Source: Nitrospirota bacterium (GTDB lineage: Bacteria > Nitrospirota > Nitrospiria > Nitrospirales > UBA8639). Taken from it: 50,800 nt of DNA. The position numbers and the translations under genes were made by a program. The stretch covers positions 1 through 50,800 of the forward strand of contig JAOTTP010000012.1 in the NCBI GenBank assembly GCA_029864405.1. The letters are read 5' to 3'. The number at the start of each line of letters is the position of its first letter. The stretch's first letter is position 1. The notes under the pieces are model-generated. The model was not told where the DNA came from. It saw nothing but the letters and a program-made list of their open reading frames with translations, and did not search any database. This document shows positions 1 through 50,800 of the stretch, piece by piece.

Positions 1-67
1 AATGCTTCTTTTTTCCTTTTTCTCCTTACTCCTCACGCCTTACGCCTCACTTTTCCAATCGCCTTCG
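1..67. repeat. Short degenerate CTCACGCCT-type direct repeat
   Basis: Just downstream of the CDF gene the sequence contains several tandem, degenerate copies of CTCACGCCT/TTACGCCTCAC. A reverse-complement counterpart lies at about 48779-48815, and a looser one at 25615-25660. The function is unknown. It looks like a minor dispersed repeat and not coding sequence. Confidence 0.35.
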
Positions 68-928
68 TTAGTGTCCTTCCGGTTCGATATGGACCACCAC
101 ATCTTCCAAAGATTCAAAATGATCAATGAGATACTCTTCAACCCGGGTCGCAAGAGTGTGGGCTTTTTTGACGGACAGTGTTGGATCAACGTGAATCGAG
201 AGATCCATGAACACATGATGGGCCAGCCCGCGTGTTCTGATATCGTGACAGTCCAGGACGCCGGGTATCGACATCACAGACGTTCGAACCTCCTCGGGGT
301 CCAATCGAATGGCATCCGTTAAGGAAAACAGGACGTCTTTGAGCACCACAAAAGCCGTCCAGGCGATCACGCCGGCAATCAGAACCGCCACCAAAGGATC
401 AATAAAGGCATACCCGGCTTGTATAGCCAATAATCCTACCAGGACCGAACATGACGTCAGGACATCACTCGCGGTGTGATAGGAGTCCGCTGTGAGAATG
501 TCGCTCTTGAGTTGGGTGCCTTTTAGCCGTTCCCATCGGGTCACGAAAATATTGACCCCCATGGTCACGATCATGATGAAGAAACTGATGCCGGTCACCT
601 GAGGGTGCAGGTCCAAGGTCCATGACTGATAGGCTTTCCAAAGAAGATAGACGCAGGTCATGACAAGAAAGCCTCCGATGGTTCCGGCTGTCAAGGCTTC
701 AAATTTTTTATGACCATAGGGGTGATTGGCATCGGGAGGAGGCTTGGTCAGCCAGAGCCCGATCAGCCCAATCACATTCGAGAGCCCATCGAAGGAAGAA
801 TGAAGGCCATCAGCCTGCATGCCCAGTGAATGAGTCACCACGCCATAGCCCCACTTTGCGGCGGCGACAGCCAGGTTCAATATGAGGATCCACCACAGAA
901 TCCGGCGAATTTCTCGAAGACGGCTCAT
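68..928 (-). CDS. Cation diffusion facilitator (CDF) family metal exporter
   Basis: A 286-residue inner-membrane antiporter of the CDF family, which exports divalent metal ions such as Zn2+ in exchange for protons. About six hydrophobic segments occupy residues 10-215, followed by a cytoplasmic domain (about 210-286) with the usual CDF fold pattern. Metal-site motifs are visible in TM2 (HSSFD, H43 and D47) and TM5 (HTASD, H151 and D155). This HxxxD/HxxxD arrangement is known from Zn-transporting members, so zinc is the best guess, but substrate cannot be fixed from sequence. It stands alone, with a repeat-filled gap upstream. The ATG at 928 fits the normal family N-terminus. Confidence 0.9.
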   Translation of the reverse strand: MSRLREIRRILWWILILNLAVAAAKWGYGVVTHSLGMQADGLHSSFDGLSNVIGLIGLWLTKPPPDANHPYGHKKFEALTAGTIGGFLVMTCVYLLWKAYQSWTLDLHPQVTGISFFIMIVTMGVNIFVTRWERLKGTQLKSDILTADSYHTASDVLTSCSVLVGLLAIQAGYAFIDPLVAVLIAGVIAWTAFVVLKDVLFSLTDAIRLDPEEVRTSVMSIPGVLDCHDIRTRGLAHHVFMDLSIHVDPTLSVKKAHTLATRVEEYLIDHFESLEDVVVHIEPEGH

Positions 929-1826
929 GGATGGCGCAAAGGGATCAAGAACGGGGAAGGCGGATTCTTTGTCCGTGTGAAAAGGTGGCTGTCATCGGTC
1001 GAATAGTGTCCAGAAATTGTCAGAATAGTTTCAAGGAAAGGGGCCGACTTTGCTTGTTGTGCCCACAGTCAGTTGCAGAAATCTATGCCCCTTCTCTCAC
1101 CCACGCAGCGTTTTTCCGTCATTCCCACATTTCTATTCCGTCATCCCCGCTGGGAGTAAGCCGGGATCTATCTGAACAACTTCCAAGATGGATGCCCGAT
1201 ACAAAATGTCGGGCATGACCAGTTTTTTCAGCATGCCTACAGGTTGGGATCCTTTCAACCCTACATTCTCCGCGCGTCCCTTGTCCGTCATCCCCGCCGG
1301 TAGGTAGCGGGGATCCATCCGAAATGAAGAGCAGATGGATGCCCGATAACAAACATCGGGAATGACCCGGATGGATGGATGCCCGATACAAAATGTCGGG
1401 CATGACGCCGGGGGATGGAGCTGCCCAATATACCCCAATATACGATGTCGGGCATGACGCCGGGGGGATGGAGCTGGCCAATATACCCCAATATACGATG
1501 TCGGGCATGACGCCGGAGGATGGAGATGTCCAATCAATACGCGATATCGGGCATGACGCGTAAAAAAGATTCTCCTTCCCAGTCTTCACACGCACACGCT
1601 TTGTTGGAATGACGGGAACTGATGTTGAGTCGAATGCCATGGGTGAGTCAATTGTTCCTCTTGGATTGTCCGAGAGAGCAAATCTTGCATTTGAGAATTT
1701 TCGGCTTTTGGTTGATTGTGTTTACGCTTCGAATGTTCTCACTATATCAAGAAGATCTTGGGTGAGCGAGAAACCATGAGGGAAACCCACAGGCGAAGGG
1801 GTGGTTCCCGGATGGGAGAGGAACCG
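929..1826. repeat. Repeat-rich intergenic region with dispersed palindromes and a ~52-bp tandem array
   Basis: No credible gene lies here. The stretch 1139-1560 holds members of the window's dispersed palindrome family: CCCCGC-stem copies at about 1140-1172 and 1287-1320, and GCCCGA-stem copies at 1187-1219, 1333-1366 and 1373-1407. From 1393 the right half of the last copy is repeated in tandem with starts at 1393, 1445, 1498 and 1544 (periods 52, 53 and 46 bp). Each unit starts ATGTCGGGCATGACGCCG and carries a GATGGAG and AATATACCCC spacer. The open frames across it are low-complexity products of the repeats. The remainder (929-1138, 1561-1826) shows nothing recognisable. Confidence 0.75.
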
Positions 1827-3308
1827 TCATTCTCCAGCCTTGGCAAAGTCGATGAAGCCTCGCTCTACATTGGTGCCGATGAGATCCACCTGCACTCGAT
1901 CGCCCACGTCGAGGCCATCAAAACCGGACACAAGTCTTCCCTCGACCGGCAGTGACAAGAGACGAACCCACGTGCCCTTGTTGGAGGCGCCTGTCACAAG
2001 CGCGTCAAACCGTTGTCCGATCTTCGATTCCAGCAACAACGCGGCGGCTGATTTCTGGAGACGGCGCTCAACTTTCTCGGCATCGGTTTCCTTGGCGGTA
2101 CAATGAGCGGCGAGAGACGTGAGTTCCCCTTCCCGGTAAGGAACCGGATCTCCCGATAAGGCTGCCTTAATCAGCCGCTGCGTGATGAGATCGGGAAAAC
2201 GCCGGTTGGGGGCTGTTGAATGGGTATAGGCCTTCACCGCCAGTCCAAAGTGACCTTGAGGAGTCTCTCCAGGAAGGTTGAGCACATATTCGCCCCTCCC
2301 CATGAGTTTGATGATGGTGAGGGACAGATCGGGAAATCCTAACGGGTCGGCGTGTTTCCGCTTGAGAAGAAACGTTTCCAGAGCACCGGCATCGGGTTCA
2401 GACGGAAGCCGCTCATCAAGTGATGAGGCGAGGTCCACAATCCGCTGCCACCGTTCAGGTGAACGCAAGACCCGGCGAAGGGATGGAAAACCGTTGGCCG
2501 TGAGATAGCGGGCGGTCACGCCGTTGGCCGCGATCATGAAGTCCGCGATAATGTCCTTGGCCCTGTTCGTGGTTTCGCGTTCCAAATCCTTGAGTTCATC
2601 CTGGTCAAAGACCGGACGGGTTTGTATGGTTTCAAGATTCAGGGCACCGTGAAGGTGCCGGAGCGCTTTCAGTTGTTGGGCCATGCGGTCCTGGAGTCGA
2701 AGATTTTCGTCGAGACCGCTGACCCTGGCGATCTCTGGTGGTATGGATCCGTGACCCTGTAGCCAGGCCGCCACCCCGTTGTAGGTCAGCTTGGCTCGAT
2801 TACGCACCGTCGCTCTAAAGAGGTCCGAACGCTGAAGTGATCCATCCCCGGCGAGAACCATTTCAATGACGAGAGCCAGGCGGTCTGATTCAAAGTTGAG
2901 AGAGGTGAGATCCGTGGAGAGTTTTTCCGGCAGCATCGAAAACGTCTCGGCCACGGTATAGACCGAGGTGGTGTTGTGCCGGGCATGATCGTCAAGTGCC
3001 GATTGCTTCTTGACGACTGCGTCAACGTCGGCAATAGCCACAAGGATCTTGACGGCCCCGTCGGGCATGGGTTCGGCAACCGTCAGCTGGTCCAAATCGC
3101 GCGAATCATCATTGTCAATGGAGCACCAGAAAAGGGTGGTGAGATCACGCGTCGATTCTTTATCTTGCGTCGCAGGCCCGGAGATTTTGTCAAGCTCGTC
3201 GATGACCTGGCGGGAGAAATCGGGAAGCAGCCCTCTTTCACGCATCGCCCGGCGGGCAATACGTTGCAAGATGGCGCGGTGTCGCCTGTTGTTTGAATTC
3301 GTCATCAT
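1827..3308 (-). CDS. RNB-domain exoribonuclease (RNase II/R family)
   Basis: A 493-residue protein of the RNase II superfamily, processive 3'-5' exoribonucleases acting on single-stranded RNA. The catalytic RNB domain spans roughly residues 50-390. It carries the Asp-rich Mg2+ site (SIDNDDSRDLDQ, about residues 63-74) and the late conserved block AYTHSTAPNRRFPDL, equivalent to the family's TSPIRRYPDL motif. The last ~70 residues have the pattern of an S1-like RNA-binding domain. It is shorter than E. coli RNase II or RNase R and lacks obvious N-terminal cold-shock domains, as in several compact RNB proteins. It is monocistronic on the minus strand. Which of rnb or rnr it replaces cannot be decided here. 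Confidence 0.85.
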   Translation of the reverse strand: MMTNSNNRRHRAILQRIARRAMRERGLLPDFSRQVIDELDKISGPATQDKESTRDLTTLFWCSIDNDDSRDLDQLTVAEPMPDGAVKILVAIADVDAVVKKQSALDDHARHNTTSVYTVAETFSMLPEKLSTDLTSLNFESDRLALVIEMVLAGDGSLQRSDLFRATVRNRAKLTYNGVAAWLQGHGSIPPEIARVSGLDENLRLQDRMAQQLKALRHLHGALNLETIQTRPVFDQDELKDLERETTNRAKDIIADFMIAANGVTARYLTANGFPSLRRVLRSPERWQRIVDLASSLDERLPSEPDAGALETFLLKRKHADPLGFPDLSLTIIKLMGRGEYVLNLPGETPQGHFGLAVKAYTHSTAPNRRFPDLITQRLIKAALSGDPVPYREGELTSLAAHCTAKETDAEKVERRLQKSAAALLLESKIGQRFDALVTGASNKGTWVRLLSLPVEGRLVSGFDGLDVGDRVQVDLIGTNVERGFIDFAKAGE

Positions 3309-3414
3309 GGCCCCTTTCTGGAATACCCCCCGTTGATCGGTTGTTGCTATTCACGATGCGCGACTCTTGTGGAGATCGATAGGATTCTGCTGTTTCGCGT
3401 CGGATTGGTCCCAT

Positions 3415-4110
3415 TCACCCCGCTGTTCCAAAGAGCGCTCCGACCCCTGCGGTCAGTCCCATGGCCAGTGCACCCCATAGCGTGACGCGCATGGCGCCCG
3501 TCATCATAGGGGCACCGCCCACGCGCGCCGCTAACCCTCCTAACAACGTGAGAGACACCAGTGATGTTCCGGAAACCACAGGAATCAGGTTGGCCTCCGG
3601 AACGATGGTCGCTGTCAAAAGAGGCATGGCGGCTCCGACAGCGAAACTGCCCGCTGAGGCCAGTGCAGCTTGAATCGGACGGGCACGGAGATTTTCGGAA
3701 ATTCCGAGTTCGTCGCGGGCATGCGCGCCTATGGCGTCATGAGCCATGAGTTGTCCGGCGACCTGTTTCGCAAGCGGAGGATCAAGGCCTCGTTCCACAT
3801 ACAGCCCTGCGAGTTCCTTGTGCTCACCTGAAGGGTCGGATATGAGTTCCGTGCGCTCAAGCGCAAGGTCGGCCTCTTCGGTGTCTGCTTGTGATTGGAC
3901 AGACACATATTCACCGGCAGCCATCGACATCGCCCCCGCGACCAGACCGGCCACTCCTGCGACCAATACCTCGCTATAGGTCGCACCTGCCGCCGAGACA
4001 CCGAGCAGCAGGCTCGCGGTCGAAATGATCCCGTCGTTGGCGCCCAATACCGTCGCCCGCAGCCAGCCGATGCGTTCTGTGCGGTGTCGTTCCCTATGTC
4101 TTATAAACAT
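3415..4110 (-). CDS. VIT1/CCC1-family transporter (ferritin-like metal exporter)
   Basis: A 231-residue membrane protein of the VIT1/CCC1 family, which moves Fe2+ or Mn2+ out of the cytoplasm in exchange for H+. The N-terminal signature GWLRATVLGANDGIIST and a following GxxAGAxSMAAGEYVSVxSQ segment are diagnostic. Five hydrophobic segments are visible, with an acidic cytoplasmic stretch (EEADLALERTELISD) between TM2 and TM3. The frame is open to 4179, but the ATG at 4110 has an AGGAAAG ribosome site 8-9 bases upstream and gives the usual family N-terminus, so that start is used. It follows ppk2 by 123 bp on the same strand and could be the last gene of the N-ATPase transcript; this is not certain. 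Confidence 0.85.
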   Translation of the reverse strand: MFIRHRERHRTERIGWLRATVLGANDGIISTASLLLGVSAAGATYSEVLVAGVAGLVAGAMSMAAGEYVSVQSQADTEEADLALERTELISDPSGEHKELAGLYVERGLDPPLAKQVAGQLMAHDAIGAHARDELGISENLRARPIQAALASAGSFAVGAAMPLLTATIVPEANLIPVVSGTSLVSLTLLGGLAARVGGAPMMTGAMRVTLWGALAMGLTAGVGALFGTAG

Positions 4111-4233
4111 GTTTGATGCTTTCCTAATGGGCATCCACCCACCAATGCCACATCGCTTCCCGCAGTTCGTTCGGTACACGGAAAGAGAACCCGAATGCCT
4201 ATAGGCTTTCTTTTCACTCTTAAGCTTCCGATC

Positions 4234-5103
4234 TTACTTCGCAAGACGTTTTCGAATCGACTGCAACTCTTTCCGGCGCGCCTTGGTCGGCTGAGGGTAA
4301 CTCATGTTGAGACTTTTTAACATCTCTTGGATCACATGCGAAATGATGAGCCTGGCGTTTTTTTTGTCATCGGCCGGCACGACATACCAGGGAGCGCTTT
4401 CTGTGCTTGTGGCACTCAAACAGGCCTCATAGGCCTGCATGTACTGTTTCCAATACTTTCGTTCCTCGATGTCGGCGAGGCTGAATTTCCAGTTTTTCTC
4501 CGGTTCATCAATGCGTGCAATGAAGCGCTTCCGTTGCTCTTCCTCTGAAAGATGAAGGAAAAACTTCATGATCCGCGTTCCGTTGCGGAAGAGATGGCTC
4601 TCCAGGTCCACGATGGAGCGGTACCGCTCTTGCCAAATAGTGTTTTCATCAAGCAACTCGTTCGGCAGCCCCTGGCTGTGCAGTATCTCCGGGTGCACTC
4701 GAACGATCAGCACTTCCTCGTAATAGGAGCGATTGAAAATGCCGATCCGGCCACGTTCAGGAAGAGACCGCGTGGTGCGCCACAGAAAATCGTGGTCCAG
4801 TTCCGCGGCGCTGGGATGTGTGAAGCTGAACACCTGGCAGCCTTGTGGATTGACACCGGACATCACGTGTCGGATGGCGCCGTCCTTGCCGGCGGCGTCC
4901 ATCGCCTGGAAAATCAGCAGCAACGCATAGCGGTTGTCCGCGTAGTGGAGGCGTTGCAACGAACTGAGTTCCTCAACATGTTCGTTGAGACACTTCTTGT
5001 ATTGTTTTTTTGATGTGTAGAGGGCCTTCACCCTGGTTGGCCATTTGTTGAGATCGACCGTTGCGCCTTCCGAAACCCGGAAATCGTTGGACTGAATGTT
5101 CAT
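4234..5103 (-). CDS. ppk2: Polyphosphate kinase 2 family protein
   Basis: About 289 residues, a one-domain PPK2 that transfers phosphate between polyphosphate and (d)NDP or NMP. The Walker A-like loop is AMDAAGKDG (about 67-75) and the Walker B region is [14 protein letters not shown] (about 119-132). Both are hallmark PPK2 motifs, as is the lid-region Arg cluster in between. The frame extends upstream to 5223 inside atpG, but the ATG at 5103 gives the normal family N-terminus and leaves 13 bp to the atpG stop. It is therefore very probably co-transcribed with the N-ATPase. Whether it prefers AMP, ADP or GDP (class I, II or III) is not clear from the sequence. Adjacency to an ATP-consuming ion pump suggests ATP supply from polyphosphate (inference). 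Confidence 0.9.
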
Positions 5104-5116
5104 GGTTGTTCTAATT

Positions 5117-6049
5117 TCATGATTCGATGTGGGGTTTGCCTGCATGGCATTCCGTGGCGTCTGGTTTTTTGGCCAATGCCTCAAAACCGGAGATGACGTC
5201 GAACAGCTCCTCGTCGATGCCACTTTGGCGCAACTGGTGAAAGTGTTTATTGAGGTCCTCCAGCAGTTCGTCGATGTTTTTTTCGGCGCGTTGCATCGCC
5301 GTCAGGCGGCTGGCGTTTTCGCTGGCCAGAGACTCGGCGCATGCACGGAAGAGCGAGACGAAGAGATACTCGTGGATGAGCGCCCGCAGAGTTGCGGTAC
5401 TACTGCCAAGAACTTCCGGCAAATTCTCTGTCGGCCAGGGGAGTGTGGCCAATTCGCTACGCCAGCGTTCGTCTAGCGGAAGGAGGCGCTGCTTGACGGG
5501 CGTATACACGGCTCTCGAGGTGGGGCGGTTATAGTAGAGGTGAAGTTCGGTGATCTCCCCCTGGCTGCGGCGCGTTTCGCTTTCCAGGAGAATTTGACCG
5601 ACGAGCGGAGTGATGGCCTTGACGGAATTCGGGACGGGAAAAAATCCTAGCAGGGACAGGCCCGCGTCTGCCAGGCGCGTCTGCACGCGCTCACCGACGG
5701 CCCATACCCGGTGTTGGCCGGGCAGCGCGGCCAGGGTCTTGACCGCATAATCGGCTATCACTTCATTAAACTGGCCGACCAGTCCCTGGTCTGAACCGAA
5801 CACGACCGCCCCAATCGCTCCTGCAGGTGTGTGCCTCTTCTGTTCGCCCATGAGGGCCATCGGCGAGTCATCCCGGAAACAGACGCTTAATCCCAGCTCC
5901 ACGGTGCGAGAATAATCGGCCAATGCGCTCACCGATTGCTCGTATTGTCCAATGCTCGAGGCGGCCAAGGCTTTCATCGTGCGCACGACGGATTGCAGGT
6001 CCCCGGCTCCGCCGATCTTTCGGCGCAGACCCACCATCGTGTCGCTCAT
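5117..6049 (-). CDS. atpG: N-ATPase gamma subunit
   Basis: 310 residues, the rotor shaft of F1-type ATPases. The N-terminal [20 protein letters not shown] helix and the C-terminal [19 protein letters not shown] helix form the coiled coil; the central part is the Rossmann-like domain. Its ATG overlaps the TGA of the upstream hibernation-factor gene (ATGA), implying coupled translation. In ordinary N-ATPase operons atpG directly follows atpA. Here about 1.75 kb, holding a baeRF-type gene, an hpf-like gene and a truncated atpG start, intervenes. The frame itself is complete, so a functional gamma subunit is expected. Confidence 0.9.
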
Positions 6050-6417
6050 GACTCCTCCGGAAGTTCCGCCCCAGGTGGGGGAGGGTCAGTCCTGTGCCTC
6101 TTTTCATCGCGCAGTTGCCCGAGGGTGCTCTCGATCATTCTAGTCAACTTGTCTGCAGCGCCGTCTACGGCTTGGTCCACGTTCGCAGCCTGATGCGTGA
6201 CCGCGACGGGCTGGCGGCCTTCAAGGCGGGCTTCCATCACGCAACGCATGTTGTCATTGCCGCCCTTCTTGTCGCTATTCTCATCGCTCAGATGGACCTC
6301 TACTCGCGTGATGGAATCGCTGAATCGGCTCAGGGCACTCTCCACGACGCCACTGACCTGAGCGGCCAATGCCTCGTGGCCTTCAATGTTACGGTCAGTA
6401 TTGATTTGGACCTGCAC
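6046..6417 (-). CDS. HPF/RaiA-family ribosome hibernation factor (short form), GTG start
   Basis: 123 residues with the beta-alpha-beta-beta-beta-alpha pattern of the RaiA/HPF fold. Signature pieces include the RVEVHLSDENS strand, a VMEARLEGRQPVAVTHQA strand pair and a final helix (DQAVDGAADKLTRMIESTLG). Such proteins bind the 30S decoding and mRNA channel and silence ribosomes in stress. The frame is open further upstream, but a GTG at 6417 preceded by AAAGGAG at 6 bp is the clear start. The tail is Pro/Glu-rich. It lies 28 bp after the baeRF-type gene and overlaps atpG by 4 bp. A second hibernation-type gene, fused to a cold-shock domain, is at 27556. Confidence 0.8.
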   Translation of the reverse strand: MQVQINTDRNIEGHEALAAQVSGVVESALSRFSDSITRVEVHLSDENSDKKGGNDNMRCVMEARLEGRQPVAVTHQAANVDQAVDGAADKLTRMIESTLGQLRDEKRHRTDPPPPGAELPEES

Positions 6418-6445
6418 GGTATTCTCCTTTGTGAGTGTGGATGGT

Positions 6446-7609
6446 TCAATGCCGGTAGGTGGCAGCCAGTCCCGTCCGTCCCGGCATACGCTCGGCCGGA
6501 ATGACCAGGACCCGGCCGCCCATCTTTTCGACGAGTTCGCCCAGGTCGTCGAGGAGGTCACCGACTTGCGGGTGGCTCAGGTCTGCAACCTCGGTCCGAC
6601 CCGTCGCGCCGTCGAGTCGCCCGGCAATCTGGCGGTCGGCCTCGATCAGCAGCGTGGCGACACGCCCGGTGGCGGCCGCCTGTGCAACCTGCGTCAAGTC
6701 GTCACTGCCAAGCCCCTTGGATTTTGCCACTGCAAACTCGTCGGCCAATGTAGCCAGCTGCGCCTGATATTGCGGGTCGACAACCTGCCAGGCGCGTTTC
6801 CGCAGTTCATCGATCGGCAGGGCATCGGGATTGATTGTGAGTCCCTCCGCCATTAAAAACGGGTTGTGGCTGACCTCGTGGAAACGATGATGATGCTCCG
6901 GCAACGCCGCCAGGATCAGCGGCAGGCCCGATGGCCGGGAATAGTGCTCTAACACCGCGCGGTCGACGGCGCGGAAGAACCGGTCCGCGTCGATGTCGAC
7001 CTCGGCCTGTTTCCCACCGTGACCGTGGTGCATAGGTGTGCTTGCTCCGCCGACTCCGCCGTAGGAGGCGACGGTTGAATGGGGTTCGGTCAGCTCATCC
7101 CCCAGCGCCTCGGTGATCGTCCGTGGAACGTCCGGAGCCAGATCGATCTCGTCAAGCGCCTGGCGGTTCCCCTCGAAGAGCCGGATCGTGTGGAGGCTCA
7201 ATCCCAGAACCTGGTAGCGATCGACTGTTTGCAGAAAACGCCGCAAGGGCTTGGTGTGAAAGCTGTCGGCCACGACGACCAATTCCGCGACCGGCCGCTG
7301 AAGCTGGAACACATGAAACAAGCCCGGCCCGCCCAGCACGGCCAGTCCATCGAGTGTGTGCGTCCAGAAGTCATGATCGTGGGCGAGGGTTTCGAACGGT
7401 TCCAGAAGGAGCCGGGTTTCGAGGGCTGGATACTTTTGTCGGAGCGATGTCTCCAGCTCCTTGACAAGGTTGCGAAACCGGATCGGGTCCTGCTGATTCT
7501 CGGGATGGTGCCGATGGGTCGGCTGATAAAGCGAGAGACATGGCTGCTGGTGATCAGATACCAACGCGGCTATGAATTCGCTCGTGAGCAAAGTTTTCTT
7601 CTGTGTCAT
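6446..7609 (-). CDS. Bacterial archaeo-eukaryotic release factor homologue (baeRF3-like)
   Basis: A 387-residue protein resembling the baeRF families, bacterial relatives of the eRF1/Vms1 peptidyl-tRNA hydrolase domain. The N-terminal part has the typical LYxPTHRHHPENQQDPIRF segment. A glycine-rich loop GHGGKQ (residues 196-201) sits just before a helix (DADRFFRAVDRAV), exactly where eRF1 has its GGQ loop. The C-terminal third is an eL30-like alpha/beta domain ending GRVLVIPAERMPG. The start at 7609 has AGAGGAGG 5-7 bases upstream; an in-frame ATG 24 bp earlier lacks this. It is the first gene of a two-gene insert in the N-ATPase operon. A ribosome-rescue or tRNA-release role is inference; some baeRF proteins are annotated only as host attachment protein. 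Confidence 0.75.
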   Translation of the reverse strand: MTQKKTLLTSEFIAALVSDHQQPCLSLYQPTHRHHPENQQDPIRFRNLVKELETSLRQKYPALETRLLLEPFETLAHDHDFWTHTLDGLAVLGGPGLFHVFQLQRPVAELVVVADSFHTKPLRRFLQTVDRYQVLGLSLHTIRLFEGNRQALDEIDLAPDVPRTITEALGDELTEPHSTVASYGGVGGASTPMHHGHGGKQAEVDIDADRFFRAVDRAVLEHYSRPSGLPLILAALPEHHHRFHEVSHNPFLMAEGLTINPDALPIDELRKRAWQVVDPQYQAQLATLADEFAVAKSKGLGSDDLTQVAQAAATGRVATLLIEADRQIAGRLDGATGRTEVADLSHPQVGDLLDDLGELVEKMGGRVLVIPAERMPGRTGLAATYRH

Positions 7610-7670
7610 TCGTGCCTCCTCTTTTGTATTCAATCACTGTGAAACTTCAATGAAACCTTAAGAAAATGGC

Positions 7671-7808
7671 TTAAACAGTCGCTTTTTCGCTCGTATGAAG
7701 TGACTTTTTGTCACTTGAGGCGGCCAGGGCCTTCATCGTGCGAACGACGGATTGGAGATCTCCGGCTCCGCCGATCTTTCGGCGCTGGCTGGCCATGGTG
7801 TCGCTCAT
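7671..7808 (-). pseudogene. Truncated second copy of the atpG 5' end
   Basis: Directly after atpA, sharing an ATGA overlap exactly as atpG would in a standard operon, is a 45-codon frame beginning [18 protein letters not shown] and continuing [13 protein letters not shown]. From codon 9 to 32 it is identical in protein to the true atpG start at 6049. The DNA differs at several third positions (for example GGA/GGG, GAT/GAC, CTC/CTG, GTT/GTG, TCA/TCG). After codon 32 the sequence departs, and it ends at a TAA. The break point lies at a 19-bp hairpin (7698-7716). The synonymous-only divergence means it was inherited from a functional but diverged atpG, not copied recently. Confidence 0.85.
7698..7716. 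other. Perfect 7-bp inverted repeat with 5-nt loop at the atpG breakpoint
   Basis: AAGTGAC-TTTTT-GTCACTT sits at the point where the truncated atpG copy stops resembling atpG. On the transcribed strand the loop is AAAAA and no U-run follows, so it is not a standard intrinsic terminator. It may be a transcript-processing hairpin or a scar of the rearrangement. Confidence 0.6.
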
Positions 7809-9448
7809 GACTCCTCCTTCAGTGCCGCCTTGGGCTTGGGTCTGATCTCCGCTTGGTCCTCCGGCTTGGACTCGGGTTCAGGCTTGGGCTTGGCTTTGCC
7901 CTCGGGTTTGGATTCCGGCTTTGGTTGGAAACGTGCGAGCGATTTGCGGGCGATTTCGATAATCGTTTGACGATCCTCTTCATTCAGTTTGGCTGCGGCT
8001 TCCAATCGTTTGCACACCTCCAACGGGATGTCCAGAGCCGCCTTGTGTAGGGCTTGTTCGGCGTTCGTCATCTGCTCAAGCGGTACAGGGTCGAAGAGTT
8101 TTTCGGTTAACGCCAGGAGCAAGGTGATTTGAGCGGGCACGGAGACCGGGGCGAATTCCGGCTGCTTGAGACAGGCGCGGATTCGCCGCCCGTGTTCGAT
8201 AATCTTGCGGGTATCCTCATCCAGCCTGGCGCCGAACCTGGCGAAGGTTTCCAGCTCCTCAAACTGTGCATAGGCCAGCTTAAGATCACCCGCCACGGCG
8301 CGGTAGGCCGCTCGTTGTGCTTTGCCCCCCACGCGGGACACAGATCGCCCCACATCGACCGCAGGCAGCACCCCTAATTCGAACAGGGAAGGCGAAAGGT
8401 AGATCTGCCCATCCGTGATGGAAATCAGATTGGTCGGAATGTAGGCGGAAATGTTTTGTGCTTCGGTTTCGATAATGGGCAGCGCCGTCAGCGAGCCGCC
8501 ACCGAGTTCCTTGCGCAGGTGTGTGGCGCGCTCCAGAAGCCGTGAGTGGATATAAAAGATGTCGCCGGGAAACGCTTCCCTACCTGGCGGCCGGCGCAAA
8601 AGCAGGGACAGCTCACGATAGGCGCGAGCGTGATGGGTCAGGTCGTCATAGACAATCAGGACATCGCGTCCCTGGTTCATGAAATGCTCCGCAATGCTGG
8701 TCGCCGCGTATGGCGCGATATAGGCAAGACCCGGCGGGTCGTTGCCTTCGGTCACGACGACGATAGTGTACTCCATCGCGCCTTGTTCGCGGAGGGTGGC
8801 CACGACTTTCGCGACGCCGGACGCGCGCTGACCGATGGCGCAATACACGCACAGGACATTCTGATCCCGCTGGTTGAGAATGGTGTCGAGGGCAATGGCG
8901 GTCTTGCCTGTCTGCCGGTCTCCAAGAATCAACTCACGTTGGCCGCGCCCGATGGGAATGAGCGCATCGATGACCTTGATGCCGGTTTGCAACGGCACCG
9001 TGACGGGTGCACGATTCATGATGGGCGGTGCTGGACGTTCGATAGGCAGGCGCTCGCTGGAGGCCACCGGTCCGTGGCCATCCAGGGTCCGACCTAATGG
9101 ATTGATGACTCTCCCGATCAAGCCGTCGCCTACCGGCACGTCCATGACGTGTCCCCTGCGCTCGACTTCGTCACCTGCCTGTAACTGCCAGTAGTCGCCA
9201 AGGAGCACGACGCCGATTTCGTCTTCATCGACGTTGAAGGCGATGCCGTACACCTCACCGGGAAATTTCAGCACCTCCTCAAACCCCACGCGGGGAAGGC
9301 CGGAAACCCTGGCGATCCCGGTGGAGACGTTCGTGACCCTGCCCACCTCGCGGGGCGTCAGCTGAGGCGAGAAGCTTTCGCGCGCCTGGCTTATTCCAGA
9401 AAACGCACGGTCGAAAACCTTCTGGAGACTCTCAGGTTCCATGTTCAT
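7805..9448 (-). CDS. atpA: N-ATPase alpha subunit
   Basis: About 547 residues, the non-catalytic nucleotide-binding subunit of F1. The P-loop GDRQTGKT is at about residues 176-183, followed by the alpha-type block [20 protein letters not shown] and the conserved INAE-like SRVGGKAQ stretch. The last ~40 residues form an unusual Lys-Pro-Glu-rich tail (repeats of KPE/PKPE). The start is uncertain: ATGs at 9448 and 9442 both overlap the end of atpF, and a further in-frame ATG occurs at 9478; none has a strong ribosome site. The stop overlaps the start of the truncated atpG copy. It belongs to the N-ATPase operon on the minus strand. Confidence 0.93.
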
Positions 9449-10250
9449 TGGCTGGTTGTTCGGGAGGTGCGTCGGCATTGGCTTCAGGTTTGGCTTTTTC
9501 TTTCAGGAGTTCGCCGACGTCCTTTTCCAGCGACACGAGATAATCCGCGATGCTCCACGCCACTTTTTGTCCATTTGTGGTGAGTTCGATTCCGCTGACC
9601 AGGTCCGGCGCGGGCTCGAACCGGACGTGGATTTCAGCCGAGAACGTTTCGTTGAGGGCATGTTGTATCGCCGCGCGTTGCTCCGCAGGCAGGTCGAACG
9701 CGCTGCGCACAATCGCGGGGTCAGACGCGGTTTTCAGAGCCTCGGCGAGTCCTTCTTTCGCCTGGCCGTCCATTTCTCGCAAGCGGCGAATGAACACCTC
9801 GCCCAGGCGTTCTTCCAGGCTCGTCGTGGCGAGGTCCGCCAATGTCTTTCGCGCAATCGCAAAAATTTCCTCCCGTGTTCGACGAGTGAGTTCTTTATTC
9901 AGGCTTTGGTGCTCGCTTCTCAATGCTTCCTGCCACTTGGTACGCAAGGTGTCCGACTCCTTCCGCGCCTCGTCGAGGAGCCGCTGACGCTCGGCCGTTG
10001 CCTCGTCCTCGGCTTTCTTCAACAGAGCCGCGCGCTGCTGGTCGAACTCCTCATTCTTGCGCGTGAACTCGTCACGTTCCTGTCCGGCTTCGGTCTTTTT
10101 TGCGTCGGCGTCTGCCAGTTCGGTGGCGATCCGTTTCTCCCTCGCGTCGAGAGCATTGAGGATTGGCTTGTACAGGAAGCGCTTCAACAACCATACGAGG
10201 ATGAGAAAGTTGAGTGCCTGCGCAATAACGGTAAACCAGTCGATGAGCAT
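9432..10250 (-). CDS. atpF: N-ATPase b subunit with delta-like C-terminal region
   Basis: 272 residues, longer than ordinary b subunits. One N-terminal membrane segment (residues 3-22, [20 protein letters not shown]) is followed by a long charged coiled coil (about 30-150) and a C-terminal part containing an F-type delta-like pattern ([15 protein letters not shown]-type segment around 205-225). N-ATPase operons have no separate atpH, and this extended subunit is thought to take over the stator role. An Ala/Pro/Glu-rich tail precedes the stop. The gene lies 4 bp after atpE and overlaps atpA. Confidence 0.9.
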
Positions 10251-10254
10251 CGTC

Positions 10255-10536
10255 TTACTTTCCTGTTGCCTGGGCGAGGACGTGGTTCCAGAACGGGTTG
10301 GCGAAGATCAGAATCATCGAAACCACGAAACAGTAAATGGCCGTGGACTCGATCATCGCCAGGCCCACAAACAGCGTTCGGGTGATCGTGTTTGAGGCAT
10401 CGGGCTGCTGGGCGAGCGAAGTCAAGGCTGTTGAAACCGCCCTTCCTTCCCCCAGCGCCGGTCCGATTGTGCCCACCCCGGTGGTCAAGCCGGCCGTGAC
10501 AATTGATGCCACCGCGATGAGAGTCATGCTGTCCAT
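10255..10536 (-). CDS. atpE: N-ATPase c subunit (rotor ring)
   Basis: A 93-residue two-helix hairpin. Helix 1 carries GPALGEGRA, with a second carboxylate at E30. Helix 2 carries the ion-binding MIESTAIY, with E63, S64, T65 and Y68, matching the E65/S66/T67/Y70 Na+ ligand pattern of the Ilyobacter c ring; the Q32 equivalent is E30. The ATG at 10536 has GGAG 6-7 bases upstream, and upstream in-frame codons lack a ribosome site. Two-carboxylate N-type rings are known, including a large H+-specific c17 ring from Burkholderia, so Na+ versus H+ specificity is open. Confidence 0.93.
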   Translation of the reverse strand: MDSMTLIAVASIVTAGLTTGVGTIGPALGEGRAVSTALTSLAQQPDASNTITRTLFVGLAMIESTAIYCFVVSMILIFANPFWNHVLAQATGK

Positions 10537-10567
10537 AGTGTCTCCTTTGGTTGTTGTGATGTATGCG

Positions 10568-11263
10568 TCAAGGTGCTGACCCGGATTCCGGTTCATGCTG
10601 GCGGGTTCGTGTCGCGGCCGCAATGTATACCGTGGCCAGGATGCTGAAGATATAGGCTTGCACCATCCCGGTGAGCAGACCGAGCAGGCTCATGACGATC
10701 GGGAAGATGAAGGGCGTGATGGTCAGCAGAATGCCGACAATCATGGCCCCGCTCATCATGTTGCCGAACAAGCGGACGGCCAGGGCCAGCGTGCGGGAGA
10801 TTTCGCTGATAACGTTAAACGGCAACATGATGATGGTCGGTTTCAGGTAGGACTTGAGATACCCGCCGACTCCTTGCTCCTCGATGCCGAAGAGCGGTAC
10901 GGCGACAAACACACACAGCGCGAGTGCCACCGTGGTCGAGAGGGAGCCTGTCGGGGGCTCGTAACCGGGAATGATCGTACAGAGGCTGGCTGTGGCGACG
11001 AACAGGAAGATCGTCCCCAGGAAGCTGAGATACTTGTGCGGATGACTCAGGCCCACCTCTTCAATTTGTTTCTCGATGGCGGTGACGACGATTTCCAGAA
11101 GATTCTGCCAGCGAGAACGTTTCAGGCCAGCGGAAAGGTGGCGCGTAATGGCTGTTGATCCGATGGTCAACAACAGCATCAATCCCCATGTGACGACAAT
11201 CGTGGCATTCAGCTTGATGAACCCGTATTGCCAGAAAATAATTTCGTCCGGGCTAAGGCGCAT
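10568..11263 (-). CDS. atpB: N-ATPase a subunit
   Basis: 231 residues, the stator ion channel. Five to six membrane helices are visible; the conserved essential arginine lies in the helix SRTLALAVRLFGNMMSG and the last helix contains GMVQAYIFSILATVYI with the conserved Gln. The start ATG at 11263 has AGAGGAGG about 6 bases upstream and overlaps atpR by 11 bp. The gene is followed by atpE 31 bp later. Confidence 0.93.
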   Translation of the reverse strand: MRLSPDEIIFWQYGFIKLNATIVVTWGLMLLLTIGSTAITRHLSAGLKRSRWQNLLEIVVTAIEKQIEEVGLSHPHKYLSFLGTIFLFVATASLCTIIPGYEPPTGSLSTTVALALCVFVAVPLFGIEEQGVGGYLKSYLKPTIIMLPFNVISEISRTLALAVRLFGNMMSGAMIVGILLTITPFIFPIVMSLLGLLTGMVQAYIFSILATVYIAAATRTRQHEPESGSAP

Positions 11264-11564
11264 GGCCGGCCTCCTCTGCCAGGCGGGTTGGCTTTTCGGC
11301 TACGCGTGTGAGTCGTGTCACGATTACACGCGCAATGGTAAATCCCAAGAGGCACATGAGCAGCTTCTCCCACTGGCCGCCCGAGAACACATAGAAACCA
11401 GCCAGGGTCATGCTTGTTCGCAGCAGCAGGCTGCCGAAGAACCAAATCGCCGGCCGTGTGGACGACACGCCTTTTTGAACCGTCCACCACAGGCCTCCGA
11501 AAAACATCGCTCCGAGCAACATGCCCGCTACCAGCGCAGGCACCATCATGAAGATTTCATTCAT
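11253..11564 (-). CDS. atpR: N-ATPase accessory membrane protein AtpR
   Basis: 103 residues with three hydrophobic segments (about 5-25, 40-60 and 68-85). A conserved arginine lies inside the second (FGSLLLRTSMT). This is the AtpR (N-ATPase AtpR family) protein found only in N-ATPase operons, between atpQ and atpB as here. Its membrane arginine has been proposed to interact with the c ring carboxylates during assembly (inference from the family). It overlaps both neighbours by 8-12 bp, a sign of tight coupling. Confidence 0.85.
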   Translation of the reverse strand: MNEIFMMVPALVAGMLLGAMFFGGLWWTVQKGVSSTRPAIWFFGSLLLRTSMTLAGFYVFSGGQWEKLLMCLLGFTIARVIVTRLTRVAEKPTRLAEEAGHAP

Positions 11565-11895
11565 CGTGATTCTCCTGTTCCGCTCGTATTTCCTGGTCTT
11601 CCTTAGTCACCCAATGCCACGCATTCACACAGCCGATGATCAGGCCGATGAAGAGCAGTGTGAGCGTCCATGAATGCGGTCCGGGATAGTGTTTGTCCAG
11701 CCAGAGACCGAGCGCCGCGCCCAGTAGCGTTGGAATCGTAACCGACCAGCCGATCAGCCCCATCATCCCCAACCCAAACCAGATGGTCCGTGTCGTGTGA
11801 CGTTGCGCCTTGAGTTTGCGCGCGGCTTTCGTGCCGACCTGCCTGGCTAGGGGCGTCTCTTCCCTGAGTGGCTTCTCTTCCGGGTCCTCAGTCAT
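11557..11895 (-). CDS. atpQ: N-ATPase accessory membrane protein AtpQ (AtpI-like)
   Basis: About 112 residues. A charged N-terminus is followed by two membrane helices (GMMGLIGWSVTIPTLLGAALG and LTLLFIGLIIGCVNAWHWV) with the GxxLGxWLD turn typical of AtpI/Q proteins, which help assemble the c ring or move Mg2+. The ATG at 11895 overlaps the atpC stop by 8 bp. The frame stays open to a TTG at 11922, which is less likely. Its position after atpC and before atpR is the N-ATPase hallmark. Confidence 0.85.
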   Translation of the reverse strand: MTEDPEEKPLREETPLARQVGTKAARKLKAQRHTTRTIWFGLGMMGLIGWSVTIPTLLGAALGLWLDKHYPGPHSWTLTLLFIGLIIGCVNAWHWVTKEDQEIRAEQENHDE

Positions 11896-12292
11896 GGCGA
11901 AAATCCGCGAAGCGGCGCACAAAGCTACTTTCCAGCTTGGCCATCACCGAGCGGAGGCTTTGCTCGTGTTCGTCCAGAGTCAGAAATTCATCTTCCACCG
12001 CCTCGCGCAATTGACGGAGGTCGGTTCCGGCAATGGCGTTGCGCACGGAGACCAGCACCTCCTGGCCGCTTTTGACCAGTACTCCTTCATCGAGTGCCAC
12101 GTACATCTCATCATCCCCGTTGCTTTCGTAGATCAGAATCCCTGGCTCGAGTGCCGCCACGCAGTCAAGCCGTTGAGGCAAGAGGCCAAACGCCCCCTCG
12201 CGGGTTTCCGCGACGATACGGGTCACCGCTTTCTGCACGGCGAAGATCCTGAACGGGAGAAGAATTTTCAGGGTCATGAGCGTCGGCTGCAT
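11888..12292 (-). CDS. atpC: N-ATPase epsilon subunit
   Basis: About 134 residues with the N-terminal beta-sandwich pattern of F1 epsilon (LKILLPFRIFA, then REGAFGLLPQRLDCVAALEPGI split by turns, and VALDEGVLVKSGQEVLVSV). A charged C-terminal helical part follows. The ATG at 12292 is supported by GGAGG 7 bases upstream; a TTG two codons earlier is too close to that site. Placement directly after atpD is normal. Confidence 0.9.
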   Translation of the reverse strand: MQPTLMTLKILLPFRIFAVQKAVTRIVAETREGAFGLLPQRLDCVAALEPGILIYESNGDDEMYVALDEGVLVKSGQEVLVSVRNAIAGTDLRQLREAVEDEFLTLDEHEQSLRSVMAKLESSFVRRFADFRHD

Positions 12293-12329
12293 GTTCAACC
12301 TCCGGTTGCGGTTTCGACGGCGGCTTCGA

Positions 12330-13841
<1,512 letters not shown>

Positions 13842-13931
13842 TCAGGGTGTGGGTTGAGCAGTCGTGCTTCAGTGAGGGATCCGGTCTTGTGCTTATTTTC
13901 GTGGATGAGGTGTCCGATACCATATTCCTCA

Positions 13932-13961
13932 ATTCAACCCCTTACCGTTCATATGAGTCAA
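13932..13961 (-). promoter_or_regulatory. Possible sigma70-type promoter of the N-ATPase operon
   Basis: On the minus strand a TTGACT (13961-13956) is followed 18 bases later by TTGAAT (13937-13932), about 125 bp before the atpD start, in the 214-bp gap between the antiporter gene and atpD. The -35 is good, but the -10 matches only four of six consensus bases. No other strong candidate was seen. Confidence 0.25.
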
Positions 13962-14022
13962 TGTCTCCAAGAAAAACAGAGTGTCCGTCTGTATGGACCG
14001 TCTGAGTATTCACCTCTGATAT

Positions 14023-15213
14023 TCAAGTCTGGATTTCATTGTGAGTCTGACCTTCGCCGGCCTTGATAAGGGCTTTTCTGGTCATGACCGGTCCAATGAG
14101 TTCGAAGACGATCGTGGATCCAATGGCAACCGGAAGAATCACTTCCTTGAGTTCGGGTAGGTGTTGGCTGGCCAGAAGCGCCATTCCCAACGCAACTCCG
14201 GCCTGTGGCCAGAGCGCCATGCCCATCCAGCGCCGTATGACGGGAGACGCCCCGCTGAGGATCCCTCCTCCCCATGCTCCAATCACCCGACCGATGAGTC
14301 GTAACAGGATATAGGCAACACCGAGCAGACTGGTTGCCCGCAAGGCATTCAGATCCAATGAGGCGCCGGCTAAGATAAAAAAGAGAATCATGAATGGCCA
14401 TTCAATGCCTTCAATGGCGGTGAACGGACGTCGGTGGTGAGCGGCGAAATTAGCGACCGTGGCTCCTAAGACCATGCACGCCAAGATAAAGGACACATTT
14501 AAGAAGACGGCGATTCCCCCACACAAAAGTACTAGCCCTAGCGCTTCGGCTTGCGTGGGCTCCCCTTGTTTGATTCGTCCGGTCAAATAAGCCATGGGGA
14601 TACCGAGAACAAGGCCCAGCAGCATGGCTCCGCCAATTTCCCATCCCCCCAATAGGAGCATGTCCCAACCGGTTTCTTGTCCATAAAGCGTTTGGGCCAT
14701 GGCTAAGAGAACACTAAAGATCATGAGGCCCCAAACGTCGTCAATGGCCACGATATTCTCCAGCGTACTGGAAAATTCCCCTTTTGCCCGTATTTCACGG
14801 ATGACGTCTATCGTGGCGGCAGGGTCGGTTGCGAGGGAAATGCCAGCCAGGACAAGCGCAATGTCGGGACGAATGCCCAAGAGTAGGAGTCCAATGAACA
14901 CAGTCATGGCCGTTGCCAGGACCGCCCCAATCGAAATCCAAAGGACGATTTTCCCATGTCGTTGAAGTGACGAACGGGTCATGTGATGACCCAACAAAAA
15001 TCCCACCATGGATAAGGCGATATTGGTGACAACCGGAAACCATTCTTCCTGGAAATCCGGCAAAAGATTGAGTCCCGATGGACCAATGGCAAATCCGGTC
15101 AAGAGTAGCAAGGTGACTCTTGGTAAAAACGTTCGGCGTCCCAACAGGTCGGTGAACAGTCCCAACAGAAATAGGGTCCCAAGTGTAATCAGTATTTTGG
15201 AAATTTCGTCCAT
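14023..15213 (-). CDS. CPA2-family Na+/H+ antiporter
   Basis: About 396 residues and 11-12 membrane helices of the cation:proton antiporter-2 type. The ion-site helix holds the paired aspartates IVAIDDVWG, the double-Asp motif typical of electrogenic NapA/NhaA-like exchangers. The unwound-helix motif SLATDPAATIDV is also present. No TrkA-N regulatory domain follows. The ATG at 15213 is chosen; the frame is open to TTG codons at 15228 and 15231. It lies just upstream of, and in the same direction as, the N-ATPase, a sensible partnership for Na+ homeostasis: the exchanger uses H+ entry, the ATPase uses ATP. Confidence 0.85.
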   Translation of the reverse strand: MDEISKILITLGTLFLLGLFTDLLGRRTFLPRVTLLLLTGFAIGPSGLNLLPDFQEEWFPVVTNIALSMVGFLLGHHMTRSSLQRHGKIVLWISIGAVLATAMTVFIGLLLLGIRPDIALVLAGISLATDPAATIDVIREIRAKGEFSSTLENIVAIDDVWGLMIFSVLLAMAQTLYGQETGWDMLLLGGWEIGGAMLLGLVLGIPMAYLTGRIKQGEPTQAEALGLVLLCGGIAVFLNVSFILACMVLGATVANFAAHHRRPFTAIEGIEWPFMILFFILAGASLDLNALRATSLLGVAYILLRLIGRVIGAWGGGILSGASPVIRRWMGMALWPQAGVALGMALLASQHLPELKEVILPVAIGSTIVFELIGPVMTRKALIKAGEGQTHNEIQT

Positions 15214-15672
15214 CTCTGTTGTATTCAACAACGCTCAATTTCGACGGCTTTCGCGTCTGATACGGTAGCAGGCATTGATGTCATTTGAAAGAAAAAGAAA
15301 CGTTTATCGACACACCGAGGGCCTTTGTCTCGGCATGAATGACCGGGGCCGGTCCATTGATCCATTTTTGATGCATTTGAGCCGGGTTTCGAATACTTCC
15401 GACCATGAGGGCCGATGTGTCAGAGAGACGGAAAGGCCGTGTAGAGAGCGCCATGCGCGGCCTACTAAGGGGTGCATGCGGGGCACAAAGACGTAGAAAA
15501 TAGGACGAAGGGTGGGTGGGGACGGAAACTAGGAGACGTTGGCTGGTATTCACGACGAGTGAACAATAGAAGAACTTGCGGATTGGAATGAGGGCGATGC
15601 CATGAAGCGTCTTCTCACGCAAGGGGGAACCTTTTTCGTGCCGGTTTCTGTCGTGTTCGTCGTCTACTCAAT
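15214..15672. other. Intergenic region without recognised feature
   Basis: A 459-bp gap between the antiporter and a universal stress protein gene. Open frames on both strands are short and lack family features or good ribosome sites. No repeat of the window's families is seen. It probably contains promoters only. Confidence 0.5.
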
Positions 15673-16239
15673 TCACATGCGTGCACCGGATGATGGTTTG
15701 CGACGTGTCTTTTTCGTATCCGATTTGACGGGCTTGGGGGTTGCCTCAATATCCGTAAAGGGCTGCAACTTATGATACGGATAGGGGACGCAGAGCACCG
15801 GACATGTCACGGTGCGAACCACTTTTTCGGCGGTACTGCCAAAAAAGATCCGGGTAATATCGCCCGTTTGTCCTCCATAACTCCCCATGACCACGAGGTC
15901 GACGTGTTCTGTTCGTGTCATACGGGCAATTTCCACAAAGGGTTTCCCTTCGCTGAGTAAGCGCGTGATCTTAATCCCCTTGGCTTCCGGCAAGGCCAAG
16001 AGGCCCCGTGCTAGGTGACGGGCATGGTGGTGTAAGCGTTTTTTTTGGGCTTTCTCCTCAGAAGGGAGCGCGAGCCCGAGAGCATTCAAGGCATCCAGGG
16101 TTTTGGTGTCGATGACATGAAGGAGAATCACCTGTGATTGAAAACTCCTGGCCAGACGAAGACCAACCAGGAACGCCTCTCGTGAGCTTGGAGAGAAATC
16201 GACGGGTATCAGAATTTTTTGAAACAGATCGTCACTCAT
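15673..16239 (-). CDS. Universal stress protein (UspA family), single domain with basic tail
   Basis: 188 residues. One Usp domain (about 6-150) starts with the ILIPVDFSPSS strand and ends with the ATP-binding signature GSYGGQTGD followed nine residues on by GS, then VTCPVLCVP. A Lys/Arg-rich tail of about 35 residues follows. ATP-binding Usps act in the cytoplasm as stress sensors; partners are unknown. It is divergent from the two-domain Usp gene at 16646. Confidence 0.88.
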   Translation of the reverse strand: MSDDLFQKILIPVDFSPSSREAFLVGLRLARSFQSQVILLHVIDTKTLDALNALGLALPSEEKAQKKRLHHHARHLARGLLALPEAKGIKITRLLSEGKPFVEIARMTRTEHVDLVVMGSYGGQTGDITRIFFGSTAEKVVRTVTCPVLCVPYPYHKLQPFTDIEATPKPVKSDTKKTRRKPSSGARM

Positions 16240-16645
16240 GTTGTTGACCTCGTTGTGTGTTTGTCATAGCGTAGATCATTACGATCATGCCTAAGAGAAC
16301 TCAGCAAAGAAAATGCCAGATAATGATGTTTTCCCTAAGATCCTAGCTGGACGAAGGGATGGAGTAGGCAAAACGTGGGAAAGAAAAAATTTAGGATAGG
16401 GTTCTCGTGAAAAAAGAGGAAAAAAGCGACACTGCCATGAAGGCGAATAGTTCCAAAAAAGGGCATTCTGGCATTGAGTGGGCGGTCCTATTTTTCCCCA
16501 CTTGCCGGATTCCAAGATTCTGGCCAAAAAATACTGTCTGAAAAGAGCTGCCACCTGGCAGGATTTGTGCGAAGAGAAGTGTGTATGGAGAGAAAGAGTT
16601 CGTGAATTGGAGCGGTCCTATGACCGAGATTGAGGAGATGAGACG
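16240..16645. other. Divergent intergenic region between two usp genes
   Basis: A 406-bp AT-richer spacer between genes read in opposite directions, so promoters for both are expected here. No clear operator or repeat was recognised. Open frames on the minus strand across it have no family features. Confidence 0.45.
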
Positions 16646-17554
16646 ATGAAAATTTTGTGTGCGGTTGATGGGTCGGAGTTTTCTCTCTGGGCACTTGAAT
16701 GTGTGGGGAAATTGTTTCGCCATTCGGTAAAAGAGTTGGTCTTGCTGCATGTGGTTGATCCACGGATATTGAGAGGCGGTGGGGGGAAGCGGCCCAAAAA
16801 AGATGAGCCATTTACTAAAGATATTTCCAGAAAGCTGGAGACAGCGGGTCAGAAGGTTTTGACGGATTGTGCGCACCGGATGGAAGTGGTGTTAAGCCAA
16901 GCCACCACCAAGCCGTTTGCGGAGATGAAGACTGCGTTGGTGAAAGGCCATGCGGCCGATGCCATTATTTCCTATGCCGAGCGAACCCGACCTGATTTGG
17001 TGGTGGTGGGATCACGCGGCATGAATGATCTCCCTGGATACCTGCTTGGGAGTATTTCGAGGACGGTTCTGACCCACGGCCCCTGCTCGGTCTTGACGGT
17101 CAAGGGTCCACTCGACGTGCCGGTATCCGTCTTACTGGCCTTGGATGGGTCCAAGCCATCAAAGTTTGCGGCAAACCGGGTGAAAGAATGGCTGTCTCCT
17201 GAAGAGGTGACGCTTCAACTGGTGTCGGTTGTGCCCGATATCTTGACGGATGCGTCCAAGAAGATGTTCCCGAAATCGCGATTGAAGGCCCTGGTGGCTC
17301 CCCTTCGGCAGCATGCCCAGGAATGCCTTGAGCAATATCGAGAATTGTTTTTAAAGGAAGGGTTTCAAGTGATCGGAAAACGCCTTCAGGGGAATCCCCG
17401 AGAGAAAATCGTCGAGTCGGTTCCAACCTGTCACGCGCAATTGGTGGTCATGGGATCCAAGGGGCTCACCGGTGTGGAACGGTTTACGATGGGGAGTGTG
17501 TCGGAATGGGTGAGTGCGTACGCGCCTTCCTCCGTACTGGTCGTCCGGCATTAA
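16646..17554 (+). CDS. Tandem-domain universal stress protein
   Basis: 302 residues made of two Usp domains. Domain 1 (about 1-150) has KILCAVDGSEFS and the nucleotide signature GSRGMNDLPGYLLGSIS. Domain 2 (about 155-302) has VLLALDGSKPS and GSKGLTGVERFTMGSVS. Both keep the G-x2-G-x9-GS ATP-binding pattern. The start has GAGGAGA upstream. It is one of three Usp genes in 15.6-22.8 kb, interspersed with CBS-domain genes and PPi-phosphofructokinase, suggesting an energy-stress neighbourhood. Confidence 0.9.
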   Translation: MKILCAVDGSEFSLWALECVGKLFRHSVKELVLLHVVDPRILRGGGGKRPKKDEPFTKDISRKLETAGQKVLTDCAHRMEVVLSQATTKPFAEMKTALVKGHAADAIISYAERTRPDLVVVGSRGMNDLPGYLLGSISRTVLTHGPCSVLTVKGPLDVPVSVLLALDGSKPSKFAANRVKEWLSPEEVTLQLVSVVPDILTDASKKMFPKSRLKALVAPLRQHAQECLEQYRELFLKEGFQVIGKRLQGNPREKIVESVPTCHAQLVVMGSKGLTGVERFTMGSVSEWVSAYAPSSVLVVRH

Positions 17555-17687
17555 CAAAAATTGGAGGGATGTCGAACGCCCTGGTCTGCCTTCAGGGATG
17601 ACCTATGGTTGAAGATTGGACTTTACACGACAAAAAGGAGGGGTATAGTTGAACACAGGAAGGACAGGACGATCGCAGGTGAAGTCT

Positions 17688-17852
17688 ATGAAAACAAGCG
17701 TGGCGTGGGTCGGACGGCTGCTGGGATTCGTTTTGATCGGAGGGCTGCTGTCCACGGGAGCCTATGGGGACCATCTGGATGTTCCCGCTGATCTCGCAGG
17801 CACCTCTCCAGACTGTCATGGGAGATTCCTTGGAAAGCAGGTTCCCTGGTAG
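17688..17852 (+). pseudogene. Signal-peptide end of an amber-interrupted pentapeptide-repeat gene
   Basis: An ATG at 17688, preceded by AGGTGA, opens 54 codons. They encode a clear signal peptide (KTSVAWVGRLLGFVLIGG, cleavage after AYG) and a short mature start ending KQVPW, then TAG at 17850. The very next codons (SLNQVLAAHARWL) are in the same frame and form the usual lead-in of the pentapeptide protein at 17865. A single base substitution creating TAG is the simplest explanation. The secretion signal is thereby separated from the repeat domain. Confidence 0.8.
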
Positions 17853-17864
17853 TCCCTCAACCAG

Positions 17865-18965
17865 GTGTTAGCCGCCCATGCCCGATGGCTCCACGATCAT
17901 CAAGATCCGAAAGGGGTGCAGGCCGATTTGTGTGGAGCCGATCTGGCCGAAGTTGATTTTCGGGAAGAAGATTTGAGTGGCGCCAACTTTCAAGGGGCCA
18001 ACCTGACTCGTGCCGCGTTTGCCGGCGCCAAGTTAGTCCATGCCAACTTTCATAAAGCGAATCTCACCGAAGCTTCTTTCTACTCGGTTGATCTGCGTGG
18101 TGCCAATGTCTCTGGTGCGAGGGCCCGTTTGGCGGATTTTCGAAAAGCCGATTTGACCCAGGCCAATTTCACAGGAGCCGATCTGCGAGAAGCGAATCTC
18201 GCCGAGTCCCGTTTCCGCTTAGGCGTCTTGCGGGGAGCCGATTTAGAGGAAGCCTATCTGGTCAGGGCGGATTTCGAAATGGCCAATTTGGCGGAAGCCT
18301 CCCTTATTCGAGCGGATGGCCGAGAAGCGAATTTTCAACGAGCCTTACTCGTCAATGCCAAACTGATCGAAGCGGATCTCAACCGAAGCGACCTGCAAGA
18401 AGCTGATCTTCGTTCGGCTGATTTGTCCGGGGCCGATTTGGGGTTAGCCAATCTGAATGAGGCCGTGCTGACGCATGCCAATCTCCGTGAAGCGAATTTG
18501 GACAGGGCCGTGCTGTTTCAAGCCAATCTCGAAGGAGCCAATTGCGCCGGCGGGAGCTTTCAAAATGCGGATTTGCTCGAGGCGAATTTAACGAACAGCA
18601 ATCTCTTACGGGCGACACTGGATGAAGCCTATCTCGCGAAGGCGAATTTACAGGGGGCCAATCTGGAAGGCGCGGATGTCTCCTGGGCGAACCTGGTTGA
18701 AGCCGATCTTTCAAATAGCAATCTGGAATTTGCCGTGATGTTCCGAACGAACCTTCAAGAGGCGAAACTCGATGGGGCGAAGTTGTATGGGGCCGATCTT
18801 CGGGGAGCCAATGTCGAACACGCCTCTTTCCGTGGAACTCGTTTGCAAGGGGTGGCCATCCGGTATGCTCACGGATGGAAACAGGAACAACTCAATCAGG
18901 CGTGCGTTGATGCACGAACCCGGTTGCCGGATGGATTGGTGGGACCATCACCATGTCTGCGCTGA
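17865..18965 (+). CDS. Pentapeptide-repeat protein body (interrupted from its signal peptide by TAG)
   Basis: About 366 codons, nearly all pentapeptide repeats of the A(D/N)LxX type (roughly 60 units from residue 19 to 320). These fold as a right-handed quadrilateral beta-helix, often a protein-protein scaffold. A C-terminal YAHGWKQEQLNQACVDART-type cap, common in this family, closes it. The GTG at 17865 lacks a ribosome site, and the frame continues upstream through a single TAG into a signal-peptide segment starting at 17688. The intact ancestor was therefore a secreted or periplasmic protein of about 425 residues. As the sequence stands it is likely not translated efficiently, unless TAG is misread or is a sequencing error. 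Confidence 0.75.
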   Translation: MLAAHARWLHDHQDPKGVQADLCGADLAEVDFREEDLSGANFQGANLTRAAFAGAKLVHANFHKANLTEASFYSVDLRGANVSGARARLADFRKADLTQANFTGADLREANLAESRFRLGVLRGADLEEAYLVRADFEMANLAEASLIRADGREANFQRALLVNAKLIEADLNRSDLQEADLRSADLSGADLGLANLNEAVLTHANLREANLDRAVLFQANLEGANCAGGSFQNADLLEANLTNSNLLRATLDEAYLAKANLQGANLEGADVSWANLVEADLSNSNLEFAVMFRTNLQEAKLDGAKLYGADLRGANVEHASFRGTRLQGVAIRYAHGWKQEQLNQACVDARTRLPDGLVGPSPCLR

Positions 18966-19030
18966 GCGCCCAACATACTACTTCGCAATGGGGTTTAGGG
19001 ATTTCAAGAACCAGGCTCAACATCTCATTC

Positions 19031-19255
19031 AGGGGCTGTTGAATATTTCAAATCTTTGCCCTCTTTATTCACATATGAGTGACTCGGACCTACCGGAAGA
19101 AAATAAGGGAGTGTTCAAAAATGCCTGTCCAGTCCTGCCCTGAGTCATGCCGAAGGGAAGGCCGCAGCCACTTTGGCGGGCGGAGCGTACGGAGGAGTAC
19201 GTGAGCACGGCCAAGTGGCGAGAACGCCGCTGGCGGCATTTTTCAGCACTCCCAC
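19031..19255. repeat. Composite dispersed repeat (GCTGTTGAA ... CGCCGCTGGCGGCATTTTTCA)
   Basis: The left edge reads GCTGTTGAA; the interior contains GAAGGGAAGGCCGCA; the right edge reads GAACGCCGCTGGCGGCATTT. A diverged second copy with the same three landmarks and a different middle lies at about 48712-48915. Inside, CCACTTTGGCG and CGGCCAAGTGG can pair across a GTAC-containing loop. I associate this type of sequence with Nitrospira genomes, but have not checked it. Confidence 0.6.
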
Positions 19256-19303
19256 TCACACGAATGTACCTTGAATCCCCACAACAAGCCCCGGAGCCCC
19301 GGA

Positions 19304-19942
19304 ATGTTCACCGTATTTGAACCAGGAGGCATGCGGTCTCCTTATGTGCCGGGCATGGTTCGGCAGAGAAACGTGGCGAAAATCTCCAAAGCGTCCGCCA
19401 TAGCTAAGGTTGGGCAGGAGGATCATCCTTCGGCTTCTCCCAAGCATGCAGCGTCATCTTCCTTGCAGGCTCGCCTGTATGAACAGGTTGAATCGTTCAC
19501 ACAATCTTCTCGAGCCAAGATTTTTGCCCGGGAAATCATGTCTTCTCCTGTTGCCACGCTTCCTGTCACGGCCTCGCTTTCCGAAGCCTGGGCTGTGGTG
19601 CATTCCAAGCGATATCGACACATTCCTATTCTCGGAGCCGATGATGCGGTGGTGGGAATATTGTCCGATCGTGATCTGTTCCGGGGAACCATGGAGTCAG
19701 TTCTGTCAGGGACAACATGGTCCACCAAAGAGGTCGAGGCTCCCATCCGGAACCTGTTCAGTCACCCGGTCTTGGTTGCGTCCCCGGAGGCGGAGCTTCG
19801 TGCCATTGCGAGGGTGTTGTTGGAGGAACGAATTGGCGCCTTGCCGATTGTGTCTGAAGTCGAGGGCTTAGTGGGCATGATCACCAGAAGTGATATTCTA
19901 CGTGTCCTGGTCGCCCATCCCGACTTTGATCAGTGGGTATAA
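19304..19942 (+). CDS. Two-CBS-domain protein
   Basis: About 212 residues. An unstructured N-terminal ~70 residues precede two CBS domains: one from AREIMSSPVATLPVTAS to VVGILSDRDLF, the second from LFSHPVLVASPEAELR to GLVGMITRSDIL. CBS pairs bind adenine nucleotides and sense energy charge. The ATG at 19304 has CGGAG about 7 bases upstream; the frame also allows a TTG at 19271. No catalytic domain is attached, so it probably regulates a partner in trans. Confidence 0.85.
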   Translation: MFTVFEPGGMRSPYVPGMVRQRNVAKISKASAIAKVGQEDHPSASPKHAASSSLQARLYEQVESFTQSSRAKIFAREIMSSPVATLPVTASLSEAWAVVHSKRYRHIPILGADDAVVGILSDRDLFRGTMESVLSGTTWSTKEVEAPIRNLFSHPVLVASPEAELRAIARVLLEERIGALPIVSEVEGLVGMITRSDILRVLVAHPDFDQWV

Positions 19943-20024
19943 AAGAAAGAGGTTTTTGGGCCAATGGTGAAGAAGGGAAGAAGCTCCTTTCTCATCGAAG
20001 AAACCGAGTTGAAGGAGGAAACGT

Positions 20025-20378
20025 ATGCTCGAACAGGGAGAGAAACTCTTAATCGTTCATCGCCGACTATTTGAAAAAGATATCCCACGATTTTTTGTGG
20101 GAGAGGTGCTGGCCTATGAACAGGGCATAGCGAAGGTCAAAGGGTATACGTTTGTCAAAGATCTGTTTAGCGGAAGCATGAAGAAGAAGCCCGATCTTCG
20201 TACAAAGGTTATGGCTATCGTCTCAGGGGCCCTCATCGTGTATCAATTGCCGGTGACCGCGCTCTTGGATTCGATGAGATTTACTCTGGATCAAGACGGA
20301 GGGTTGGTGTTAACGGATGATGGAGGATTTTCGATGGATGTGTCGGAATCCCTGCATAAACACGAAACGGATCAGTAG
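20025..20378 (+). CDS. Conserved-looking hypothetical protein, 117 aa
   Basis: Not recognised. A strong ribosome site (AAGGAGGAAA) precedes the ATG, and codon use matches neighbours, so the gene is credible. It is soluble, begins with an amphipathic segment (EKLLIVHRRLFEKDIPRFFVG split) and reads like an SH3- or PilZ-like small beta-rich protein (VGEVLAYEQGIAKVKGYTFV), followed by a ~20-residue hydrophobic beta segment (VMAIVSGALIVYQLP). It lies 82 bp after the CBS gene on the same strand and may be co-transcribed with it. Confidence 0.7.
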   Translation: MLEQGEKLLIVHRRLFEKDIPRFFVGEVLAYEQGIAKVKGYTFVKDLFSGSMKKKPDLRTKVMAIVSGALIVYQLPVTALLDSMRFTLDQDGGLVLTDDGGFSMDVSESLHKHETDQ

Positions 20379-20505
20379 CAAGACATCCTTGGGTTATTCT
20401 CTGCCAACGCACGCTTTCTTATTTCTCTTGATGCTTCTTGCCCAGGGTTTCAGTCTCGTATGGCCAATACGAAGAAAGGCATGGAGAAGAAAGTGCCGGG
20501 AACGT

Positions 20506-21762
20506 TCAGGAAGGATCAGCGATCCCTTTAAATGCATCCCGGAATTGGTCGGGAGTCATGCTTAAAATTTCCGCATATTGTGAAACGGTTTCCCTGTCTG
20601 CCAAATCTTCCGGTTCTAATCGGGCCATATAGTCGCGGGCAATCTTATAGGATTCCGATTCAATATCGACCATGCGCACACGGGTGCGGCCCGTCTCGGC
20701 GTCCACAATGTCTTTGAAGGGCAGCGGGGTAAAGCGTCCGTTCACGATGGACACCATGGCTCCATTCCCTCCATCCAGAAGAAATTGGGCAGCGCAATAC
20801 CCCAAGTCCCGGGTGTATTCCATGTCGAACGGAATGGGGTCGGCGCAGCGAAGTTCATAGCCAATGTTTTTGGATACGATGGTGATCTTGATGTCAGAGT
20901 GTTTCAGCTTCTGAGTGACGGTCTCCTTCAGAACCTTCCCGATATTCAGTTCTGCGAGTCGGATATTGCCATGTTCATCGCGTTCCACTCCGCCTAAGAG
21001 GGCGAGGTCGTCCTGATCCAAAAATTCCGACAGTCCTTCAGCCAACACCGCCACGCCATCTGAGCGGCCTTGGGCCAGACGTTTGACAATGGATCCAACC
21101 AGAATGTTGGTTAAGAGGCTAAGCTTGAGCGTTGATCCCTTGAATTCCTCAGGAATGAGGGTGAGGGTGGCTCCCGCCGCTTTACCAATGCCTAAGGCCA
21201 GGTGTCCGGCTTTACGTCCCATGGTGACCACGAAATACCATCGGGATGTGGTATGCGCGTCAATCATGAGATTTTTGATCAGTTGGACTCCCATGTGGCG
21301 GGCCGTTTGATACCCAAAGGTCGGCATGCCATGGGGAAGGCACAGATCGTTATCAATGGTTTTTGGCACGTGAACCACTTGGAAACGCCCGCTGGCCAGT
21401 TCCGACAACTTTAATGCGGAAAAGGCCGTATCATCCCCGCCAATGGTGATGAGGCCGGTCACATCCAATTTTTGCAGGGAGGTCAAGGTTGTCGATAAAT
21501 CTTGCGGATGTTTGGTCGGATTGGCTCGAGATGTGCGCAATAATGAGCCACCACGGAAGTGTAAGTGGCTGACCGTTTCGCGGGTTAAGGGTTGAGTATG
21601 GGAAAGATCGCCTTTCATTAACCATTGGAATCCGTCTTCAATCCCAAGCACGTCCGCCCCACAGAGACGACTGCGAATCGTGGCGGCTTCAATGACGCTA
21701 TTGATGCCGGGGGCGGGTCCGCCTCCGACCAGAATTGCAAATTTAGGAGATGGCAAATCCAT
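20506..21762 (-). CDS. pfp: PPi-dependent 6-phosphofructokinase
   Basis: About 418 residues of the PfkA superfamily, interconverting fructose 6-phosphate and fructose 1,6-bisphosphate. The donor loop is VGGGPAPGIN (11-21). Two residues mark PPi use: Asp in GGDD (108-111; ATP enzymes have GGDG) and Lys in PKTIDND (133-139; ATP enzymes have PGTIDND). Being PPi-linked, the step is reversible and saves ATP, which suits an autotroph running gluconeogenesis and glycolysis at low energy. The ATG at 21762 is chosen; the open frame extends to 21798. The gene is flanked by a Usp gene on the same strand. Confidence 0.92.
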   Translation of the reverse strand: MDLPSPKFAILVGGGPAPGINSVIEAATIRSRLCGADVLGIEDGFQWLMKGDLSHTQPLTRETVSHLHFRGGSLLRTSRANPTKHPQDLSTTLTSLQKLDVTGLITIGGDDTAFSALKLSELASGRFQVVHVPKTIDNDLCLPHGMPTFGYQTARHMGVQLIKNLMIDAHTTSRWYFVVTMGRKAGHLALGIGKAAGATLTLIPEEFKGSTLKLSLLTNILVGSIVKRLAQGRSDGVAVLAEGLSEFLDQDDLALLGGVERDEHGNIRLAELNIGKVLKETVTQKLKHSDIKITIVSKNIGYELRCADPIPFDMEYTRDLGYCAAQFLLDGGNGAMVSIVNGRFTPLPFKDIVDAETGRTRVRMVDIESESYKIARDYMARLEPEDLADRETVSQYAEILSMTPDQFRDAFKGIADPS

Positions 21763-21823
21763 GGTGTGGTTTCTCGCGCTAAAGGTTAAGGATGACAATC
21801 ATAGAGAGAGGCCGTTCGAGTAA

Positions 21824-22741
21824 TCAAGCCGGAGCCTGTGAGGGTGGTTCACGAATCAGCAGCACTGAACAGGGAACGTGGTGAATGGTCGCATGAGACA
21901 CACTCCCGTGTGCCAGTCGTTGAAGGGGTGAACGACCGGGTGTGCCCATGAGGACCAATTGTGGATGAAGGCGTGAGACCTGCTCTTGAATGACTGATGA
22001 AGGAGTTCCCGGTTCGACGATACTCTCCACCGGGTATCCCAGACTTGTGAGTTGGTCAGTGACGTCTTTCGTCAAACGGGCGCCTCCCGCCTGAAGCTCC
22101 TTCTTCCAGGTGTCCGGTAAGAGTGCGCCAATCGGGAGAACAGGCTGGACAAAGGGGATGACATGAAGCACGGAGAGATGGGGAGTGCCTCGAAAAGGCT
22201 GATGAGACAAGAACTCAATGGCCCACCCGGCATCAAGAGGATGTTCGATGGGAAGAAGAATACTTTTGAGCGGGACAACGGGCGCCTTGATGAGGAATAC
22301 GTGGCAAGGTGCGTGTGTGGCGACCCGGTGTGAGACGCTTCCGATCACATGTTCCTGAATGGCTCCGAGTCCACGCGAACCCATGATGATGAGGTCCACC
22401 GATTGCTGCTGTGCCATTGACAGAATGGTTGAGGCGGGGGTCCCGATTTCAAGGTGTTGAGAGACCTGCCCGCACTCCGGTGGCAAAAGGGAAGCGGCTT
22501 TTTCTAGGATTCGAGCGCCTTCTTGCCGCAACGCGTTTTCTGCGGCCTCGGAAAAATTGTGACCGACACTCATCCCTGTCCCTGGATAGGCCAGTTGCGG
22601 GATGGATATGGTGTGGAGCAACAGTACACGCTCAGGGAGAGACAAAGCCTGGACGCTTCGAACGGCCTCTTCCGCCTGCGACGAACCATCCACAGGAATC
22701 AAAAGAGTTTTGGGTTTCAATGGTCCGGTTGGTGCCGTCAT
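21824..22741 (-). CDS. Tandem-domain universal stress protein
   Basis: 305 residues with two Usp domains: TLLIPVDGSSQA with GSRGLGAIQEHVIGSVS (domain 1), and KSILLPIEHPLD with GTPGRSPLQRLAHGSVS (domain 2, first Gly-x2-Gly kept). It is upstream of pfp on the same strand, with 61 bp between, so co-transcription is possible. The domain 2 start lacks the usual Asp-Gly, suggesting altered nucleotide binding. Confidence 0.88.
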   Translation of the reverse strand: MTAPTGPLKPKTLLIPVDGSSQAEEAVRSVQALSLPERVLLLHTISIPQLAYPGTGMSVGHNFSEAAENALRQEGARILEKAASLLPPECGQVSQHLEIGTPASTILSMAQQQSVDLIIMGSRGLGAIQEHVIGSVSHRVATHAPCHVFLIKAPVVPLKSILLPIEHPLDAGWAIEFLSHQPFRGTPHLSVLHVIPFVQPVLPIGALLPDTWKKELQAGGARLTKDVTDQLTSLGYPVESIVEPGTPSSVIQEQVSRLHPQLVLMGTPGRSPLQRLAHGSVSHATIHHVPCSVLLIREPPSQAPA

Positions 22742-22821
22742 GTGTCCTCGATTATCGTGGTGCCCCCACCAGACTGTGGGAGGGCATGAACATCATTAGA
22801 TGACTTCGATGAGGCTCTGTG

Positions 22822-23528
22822 CTATCTGGTAAAAGAACCTGTCCTGTGGTCCGAGAATTGTTGTTGCGCTGTCCTCAAGAGCTGTAAGGCCTGCTGGTCT
22901 TCAATCTGAAGGAAATATTGATAATGTGCACCGACCGCGACAAACGGATCAGGAATGTGGAGAACCTCAAAATGGTCGACCAGCGTTCGCATCCGATTGA
23001 TGGTCTCAGCCGATCCTCATGGAATGCCGTCAATCAGACGGTTTATTCCACGCACGCGGAGACAATGAAATAGAGATAACACACGTTGAATCGGTCGCGA
23101 TACCGTCATCAACCAGAATAACGGTGCATCCGTCTAATGGGTGGAACTTCCTCCCCCCTCTCGATACAAGATTTCCTGCCGTTCAATTTCGCATTATTGA
23201 CGACTGATTTCCTGGCCAAGGAAATCTGGGAATCCAACGTCTTCTCGAAGCCTTTCCAGTTTGAACACGTCCGGATTCAACCATGTATATTCCGTTTCGG
23301 TAATCGCCCCCTGGCATATTCTGAGTGACCGTGGTAGGCCAATTTTCCGGCGAGAAACGCATCGAGCGGGAGTTTGAGTTGTTTACTGATCATGAACCCG
23401 ACTTCCACTCCTCCCCTGGGGAGAGCAAGGACCAGAGTTCGAAGAATTTCCTGGAACCGTTGGAGTCTGGTCGCTAAACTAACCTCCGCTTCTTTACGAT
23501 CTGCGAGATGTGGTCTCCGCGTGTTCAT
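22822..23528 (-). pseudogene. Decayed phosphoribosyltransferase-like gene
   Basis: The intact N-terminal part (23528-23277) reads LVLALPRGGVEVGFMISKQL and LDAFLAGKLAYHGHSEYA, the start of a family of predicted phosphoribosyltransferases. After a shift near the G-run at about 23305-23315, a second frame gives GAITETEYTWLNPDVF, a TAA (near 23190), then HPLDGCTVILVDDGIATD, the PRPP-binding loop of the family (VDDGIATG). A third frame gives PDPFVAVGAHYQYF, the C-terminal signature, and runs to TAG at 22822. At least two frameshifts and one stop separate these parts, so it is clearly inactive. The start overlaps the upstream DUF2892 gene. Confidence 0.8.
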
Positions 23529-23775
23529 GAACCGATGGGTGAATATGTGAGGGTGGATGCTCAGTCTTTTTAAGTGGGCACGTATTAATCCCCAAGACTT
23601 TCCACGCCGGACAGTATCCGATGATTCCCGTCAACAAGGCAACAAGGCCGACAATCATGAGGACAAGATCCCCCCACTCCGGCAATAGAGAAAATCCTGA
23701 TAAAGCCAGTAGGAGAAACCCTACCGCGATGCGAATCACTCGCTCATGGTGCCCGATGTTGCGATATTTTTTCAT
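23494..23775 (-). CDS. DUF2892 (YgaP-like) inner-membrane protein
   Basis: About 93 residues, with two hydrophobic helices (VIRIAVGFLLLALSGFSLL and LVLMIVGLVALLTGIIGYCPAW) and the family motif GYCPAWKVLGINTC. The conserved cysteines recall the YgaP membrane domain that accompanies rhodanese modules; no rhodanese is present here. A His/Pro-rich tail (HPPSHIHPSVHEHAE) may bind metal. The ATG at 23775 has GAGGTG upstream. The end overlaps the decayed phosphoribosyltransferase start. Confidence 0.82.
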   Translation of the reverse strand: MKKYRNIGHHERVIRIAVGFLLLALSGFSLLPEWGDLVLMIVGLVALLTGIIGYCPAWKVLGINTCPLKKTEHPPSHIHPSVHEHAETTSRRS

Positions 23776-23807
23776 ATGACACCTCTTCAAGATAGTGAAA
23801 TAACTTA

Positions 23808-24176
23808 TTAGACGTCCTGATCTAAGTCGCCGCTGGCCACTCGCACCGCCCCCAATATCTGGCTGGCATTGAAAGGACGTCCGACAATTTGAACCGCACC
23901 CAGTCGGCTGGCTTCCGGAGTCAGGTTTTGGGTAGATTGACCGCCCAACACCACCACCTTTCCTGAGAATCCTTTTTCGCGGAGTTGGCGCAAAATTTCC
24001 AGACCGCTCGGATGGGTCAGATATAAATCCACCACCACGATGGAAGGGTTATGGCGAAACACCGCCTCAACGATATCTTCTCCCTCCTCCAGTAATAGGA
24101 AGGGGTCGCCTTTTGCTGTTAAAGTCTCCTGTAAATTTTTTCGCAGGATCGGGTCGATGGTGGCGATGAGTAGCAT
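23808..24176 (-). CDS. Stand-alone receiver-domain protein (divergent)
   Basis: 122 residues covering one CheY-like receiver domain. The phospho-acceptor strand VVVDLYLTHPSG carries the Asp (about residue 50). The conserved Lys before the final strand is replaced by Arg (IVGRPF in place of KPF), only one acidic residue remains at the first strand (TIDP), and the switch Thr/Ser is Gly (VVLGGQ). No output domain. It may be a pseudo-receiver or weakly phosphorylated regulator; no kinase is nearby. Confidence 0.75.
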   Translation of the reverse strand: MLLIATIDPILRKNLQETLTAKGDPFLLLEEGEDIVEAVFRHNPSIVVVDLYLTHPSGLEILRQLREKGFSGKVVVLGGQSTQNLTPEASRLGAVQIVGRPFNASQILGAVRVASGDLDQDV

Positions 24177-24544
24177 GAAAAAGTCCTCGTTAGGTAAATA
24201 TTCTACAATTTGAAAGGATCAAGACCTGTGCCAAAACCCCATCGAGAGATCACCTTGATTTATCAGGAAAGAAAATTTTTTAGACATGAGGAAATGGCGC
24301 AAAAGTCCTCATTTCGGTCTATGAGAAGTGTAGCGCTAAGCCTCAGTTCCACAGATTGAGAATCTTGCTCTTAGGGATATTTCGGTTTAAATAAGTTTTA
24401 TAATTGTGTCGAGACCTGTAATACTCGTTGAGCTCAATTGACGATGAAAAATGCCAGAAATCATGCTGGGGCATGCGAGCATGTAGGTGTGGTGGTGTGT
24501 CAGTGTGAAAAGCTTGGTAATATTTCCTGAGGAGTGGTAATACA
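24177..24544. other. Intergenic region without recognised feature
   Basis: A 368-bp AT-richer divergent gap between the receiver-domain gene (minus) and the PagL-like gene (plus). Promoters for both are expected. Open frames on the minus strand overlap the PagL gene in another frame and have no family features. Confidence 0.45.
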
Positions 24545-25087
24545 ATGCGAGCGTTATTGGTGTGTGTGTTGATACTGGGGTGTGCAAACATCGGATGGGC
24601 CAAAGACGTTGAATTGCTAGCTCTTGGAGTGCGAGGAGGCATAAATTTCAAAGATGCAGGATTGCCACCTGGTGAACAGGAAGATTTTGAACAATTTGAT
24701 GTCTTTGCCATCATGGGCCTTCCATGGGAGAGGAAGTCCGAGTCCGGATGGGAGTTGCGTTGGCAGATCCGGGGCTCCGCGGGTGCCTTGAGGGGAGCCG
24801 GGGATGCCGGTTTTATCACGACGCTCACAACCGGTCCGATGTTAAGGATACCCGGTTGGCGACTGATTTTTGATGGTGGAATCGGAGGAGCGCTCATTAG
24901 CAAGTGGGAGTTTGGCCGACAAGATATCGGAGGCCCGTTTCAATTCATTGCACATGGTGGCGTAGGCGTTCAGCTTCCCTGGAACCTGGTTGTGGGCTGG
25001 CGGTTTCATCATATGTCGGATGCCACGATTTATGGGAGTAGCCGTGGTGTGGATTTCCACATGCTTGAGGTGAGCTACTACTTCTGA
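24545..25087 (+). CDS. Lipid A 3-O-deacylase (PagL-like outer-membrane acyl hydrolase)
   Basis: 180 residues. A signal peptide (1-19, ending NIGWAK) is followed by alternating amphipathic beta strands and a C-terminal phenylalanine, as in outer-membrane barrels. Near the end, HHMSDA supplies H156 and S158; D170 lies 14 residues after the His, the spacing of the PagL catalytic triad (His-x-Ser ... Glu). So it fits the PagL/acyloxyacyl hydrolase family, removing an acyl chain from lipid A, with Asp in place of Glu. A GAGGAG ribosome site precedes the ATG. It is a single gene. Confidence 0.72.
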   Translation: MRALLVCVLILGCANIGWAKDVELLALGVRGGINFKDAGLPPGEQEDFEQFDVFAIMGLPWERKSESGWELRWQIRGSAGALRGAGDAGFITTLTTGPMLRIPGWRLIFDGGIGGALISKWEFGRQDIGGPFQFIAHGGVGVQLPWNLVVGWRFHHMSDATIYGSSRGVDFHMLEVSYYF

Positions 25088-25703
25088 GCCTTCTTAAGAT
25101 GGATTCCCGATACACAAGGTTGGGAATGACCGCGCTGGAGGATCCCAATGTTGGGCATGGCCCCCTCTCCTCTGTCATCCCCGCAAGTAGGTAGCGGGGA
25201 TCCATCCAAAAAACCTTTTCTCCCCATTACGCTTCACACCTGATGCTTTCTTAAGATGGATGCCCGATTACAGATGGCTGGCATGACCGCGATGGGAATG
25301 GCTTCCTTCTGCATGTCATCCTGACCCATTCGGCAAAGCTCAGGGCAAGGTCCACCGAAGGATCTAGCTGAGCTGTGGGATCGTCAACCTGGGCACAGAT
25401 CCTTCGCCGCTGGCTCAGGATAACAGGTTGGTGAGAGGCGCCACACCGGAAGGTGGCAGGTGTCCCTCAGAAATGAAGAGCTGATGGATTCCCGATACAA
25501 AAATGTCGGGAATGACTTCGCTGGGTGGATGTCTGATTACAGAGGTACATGCCCCCCCTCTTCTCTGTCATCCCCGCCGGTGGTCAGCGGGGATCCACCC
25601 GAAAAATCTTCCCGCCTCTTACGCTTCACCCCTGACCCCTCACGTCTCCTACTCATGACGACAAACCTTCGAGGGTTGACCTCTTGGTTCCTGATGACGT
25701 CTG
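25088..25703. repeat. Repeat-rich intergenic region containing all palindrome variants
   Basis: TCCCGA-stem copies occur at 25098-25130 and 25483-25516, a GCCCGA-stem copy at 25255-25287, and CCCCGC-stem copies at 25174-25207 and 25567-25600. CCTTCGCC/CTCAGGAT-type copies lie at about 25315-25365 (long form) and 25392-25425 (short form). The tail 25615-25660 has CTCACG-type direct repeats. No gene is credible here. Confidence 0.75.
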
Positions 25704-26123
25704 TTAGCCTCCGTAGACGTTAATCAAGTGGTTATCAATCAGATGATTCAATAAGTCTGTGCGGGAAATCATGCCGAGTAGCTTGCCATCACGCACAACG
25801 GGAATCCGGATAATCTGATGTTCCATCATCTGTTTGACGACCTCCTCTGCTGTGGCCGTTTCTTCGACCGTCACCGGGTTCGGGGTCATGACGTCTTCCG
25901 CCTTTAAGCTGTGTAAATCTTTTCCCTCGACCAGGGCTTTCAATACATCAAACTCGGTGACCATTCCTACCAGATGATTGCCCGGTTCAATGACCGGCAC
26001 TCCGCTAAACGTGCCGGAATGGATGAGAATCGAGAGGTCGCGAGCACTATACTGACGGGTCACCGCGACCATGCGGGTTTGCATGAGATCACGGGCTTTC
26101 ATGTGAAGATTCGGTGTAGCCAT
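25704..26123 (-). CDS. Two-CBS-domain protein
   Basis: 139 residues made almost entirely of a CBS pair (Bateman module): ARDLMQTRMVAVTRQYSARD to LVGMVTEFDVLKAL, and AEDVMTPNPVTVEETATAEE to LLGMISRTDLLNHL. It probably senses AMP/ATP or similar ligands. A perfect AGGAGG precedes the ATG. It is transcribed alone, away from the Ap4A phosphorylase-like gene. Confidence 0.9.
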   Translation of the reverse strand: MATPNLHMKARDLMQTRMVAVTRQYSARDLSILIHSGTFSGVPVIEPGNHLVGMVTEFDVLKALVEGKDLHSLKAEDVMTPNPVTVEETATAEEVVKQMMEHQIIRIPVVRDGKLLGMISRTDLLNHLIDNHLINVYGG

Positions 26124-26496
26124 GAAACCTCCTGATAGAAAATTCCCTAGGGGAGCGATCCCGTTCTGGGACCGTGTGGACGTCTATAGTAAAGCTCGCA
26201 GAGTGGTTCAAGCAAAACCAAGGTGAGTTCGCGGTCCGGCCCGGTTCGTGCTTCCTGCTATTCTGCATATGGCCGTCTGCTCTCTGCTTTATGGCTATGT
26301 GGGATCGGACGCGAATGTTGAGTATACAAACAAGCAAGGTCCGGGGTCTCAGGCTGACGGTTTTTTCTTTGTCCTCACCAGGCAAATGAAGCAGGGTAGC
26401 ACCATGAAAAAAATGCACCTACTCTATCAAGATCATGTCCACGTGGGCGAGATATGCGAGCCTGAGATGGCCACGTCATGAGATTGGAGTAAAATC
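26124..26496. other. Intergenic region without recognised gene
   Basis: A 373-bp divergent gap between the CBS-pair gene and the Ap4A phosphorylase-like gene. Short open frames on the plus strand (26174-26481) lack family features and good ribosome sites. No member of the palindrome families is seen. Confidence 0.45.
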
Positions 26497-27435
26497 ATGT
26501 CTGTTCTCAAGCGGCGATTCGAACCCGGCACCTTGCGGGCAAAGGTGCAAGCCAGAACCGCCCATGCCATGCAGTGCGGAGCGATTCACACGATTCCCAC
26601 GCGTTTCGAGTTGGTGGAACAAGGCGGCGTCAATTTTCTCATTCGGATTGTCGCCAACCTGGCCAGGAAGGGTCAGGCCAACGCCGATCAACAGCAACCC
26701 TCCCTGGCTGCCAATATGACTCAGAATCCCTTTCTTCCTTACGATCAGGACCTGTTTGTGGCGGACATATCTGATACGCATGTGTGTCTCTTAAATAAAT
26801 TTAACGTGTTGGATCATCACATGCTCATGGTCACGCGTGTGTTTCAGGAGCAGGAATCCTTGCTCACGGTGAGTGATTTCGAGGCGCTATTGGTGTGTCT
26901 GGCGGAATTCGAAGGGTTAGCCTTCTATAACGCGGGGGAGGCCGCAGGGGCGAGTCAACGGCACAAGCATTTGCAAATGGTCCCTCTTCCCTTGACGGCG
27001 GAAGTGTCTCAGATTCCCATTGAACCTCTTTTGAATACAGCCAGATTTGAGGGAGCAATGGGATTCGTTCCCGCTCTTCGTTTTTTGCATGTGCTGGTTC
27101 GGATGGATCCCGAATGGATCGTTTCTCCCTTGAAATGGGCACAAGAGTTGCTGAAGCAATATCTGGATATGTTGCGGACTGTCGGGTTGTCTGGCGGTGA
27201 AGCGGGAAGGGAAACCATGAGCCCTGGTCCGTACAATTTACTGGTCACACGACAATGGATGTTTCTGGTGCCGCGGTCTACTGAGTGTGTTGAGGGTATT
27301 TCGGTGAATGCCTTGGGGTTTGCCGGAGGCTTGTTGGTGAAGGATGAGCAGCAGCTCAATCTATTGAAAACGGTTGGGCCCATGACCGCACTTCAGCGAG
27401 TGGCCATGTGCGAGAGAAATATTCCGCAGGTTTAA
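26497..27435 (+). CDS. Ap4A phosphorylase-like (ATP adenylyltransferase family) protein
   Basis: 312 residues of the APA1/2 branch of the HIT superfamily, which splits diadenosine tetraphosphate with phosphate to ATP + ADP. The substrate-binding N-terminal half contains FLPYDQDLFVADIS and LLNKFNVLDHHMLMVTR. The nucleotidyl-transfer motif is RHKHLQ (155-160). A C-terminal domain with PGPYNLLVTRQWMFLVPR follows. Ap4A rises during heat and oxidative stress, so this fits the stress theme of the region. Confidence 0.85.
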   Translation: MSVLKRRFEPGTLRAKVQARTAHAMQCGAIHTIPTRFELVEQGGVNFLIRIVANLARKGQANADQQQPSLAANMTQNPFLPYDQDLFVADISDTHVCLLNKFNVLDHHMLMVTRVFQEQESLLTVSDFEALLVCLAEFEGLAFYNAGEAAGASQRHKHLQMVPLPLTAEVSQIPIEPLLNTARFEGAMGFVPALRFLHVLVRMDPEWIVSPLKWAQELLKQYLDMLRTVGLSGGEAGRETMSPGPYNLLVTRQWMFLVPRSTECVEGISVNALGFAGGLLVKDEQQLNLLKTVGPMTALQRVAMCERNIPQV

Positions 27436-27555
27436 GGGATTTGAGGGATACAACCGGTTTCCCTCTTGCCCTTCAATGAGTATACTTATGGCGTAGTTTG
27501 GAATGATGTTGGTTCACGTTGTCTTCATTACTCATAGGAGAGGGAAGGAAGAGCT

Positions 27556-28122
27556 ATGGATCTTCAGATTGACAGTCGAAATGTGACGATGACCCCACGG
27601 TGGAAAACCGAGATTGAAAACCGGATGGCCGATCTGCAGGCCGGCCATGATGATCTGATTCACGGGCGGGTGACACTCACAAAAAACGCCCATCATAAAA
27701 AAGCGCAAAATGTGGCGGAAGCCCTGGTGGTCGTCACGATGCCTGGCCGTCATACTCTGACGGCCAGAAAAGAGGAAAAGACCTTTGAAGAGGCTATCCG
27801 TGCGGCCTTCTTTGCCATGGAGATTGAAGTGAAGAAGTTTCGAGACAAACGGGCCTCCAAGGAAATTCGGGTCCCCTCTATTCCGTTACGCGGAGTGATT
27901 TCTAAATTGTTTCCCAAGGAAGGGTACGGCTTTCTTGTTCAGGACGGAGGAGGAGAGGTCTATTTTCACAAAAATGCCGTACATGGAATGAAATTCGAGG
28001 AACTTGAGGATGGGGTGGAGGTCTCGTTTAATGTGGAAGATGGGGAGAAGGGCCCCCAGGCCACCACGGTCAATCCGGTTCCCAGCCTTCCGGGAGCCGT
28101 CGAAAAAGCCGCCTTCTCCTGA
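27556..28122 (+). CDS. HPF/RaiA domain fused to a cold-shock domain
   Basis: 188 residues. Residues 1-100 have the ribosome hibernation factor pattern (IDSRNVTMTPRWKTEIENRM, KKAQNVAEALVVVTMPGRHT, then a helix). Residues 111-175 are a cold-shock domain with both RNP-like motifs, EGYGFLVQ and EVYFHKNAV. Cold-shock domains bind single-stranded RNA, so the fusion likely silences ribosomes while contacting mRNA or rRNA. A GGAGAGGGAAGGA-type ribosome site precedes the ATG. It is a second hibernation-type gene next to that in the N-ATPase operon. Confidence 0.88.
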   Translation: MDLQIDSRNVTMTPRWKTEIENRMADLQAGHDDLIHGRVTLTKNAHHKKAQNVAEALVVVTMPGRHTLTARKEEKTFEEAIRAAFFAMEIEVKKFRDKRASKEIRVPSIPLRGVISKLFPKEGYGFLVQDGGGEVYFHKNAVHGMKFEELEDGVEVSFNVEDGEKGPQATTVNPVPSLPGAVEKAAFS

Positions 28123-28267
28123 CGTGGCTTGACCAGGAGAAGCAAGACATCCAGGAGAATGGCATTTTCCCCTTAAAGATGAGGGGATACCGCGTGCGTG
28201 GCAGGGGCTCGAAGTTTCTGCTCTTTGAGAACGGTGGTGGAGGTGTTTGCGCGTTGAATCGAGTGGA

Positions 28268-29175
28268 TCATATCCACTCGCTCTCAGCGTGATCGTGTTG
28301 GGCTCCCCACAAATTACCCAGAGGGATTTCGTGCAGAGAATACGCCCCGGCTTGGAGGGTGGGGAGGGCCCGGGCAGCCGAAACCATGACTTCCGCGGTT
28401 AAGGCGGCCATATCGCCACGGGCTTCCATCAACAGGTGTTGGTGGCCAATCTGTCCAACCCGGCCACGCCGTTCAAGTACCAGTCCCTGGCCTTGTTCCT
28501 CAAGTGCCGCGACCGTGTCTACCGGGAAGACCAGGGTTTCTTCCTGGAGAAAGAGGGGGTCTGCCCGGATTGCTTCGATCACACGGTCCTGATCGGTCCC
28601 CTGTTCAATCTCGACATAGATATATCGTTGGAGTGTTCCTTCCGGGGTTCGCTGTTCTGTGCAGAGGGCATTCTTCACGCCAGGGACGCTTTCCACGGTG
28701 ATGGTGTGATGCAGGTGTTTCCCGGAACGATGAGTTGTTTGGGTATGGCCGTTGGGGATGAGCATCGCAAACAGGCTGCGAAACAAGGAAGCCGCTCCGG
28801 GATCCCAGCCGGCGCCGACAATGGCGGGCACTTTATGACGGGTGGCCGCTCGATGAATGGCTTCCTTGTGAGCATGGAACGCCTGACCGTGCAGCATGGC
28901 GCATTCCACGATAGGAATGCCCATCTGAAGAATCTCGTGCGCCATCCCCCGGTCACATCAGACGGGACACACAGCAGTGCACATTCGACCTCTCGAAGTT
29001 CGTGCAAATGCGCAGCAACCGGAATCCCATGAAAGACATCCGGTAAGGCCTGAGCCAGGCTTTCCTGGCGACGAATAATTCCAGCCAGAGTCAGGTCATC
29101 ACTTGAGAGAAGAAGTTCCCCGCATATCCTCCCGACTTTTCCATACCCGATAACCGTGATGCTGATCTTTTTCAT
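28268..29175 (-). pseudogene. ddh: meso-diaminopimelate dehydrogenase, frameshifted
   Basis: Two overlapping frames make one gene. Codons from 29175 give KKISITVIGYGKVGRICGEL (NADP Rossmann start) through ALLCVPSDVTGG. From about 28945 a second frame gives AHEILQMGIPIVECAML, VGAGWDPGAASLFRSLF and LTAEVMVSAARALP up to 28268. Together they match meso-DAP dehydrogenase, which reductively aminates tetrahydrodipicolinate in lysine and cell-wall synthesis. The shift maps to a run of five C (28946-28950 plus strand); one extra base there restores the frame. It may be a true mutation, a homopolymer sequencing error, or frameshifting. If inactive, the cell must make DAP by another route. Confidence 0.8.
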
Positions 29176-29242
29176 CTTTTGACCTCATTCTTCATTGGCC
29201 CTAAGGATGGGAACATAATCATGGTCTCTTGGGGCTTTTATA

Positions 29243-30376
29243 TTAACGGTCCCCTTCGAGATCAAGCTTCAACGAAAGAAATTTTAAGATATCTTTGAGC
29301 GCAACAATGCCGACGAGGCGATGGTTGGCCATGACGATGAGCCGGCTGTTTCCGGTCCGGTTCATCAGCGCGAGGGTTTGCATGACGTCGGTATCGGGGG
29401 CAATGGTGTTTTGGTTATTCAACGGGATGAGCAGGTCATTGACCGTGCGGTGGTCCCACTCCTGACGAGACACGTTGTTGACCTGGCGGGCATGAATACA
29501 GCCCACGAGCTGTGAATCGTTGACCACAGGAAAGATATCGTGGAGGTGCCGGTAGACGTACTGTTCCACGAATTCCCTGATGGAGAGATCTGAAGCAACC
29601 GTCACCACATGTGTGGTCATGAAGCGTCGGATCGGTTCTCCTTCGAAGGTCTGTCTGACGAGCAGGTGATCGTAGGACGTACTGGCGGCTCGATCGAGGA
29701 AGAGACCCAGCACGCAGAACCATATTCCATTCAGCGGCCGACCATGGAGGATATTGAGGACTCCCAAGATCATGAGGAGGAATCCAAAGCCTGACCCGAA
29801 ACGAGAAGCCAGTTGTGTCGCCCATCGAAGATTGCCTTTCCAATGCCATAACGCCGCGCGGAACATGCGCCCTCCGTCAAGGGGGAAGGCCGGGAACAGG
29901 TTGAACACCGCCAGGACCAAGTTGATAAAGCCCAAGTAGCCGAGAACCGCCAACATCGGGAGGGGAAGACCCAGCAGGCTTCCTAGTCCCTGCGCTCCAT
30001 AGAACCCCCCTGCCAGAAAGAGACTGGCCAATGGCCCGGCAATGGCCATGCGGAACTCGGCTTTGGCGTTCGGCGGCTCTTTGTCCATGTGAGCCACTCC
30101 GCCAAAAATAAACAGCGTAATCTGTGTAATCGGAATGTCGTATCGTCTTGCGACCAGGGAGTGAGACAACTCGTGCAGGATGAGGGATGCGAAGAGCCCG
30201 ATCGCCCCGGAGATTCCCATCACCCAATACGTGGCTTCAGACCAATCCGGGTAATCATTCGGGAAGAACCCCTTAGCCAACGACCAGACAATCAGCAGGG
30301 CAAGAAAGGGCCAGGTCCAATCGATGCCCACCTTAAATCCCAGCAGTTGAAAAAGCGTGAGTGTGCGTCTAAACAT
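29243..30376 (-). CDS. Site-2 protease (M50) with C-terminal CBS domains
   Basis: About 377 residues. Six or so membrane helices fill residues 10-235, with the zinc-binding HELSH in helix 2 and LDGGR (FPAFPLDGGRMF) in a later helix, the two halves of the intramembrane metalloprotease active site. The C-terminal ~130 residues are a CBS pair (RRFMTTHVVTVASDLS, and APDTDVMQTLAL to LVGIVALKDIL), typical of bacterial group-III S2P that may sense adenylates. The ATG at 30376 has GAGGTC upstream. Substrates are unknown. Confidence 0.9.
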   Translation of the reverse strand: MFRRTLTLFQLLGFKVGIDWTWPFLALLIVWSLAKGFFPNDYPDWSEATYWVMGISGAIGLFASLILHELSHSLVARRYDIPITQITLFIFGGVAHMDKEPPNAKAEFRMAIAGPLASLFLAGGFYGAQGLGSLLGLPLPMLAVLGYLGFINLVLAVFNLFPAFPLDGGRMFRAALWHWKGNLRWATQLASRFGSGFGFLLMILGVLNILHGRPLNGIWFCVLGLFLDRAASTSYDHLLVRQTFEGEPIRRFMTTHVVTVASDLSIREFVEQYVYRHLHDIFPVVNDSQLVGCIHARQVNNVSRQEWDHRTVNDLLIPLNNQNTIAPDTDVMQTLALMNRTGNSRLIVMANHRLVGIVALKDILKFLSLKLDLEGDR

Positions 30377-30416
30377 GCGTGATGACCTCAACAACAGTAT
30401 GGGTGATTGTGCATGA

Positions 30417-32138
30417 TCATGTCCGGCGAAGCAGCGTCTTGAGTGCTTTCAAACGGCGGGTATTCAGAATATCCGCTGGCTCTAGCCAACCCCGACGGGC
30501 CTGTCCCACGCCAAATCGCATGAAATCCAGATCGGTGGTCCGGTGCGCATCGGTGGAAATCGCCACGTTCACCCCCATATCTTTCGCCATCTTGCAGTGG
30601 AGAGCATTCAGATCGAGCCGTACCGGTTGGGCGTTGACCTCCAGGTAACACCCGCGCTCCAAGGCCGCAGCCATGATCTGCTCCATGTCGATCTCATAGG
30701 GTTCCCGTTCATTGAGCATGCGGCCGGTGGGATGCGCCAGGAGAGAGAAAGAGGGATGATCCATCGCCCGAATGATGCGTTCCGTCTGTTTTGCCCTCGT
30801 CAGATTGAATTGGTAATGGATAGCGCAGACCGTGAGATCCAAACGTGATAACAGGTCATCAGAGAGATCAAGTGAGCCGTCCTCCAGGATATCCACTTCG
30901 GCCCCCTTGAGGAGAGTGAAGCCTTTGAATGTGTCATTGAGCCGGTCGATTTCATCAAGCTGCGCAGCAAGGCGTGTGGCATCCAACCCGTGCGCAATCG
31001 TGACGCGTTGAGAATGGTCGCAGATGGCCAGATATTCGTACCCTTTCTCTTGGGCGGCCAGGGCCATCTCTGCAATCGAGAAATGGCCGTCGCTGGATTT
31101 GGAATGGGAATGCAGATCGCCACGGATATCCTTGAGCGTGACGAGGTCGGGGAGAGCATGGCGTAAGCCGGCTTCTACCTCACCCCAATTTTCTCGCAGC
31201 TCAGGCTCAAGGTAGGGGAGACCGACCCGGGCATAGACCTCTTCCTCCGTCCGTCCCGCAATGCGGGTTTCCCCTCGAAAGACCCCATATTCATTGAGCT
31301 TGAATCCTTTTTTGACAGCCAGCGACCGGACCGCAATGTTGTGCGCTTTGGAGCCGGTGAAATATTGAAGGGCCGCTCCATAGCTTTCTTCAGGAACCAC
31401 ACGCAAATCGACCTGGAGACCCGACCGGAGAATAACGGTTGCCCGGGTGTGGCCTTTGGAGACAACGGTCGCCACCTCGTCATAGGCCACAAAGTGATCC
31501 ATCAGTATGTTCGCCTGTGTGCACGTCACCAGGATATCCAAATCACCAATCGTGTCTTTTCTCCGGCGATAACTGCCGGCCACAATCGCCTCTTTCACGC
31601 CCTTGGCATTTCGCAGGTAGTCGAGGATCGGCTCCGCAAACTCTTCGGCCGTACTGATCTTGATCCGCTGTTCCCTGCCTGAGCGGCGGTCCGTCTCGGC
31701 GAGAATTTTTTCTTCGATTTTTGGTCCAAAGCCGTGAAGCTCCCGAATCTTTCCGGCGCGAGCCGCCTTCGCAAGCCCCTTCAGATCCTGGATGCCGAGT
31801 GTGTCGTAGAGCATTTTCACCCGCTTGGGCCCAAGCGTGGGAATCTTCGCCAGTTCTGCAAGTTGACCGGGCAGTTGAGAACTCACTTGGTCCAGAAGTG
31901 AGAGATGCCCCGTCTCCACCATTTCTTGAATTTTGGCCGCTAAATCTCTTCCGATACCAGGGAGCTCGGAAAGATCTGTGCCCTCGGCCAACATCGAGGT
32001 CACGCTGTGAGGCAGACCTTCAATCGTTTGAGCGGCCTTACGATAAGCTCGAATACGAAAAGGATTGGCCCCTTGAATTTCGAGAAGCTCAGCCAGACGG
32101 CTGAACATATCGGCAATTTCGGTGTTATGCACTGGCAT
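30417..32138 (-). CDS. polX: DNA polymerase X with PHP domain
   Basis: 573 residues. N-terminal helix-hairpin-helix repeats (ELPGIGRDLAAKIQEM, HGFGPKIEEKI) precede the polymerase palm with GSYRRRKDTIGDLDIL, whose two Asp bind Mg2+. A C-terminal PHP domain (DLHSHSKSSDGHFS, and HSQRVTIAHG, EINAQP-like VNAQP) supplies 3'-5' exonuclease activity. Bacterial PolX fills gaps in base-excision repair. It is a single gene, 40 bp upstream of the protease gene on the same strand. Confidence 0.95.
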   Translation of the reverse strand: MPVHNTEIADMFSRLAELLEIQGANPFRIRAYRKAAQTIEGLPHSVTSMLAEGTDLSELPGIGRDLAAKIQEMVETGHLSLLDQVSSQLPGQLAELAKIPTLGPKRVKMLYDTLGIQDLKGLAKAARAGKIRELHGFGPKIEEKILAETDRRSGREQRIKISTAEEFAEPILDYLRNAKGVKEAIVAGSYRRRKDTIGDLDILVTCTQANILMDHFVAYDEVATVVSKGHTRATVILRSGLQVDLRVVPEESYGAALQYFTGSKAHNIAVRSLAVKKGFKLNEYGVFRGETRIAGRTEEEVYARVGLPYLEPELRENWGEVEAGLRHALPDLVTLKDIRGDLHSHSKSSDGHFSIAEMALAAQEKGYEYLAICDHSQRVTIAHGLDATRLAAQLDEIDRLNDTFKGFTLLKGAEVDILEDGSLDLSDDLLSRLDLTVCAIHYQFNLTRAKQTERIIRAMDHPSFSLLAHPTGRMLNEREPYEIDMEQIMAAALERGCYLEVNAQPVRLDLNALHCKMAKDMGVNVAISTDAHRTTDLDFMRFGVGQARRGWLEPADILNTRRLKALKTLLRRT

Positions 32139-32228
32139 GGATGTCGACCGTATCCTCTGATGACATGGCTCGTGTTGAAGTATACCCGTCAGACGGTATC
32201 GGGTTGACGAAGGTCGTGAGACCCAATG

Positions 32229-33515
32229 TTATTCTTCCTTTCCCTGTTGATCGGAGACCATACGACCTGTGCCCTCCGAACGTGGATCAAGCGCCAAAAT
32301 GGCTTGAGTGGTCCTGGGGACACTGACAAAAGCCGTTTTCTCTGTCTCAGGGACCGGCGAGCGTTTCCAAATGCGTGCCACGGTATAACCGGTCAACGCC
32401 AAATGAATACTCCCTGTAAAGAGAAAAAGGCCAATAGGCCCTGCTAAGGTCATGAACCATGCCCCAAGATAGGGACCGACAATGGCACCAAATCCAAATA
32501 CCATCAGCAAATCACGGCTGACTTGAGTGAAGCTTTCGGGGGGCGCAAAGTCGTTGGCATGGGCAAGACAGAGCGCGTAGAGAGGAAGTGCCCCCGCCCC
32601 GAACACAAGAGCCAGCGTCAGAATGAGTAGTTCATTGCTCTTGTCTTCAAGCGCTAAGACCCCTGCTGCCAGTGCAGCCGTGAGACATGTGCCAGCAATG
32701 ATCCGGCGACGATCCACCCAATCCGACCAGCGACCCAACGGCCATTGAGTGAGTGCTCCGCCGAAAACTGCCGCGCTCATGAATAGGCCAATTTGGAACG
32801 GGGCAAGGCTATGGGATTGCGCATAGATTGGCCCCAGCGTCCAAAACGCGCCATTCGTGGCGCCGATACTCAAACAGCCGACCAAACCGACAGGAGAGAT
32901 CCGGTAGAGTTCACGAAGGCGAAGAGGCTTTTCCGAGGCCGGTGCTGGTGCCGGCCCGGTGCCAAATGCGACCGGGACGATAGCGAGACAGATGCCAATG
33001 CTGACCAATGCGAAGGGATATAACCCGGCGGGGTTCATCCCGGCGAAGAGCAATTTACCGCCAATCACCGCAACCCAGCTCACCAGCATATAGGTGCCGA
33101 GGATATGTCCGCGGGTGCCGGTTGTGGCCTGGTCGTTCAACCAGCTTTCAATAGCCACGTAGAGCCCTGAAAAACAAAATCCAATCGCCACCCGCAACCC
33201 GAACCAGACCGGAACGGTAATCACAAAGTCATGGAGAAGAAACGCAGCGGCGGCCAGTGCGGCAAATCCTGAGAATACCCGGATATGCCCGACTCGTTGG
33301 ATGAGGGCGGGGACCGATAGACAACCGATGACGAAGCCCAAATAGAATGCGGTTCCCAGTAAGCCGATTGAAAGGGTCGAAAAGCCTTCCAGCTGAGCCC
33401 GAATGGGCACCAGGATCCCTTGCAGCCCGTCCCCTAGTTGAAAGAAAAGGACCGTCAGCAGAAGATACGAAATGGCGAACAGGGAGGATTTGGTAAGAGT
33501 CTTGGAGGGGCACAT
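32229..33515 (-). CDS. MFS transporter
   Basis: 428 residues and about 12 membrane helices. The MFS cytoplasmic loop motif reads GRWSDWVDRRRII between helices 8 and 9, and RVGHIRVF in the first half. It resembles the YcaD-like subgroup; the substrate is unknown. It lies 90 bp upstream of polX in the same direction. No regulator gene is adjacent. Confidence 0.85.
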   Translation of the reverse strand: MCPSKTLTKSSLFAISYLLLTVLFFQLGDGLQGILVPIRAQLEGFSTLSIGLLGTAFYLGFVIGCLSVPALIQRVGHIRVFSGFAALAAAAFLLHDFVITVPVWFGLRVAIGFCFSGLYVAIESWLNDQATTGTRGHILGTYMLVSWVAVIGGKLLFAGMNPAGLYPFALVSIGICLAIVPVAFGTGPAPAPASEKPLRLRELYRISPVGLVGCLSIGATNGAFWTLGPIYAQSHSLAPFQIGLFMSAAVFGGALTQWPLGRWSDWVDRRRIIAGTCLTAALAAGVLALEDKSNELLILTLALVFGAGALPLYALCLAHANDFAPPESFTQVSRDLLMVFGFGAIVGPYLGAWFMTLAGPIGLFLFTGSIHLALTGYTVARIWKRSPVPETEKTAFVSVPRTTQAILALDPRSEGTGRMVSDQQGKEE

Positions 33516-33839
33516 ACGGTTGTGAACGACAATGGGGTGAAAATTTAAAAGGTCACACGCTTATTCGTGCCTGAAGTTGAACGGATCATCACGACGTGAT
33601 CGTCTTAGGCCTGTCCCGTGTAATCCTGGCCTCCTGTTGGTCATGTGTGGCTCCACCGTCCCGGCACATGATTGTCTGAGCTGGATGGTGCTTGTGGGAA
33701 TGCGGCTATCGACTTGCCTCGTAAGAATTTGTACTATTTCGTTCCGGAATGGTGAAGTGGCCGGTCTATCCATTTGAGACGTTTCTTGAGGGTTCATGAA
33801 GACTGTTGGCATGGTTATCCTATAGATAAAGGACGCGCA
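33516..33839. other. Intergenic region without recognised feature
   Basis: A 324-bp divergent gap. A minus-strand open frame at 33561-33812 exists but has no family features, an odd composition and no good ribosome site, so it is not called. Confidence 0.45.
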
Positions 33840-34154
33840 ATGACCAGAGAAGACTTTTGCGAAGCAGCCTTCAGTGAACTCCAGCGAATTGAACGTGGGG
33901 AGGCCAGCGTGGAATTAGTCGCCGGAGATATTCTAGAGGGCAAGGTTGAATATCAGACGAGCGGTGGGTGGAAGATTGTGGTCTTCAGTGATGGGGATGT
34001 GTGGGATTATGTGCGAGCGATGACTCCTCCAACCAAGGAGCATTTTGAGATGTGGCCTGAACAGGAGAAAGATGATTGTGAAGGGTTTCGAAAAATCAGA
34101 GCGTATCACCCGCCTCCTGCTCAACTAAAGACCATCTGGGGGTTTTTATCCTGA
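33840..34154 (+). CDS. Small hypothetical protein, 104 aa
   Basis: Not recognised with confidence. The ATG at 33840 has AAAGGA 7 bases upstream; the frame is open further up, but that start is weaker. The protein is acidic and soluble, with a core GGWKIVVFSDGDVWDYVRAM that recalls small proteins of the type 'W-x-hydrophobic-x-F-x-D-x-D-x-x-D-Y'. It is followed by a repeat-rich gap and two more small genes. Confidence 0.6.
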   Translation: MTREDFCEAAFSELQRIERGEASVELVAGDILEGKVEYQTSGGWKIVVFSDGDVWDYVRAMTPPTKEHFEMWPEQEKDDCEGFRKIRAYHPPPAQLKTIWGFLS

Positions 34155-34201
34155 TCCAATGCCCGGCAGGGGAGTAGAGGCATAAAAGAACCGTGTTCTC
34201 C

Positions 34202-34274
34202 GTCATGCCAGACATTCCCAATCGGGCATCCATCCGCGTTCGTCATGCCCGACATGTTCAATCGGGCATCCATC
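34202..34274. repeat. Two adjacent GTCATGCC...GGGCATCCATC palindromes
   Basis: Two GCCCGA-stem family members lie in direct orientation 40 bp apart (34202-34234 and 34242-34274). The first has a stem mismatch (GCCAGA against TCGGGC); the second has a perfect stem. They fill part of the 34155-34453 gap; the rest holds nothing recognised. Confidence 0.7.
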
Positions 34275-34453
34275 TACTCCGCTCCGGCATGCCTGTGGTC
34301 GGAGCCTGCCCCTGCAAGAAGTTTGGCAGGGGCCAGGAATCTATCTCAGCTTTTCGTCATACTGCATGACAGAATTGATGTGGAAATGATCACAACCATG
34401 CTATAAAGATTTTTCAAACAAAGGGAAAGTTCCCTCCGCATTATGAGAACGAT

Positions 34454-34696
34454 GTGAGTATCCGTGAACAAAATGAGCGAAAATTCCCAAATTGGGAAAT
34501 TCTTGAAACTGGAGGTAGAAAATATTGGCTTGACGTCCGGGGTCGCCTAGGCTGGAAAGCCCGCTATGTAAAGGAGGTTGACGCAAACGAGGTCACAATG
34601 CGATTTTATCAAGAAATATTTAATGAAATGGAAAAACTCGTCGAAGTCCACCACAAATATCCAATTGATCAGGGCCATCAAAAGGTTGAAGAATGA
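34454..34696 (+). CDS. Small protein of unknown function, first of a two-gene cassette
   Basis: 80 residues from a GTG at 34454; core KFPNWEILETGGRKYWLDV, then GRLGWKARYVKEVD. The family is not named here, but the composition (aromatic, charged, YPIDQGH end) looks conserved. The frame stays open and protein-like upstream to 34382 (KGKFPPHYENDV directly before the GTG) without any ATG, GTG or TTG. The real start may therefore be a rare codon near 34403-34409, or the 5' end has been altered. The stop overlaps the next gene's start by 4 bp (ATGA). Confidence 0.6.
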   Translation: MSIREQNERKFPNWEILETGGRKYWLDVRGRLGWKARYVKEVDANEVTMRFYQEIFNEMEKLVEVHHKYPIDQGHQKVEE

Positions 34697-34959
34697 TGGA
34701 AGTCATTACCCGCCAAACAGTCGTCGATAAGCTCGCGGCCTACTTACAACATGAGCTAGCACTTCCCACTCTCGTCATGTGGGCAGAAACAGCCCTCATG
34801 GAGGGCGAATTTGAACGCCAACATTTCGGAGAAATTCGAGACGCCGTGGCAAGGCTGGGGGTTGCTGATGTACGCGCCTTTGGCCTAACTTGGGAAGACT
34901 GCGAACAATTGCTGAAGCGATTAGGCTATTCAGCACATGTCCACATCCAAGCAACCTGA
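34693..34959 (+). CDS. Small helical protein of unknown function, second of a two-gene cassette
   Basis: 88 residues, predicted all-helical (VVDKLAAYLQHELALPTLV, EIRDAVARLGVADVRAFGL, WEDCEQLLKRLGY). ATGs at 34693 and 34696 both overlap the preceding stop. Tight coupling with a small partner and a repeat-rich setting resembles toxin-antitoxin or small accessory modules, but no known toxin fold was seen. Confidence 0.6.
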   Translation: MMEVITRQTVVDKLAAYLQHELALPTLVMWAETALMEGEFERQHFGEIRDAVARLGVADVRAFGLTWEDCEQLLKRLGYSAHVHIQAT

Positions 34960-35521
34960 CGAAGAAAAATTCACAACGTAATTCTCAACACCATCGGCCG
35001 CGCCATCGTTTCGTAATTTGCCAATACCAACATTTTCACTTCGGGCATCCATCTTCCTCTTCGTCCACCACCCGGTAGTCATCGGGCATCCATTTTCCTC
35101 TCCGTCATTCCTCCCCTCTCCTCATTGTCATCCTGATCCATTCGACTTTGCTCAGGACAAGGGCTCCGGCGAAGGATCTGAGCCCAGCCCACCCCGCGAA
35201 GGATCACACCAACGTTTTCCTCGGCTCCGTCATGCCCGACAGTTGTTATCGGGCATCCATCTTTCAATCCAGTACACCCACGAATAATTAGTAGGCATCC
35301 ATCAAAATCATTCCCCTTCTTTGTAAGCAGGGCGCAGGTTCGAAGAGGGTATGCGGGGGAGGTAGCCTCCGCGCAGCATTCCATAACCTGGTTAAGCAGC
35401 AGAACACCAAAAAAAATAAGCAACCCTTTCCCAGCGTCGAATTCCCGATCAAATGCGTGGTGATCCGCTAACAGCTGGGCACAAGCATGAACCCTTCGAA
35501 TCAGCAATCGGAGCAGCCCGA
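34960..35521. repeat. Repeat-rich intergenic region
   Basis: It contains partial GGGCATCCAT ends at about 35041-35056 and 35083-35094, a long CTCAGGA/CTTCGCC-type element at about 35127-35180 and a perfect GCCCGA-stem palindrome at 35229-35261. A further decayed end (GGCATCCATC) lies at about 35292. Nothing else is supported from 35300 to 35521. Confidence 0.65.
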
Positions 35522-35737
35522 ATGGCCGCGTTATTCATGAAAGAACTGGTGAGTATGCCCGAGCGACACAGTGTGGGGTTTTTGATCGCCACCATACTCT
35601 TGATTCTTCTGGAAGTGGAAGCGACAGAAGGATAGCACCTGGTCCACATACTGGAGGTTGTGGGCGTGATGGTGCTGTTCTATTTTGCATGGGCAGCCTG
35701 GCGATCGAGAAAAGAGCGGCGTCGCCCTATCCGCTGA
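35522..35737 (+). pseudogene. Possible small two-helix membrane protein interrupted by TAG
   Basis: From ATG 35522 (GGAG 8 bases upstream) the frame gives a membrane helix (SVGFLIATILLILLEVEAT), a TAG at 35633, then in the same frame a second hydrophobic stretch (HILEVVGVMVLFYFAWAAW) and a basic end SRKERRRPIR before TGA at 35735. The continuity suggests a broken two-helix protein. The family is not recognised; the call is tentative. Confidence 0.4.
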
Positions 35738-35891
35738 GAACAGCGGCACGCCACCAAGGCGCACCGCTTCTTCAAGGACCTTCTTGCATGATTTCTAACA
35801 ATACCCCGGAAATCAGGCACGTACGCATGGCAACCAAAATGAGAACATGCCACAGGCAATGAGTGAACGGGAATGATGCAACAACACCGGG

Positions 35892-36347
35892 TTAGGAGCG
35901 AAAGGGTTGGACATCACCGGCCTTGCGTAACATCTTGTTCACCTCGTCCAAGTGCAGCTCTTCGCCGACGATCATCTCTCGTGCATATTCTTCCAACAGG
36001 ATGGACTTTCCTTCGGAGACTTTCAGGAGTTCGTAATAGGAGGCGACGGCCGCCTTCTCGTGCTCCAGGCTTTCCCGCAGGATATCTCCCACATCATGCT
36101 TCTCCGTTTCCAACAGTGTCCCGATTTTCAGCGACGGGTGGCCACCGAGTAAGGTGACCAGCTCCCCGGCTTTATGGGCATGGGCCAGGCTTTCGTCAGC
36201 ATTACCCTTCAGCCAGGACACGATAGGAATGCGGTTAAACCCATAAATCATGAGAGCGTAATGCGTATACCGGACGACTCCCGCCAACTCATGCTCCATA
36301 ATCCGGTTAAGAATCCCAACGGCCTGTTGTGTTTCTTGATCGTTCAT
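35892..36347 (-). CDS. Bacterioferritin-like (ferritin superfamily) protein
   Basis: 151 residues forming a four-helix bundle. Di-iron ligands fit: E in EHELAGVVRYTHY (helix A), E/H in DESLAHAHKAGE (helix B), E in LEHEKAAVASYYELL (helix C), E/H in VGEELHLDEVNKML (helix D). The haem-ligand Met of true Bfr is not obvious. It probably oxidises and stores iron or protects from peroxide. A GGAG site lies 8 bases before the ATG. Single gene. Confidence 0.85.
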   Translation of the reverse strand: MNDQETQQAVGILNRIMEHELAGVVRYTHYALMIYGFNRIPIVSWLKGNADESLAHAHKAGELVTLLGGHPSLKIGTLLETEKHDVGDILRESLEHEKAAVASYYELLKVSEGKSILLEEYAREMIVGEELHLDEVNKMLRKAGDVQPFRS

Positions 36348-36985
36348 CTCATGTCTCCTGTTTCAGCCAATAGAAAATGTAAAATAACTTTTACTCACAA
36401 CAGGAAAGTAGCGAAAGAAGCGATAGAGGGTCAAATACGGCAATCACTCCTGGGCAGAGTCCATTGATTGTAAAGGAACCGGGTTGGGGAGCACAGGTCC
36501 AGGGAGCCACAATAATAGAAGGGACAACTAGAGCAGTGGTGAATGCACGATGGCACGGCAAAGTCCTGTCCCAGAATTATTTTCGGTGCCCTCGTCATGC
36601 CCCACATGAGAAATTGGGCATCCATCTTCGCCTCTTTTTCATCCCCGCAGGTCATCGGCGGGGCCAAGTGGTCACCCTGGATTCGGGGTCAGATTCGGGG
36701 TCAGGCATGAGTATTGACTTTAGAGAGATGATCAGCGCACTCAACGTGAAACCATGTCCCTCGAAGAAAAGACGGTCTCCAGCATGTGGCGAGCATGACA
36801 ACTAGGAGGGGATTTACTGACTCTACGTGGGTTCGCTTGGGGCACAGATCCTTCGCCGGAGCTCAGGATGACAAGGAGGGGGGAGGGTTCGGAATGACCA
36901 CCGAGTGGAAGCGGAATCCTGGCAGTGCGTGTTCGCCCCATGCCTAGAAGGTGGGTGATGGTGCATGCGCTACGTATACACGTGA
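36348..36985. repeat. Intergenic region with palindromic repeats
   Basis: A GCCCGA-stem member (GTCATGCCCCAC ... TTGGGCATCCATC) lies at 36594-36626, a decayed CCCCGC member near 36638-36665, and a short CCTTCGCC/CTCAGGAT copy at 36842-36873. Near 36680-36702 a short tandem TCGGGGTCAGAT duplication is visible. No gene is supported. Confidence 0.65.
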
Positions 36986-37438
36986 CTAGAGTTTGTCCTC
37001 CAGCAGACTTCGAACTTCCTCCATTCGCCTCCGGTTGACCCCAAAGTCGGAGTAGCCCACCCGTGATGCCGACCGGAAGTGAATGGTCTTCGAGGCGTCA
37101 TCAAAGAGGATTTCGACATCATCAATAAAGCGAAACAGAAGACTCCTGACTTCGTAATGAAGGTAGGCCGCCTCTTCTTGCACTAACTTGGTGCGATTCC
37201 GTTCACTGAAGACCTGTTTTAACAACGATTTGGCTTCATCCACGGTCTTCCGATAGCGATAGGGTGCAATTGCATGTTCTTCGGAATCACCAAGGGTGCA
37301 TACGCAATTTGGACTGTCCGGGCACGACGCGAGGCGATAATCCTTCACCCTGAATTCCCCCGCTGTGGCTCCATGGACCATGGTGGCCAGGAGTAGCAAG
37401 GCCATCAGAATCCTTTTCTGAGAAAACCGTATCGTCAT
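36986..37438 (-). CDS. DUF1499 family exported protein
   Basis: 150 residues. A signal peptide (LMALLLLATMVHGATAG) precedes a DUF1499 domain: CPDSPNCVCT near the start, YLHYEVRSLLFRFIDDVEI in the middle and HFRSASRVGYSDFGVNRRR at the end, all hallmark blocks. The function is unknown; the family is often periplasmic or lipoprotein-like. It is a single minus-strand gene ending in TAG. Confidence 0.88.
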   Translation of the reverse strand: MTIRFSQKRILMALLLLATMVHGATAGEFRVKDYRLASCPDSPNCVCTLGDSEEHAIAPYRYRKTVDEAKSLLKQVFSERNRTKLVQEEAAYLHYEVRSLLFRFIDDVEILFDDASKTIHFRSASRVGYSDFGVNRRRMEEVRSLLEDKL

Positions 37439-37534
37439 AAGATCCTTCCCCCTCTTTCCTTATTGGGTCTTTTGCGAAGTCCATCTCATCGTCGTCAGGG
37501 TGTCCGTCCGGCATGGCCATGGACCTCTTGTTCG

Positions 37535-37834
37535 CTAGTAAATGATGGGTGGTCGCTTCTCATTGATGACCAGCATCAATCGGCTTGGTTGAAGGGGTCG
37601 CTCGGGATCTCGCGTATAGTGCGAGAAGTCCTCGGACACCTCAACCTGGCTGAGCGGGAAGGAAAGGTGTTGTTTCATATGAGTCACGTGCGTCTCAATG
37701 GAGAGGTCTACCAATCGCTCGGTGCAGCCTGTGACTTCGGCGTTCAGGTCCGGCGCGTCAAGGAAATGCACCGTGACGCGTTCTTCCGGATCAATCCACG
37801 GACGGATGATTTTCTCTTTTTCCTCGTTCGTCAT
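37535..37834 (-). CDS. Hypothetical protein, 99 aa
   Basis: Not recognised. A strong AAGGAG site precedes the ATG and codon use is normal. It is soluble; the core VTVHFLDAPDLNAEVTGCTE resembles small beta-rich domains (PilZ- or Lsm-like strand order), followed by a Pro/Arg-rich end. It is divergent to nothing and lies between DUF1499 and a repeat-rich gap. Confidence 0.65.
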   Translation of the reverse strand: MTNEEKEKIIRPWIDPEERVTVHFLDAPDLNAEVTGCTERLVDLSIETHVTHMKQHLSFPLSQVEVSEDFSHYTRDPERPLQPSRLMLVINEKRPPIIY

Positions 37835-38413
37835 GTGTGCTCCTTCTTTTCAGTTGTTAAAGAAATATCCCGCCAGGGGAGCCATCTCAAAGGGGATACC
37901 CTTCCTCTCCTGTTCAGCCTGTCGGTGTCCAGTTCTCAGGCATGGGACTTTCCGGATTCAACCTAAAATAGCAGAGGTGGGCTCAGTAACGAAATCACGA
38001 CGGCGGATGGCGATTTGTCCCCTGATGTCATTACAGTTTCCTTCATGTGCTCCCGGATTTTGCGTATGCGGTCGGGAGTCGTGCTTGTGCGCGGTTGCGG
38101 CTGGGCTCAGATCCTTCGCCGGAGCCCTTGTCCTGAGCGAAGTCGAATGGATCAGGATGACAATAAGGGGGCGGGGTTTTGGCTGACCCGTGGTTTCGCG
38201 TGGGGACCAGATCCTTCGCCCCTGGCCTTGGCCTGAGCTTCGCCGCTGGCTCAGGATGACAATGCCTCCAAGGTTTTTCTCCAGGTGTTCAGCGCGCAGC
38301 ATGCACCGCGCATAGCGAGGATAGATGGCTTCCCGATCAAATCGGACCCCGCTTGACTGGCAAATTGTATGACGATAGCATGATCGATCAATAATTCGTA
38401 AGGAGGCTTTGGC
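37835..38413. repeat. Repeat-rich region upstream of the VapBC pair
   Basis: Two CCTTCGCC/CTCAGGAT elements lie in direct orientation at about 38108-38164 (long form, with an inner GTCCTGAGCGAAGTCGAATG arm) and 38209-38262 (long form with a different inner arm). No gene is supported; open frames here are made of the repeats. Confidence 0.65.
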
Positions 38414-38623
38414 ATGGCCACAACGACGATTTCACCGAAATTTCAAATTGTGATCCCCAAGGAAGTGCGAGAGAAGCTTCACCTCTGTCCTCAGCAGCGT
38501 TTACAGGTAGTAGAAAAGGGTGGCGTCATCACCCTGGTGCCGGAAGTGCCACTCAAAAATCTGAAGGGAGCGCTCAAGGGGATGTCCAAAACAGACATTC
38601 GGGAGAAGAAAGACCGACTGTGA
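38414..38623 (+). CDS. vapB: AbrB/MazE-family antitoxin
   Basis: 69 residues with a swapped-hairpin AbrB domain (TTISPKFQIVIPKEVREKL, then VVEKGGVITLVPE) and a charged C-terminal tail that would mask the toxin. It autoregulates in known systems. A GGAGG-type site precedes the ATG. The stop overlaps the toxin start (GTGA), the classic VapBC arrangement. Confidence 0.88.
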   Translation: MATTTISPKFQIVIPKEVREKLHLCPQQRLQVVEKGGVITLVPEVPLKNLKGALKGMSKTDIREKKDRL

Positions 38624-38991
38624 AGATCTTGATGGATTCCAGCGGATGGATCGAATTCTTCACAGGCGGATCACTCGCCGAACGCTATGCGGCTTATTTG
38701 GCCCCTCGGTATGACCTCATTACGCCGACCATCGTCCTCTATGAAGTGTACAAGAAAATCAAACGGGAGAGGGGAGAAGAGACGGCGTTATTGTTTTCAG
38801 GACAACTCAGTGCGAGCCATGTCGTTCAGCTCACAGAATCTATCGCGTATCTGGCTGCGGATTTGAGTCTGCGGCACGGTTTAGCCATGGCCGATGCCAT
38901 CGTGTATGCGACCGCCAAGGATCAGGACGCGCAAGTCGTCACGGGAGATGCAGACCTAAAGGACCTGCCTGGAGTGATCTACGTCAAGTAA
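38620..38991 (+). CDS. vapC: PIN-domain toxin (VapC family)
   Basis: 123 residues. PIN-domain acidic residues are placed as expected: D in ILMDSSGWIEFF, E in TIVLYEVYKK, D in HGLAMADAIVYATA and D in VVTGDADLKDLPGV. VapC toxins are Mg2+-dependent RNases that often cut tRNA. It starts at GTG 38620 overlapping vapB (an internal ATG at 38630 is less likely). The pair is flanked on both sides by CCTTCGCC/CTCAGGAT repeats. Confidence 0.9.
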   Translation: MKILMDSSGWIEFFTGGSLAERYAAYLAPRYDLITPTIVLYEVYKKIKRERGEETALLFSGQLSASHVVQLTESIAYLAADLSLRHGLAMADAIVYATAKDQDAQVVTGDADLKDLPGVIYVK

Positions 38992-39132
38992 GGAGACAGG
39001 CGACCCATGACTTCATGGTAAGACAGAGAGCATCGTTTCAAGCGACAGGTTGCACGGGCTCTTTTGTCAAAAAAAGGCATGACATCCGTGCACGGGCAGA
39101 AGGATGTTGCTGCGTCCTGAGTGTTCCATCTG

Positions 39133-39166
39133 TGCACAGATCCTTCGCCGCTGGCTCAGGATGACC
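39133..39166. repeat. CCTTCGCCGCTGGCTCAGGAT repeat copy
   Basis: A short-form member of the dispersed family (GCACAGATCCTTCGCCGC then TGGCTCAGGATGAC) in the 255-bp gap after vapC. The rest of that gap shows no feature. Confidence 0.7.
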
Positions 39167-39246
39167 ACCTTGAGGCCCATTGGTACATCCTTGTTTCAGA
39201 CCCTGTCTGAGGGGTTCAGTCTTGAATGGGGCACTTCACCAATGTT

Positions 39247-39606
39247 TTAGACCCTCGTGAAAATATCGAAACCAATGCGATTGGAGTACCACATCCATTC
39301 GTGTTCCTCTCGCTCCTTGACGTCTGTGGCATGCAACCATTGGGTATGAATTCCTCCAATTCCGTTTTCCGCAATGTGTTGTCCAATCCACGTGACAATG
39401 GTCCGATAGAGTGGATACACCGCATGAAAGGTGATGACATCCCCCAGAATGCGTCCATTGATCTCTGCCCAGAGTGGTTGGCCATCTTCTCCGACTCCTG
39501 ATTGAAAGCGTCCTCTGACCAGTCCATCCACTACCGACAATTCCAATATGGATTGATGTTGGTTTTTCCAGGTTCCTTCGAAGTTGACAAAAGGTTCCTC
39601 GGCCAT
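39247..39606 (-). CDS. Avidin/streptavidin-like biotin-binding protein without signal peptide
   Basis: 119 residues matching the avidin eight-strand barrel. Compared from memory with streptavidin, biotin contacts are kept: N15 and S19 in GTWKNQHQS (N23, S27), S36 (S45), W73 in VTWIGQ (W79), W90 in THTQWL-like IHTQWL (W108), W106 (W120) and D114 in GFDIF (D128, the ureido ligand). Y43 is replaced by F34, and the loop residue N49 by an acidic position. There is no signal peptide (MAEEPFVNFEG starts the barrel at once), unlike most bacterial avidins, so it may be cytoplasmic. Ribosome site AGGAGG (CAAGGAGGAATTC before ATG). Confidence 0.85.
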   Translation of the reverse strand: MAEEPFVNFEGTWKNQHQSILELSVVDGLVRGRFQSGVGEDGQPLWAEINGRILGDVITFHAVYPLYRTIVTWIGQHIAENGIGGIHTQWLHATDVKEREEHEWMWYSNRIGFDIFTRV

Positions 39607-39684
39607 GAATTCCTCCTTGTTGTTGTACGGTTGGTTTTTCGCTGGCTTTCGCAGGGGTGTTTCTCTTTGACCTCTTCTTTTCTC

Positions 39685-40437
39685 TTAACAGGCTGACTCC
39701 TGTAAGTCTTGTACCTTCCTTTGCAGGGCGAGCGCATTGATCGGGGCATACCCCTTTTCGTCATTGTCGAAATAGCAGTAGACGTCCTTGCCTGCTTGTG
39801 CCCACGCTCGACATTTGTTGGCCCACACACGAAGGGTGTGGCCATGATACCTTCCCTGATAGGCCTTGCCAGGGCCATGAAGTCTGATATAGACGAAATT
39901 CGTTGTGACGATTTCTGGTGACCATCGACCAGCCAGATGATACAGGCACAAGGCCGCATGATATTTGGTGAGCATGTCATAAACGGGTTGCGTGAACCAG
40001 CTTGCGTCACGGAATTCGAATGCATAGCGGAATGGTTGAGGGATGGTTTTTAAAAAATTTTCCAACCGGGGAAGGTTTATTTTCCACCGCGGCGGCAACT
40101 GAAACAGGATGGGTCCCAGTTTGTGTTTCAGCACGGTGACGGTCTCAAGAAATCGTGTAATGCTTGGTTCTGGATCTTTGAGCTTTTTCATGTGCGTGAT
40201 GAACCGGCTGCCCTTGCACGCGAACAGGAAATTTTTGGGTGTTTGCTTCTCCCACTCTTTCAGTGTGTGAGGGGTCGGAAGATGATAAAATGTGTTGTTG
40301 ATTTCGAGCGTGCTCAAGCGGCGGGCATAGTAGGGGAGGAACTCTTCACTCGCCATGCCTGATGGATACCATGGTCCGACCCAATGTGGATAATGCCAGC
40401 CGGACGTCCCAATATAGATTCTGCCCATGTGCTTCAT
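39685..40437 (-). CDS. DUF72 (YecE-like) protein
   Basis: 250 residues of the TIM-barrel DUF72 family: IGTSGWHYPHWVGPWYP at the start, LEINNTFYHLPT, GPILFQLPPRWK, YAFEFRDASWF, VYIRLHGPG and VYCYFDNDEKGYAP at the end, all family blocks. The function is unknown; some members are near DNA repair genes. The ATG at 40437 or 40428 is used; neither has a strong ribosome site. It lies 78 bp upstream of the avidin-like gene on the same strand. Confidence 0.9.
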   Translation of the reverse strand: MKHMGRIYIGTSGWHYPHWVGPWYPSGMASEEFLPYYARRLSTLEINNTFYHLPTPHTLKEWEKQTPKNFLFACKGSRFITHMKKLKDPEPSITRFLETVTVLKHKLGPILFQLPPRWKINLPRLENFLKTIPQPFRYAFEFRDASWFTQPVYDMLTKYHAALCLYHLAGRWSPEIVTTNFVYIRLHGPGKAYQGRYHGHTLRVWANKCRAWAQAGKDVYCYFDNDEKGYAPINALALQRKVQDLQESAC

Positions 40438-40583
40438 GGTTCATCGTGTTTCCCACCGTCCCGTCATCTGCTGAGCCCAACACGATCAATGCTGCCGGGC
40501 CGGGAGGACCAGCTGGTCACTATGGTATTCCAGCGCGGCCGGTTCCATGAGGAGGATCATCCCCGTCGGGACGGTTCTAGAGA

Positions 40584-41291
40584 TTACGTGGGTGTTTCAT
40601 CCGGATTGTCCTGGCCACCGGAAAGGGAAGATTGGTGCGATTCCTTCTTCACCGCCCAACGATCTTTGAGTTGAGCTAAAAATTCTTGATACGTGATGAC
40701 CACCACTTCATCCTCTGTCTTCACCTCCGTGTCCTTATCGGGCAGGATGAAGGCATTGTTTCGATAGAGACAAATGGGGTGCAGTTGCCCTTGGATCGCA
40801 ATCTTTTCTAGCGGGCCTTCGTCTTCCGGACGGGCGACAAAGGAAAAGACGCGGGCCTCATCTTTAATCATCCCTGACAGTTCGAGTAAATCCCGGCCGG
40901 CGAATTTGTCTGCTAAATACCGACCAATCGTGCCGGCCGGAATGATCGTTTCCTCAAGGCCTAGTTCCACACAGATGTGCTCAAATTCCGGATTAATGAT
41001 CTTTGTGACCACACGGGGGAAACCCAAGGACCGGCCGACCAAGCTGGCAATGATGTTGACTTGATCATTGCCGGCTAAACAAAACAGAAAATCTGAATGC
41101 CCGGGGTCTGTCTCTCGTTGAATGGCCGGCGTGGTTCCGTCTCCATGGACGAACCCGCAATCGAGATCCTTGCTCAATTCATCGATCCGTTCTTTGTTGC
41201 GTTCGACGATGATGACTTCGTGCCCTCGTTTTAAAAGAATTTCCGCCGTCATTACGGTCAAAGAGCTGGCTCCAATAAATACCGCTCTCAT
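40584..41291 (-). CDS. trkA: Trk K+ uptake regulatory subunit TrkA
   Basis: 235 residues. A TrkA-N Rossmann domain (AVFIGASSLTVMTAEILL, EVIIVERNKERIDEL) is followed by a TrkA-C domain (about 140-215). It binds NAD(H) or ATP and gates TrkH. The glycine loop is somewhat degenerate compared with GxGxxG. Its ATG overlaps the trkH stop by 4 bp, so the pair is coupled. Confidence 0.88.
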   Translation of the reverse strand: MRAVFIGASSLTVMTAEILLKRGHEVIIVERNKERIDELSKDLDCGFVHGDGTTPAIQRETDPGHSDFLFCLAGNDQVNIIASLVGRSLGFPRVVTKIINPEFEHICVELGLEETIIPAGTIGRYLADKFAGRDLLELSGMIKDEARVFSFVARPEDEGPLEKIAIQGQLHPICLYRNNAFILPDKDTEVKTEDEVVVITYQEFLAQLKDRWAVKKESHQSSLSGGQDNPDETPT

Positions 41292-42754
41292 TGAGTTCGC
41301 GTTCTCCTTTCTCGCCAGGTGGCCGGGTATAACACCATTAGAAGCGCGATAACTTCTAGTCGTCCCGCCAGCATATCAAAACAGAGGACACCTTTCAGCC
41401 ATCCAGGAAGTTCCGTGCCGGTAATGCCGGTAGATAACCCCACGGTTCCGGTTGCCGACGTGACTTCAAAGAGGGCATCCAGGGGATCGTATCCCCCTGC
41501 GAGAAAAAGGATCCAAGAAACAAAAATTACCGCGATAAACAGGAGCGTGAGCAGCAAGGCTCGGGTGAGGTCTTCATATTCCAGCCGCCGATTTCCCAGC
41601 CAGGGTTCGACCACTGTGTGAGGTGGAGCGCAGGCCCGTTGAAGGGTCAAGCGAATCAGCGCCAGAACGATCAGGAAACGGAAAATTTTGATCCCGCCGC
41701 TGGTTGAGCCTAAGCTTCCCCCGATGAACATTGATGCCATGAGCAGAGACTTGGAGGTATGGTCGATCTCTGCCAGCGATACGGTACTGAAGCCGGTCCC
41801 GGTTTGAGCGGACACTCCCAAGGCGGCACCATGGGCCAGAGCCCCGGTCCAGCCCAGATTGGTGTGTTGTCCCAATGACAGTCCGACGACTATGGCGGCT
41901 AGAGTACAGAGCACCAGAAGGGCTGGTAATTCAACGTCGGAGATTAGTCGGCGGAAACCATGGTGGTACGTATACGCGTAGAGAGGCAGGGAGATCGAAC
42001 CGCACACGCACAGCATAAGGAGACAGGATGTGGCAGGTATGGAATCGAGTCCGGCCAGACTGTCATTGAACGGCGAAAAGCCTCCCGTGGAGATTGCCGT
42101 CAGCGTCAAGGTTATCGCATAAAATGATTCGACTTGGAGCCCTAAGAGGAACACAATCCCAATGATGGTCAAACATATATAAGCTGTCAGGACCCGGCGG
42201 GCGTGGGTCCGCGTGGTGGTCACGAGATTATCTCCAGGAACCGGGTCCACTAATCGTTTGGGGGCGATGCCTTGTCCCATCAGCAAGGCGACCGAAAGAA
42301 TGGCGATGCCCAATCCCCCGTACCATTGCATCCACGCCCTGGCAAATATCAATGATGGGGCGCGATCTTCCACCGAGGGAAGAACGGATAGACCGGTTGT
42401 GGTCACGCCGGAGATGGCTTCGAACAACGCATCTTCGAAGGACAGTCCTGCCCCCAACAGCGGATAGGTCATCACCAAGGGTGAGAGCAGAAAGGCCATC
42501 GCCGTGATCGTCAGGGCTTCATTCGTTTGGAGAGAAGGGGGAACCGGGAAGCGGGAGAGAGGGATCCCGAGGATAAGCAATGCCAGGATCATGACCAGAT
42601 ATCGCCCGCCGATCGTCGTCTCACCGAAAAACAGTGACACCCCGAATGGCACTAAGGTCAGCAAGGCCAGCATCAGCCCGAGCTGGCCTAAATATTTCAG
42701 AATGACAGGGCCACGGACGGGGTAGCTTAATGTGGTCACACCTTTATGGGACAT
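41288..42754 (-). CDS. trkH: Trk K+ uptake channel TrkH
   Basis: 488 residues, about 10-12 helices with four pore repeats: SGVTTTGLS, TAISTGGFS, SAQTGTGFST and TSATGTVGLST, each carrying the selectivity-filter glycine. The conserved end block DMLAGRLEVIALL is present. Potassium uptake with TrkA supports osmotic and alkaline stress tolerance. Confidence 0.92.
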   Translation of the reverse strand: MSHKGVTTLSYPVRGPVILKYLGQLGLMLALLTLVPFGVSLFFGETTIGGRYLVMILALLILGIPLSRFPVPPSLQTNEALTITAMAFLLSPLVMTYPLLGAGLSFEDALFEAISGVTTTGLSVLPSVEDRAPSLIFARAWMQWYGGLGIAILSVALLMGQGIAPKRLVDPVPGDNLVTTTRTHARRVLTAYICLTIIGIVFLLGLQVESFYAITLTLTAISTGGFSPFNDSLAGLDSIPATSCLLMLCVCGSISLPLYAYTYHHGFRRLISDVELPALLVLCTLAAIVVGLSLGQHTNLGWTGALAHGAALGVSAQTGTGFSTVSLAEIDHTSKSLLMASMFIGGSLGSTSGGIKIFRFLIVLALIRLTLQRACAPPHTVVEPWLGNRRLEYEDLTRALLLTLLFIAVIFVSWILFLAGGYDPLDALFEVTSATGTVGLSTGITGTELPGWLKGVLCFDMLAGRLEVIALLMVLYPATWRERRTRTQ

Positions 42755-42942
42755 TGATTGTTATGCCTCAATCAGACCATTTCGAATAGATCATGTTGTT
42801 TTCTGCATGGAGAGGAAAATCGGTGTTGAAAGGCGGGTGCATTCAAAGGGAATACTGTTCCTCATGGCCGGCTATAGTAGGGAACGCCGATGGTGGCCCC
42901 TTCGGCTTGACTCAGGGCAGGCTTGTTTAGCATTCCCATGGT

Positions 42943-43296
42943 CTAATCATCGGGGTGTTTTAGCGCCCGGCAGGGGCCAAGAACGGTCATGATGATCATT
43001 CCCTGGCGAAGATCTGCCCTATTGCGCAAACGAAGCCGACTGCCGGTCCGGCGTTTTGGAGAGATCGTTGGTCTGAATTCCTGTATGGGTTGTTTTGGTT
43101 TGGACGGGGAAGTTCTTGTTGTTGCAGGTGCCTCACGGTCACGTTGTTTCCGGGAATCATCGGCTGGAAGAAACAGATCTTTAAGATCTCTGAATGCGAT
43201 GTCTCGCCGTATTCGCTCATTCAGCCATCGAATGGCCAGGGCGAGCCCAGACAAAAAAAGCAGGACAGCGAAAAACACCAATGATTCCATGCTCAT
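42943..43296 (-). CDS. Small single-pass membrane protein after floA
   Basis: About 117 residues. One N-terminal membrane helix (SLVFFAVLLFLSGLALAIRWL) is followed by a charged, Arg/Pro/Thr-rich cytoplasmic part without recognised domain. The ATG at 43296 is chosen and begins 8 bp inside the end of floA (floA stop 43304). It ends in TAG. It looks like a third gene of the nfeD-floA operon, a place where other bacteria also carry a short membrane protein; the function is unknown. Confidence 0.65.
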   Translation of the reverse strand: MSMESLVFFAVLLFLSGLALAIRWLNERIRRDIAFRDLKDLFLPADDSRKQRDREAPATTRTSPSKPKQPIQEFRPTISPKRRTGSRLRLRNRADLRQGMIIMTVLGPCRALKHPDD

Positions 43297-43303
43297 TATC
43301 CCC

Positions 43304-44281
43304 TCACTTTTTCGTTGGTCCCGAAGATTCTTCCTCCGTGCCGGCAATCGCGTCTCGCATGGCCGTATCGGCCTGCACATTTTTCATCCGATAATAATCC
43401 ATGATTCCTAAATTCCCCTGACGAAACGCTTCGGCCATGGCCCTCGGGACCTCTGCCTCCGCTTCGACCACACGGGCTCGCATTTCCTGTTCCAACGCGA
43501 CCGCCATGGCCCGCCGTTCTTCCGCTTTGGCTTGGGCGATTTGCTTGTCCGCATTGGCCTGGTCGATTTGCAGTTTGGCGCCAATATTTTCACCCACGTC
43601 CACATCCGCAATATCGATAGACAGGATTTCGAATGCTGTGCCGGCATCGAGTCCCTTCCCTAAGATATTTTTTGAAATGTAATCCGGATTCTCCAGAACA
43701 TCCTTGTGCGAGGCGGAAGAGCCGATCGTGCTGACCATGCCTTCTCCCACGCGGGCAATGACGGTTTCTTCGCCTGCTCCGCCGACTAAGCGGTCAATAT
43801 TGGCGCGAACGGTGACCCGAGAGACGGCAATCAGCTGAATGCCATCTTTGGCGACGGCTGTGATACGGGGGGTCTCGATGACTTTAGGAATGACCGACAT
43901 TTTGACGGCCTCCAGGACGTCCCTGCCGGCCAGATCAATGGCGGCGGCGCGTTTGAACGTCATGGGGATATTGGCTTTGTCAGCCGAGATCATGGCATTG
44001 ACGACCTTGACCACATTCCCCCCTGCCAGAAAGTGGGCTTCCAAATCGTTCACGGGAATTTCGAGCCCGGCCTTCACCGCGCTGATTCTGGCGTTGATCA
44101 CGGTCCCCGGAGGAACCCGCCGCAACCGCATGCCAATGAGTGTAAAGAGTCCAACGTAGGCGTTTGAAGCCCATGCGGCGATCCACAGAGGGATGGGAAT
44201 GACATAGAGCAGGCCAAACAAGAGCACCAGGACCATGACGAGGAGTCCAAGAGAACCGAATGCCTGAGTTTCAATTTCCAT
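43304..44281 (-). CDS. floA: Flotillin-like protein FloA
   Basis: 325 residues. One or two N-terminal membrane helices ([20 protein letters not shown]) anchor a SPFH domain ([56 protein letters not shown]) and an Ala/Glu-rich coiled coil (about 240-300). FloA organises membrane microdomains. The start overlaps nfeD's stop (TAATG). Confidence 0.92.
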
Positions 44282-45672
44282 TATGCGTGGTCCTTTTCTG
44301 ATGGGGGTGACGCCAGTCGAACAACCACCCGATTGCCATCGATTCGTACGACTTCCAGAGGTTGTCCGGCATCAATAAATGTTCCGTCGGATACCACATC
44401 CACTCGTTCTCCATCAAAGCGGGCAATGCCGGAAGGGTGAAGATCTGAAACAGCCGTCCCCTGCTTGCCCAGCCAGCGATGATCTTCTGCCGGACTCGAT
44501 TCATACCCCTCTTGAGCCTGAAGGTTGGTTTCCAGGATCAGGCGTTTTCCAAACGGGAGTCGTGGGAAATAGCGGAAGAAGATGAGGGTGGCGATGATGG
44601 CCACCAGGATTGAGAGGGACACCTGCCCAAGCGCGGAAAGCATGGAATCCCATGTGGCCCCGGTCCCGATGAGGCTCATTCCAAGTCCTCCCATGAGTGC
44701 GATGATTCCTAAGATTCCGGCAATGCCGAAGCCGGGGATAAAGAAAATTTCCAGTCCGACCAATATCAGACCAACTCCGACTAACAGGAGTTCTTCCAAT
44801 CCTGCTAACCGGACAAGCCCATGCCCCCAAAAAAACAGCGCAAGGCTGATGAGCCCGATGGCGCCCGGTACCCCGAAGCCGGGTATCCGCATTTCCAGCA
44901 TAATTCCAAGAATCCCGACCGTCATCAACAAGGAGCTGATCACGGGATGGGTGAGGAACCGCACCAGGGACTCCGCCCACGTTTCCGATGCGTAATGAAT
45001 CTCGGCATCCGCGAGGTTCAGCGACTGTAGCACAGCCTCCAGCGAATTGGCTTGAAAGTCGGCCATCTTGACCTGTAATGCTTCTTTGGTGGTGAGCGTC
45101 AGCAATTTACTTTTTTCAATGAGGTCTGGAATTTCCACATCTGCATCCACCATTGCTTCGGCGATGAGCGGTGGGCGATTCCGTTGCTCAGCGGTCGCCC
45201 GGAATTCTTTACGCATATAGGACACCGTCTTTTCTTCGACCGGTTGGGCCGGGGAGCCGGGAAGACCAATTTGCACCGGCGTGGCGGCACCGATCGTCCC
45301 GCCGTCTGCCATCGCGATTTTTTCCGAGGCCAGGCTAATCAGCGCGCCGGCGGAGATGGCTCGCTTGTTGATGAACGCGACGGTGAGAATCTTGGAATCC
45401 AGAAGCGCATCGCGAATCAGCACGGCGGCGTCGACGCGACCGCCAAAGGTATTAATCTCTAATATCACAGCATCGGCTTTGGCTTTCGTGGCCTCGTCTA
45501 ACACCCGTTGCACAAATGGCGCGAGTCCCAGATCGATGACCCCCTCAATGGGCGCCACAAATACGATGGGTTTCTGCGCGCGGGCCTGGCCATCGCCGAA
45601 GAATATGATGAAGGCAGACAACAGCACGACCATCCTTAACAGCAAGATGTATGAATGTTTTTGTGGCGGCAT
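44281..45672 (-). CDS. nfeD: NfeD-type membrane serine protease
   Basis: About 463 residues. A signal peptide precedes a ClpP-class domain ([31 protein letters not shown] with the catalytic Ser, [11 protein letters not shown]), then four to five helices ([57 protein letters not shown]) and a C-terminal OB-fold ([18 protein letters not shown]). It cleaves hydrophobic substrates such as stomatin tails; partnering FloA is typical. Two starts are possible: 45672 (AGAGGA) and 45708 (GGAG); the first gives a cleaner signal peptide. Confidence 0.9.
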
Positions 45673-45730
45673 CGTTGAGTGTCCTCTGTTGTATTCTACC
45701 GTATTCATCGAGACTCCAGACGCGTGTGAC

Positions 45731-47074
45731 TTACATGTCTATGGGCGGGGGAGGAATGATCTGTTCCTTCATGAGCAACTGCGTGGCGTCGCGGGCTTGT
45801 GTAATCATGTGCGTGGCCTCCTCGTGCAGTTGTTCCCGAGATTTCTTGAGTGTCGCGATCCCCTCTTCCTGGGCTTGTAAAGCTGTGGCGACGGCCACCC
45901 GTGGATACACGTCCCATTCGTCCATCGTGGGCAGAATCGAGTCCTCGTGGATCCCGCGTTCCCGGGCATAATCCGCCAGTTCGTGTGCGGCGGCAATGGC
46001 CATGTCGTCGGTAATCGTTCGAGCCCGGATATCGAGTGCGCCGCGGAATACGCCAGGGAACACGAGTGAATTGTTAACTTGGTTGGGGAAGTCGCTTCGT
46101 CCGGTTGCCATGATCTTTGCCCCGGCTTCCTTGGCCTCCCATGGCCAGATTTCCGGGATGGGATTGGCACAAGCAAACACGATTGAATTTTTCGCCATCG
46201 CCGATAGCCATGGGGTCTTAAGGATGTTCCCTCCTGAGAAGGCAATGCAGACATCACGCCCGTTGAGCGCCTCGGGGATTCCCCCTCTCACATCCCCAGC
46301 ATTGGTTTCCAGGCACACCTTCCATTTGTCGGCATAGTCCGTCCGGGCTGCTTCAATGTCCGTGCGCCCCTTATGCAGAATACCCTGACGATCGCAGGCG
46401 ACGATCCTGGCAGGATTGATTCCGGCTGCCTTGATCAATCGATAGGTGGCGACATTGGCCGCACCCATTCCGATCATGGCGATGCTGATTCTGTTGAGGC
46501 CTTTCCCGACCAGCTTCAGGGCATTCAGTAATCCGGCAAGGATGACGGTGGCCGATCCTTGTTGGTCATCATGCCAGACGGGTATGGCCATATTTCTCCG
46601 GAGACTGTCCAGGATGCGAAAACATTTAGGCTGGGCGATGTCTTCTAAATTAATGCCGCCAAACGAGGGTTCCAGGAGCTTGACTGTCCGAATCAGTTCT
46701 TCCGGATCTTTCGTGCCTAAGCAGAGTGGAACGGCATCCACCCCTCCCAAGTATTTGAAGAGCAGCGCCTTGCCTTCCATGACGGGAAGGCCGGCTTCGG
46801 GGCCGATATCTCCAAGCCCCAACACACGGGTGCCGTCCGAGACAATGGCAATGCAATTGGCTTTGTTCGTGTAGTCGTAGGCGAGTGCCGGATTCGCGGA
46901 TATGGCCTTGCAGGGCTCGGCGACTCCCGGTGTATACCAAATGGAAAAGTCGCTCAAATTTCGAATGCTGCATTTTGGAAGGAGCTGAACTTTCCCTTTA
47001 TAAAAAGAATGGAGCGGGATGGCGCGTTTCGCCGGTTCCTTCGCCTTGGCCAATAATTCTTCCTTGTCGAGCAT
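45731..47074 (-). CDS. maeB: Malic enzyme (NAD(P)-dependent malate dehydrogenase, decarboxylating)
   Basis: 447 residues, a one-domain-pair short malic enzyme: YTPGVAEPC and DGTRVLGLGDIG (malate-binding), EDIAQPKCFRIL, PVWHDDQQGSATV (metal Asp) and a Rossmann loop GMGAANVATYRL; ANPIPEIWP follows. It converts malate to pyruvate, CO2 and NAD(P)H; in this setting it may supply pyruvate or NADPH. No phosphotransacetylase domain is attached. The stop lies 58 bp before the chosen nfeD start (22 bp before the alternative). Ribosome site GGGAGGAAGG. Confidence 0.92.
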   Translation of the reverse strand: MLDKEELLAKAKEPAKRAIPLHSFYKGKVQLLPKCSIRNLSDFSIWYTPGVAEPCKAISANPALAYDYTNKANCIAIVSDGTRVLGLGDIGPEAGLPVMEGKALLFKYLGGVDAVPLCLGTKDPEELIRTVKLLEPSFGGINLEDIAQPKCFRILDSLRRNMAIPVWHDDQQGSATVILAGLLNALKLVGKGLNRISIAMIGMGAANVATYRLIKAAGINPARIVACDRQGILHKGRTDIEAARTDYADKWKVCLETNAGDVRGGIPEALNGRDVCIAFSGGNILKTPWLSAMAKNSIVFACANPIPEIWPWEAKEAGAKIMATGRSDFPNQVNNSLVFPGVFRGALDIRARTITDDMAIAAAHELADYARERGIHEDSILPTMDEWDVYPRVAVATALQAQEEGIATLKKSREQLHEEATHMITQARDATQLLMKEQIIPPPPIDM

Positions 47075-47647
47075 ATCCTTCCTCCCTGCATAGGTTGGGG
47101 TTTGGAAATGACAGCCTCATAAGAGAATGTTGAACATTCCCTTACCCTGCATCGACACGCTTGCTAGGATCGAAGAACCCCCAACATGGTCTACGTCCGA
47201 AATATTTAACCGCCTCCATTATACTCCGGGAGGGTGCGTTTCCCTAGAAAGGGCGCGATCCCTGTATTCGTAACTACTGAGATTTCCCCATTCAGACATT
47301 GGATGAACATGTGAGAGGATTCGTTCAAGCCCGCACCAGGTGGTCATCCTGAGCCAACGGCGAAGGATCTGTGCCCAGGTTGAATAGTCCCACGGCTTAG
47401 CCAGATCCTTCGTTTCACTCAGGATGACATGGTATCGGGAATCCATCCCCATCGCATCATTTCCGATATGTGTTATCGGGCATTATGCCATCCAACGTCA
47501 TGCCCGACATTTGAAATCGGGCATCCATCTTGGCACTTTCCGGATGGATTCCCGCTGACGAGCGGGGGAGATGACGATAGAGAGAGGCGTTAAAAGTTCA
47601 GCATTCCTCAGGCATCATCTGATAAATGAAGTACAAGCTTTTACATC
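47075..47647. repeat. Repeat-rich intergenic region
   Basis: CCTTCGCC/CTCAGGAT copies in opposite orientations lie at 47343-47376 and 47401-47428. A TCCCGA-stem remnant is at about 47433-47450, a GCCCGA half near 47465-47490, a perfect GCCCGA-stem palindrome at 47498-47530 and a TCCCGC/GCGGGGGA variant at 47541-47577. No gene is supported. Confidence 0.7.
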
Positions 47648-48637
47648 TTATGTAACGGTGAGCGTGCCGATCCCGTTTTGAAAGAGGACATCGGTGTGAA
47701 ACGCACGACATTTTTCCCTGAGGGCATGTTGAAGAAACGTGAGGTCAGAACCCGTGGCGCGGTGAACCTGAAAATTCTCAATGCGGACGGGATATACCTG
47801 GACGCGATCAATTTTCCCGGAGTTCTCCTCCACGCTGAACAGAAAAGATAAATCGTTGCGTTCATCAGGATCAACTGCGTAGTCATCGACGAAATCACCA
47901 GTGGAGTGCAAAATGACCTTCCCCTTATAGATTTCAATGCCCTGCGGAGTGTGATTGGAGTGCCCCCAATAGAGATCACCCCCTAAATCCAAGAGTTGGT
48001 AGGCCAATCGGCGCATGGCCGGAGACGGTTCTCCCCAGTTTGGGCCCATGTGAGCGCTGATGATGACGAAGGAGGCGTTCTGTCGTGCGAGACGTATGAC
48101 GTCGGCAATTCGGTCCCGGTAGGGCGCAAGGAGTCCCCCGGTATCATAGCCCACATAGTTCACGCCCGGTTGAAATTGCGTCGCTTCCCATTCGGGCTCA
48201 TTGTCAGTCAGGGCGACGACGGCAATTCGACCGTGTGAGAATTCAAGGAAAGCCGGTGCCAACGCTTCATCCAAATGTGCGCCGGCGCCAGTGTGCTGAA
48301 TGTTGGCTTGATCCAGGAAGGTGAGACAGTCCAGTAACGCCTCAGGACCATAATCCAACACATGATTGTTCGCGAGGGTGACACAATCCACCCGGGCGGC
48401 TTGAAGAATTTCAATGGCACGAGGATTCGCCCGGAAATGAAACGGCTTGAGCATGGGGTTCCATGGCTGGCCACGACTGCTGATCACACATTCCAGGTTG
48501 ATCAATCGGCAGTCGGCAGACATGAAGAGCGGCAAGACATCTCCCCAAATAACCTCCGGCGAAATGGAGGTGTTGCTCACCACATGCTGGTTGACGAGTC
48601 GCCCCAGCATGACATCTCCGGTTAAGGCAATCTTCAT
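47648..48637 (-). CDS. CapA-family metallophosphatase-like protein
   Basis: About 329 residues of the CapA (poly-gamma-glutamate capsule) calcineurin-like family: ALTGDVMLGR (start), RLINLECVIS, VTLANNHVLDYG and SAHMGPNWGEPS, then GHSNHTPQGIEIYKGKVI and STGDFVDDYA. Catalytic His/Asp positions look intact. No membrane anchor or capB/capC genes are nearby, so capsule synthesis is doubtful; it may be an intracellular phosphoesterase. The ATG at 48637 is chosen over the longer frame to 48661. Confidence 0.82.
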   Translation of the reverse strand: MKIALTGDVMLGRLVNQHVVSNTSISPEVIWGDVLPLFMSADCRLINLECVISSRGQPWNPMLKPFHFRANPRAIEILQAARVDCVTLANNHVLDYGPEALLDCLTFLDQANIQHTGAGAHLDEALAPAFLEFSHGRIAVVALTDNEPEWEATQFQPGVNYVGYDTGGLLAPYRDRIADVIRLARQNASFVIISAHMGPNWGEPSPAMRRLAYQLLDLGGDLYWGHSNHTPQGIEIYKGKVILHSTGDFVDDYAVDPDERNDLSFLFSVEENSGKIDRVQVYPVRIENFQVHRATGSDLTFLQHALREKCRAFHTDVLFQNGIGTLTVT

Positions 48638-48711
48638 GAGGACCTGGCGTAAACTAGCCATTCCCCGTAGCTTGCGTAGGATGACATGTTGAGTTCTCCC
48701 TTCGACAAATG

Positions 48712-48915
48712 GGCTGTTGGAAAATGTTCGTCCATAGCCTGTCCTGGGACCTTCGAAGGGAAGGCCGCACGGATTCGTAAGGAGTCAGGCGTGAGGCGTC
48801 AGGAGTAAAGTGATAAGGATCAAACTGTTCAGATTGTCCTTCTGCCACCTTCTTACTGTTCACTTTCTCATATTTCACTGGTTCGGAGAACGCCGATGGC
48901 GGCATTTTTCAATTC
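48712..48915. repeat. Diverged copy of the composite repeat plus CTCACGCCT repeat
   Basis: It shares landmarks with 19031-19255: GCTGTTGGAA at the left, GAAGGGAAGGCCGCA inside and GAACGCCGATGGCGGCATTT at the right. The middle (48779-48815) is a reverse-complement copy of the window-start direct repeat. The gap 48638-49218 holds no gene. Confidence 0.55.
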
Positions 48916-49008
48916 CCCCAGTTAGAATATGAAATTTTCGCAGAAGATTATGTCTCTTGAATAGTCTACCTTGTGTCTGTTGTTTTGAGTGGAATTCTTT
49001 GAGTCAGG

Positions 49009-49042
49009 TTTGGCTTTTTTGCGGCGCCGCAAAAAAGCCAAA
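49009..49042. other. Perfect 34-bp palindrome with T6/A6 tracts
   Basis: TTTGGCTTTTTTGCGGC is followed directly by its exact reverse complement, with no loop. It can form a cruciform and, in either direction, a GC-core hairpin with a U tract on one side. It may be a bidirectional terminator between the CapA-like gene and the secreted His-rich gene, or a protein-binding site. Confidence 0.7.
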
Positions 49043-49218
49043 TCGAAGATCTCGGCTAATCCCTGGATTTTTCATGTTACTTAAAGCCAAGGCAGACGGT
49101 TTTTTGATTCTTCAACAGCAAGTTTACACAGCAGGATTTTTGACTAAATAATTGGAATTTTGTATATTTCGCTTCCCCCCCCAGAGGCGTTGGTTTTTCC
49201 TATCACCAGGAGGCGATT

Positions 49219-50800
49219 ATGATGACGATCCCGCGATGGTGGAGTGCCTTTTTTCCGACTGCCTTCTTGTCCTTGATATTGTTTCTGATTCCATTTTCTG
49301 AAGCCAAGCCAGAAAACGACCATGGGCACGACGCTCGCGGGCACGACCGTGATAAGCGGGGGCATGGCCACGGCCACGATGGCCTGATCCGGTATGAGCT
49401 GTGGGGCAGCGACCAGTCCAACTCCGTGGCCGGCCAGCTTGGGCTCGGCCTGAACGGCAGCTTCGTCTGGATTTGGCACAGCGACGACGTGAAGAAGCAG
49501 ATTAAGGGTGGCCCCGCGGCCCAGCCCCTTCCCTGCGCCGGGACCAGTGCGCCATGCGATACGAATCTTGTTTTCCCGGCGGCCCTCGACGAGTACAACG
49601 AGTACAACAACTCGACCAATGAAAAACGCCCACCCACTGGCCGCCTGCATTCGTCCTTCATCGACCCACAACGAAAATACGCGTTGCTGAGCTTCTTTGC
49701 GCCAGGCGGGGGAATGATCGGAGTCATGGATGCCGAGACCAAGGAGGGGATCGCTCTGTTCCGGGCGACTCAGACTGGGACGGGTCGCACCAACCACATG
49801 AGCTTCTGGCGGTTTGACGGGCTCGCAATCCTCGTGTGTAACCTCGATGGCAGAATCGTCGAGCGGATCGACGTCACCCGTGACGCGAACGGCAAGATTA
49901 TTGGATTGACCTACAATATGGACGCGGCTCTCGGCGTCGGCAAAGGCCAGGAGACGATGATGCCGCCGCGGGTCTACCTCGGCAACAATGCCATGGAACA
50001 TCCGCTGATCGGGAACATTCAATTCGGGTCGCCGGACTTTGGCGATCTGACGCCAAACGGGTTCTGCAAGGAGAACGGCTGCGCTGTCGGCCTAAACAGC
50101 TCGGCCGGCGGTCGACCGAACAATGCGATCCTCTGTCCCATCCCGGCCTACGACAACTCCCTCATCTACGTGACGCTGGCCGGCGGCGGCCTGCTGGTAG
50201 TCGATTCAGCCGCCACCCCGATGGCGATCGTCGGGGAGTACGGAAACGAGGTGATCAACGGCGCGGGCTGCGCCGGAGCCCAGGCCAATGGCCTCATCCA
50301 TCTTGATGCCGGTGTCGCGGCTTCGCCGGCAGGGGCTACCCATTCGACCTTTACCGTCTACACGCTTGGACATGCGAGCTTCCCGTTCGCCCCTGGGTTC
50401 AACTCGGAGAACACGCCAACCCCCGTTGTCGCGTTCAAGGACACCACTAACACTGAGAGCAACGGCAACATCGGTGGGATGGTCCCTAACCTGACCGGCC
50501 AGCTGCCGGGTGTCACCACCCGGCGCGACGCCCACGGTGTGGTGGCCACGGTCGACGAGCGATACGTCCACACCGGCGACCGGATCCGCAACAACGTCGA
50601 GGTGGTCAAGACGATGGGCCGGTCCAAGAGGAAGGAGACCTACGACCTGACGTCGGCCAATGGCAATGGGAGGGGCATCGGCCCCTGCGCCGACGCCAGT
50701 GTTCAGGACGACCCCTGGATGCCACTCAACGACCCGGCGCCGGACCTGATGTCCCGGAGCCCCAACGGCGTCTACCTGTTCATCGCCTTTCGTGGGCCGG
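49219..50800 (+). CDS. Secreted protein with His-rich N-terminus, partial (runs off window)
   Basis: An open frame of at least 527 codons with no stop before the window end. AGGAGG lies 5 bases before ATG ATG (49219/49222). A signal peptide (PRWWSAFFPTAFLSLILFL, then SEA) is followed by a His/Asp/Gly-rich stretch (DHGHDARGHDRDKRGHGHGH) that could bind metal. The mature part is rich in Gly/Asn/Asp with short beta-like repeats (IGVMDAETKEGIALFRA, RVYLGNNAMEHPLIGNIQF, GGLLVVDSA), reminiscent of beta-propeller proteins, and has several paired Cys. The family is not identified. Third positions are strongly G/C, unlike neighbours, suggesting transfer. Confidence 0.8.
   Translation, partial: MMTIPRWWSAFFPTAFLSLILFLIPFSEAKPENDHGHDARGHDRDKRGHGHGHDGLIRYELWGSDQSNSVAGQLGLGLNGSFVWIWHSDDVKKQIKGGPAAQPLPCAGTSAPCDTNLVFPAALDEYNEYNNSTNEKRPPTGRLHSSFIDPQRKYALLSFFAPGGGMIGVMDAETKEGIALFRATQTGTGRTNHMSFWRFDGLAILVCNLDGRIVERIDVTRDANGKIIGLTYNMDAALGVGKGQETMMPPRVYLGNNAMEHPLIGNIQFGSPDFGDLTPNGFCKENGCAVGLNSSAGGRPNNAILCPIPAYDNSLIYVTLAGGGLLVVDSAATPMAIVGEYGNEVINGAGCAGAQANGLIHLDAGVAASPAGATHSTFTVYTLGHASFPFAPGFNSENTPTPVVAFKDTTNTESNGNIGGMVPNLTGQLPGVTTRRDAHGVVATVDERYVHTGDRIRNNVEVVKTMGRSKRKETYDLTSANGNGRGIGPCADASVQDDPWMPLNDPAPDLMSRSPNGVYLFIAFRGP

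Follow-up and report, generated by a model that had tools for sequence, protein, structure and literature searches.

A Balon-type baeRF and hpf gene pair between atpA and atpG of a Nitrospirota N-type ATPase operon

Why should genes for ribosome hibernation stand inside an operon for a rotary ion pump? N-type ATPases are regarded as ATP-driven pumps with a largely unsettled role in the cell, and Balon-type factors are described with varied stress neighbours; if true, their repeated merger would date both uses to ion or energy stress, when ATP is spent on a gradient and saved on translation. The question arises from a window of 50,800 nucleotides (positions 1 to 50,800 of contig JAOTTP010000012.1 of a Nitrospirota bacterium), in which atpA, a 45-codon start of atpG, baeRF, hpf, the full atpG and ppk2 follow one another on the minus strand. 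The features are as follows.

9432 to 13808, minus strand: upstream N-ATPase genes atpD, C, Q, R, B, E and F (F0-B, c, a and atpR by family; atpQ by PF09527)
7805 to 9478, minus strand: atpA, N-type ATPase alpha subunit (TIGR03324, 947 bits, cut-off 750.5)
7671 to 7808, minus strand: 45-codon 5' fragment of atpG, a direct repeat of atpG codons 1-32 with an unrelated 13-codon tail
7694 to 7716, minus strand: possible hairpin AAGTGAC-AAAAA-GTCACTT, just beyond the end of the atpG homology
6446 to 7633, minus strand: baeRF, Balon-type ribosome hibernation factor (PF18845, E 8.5e-54)
6046 to 6417, minus strand: hpf, short HPF/RaiA-type hibernation factor (PF02482, 39.7 bits, gathering score 23.7)
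5117 to 6049, minus strand: atpG, full-length N-type ATPase gamma subunit (TIGR03323, 435 bits, cut-off 282)
4234 to 5103, minus strand: ppk2, ADP-polyphosphate phosphotransferase (NF042973, 519.7 bits, cut-off 450; the reading frame scanned was 4234-5223)

The ATPase genes are of the N type. The five subunit models tested (TIGR03323, 03324, 03321, 03322 and 03306) all score above their cut-offs; atpD and atpC are named from their position and from matches in congeners, which have the same order. The c subunit carries, as seen by eye, E32 and EST-Y, the residues named for Na+ binding in PMC12342949, a paper on the N-ATPases of Nitrospirales, the taxonomic order given for the congener L019; the lack of atpR in some operons is also discussed there. 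The window operon follows the order D C Q R B E F A ... G of N-type (alternate F1F0) ATPase operons, but its alpha and gamma genes are interrupted by baeRF and hpf, whereas ProAD, which counts 1,807 N-type enzymes, expects alpha to be followed by gamma in the definition given in PMC11738941. The genes are close-set or overlapping in one run: the stop of atpA shares an ATGA with the start of the fragment, baeRF starts at 7633 or, more probably, at the ATG at 7609 (61 nt after the fragment stop, taking MTQKK as the start), hpf begins with a GTG at 6417, 28 nt downstream of baeRF, its stop overlaps the start of the full atpG in a second ATGA, and ppk2 follows after 13 nt. An assembly artefact is ruled out, as the identical order and the fragment occur on a 1.78-Mb contig of the congener G013 and also in the congener G011. 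The interruption noted in a preliminary description of this DNA is thus real.

The baeRF product is similar to Balon in sequence and predicted fold. A phmmer search of the PDB finds Balon (8rd8_B, E 1.2e-13) as the sole match, and Foldseek with the predicted structure (pLDDT 84.5) places Balon chains at ranks 1-5 of 339 matches (E up to 10), with E of 4e-21 to 5e-15, TM (query) of 0.58-0.61 and rmsd of 6.9-8.9. All 51 aligned relatives match the Balon-type model NF052287 at E 0.001; the window protein itself scores 172 bits, below the equivalog cut-off of 330. By its modelled fold it is therefore like Balon (AOC03_06830 of Psychrobacter; NF052287) and the mycobacterial homologues, with an aeRF1-like fold predicted over nearly the whole length, yet not the same equivalog, and its identity to Balon in the fold alignment is about 20%. 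Neither GGQ nor NIKS is found in the window protein; among the 51 relatives, NIKS is absent throughout and the string GGQ occurs in ten (eight near the C-terminus, two in the loop). "Ribosome rescue or hibernation" had been proposed at first, and the matches to Balon and the NF052287 relatives favour the hibernation label over that of rescue.

The hpf product matches the PDB chain 7m4z_v, named ribosomal subunit interface protein (E 4e-21), and lies below the curated cut-off of the HPF/YfiA equivalog TIGR00741 (23.9 against 40.9 bits). Since the same genome has two further HPF-family genes, the HPF of the cassette is an extra one. Both genes of the pair are under purifying selection among three congeners, with a dN/dS of about 0.2 for baeRF and 0.10-0.21 for hpf.

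Neighbourhoods of this kind are already published. An hpf or raiA gene is a frequent neighbour of baeRFs like that of the window, which PMC10901736 also reports for Balon genes, and the window gene, a Pfam baeRF_family3 member with adjoining hpf, resembles the HPF neighbourhoods of the baeRF-1 clade. For that clade a non-catalytic function exercised jointly with HPF is predicted by Burroughs and Aravind (2019, PMC6514570). What differs is the location inside an N-ATPase operon. The neighbours listed in the gene-context passages of the Balon paper are different stress genes, and its main text has no occurrence of the word ATPase; among the seven occurrences of ATPase in PMC6514570, those examined concern other ATPases (ABCE1, CDC48), and the word hibernation is absent from the main text of PMC12342949. 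The suggestion of a previously undescribed system accordingly goes too far for the parts, the pair itself being published; only a linkage of baeRF-hpf to N-ATPases was not found in the literature searched.

Our preferred reading, which we consider probable, is a co-expressed energy-stress operon that combines an ion pump, ribosome hibernation and a polyphosphate kinase. An operon for an N-type rotary ATPase, ATP-driven and predicted to move Na+, would have gained a two-gene hibernation cassette between alpha and gamma, with ppk2 at its end. By analogy with Balon and RaiA, the baeRF product would most likely bind at the ribosomal A site and the HPF on the small subunit, so that ribosomes would be silenced and protected whenever the pump operon is on. 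As the gamma gene now overlaps hpf and no longer atpA, a coupled pump and the hibernation factor are probably made together. The polyphosphate kinase would supply nucleotide phosphate from polyphosphate, and the whole could help the cell to survive when salt or energy is limiting or stressful, by keeping the ion gradient and stopping the largest consumer of ATP. No promoter-like site is seen on the coding strand between atpA and atpG; the scan total (3 in 10.3 kb against 3.4 expected) is not above chance, so this absence says little about a single transcript. The same scan gave 14 terminator-like sites against 10.7 expected.

The arrangement is not a one-off, as the linkage search across relatives and phyla proposed in the preliminary description makes clear. 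Twelve genomes have baeRF and/or hpf between atpA and atpG of an N-ATPase operon, nine of them both, two baeRF alone (L021, L085) and one hpf alone (G1535); the two proteins thus need not act as a strict unit. The carriers include Nitrospirota, Competibacteraceae, one betaproteobacterium and one acidobacterial sample; the entries L016 and L019 denote a single contig, counted once, and L025, labelled an insertion in the baeRF tree and absent from the atpG tree for lack of coverage, has an abhydrolase and no atpA upstream and stands outside the twelve. Seven of the eight named carriers are metagenome bins, and short contigs such as L020, L021 and L024 could be misbinned. Alignment A4 was made without L090, which has a stop, and without L010, and L008 is given on the other strand. 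The insertion is also uncommon: of 76 N-type atpG loci sampled without recourse to baeRF, only three are carriers, with two undecidable loci kept in the total (L150 at a contig end, L197 with no atpA upstream) and G672, present in two samples, counted once. A plasmid-borne cassette was considered and rejected, as baeRF matches one of 72,556 plasmid records at E 1e-40 (33.5% identity), atpG matches eleven, and no plasmid is in both lists.

This distribution can also be read neutrally: a freely shuffled pair of stress genes would have settled in a permissive gap ahead of the operon's final gene, with no tie to the pump and with expression at the landing site by chance. We regard this as possible though rather unlikely. 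The pair is indeed widely scattered, since an HPF gene lies within 300 nt of baeRF in 38 of 78 loci, 31 of which have no N-ATPase gene on the stretch examined; the rarity of carriers fits as well, as do the congener G018, which lacks the cassette, and G071 and G090, which hold baeRF-hpf with only an atpG relic and have an uninterrupted atpA-atpG as well. Against it, several lineages use the same junction with different junction sequences (the DNA between atpA and baeRF includes about 0.9 kb of other sequence in L021 and about 0.3 kb in L024), the pair also stands just before atpD in L029 and baeRF before atpC in L034, and selection maintains both genes. A merely permissive gap is further disfavoured because no other gene is found at the junction in the 76 unseeded loci. 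In 70 of these loci gamma follows alpha within 150 nt; L157, which has a gap of 684 nt, was discarded as such a case because it contains only short reading frames and no evident gene. Under the preferred reading, recurrence in distant bacteria suggests that cells facing energy or salt stress employ pump and ribosome hibernation jointly.

The atpG fragment would be a footprint left by the insertion. Its match to TIGR03323 (E 2e-7) lies well under the cut-off owing to its short length, and it agrees with the full atpG as first described: over codons 9-32 eight codons differ silently and all residues are the same, with seven of the eight differing bases at third positions. Codons 2-8 have one silent and three residue changes, and over 93 nt the two copies differ at 13 positions (86% identity). 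The fragment is found in the window genome, G013 and G011, so the duplication is common to three congeners.

A second possibility, which we hold to be quite doubtful, is that the fragment is no footprint and instead a made and selected micro-protein, the gamma N-terminal helix with a new tail, acting for example as a leader peptide controlling how the pair is expressed, or by disturbing the assembly of gamma. Over codons 2-31 each congener pair has four residue-changing codons, fewer than the 6.3, 8.8 and 9.8 that random placement would give (P 0.08, 0.001 and 0.0002; the pairs share branches), and the dN/dS is 0.12-0.26. The hairpin is kept in G013, and in G011 two double changes preserve its pairs with one mismatch, although 44 of 500 shuffles are as good. 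These signs come from 30 codons in three genomes, the same codons are better kept in the full atpG (1, 1 and 2 residue-changing codons), and an appearance of constraint could arise through exchange of sequence with atpG. Moreover, the fragment of G013 has lost its start codon, the next ATG being codon 5, the tail differs in G011, and among the other carriers only a trace of the fragment is seen, in L021. A strong RNA structure at the junction was rejected on folding z-scores of -1.65, -0.96 and -2.55, which are not convincing, and Rfam gave no match above gathering scores over 4000-14500, hence no known RNA element there. The boldest form of the argument, in which hibernation is a built-in gain-and-loss module of N-ATPase operons in several phyla that shuts translation as the pump comes on, and the truncated gamma peptide in the Nitrospira genus is made and helps to tune how the pump is assembled or the pair expressed, seems improbable to us.

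Just as doubtful to our mind is the initial proposal that recombination brought a diverged baeRF-hpf-atpG locus into the operon, leaving a foreign atpG downstream and the native start as the fragment: the 13 differences in 93 nt, the atpG relic after baeRF-hpf, apart from the operon, in G071 and G090 and the baeRF of L025 directly before an atpG (no atpA in 1.9 kb upstream) would fit, but the full atpG groups with its genus (support 100), the three congeners have the genus-type start SDTM in both the fragment and the full gene (SDTI in one full copy), with a fifth codon ATG (ATA in one full copy) that is absent from the other carriers compared, and fragment-to-full identities over 93 nt (84-89%) are about the same as fragment-to-fragment identities (82-88%). 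Age since a local duplication is therefore sufficient; with the genus-type start in both copies and the duplication common to three congeners, no diverged donor atpG has to be invoked.

If the fragment is a footprint, the direct repeats around the cassette would allow its precise loss. A single clade of carriers is rejected in the atpG tree (p-AU 1e-6, in an AU test run after the tree was seen), and strong branches force at least three changes, which may be losses following one ancient gain. An exact count of independent gains was abandoned, as the trees do not decide between one gain with losses and several gains; taken alone, the carriers have atpG and baeRF trees without clear conflict, and in the baeRF tree the betaproteobacterial L042 joins burkholderial baeRFs located away from N-ATPases. 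The tree of the N-ATPase core places the empty-site congener G018 with the carrier G011 (100/100) and thus among carriers, so precise loss of the cassette is likely there, and congeners with and without it offer a natural comparison within one genus.

The order of genes at the locus, as judged by reading frames and family matches, is exactly that of the preliminary description: the minus strand carries, as a single run, atpD, C, Q, R, B, E, F and A, a 45-codon atpG start (the fragment), baeRF, hpf, the full atpG and ppk2. ATGA overlaps are found at two junctions, atpA-fragment and hpf-atpG, and the gaps measure 61 nt between fragment and baeRF (if the latter starts at ATG 7609), 28 nt between baeRF and hpf and 13 nt between atpG and ppk2. 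The window is one entire contig of a genome bin that is 66% complete.

4234-5103, minus strand: ppk2, 3' of atpG

The linkage of baeRF and hpf to atpG recurs beyond the window. When 97 genomes, the window's own and its relatives, were searched, members of the same baeRF subfamily (76-90% identity) turned up in four further ones. Congeners G013 and G011 have the identical operon arrangement, atpG fragment included, and G071 and G090, of another family, carry baeRF-hpf followed by an atpG relic, which in G071 lie 2.1 kb ahead of an uninterrupted N-ATPase operon; G090 has an uninterrupted atpA-atpG elsewhere in its genome. Two short patterns from five baeRFs, scanned against a genome collection (84,980 species), returned 78 loci, in 8 of which baeRF stands between atpA and atpG (L019, which is G011, L020, L021, L024, L030, L032, L042 and L085). 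Surveys seeded with N-type atpG added two carriers: G1253, from the phylum of the L024 genome (titled Acidobacteria), and G1535, from the family of the L032 genome (titled Competibacteraceae), with hpf alone. With the window and G013, 12 genomes have one or both genes between atpA and atpG: both in 9, baeRF alone in 2 (L021, L085) and hpf alone in 1 (G1535). Elsewhere, baeRF directly precedes atpG at locus L025, where atpA was not seen, the pair stands just before atpD at L029, and baeRF precedes atpC at L034. Seven of the eight named carriers from the scan are titled metagenome bins, and for L020, L021, L024 and L025, contigs of 3.7-19 kb, the phylum assignment may be mistaken. The most secure carriers are G013 (1.78-Mb contig), L042 (209 kb), G1253 (89.5 kb) and Contendobacter odensis L030 (23.6 kb).

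Immediately 3' of hpf, outside an N-ATPase operon, atpG relics occupy 9309-9536 of locus L017 and 10930-11010 of L018, and both genomes also have uninterrupted atpA-atpG. In G013 there is another baeRF besides the one in the operon; it is distant, at about 31% identity, is split into two adjoining matches (L013/L014) and is possibly a broken gene.

Of 295 Nitrospirota genomes, 14 have an N-type atpG over the cut-off; at E 1e-60 the gene was found in 12/369 genomes in the class of genome G341, 23/274 in the phylum of G336, 5/277 in the phylum of G338, 16/250 in the order of G344, 16/39 in the family of G342 and 1/195 in the phylum of G340. Leaving out the window's genome and those reached via the baeRF scan, and counting genome G672 once, gave 76 loci not chosen through baeRF. 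The cassette or part of it is present in three of these 76 (G013, G1253, G1535), and atpG starts within 150 nt of the atpA end in 70, two undecidable loci being kept in the denominator. The presence of baeRF or hpf at this junction is real, but uncommon. In another of the 76, the N-ATPase operon L157 from the G336 phylum, atpA and atpG are separated by 684 nt (797-1482), in which no evident gene was found.

Several gains are the simpler reading of the cassette's history. The atpG tree, with 11 carriers, needs eight label changes, of which well-supported branches make three unavoidable, and a single carrier clade is rejected (p-AU 1e-6, in a test run after the tree was seen). In the baeRF tree, L042 falls among burkholderial baeRFs that have no N-ATPase nearby, and the Competibacteraceae trio clusters by itself. 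A leader of about 60 nt ahead of baeRF is partly shared by the window, L020, L021 and L024; L030, L032 and L085 have a direct atpA-ATG junction. One old gain followed by many losses may also account for the distribution: when only carriers are compared, no well-supported conflict appears between the atpG and baeRF trees. Loss probably occurs, since the core N-ATPase tree places G018, the congener with the empty site, together with carrier G011 (support 100/100). The fragment and the full atpG flank the cassette as direct repeats, so that homologous recombination would excise it cleanly.

The diverged atpG-bearing donor proposed in the preliminary description is not needed. Fragment and full atpG have the genus-type start in the window, G013 and G011 alike, and identity over 93 nt is 84-89% between fragment and full gene, 82-88% between fragments and 90-95% between full genes. 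A duplication at insertion, before the three congeners parted, would explain the shared start and these identities. Residue-changing codons number 4 per fragment pair against 6.3, 8.8 and 9.8 expected by random placement (P = 0.08, 0.001 and 0.0002, the three pairs being non-independent); full atpG has 1, 1 and 2. The G013 fragment has lost its start codon. Where atpG homology ends, a possible 7-bp hairpin has two pairs preserved by double changes in G011; its folding scores are weak, and 44 of 500 shuffles are equally good. A trace of the atpG start, about 20 nt by eye, follows atpA in L021.

The window's baeRF matches Pfam baeRF_family3 and scores 172 bits, below the 330 cut-off, with the NCBIfam model for Balon, the ribosome hibernation factor of Psychrobacter. 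Among solved structures searched by sequence at E 0.01, Balon (8rd8_B) is the sole match (E 1.2e-13, residues 28-391). An AlphaFold2 model from an alignment of 51 relatives (mean pLDDT 84.5, with confidence low at residues 177-198) is predicted to resemble Balon most closely, five Balon chains leading the PDB fold ranking (TM 0.58-0.61) ahead of archaeal aRF1. Neither GGQ nor NIKS motifs were found in the protein. The cassette HPF, a short S30AE protein, is close to 7m4z_v (E 4e-21), a chain whose name is ribosomal subunit interface protein. This copy is an extra one, since S30AE genes number three in the window's genome and two in cassette-less G018. G018 has an S30AE match about 17 kb away from its N-ATPase. 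A second HPF-family gene in the window (27556-28122, plus strand) fuses S30AE to a cold-shock domain and adjoins an Ap4A phosphorylase gene (26497-27435).

The pump is probably produced together with both hibernation factors and the polyphosphate kinase; their co-regulation and its purpose we infer. RaiA binds the small ribosomal subunit. By analogy with Balon and RaiA, baeRF would occupy the A site and HPF the small subunit of idle ribosomes; PMC10901736 places Balon in the A site. The claim of a previously undescribed system does not extend to the pair itself, as baeRF-HPF and Balon-RaiA neighbourhoods are described in PMC6514570 and PMC10901736, and it may hold only for the N-ATPase linkage: among the matches listed from the open-licence literature, which most subscription papers lie outside, no paper on hibernation factors inside an N-ATPase operon was found, and PMC7784846, on a haloalkalitolerant Nitrospira with N-ATPase, does not mention hibernation. 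The c subunit has, by eye, residues linked to Na+ in PMC12342949; the pumped ion is not certain, since the c-ring of a different N-ATPase was proton-coupled according to PMC5376962. Universal stress proteins, CBS proteins, Trk potassium uptake and the HPF-cold-shock fusion elsewhere in the window fit a stress island. Beside the operon, 15673-22741 encodes three universal stress proteins together with a CBS protein, a phosphofructokinase and a long pentapeptide-repeat protein.

The linkage of ppk2 to atpG is more general than the baeRF-hpf insertion: of 75 loci, carriers included, 12 have ppk2 directly after N-type atpG (the window, L100, L104, L129, L130, L134, L173, L176, L179, L181, L182 and L184). 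Copies of the atpG 3' end near ppk2 suggest that atpG footprints remain after the gain of ppk2 as well. One, of about 90 codons (L030, 5078-5365), is nearly identical to that locus's own atpG and has ppk2 on one side and an MscS-type channel gene on the other; smaller relics near ppk2 are found at L016 (14276-14380, on the contig of L019) and L176 (400-477).
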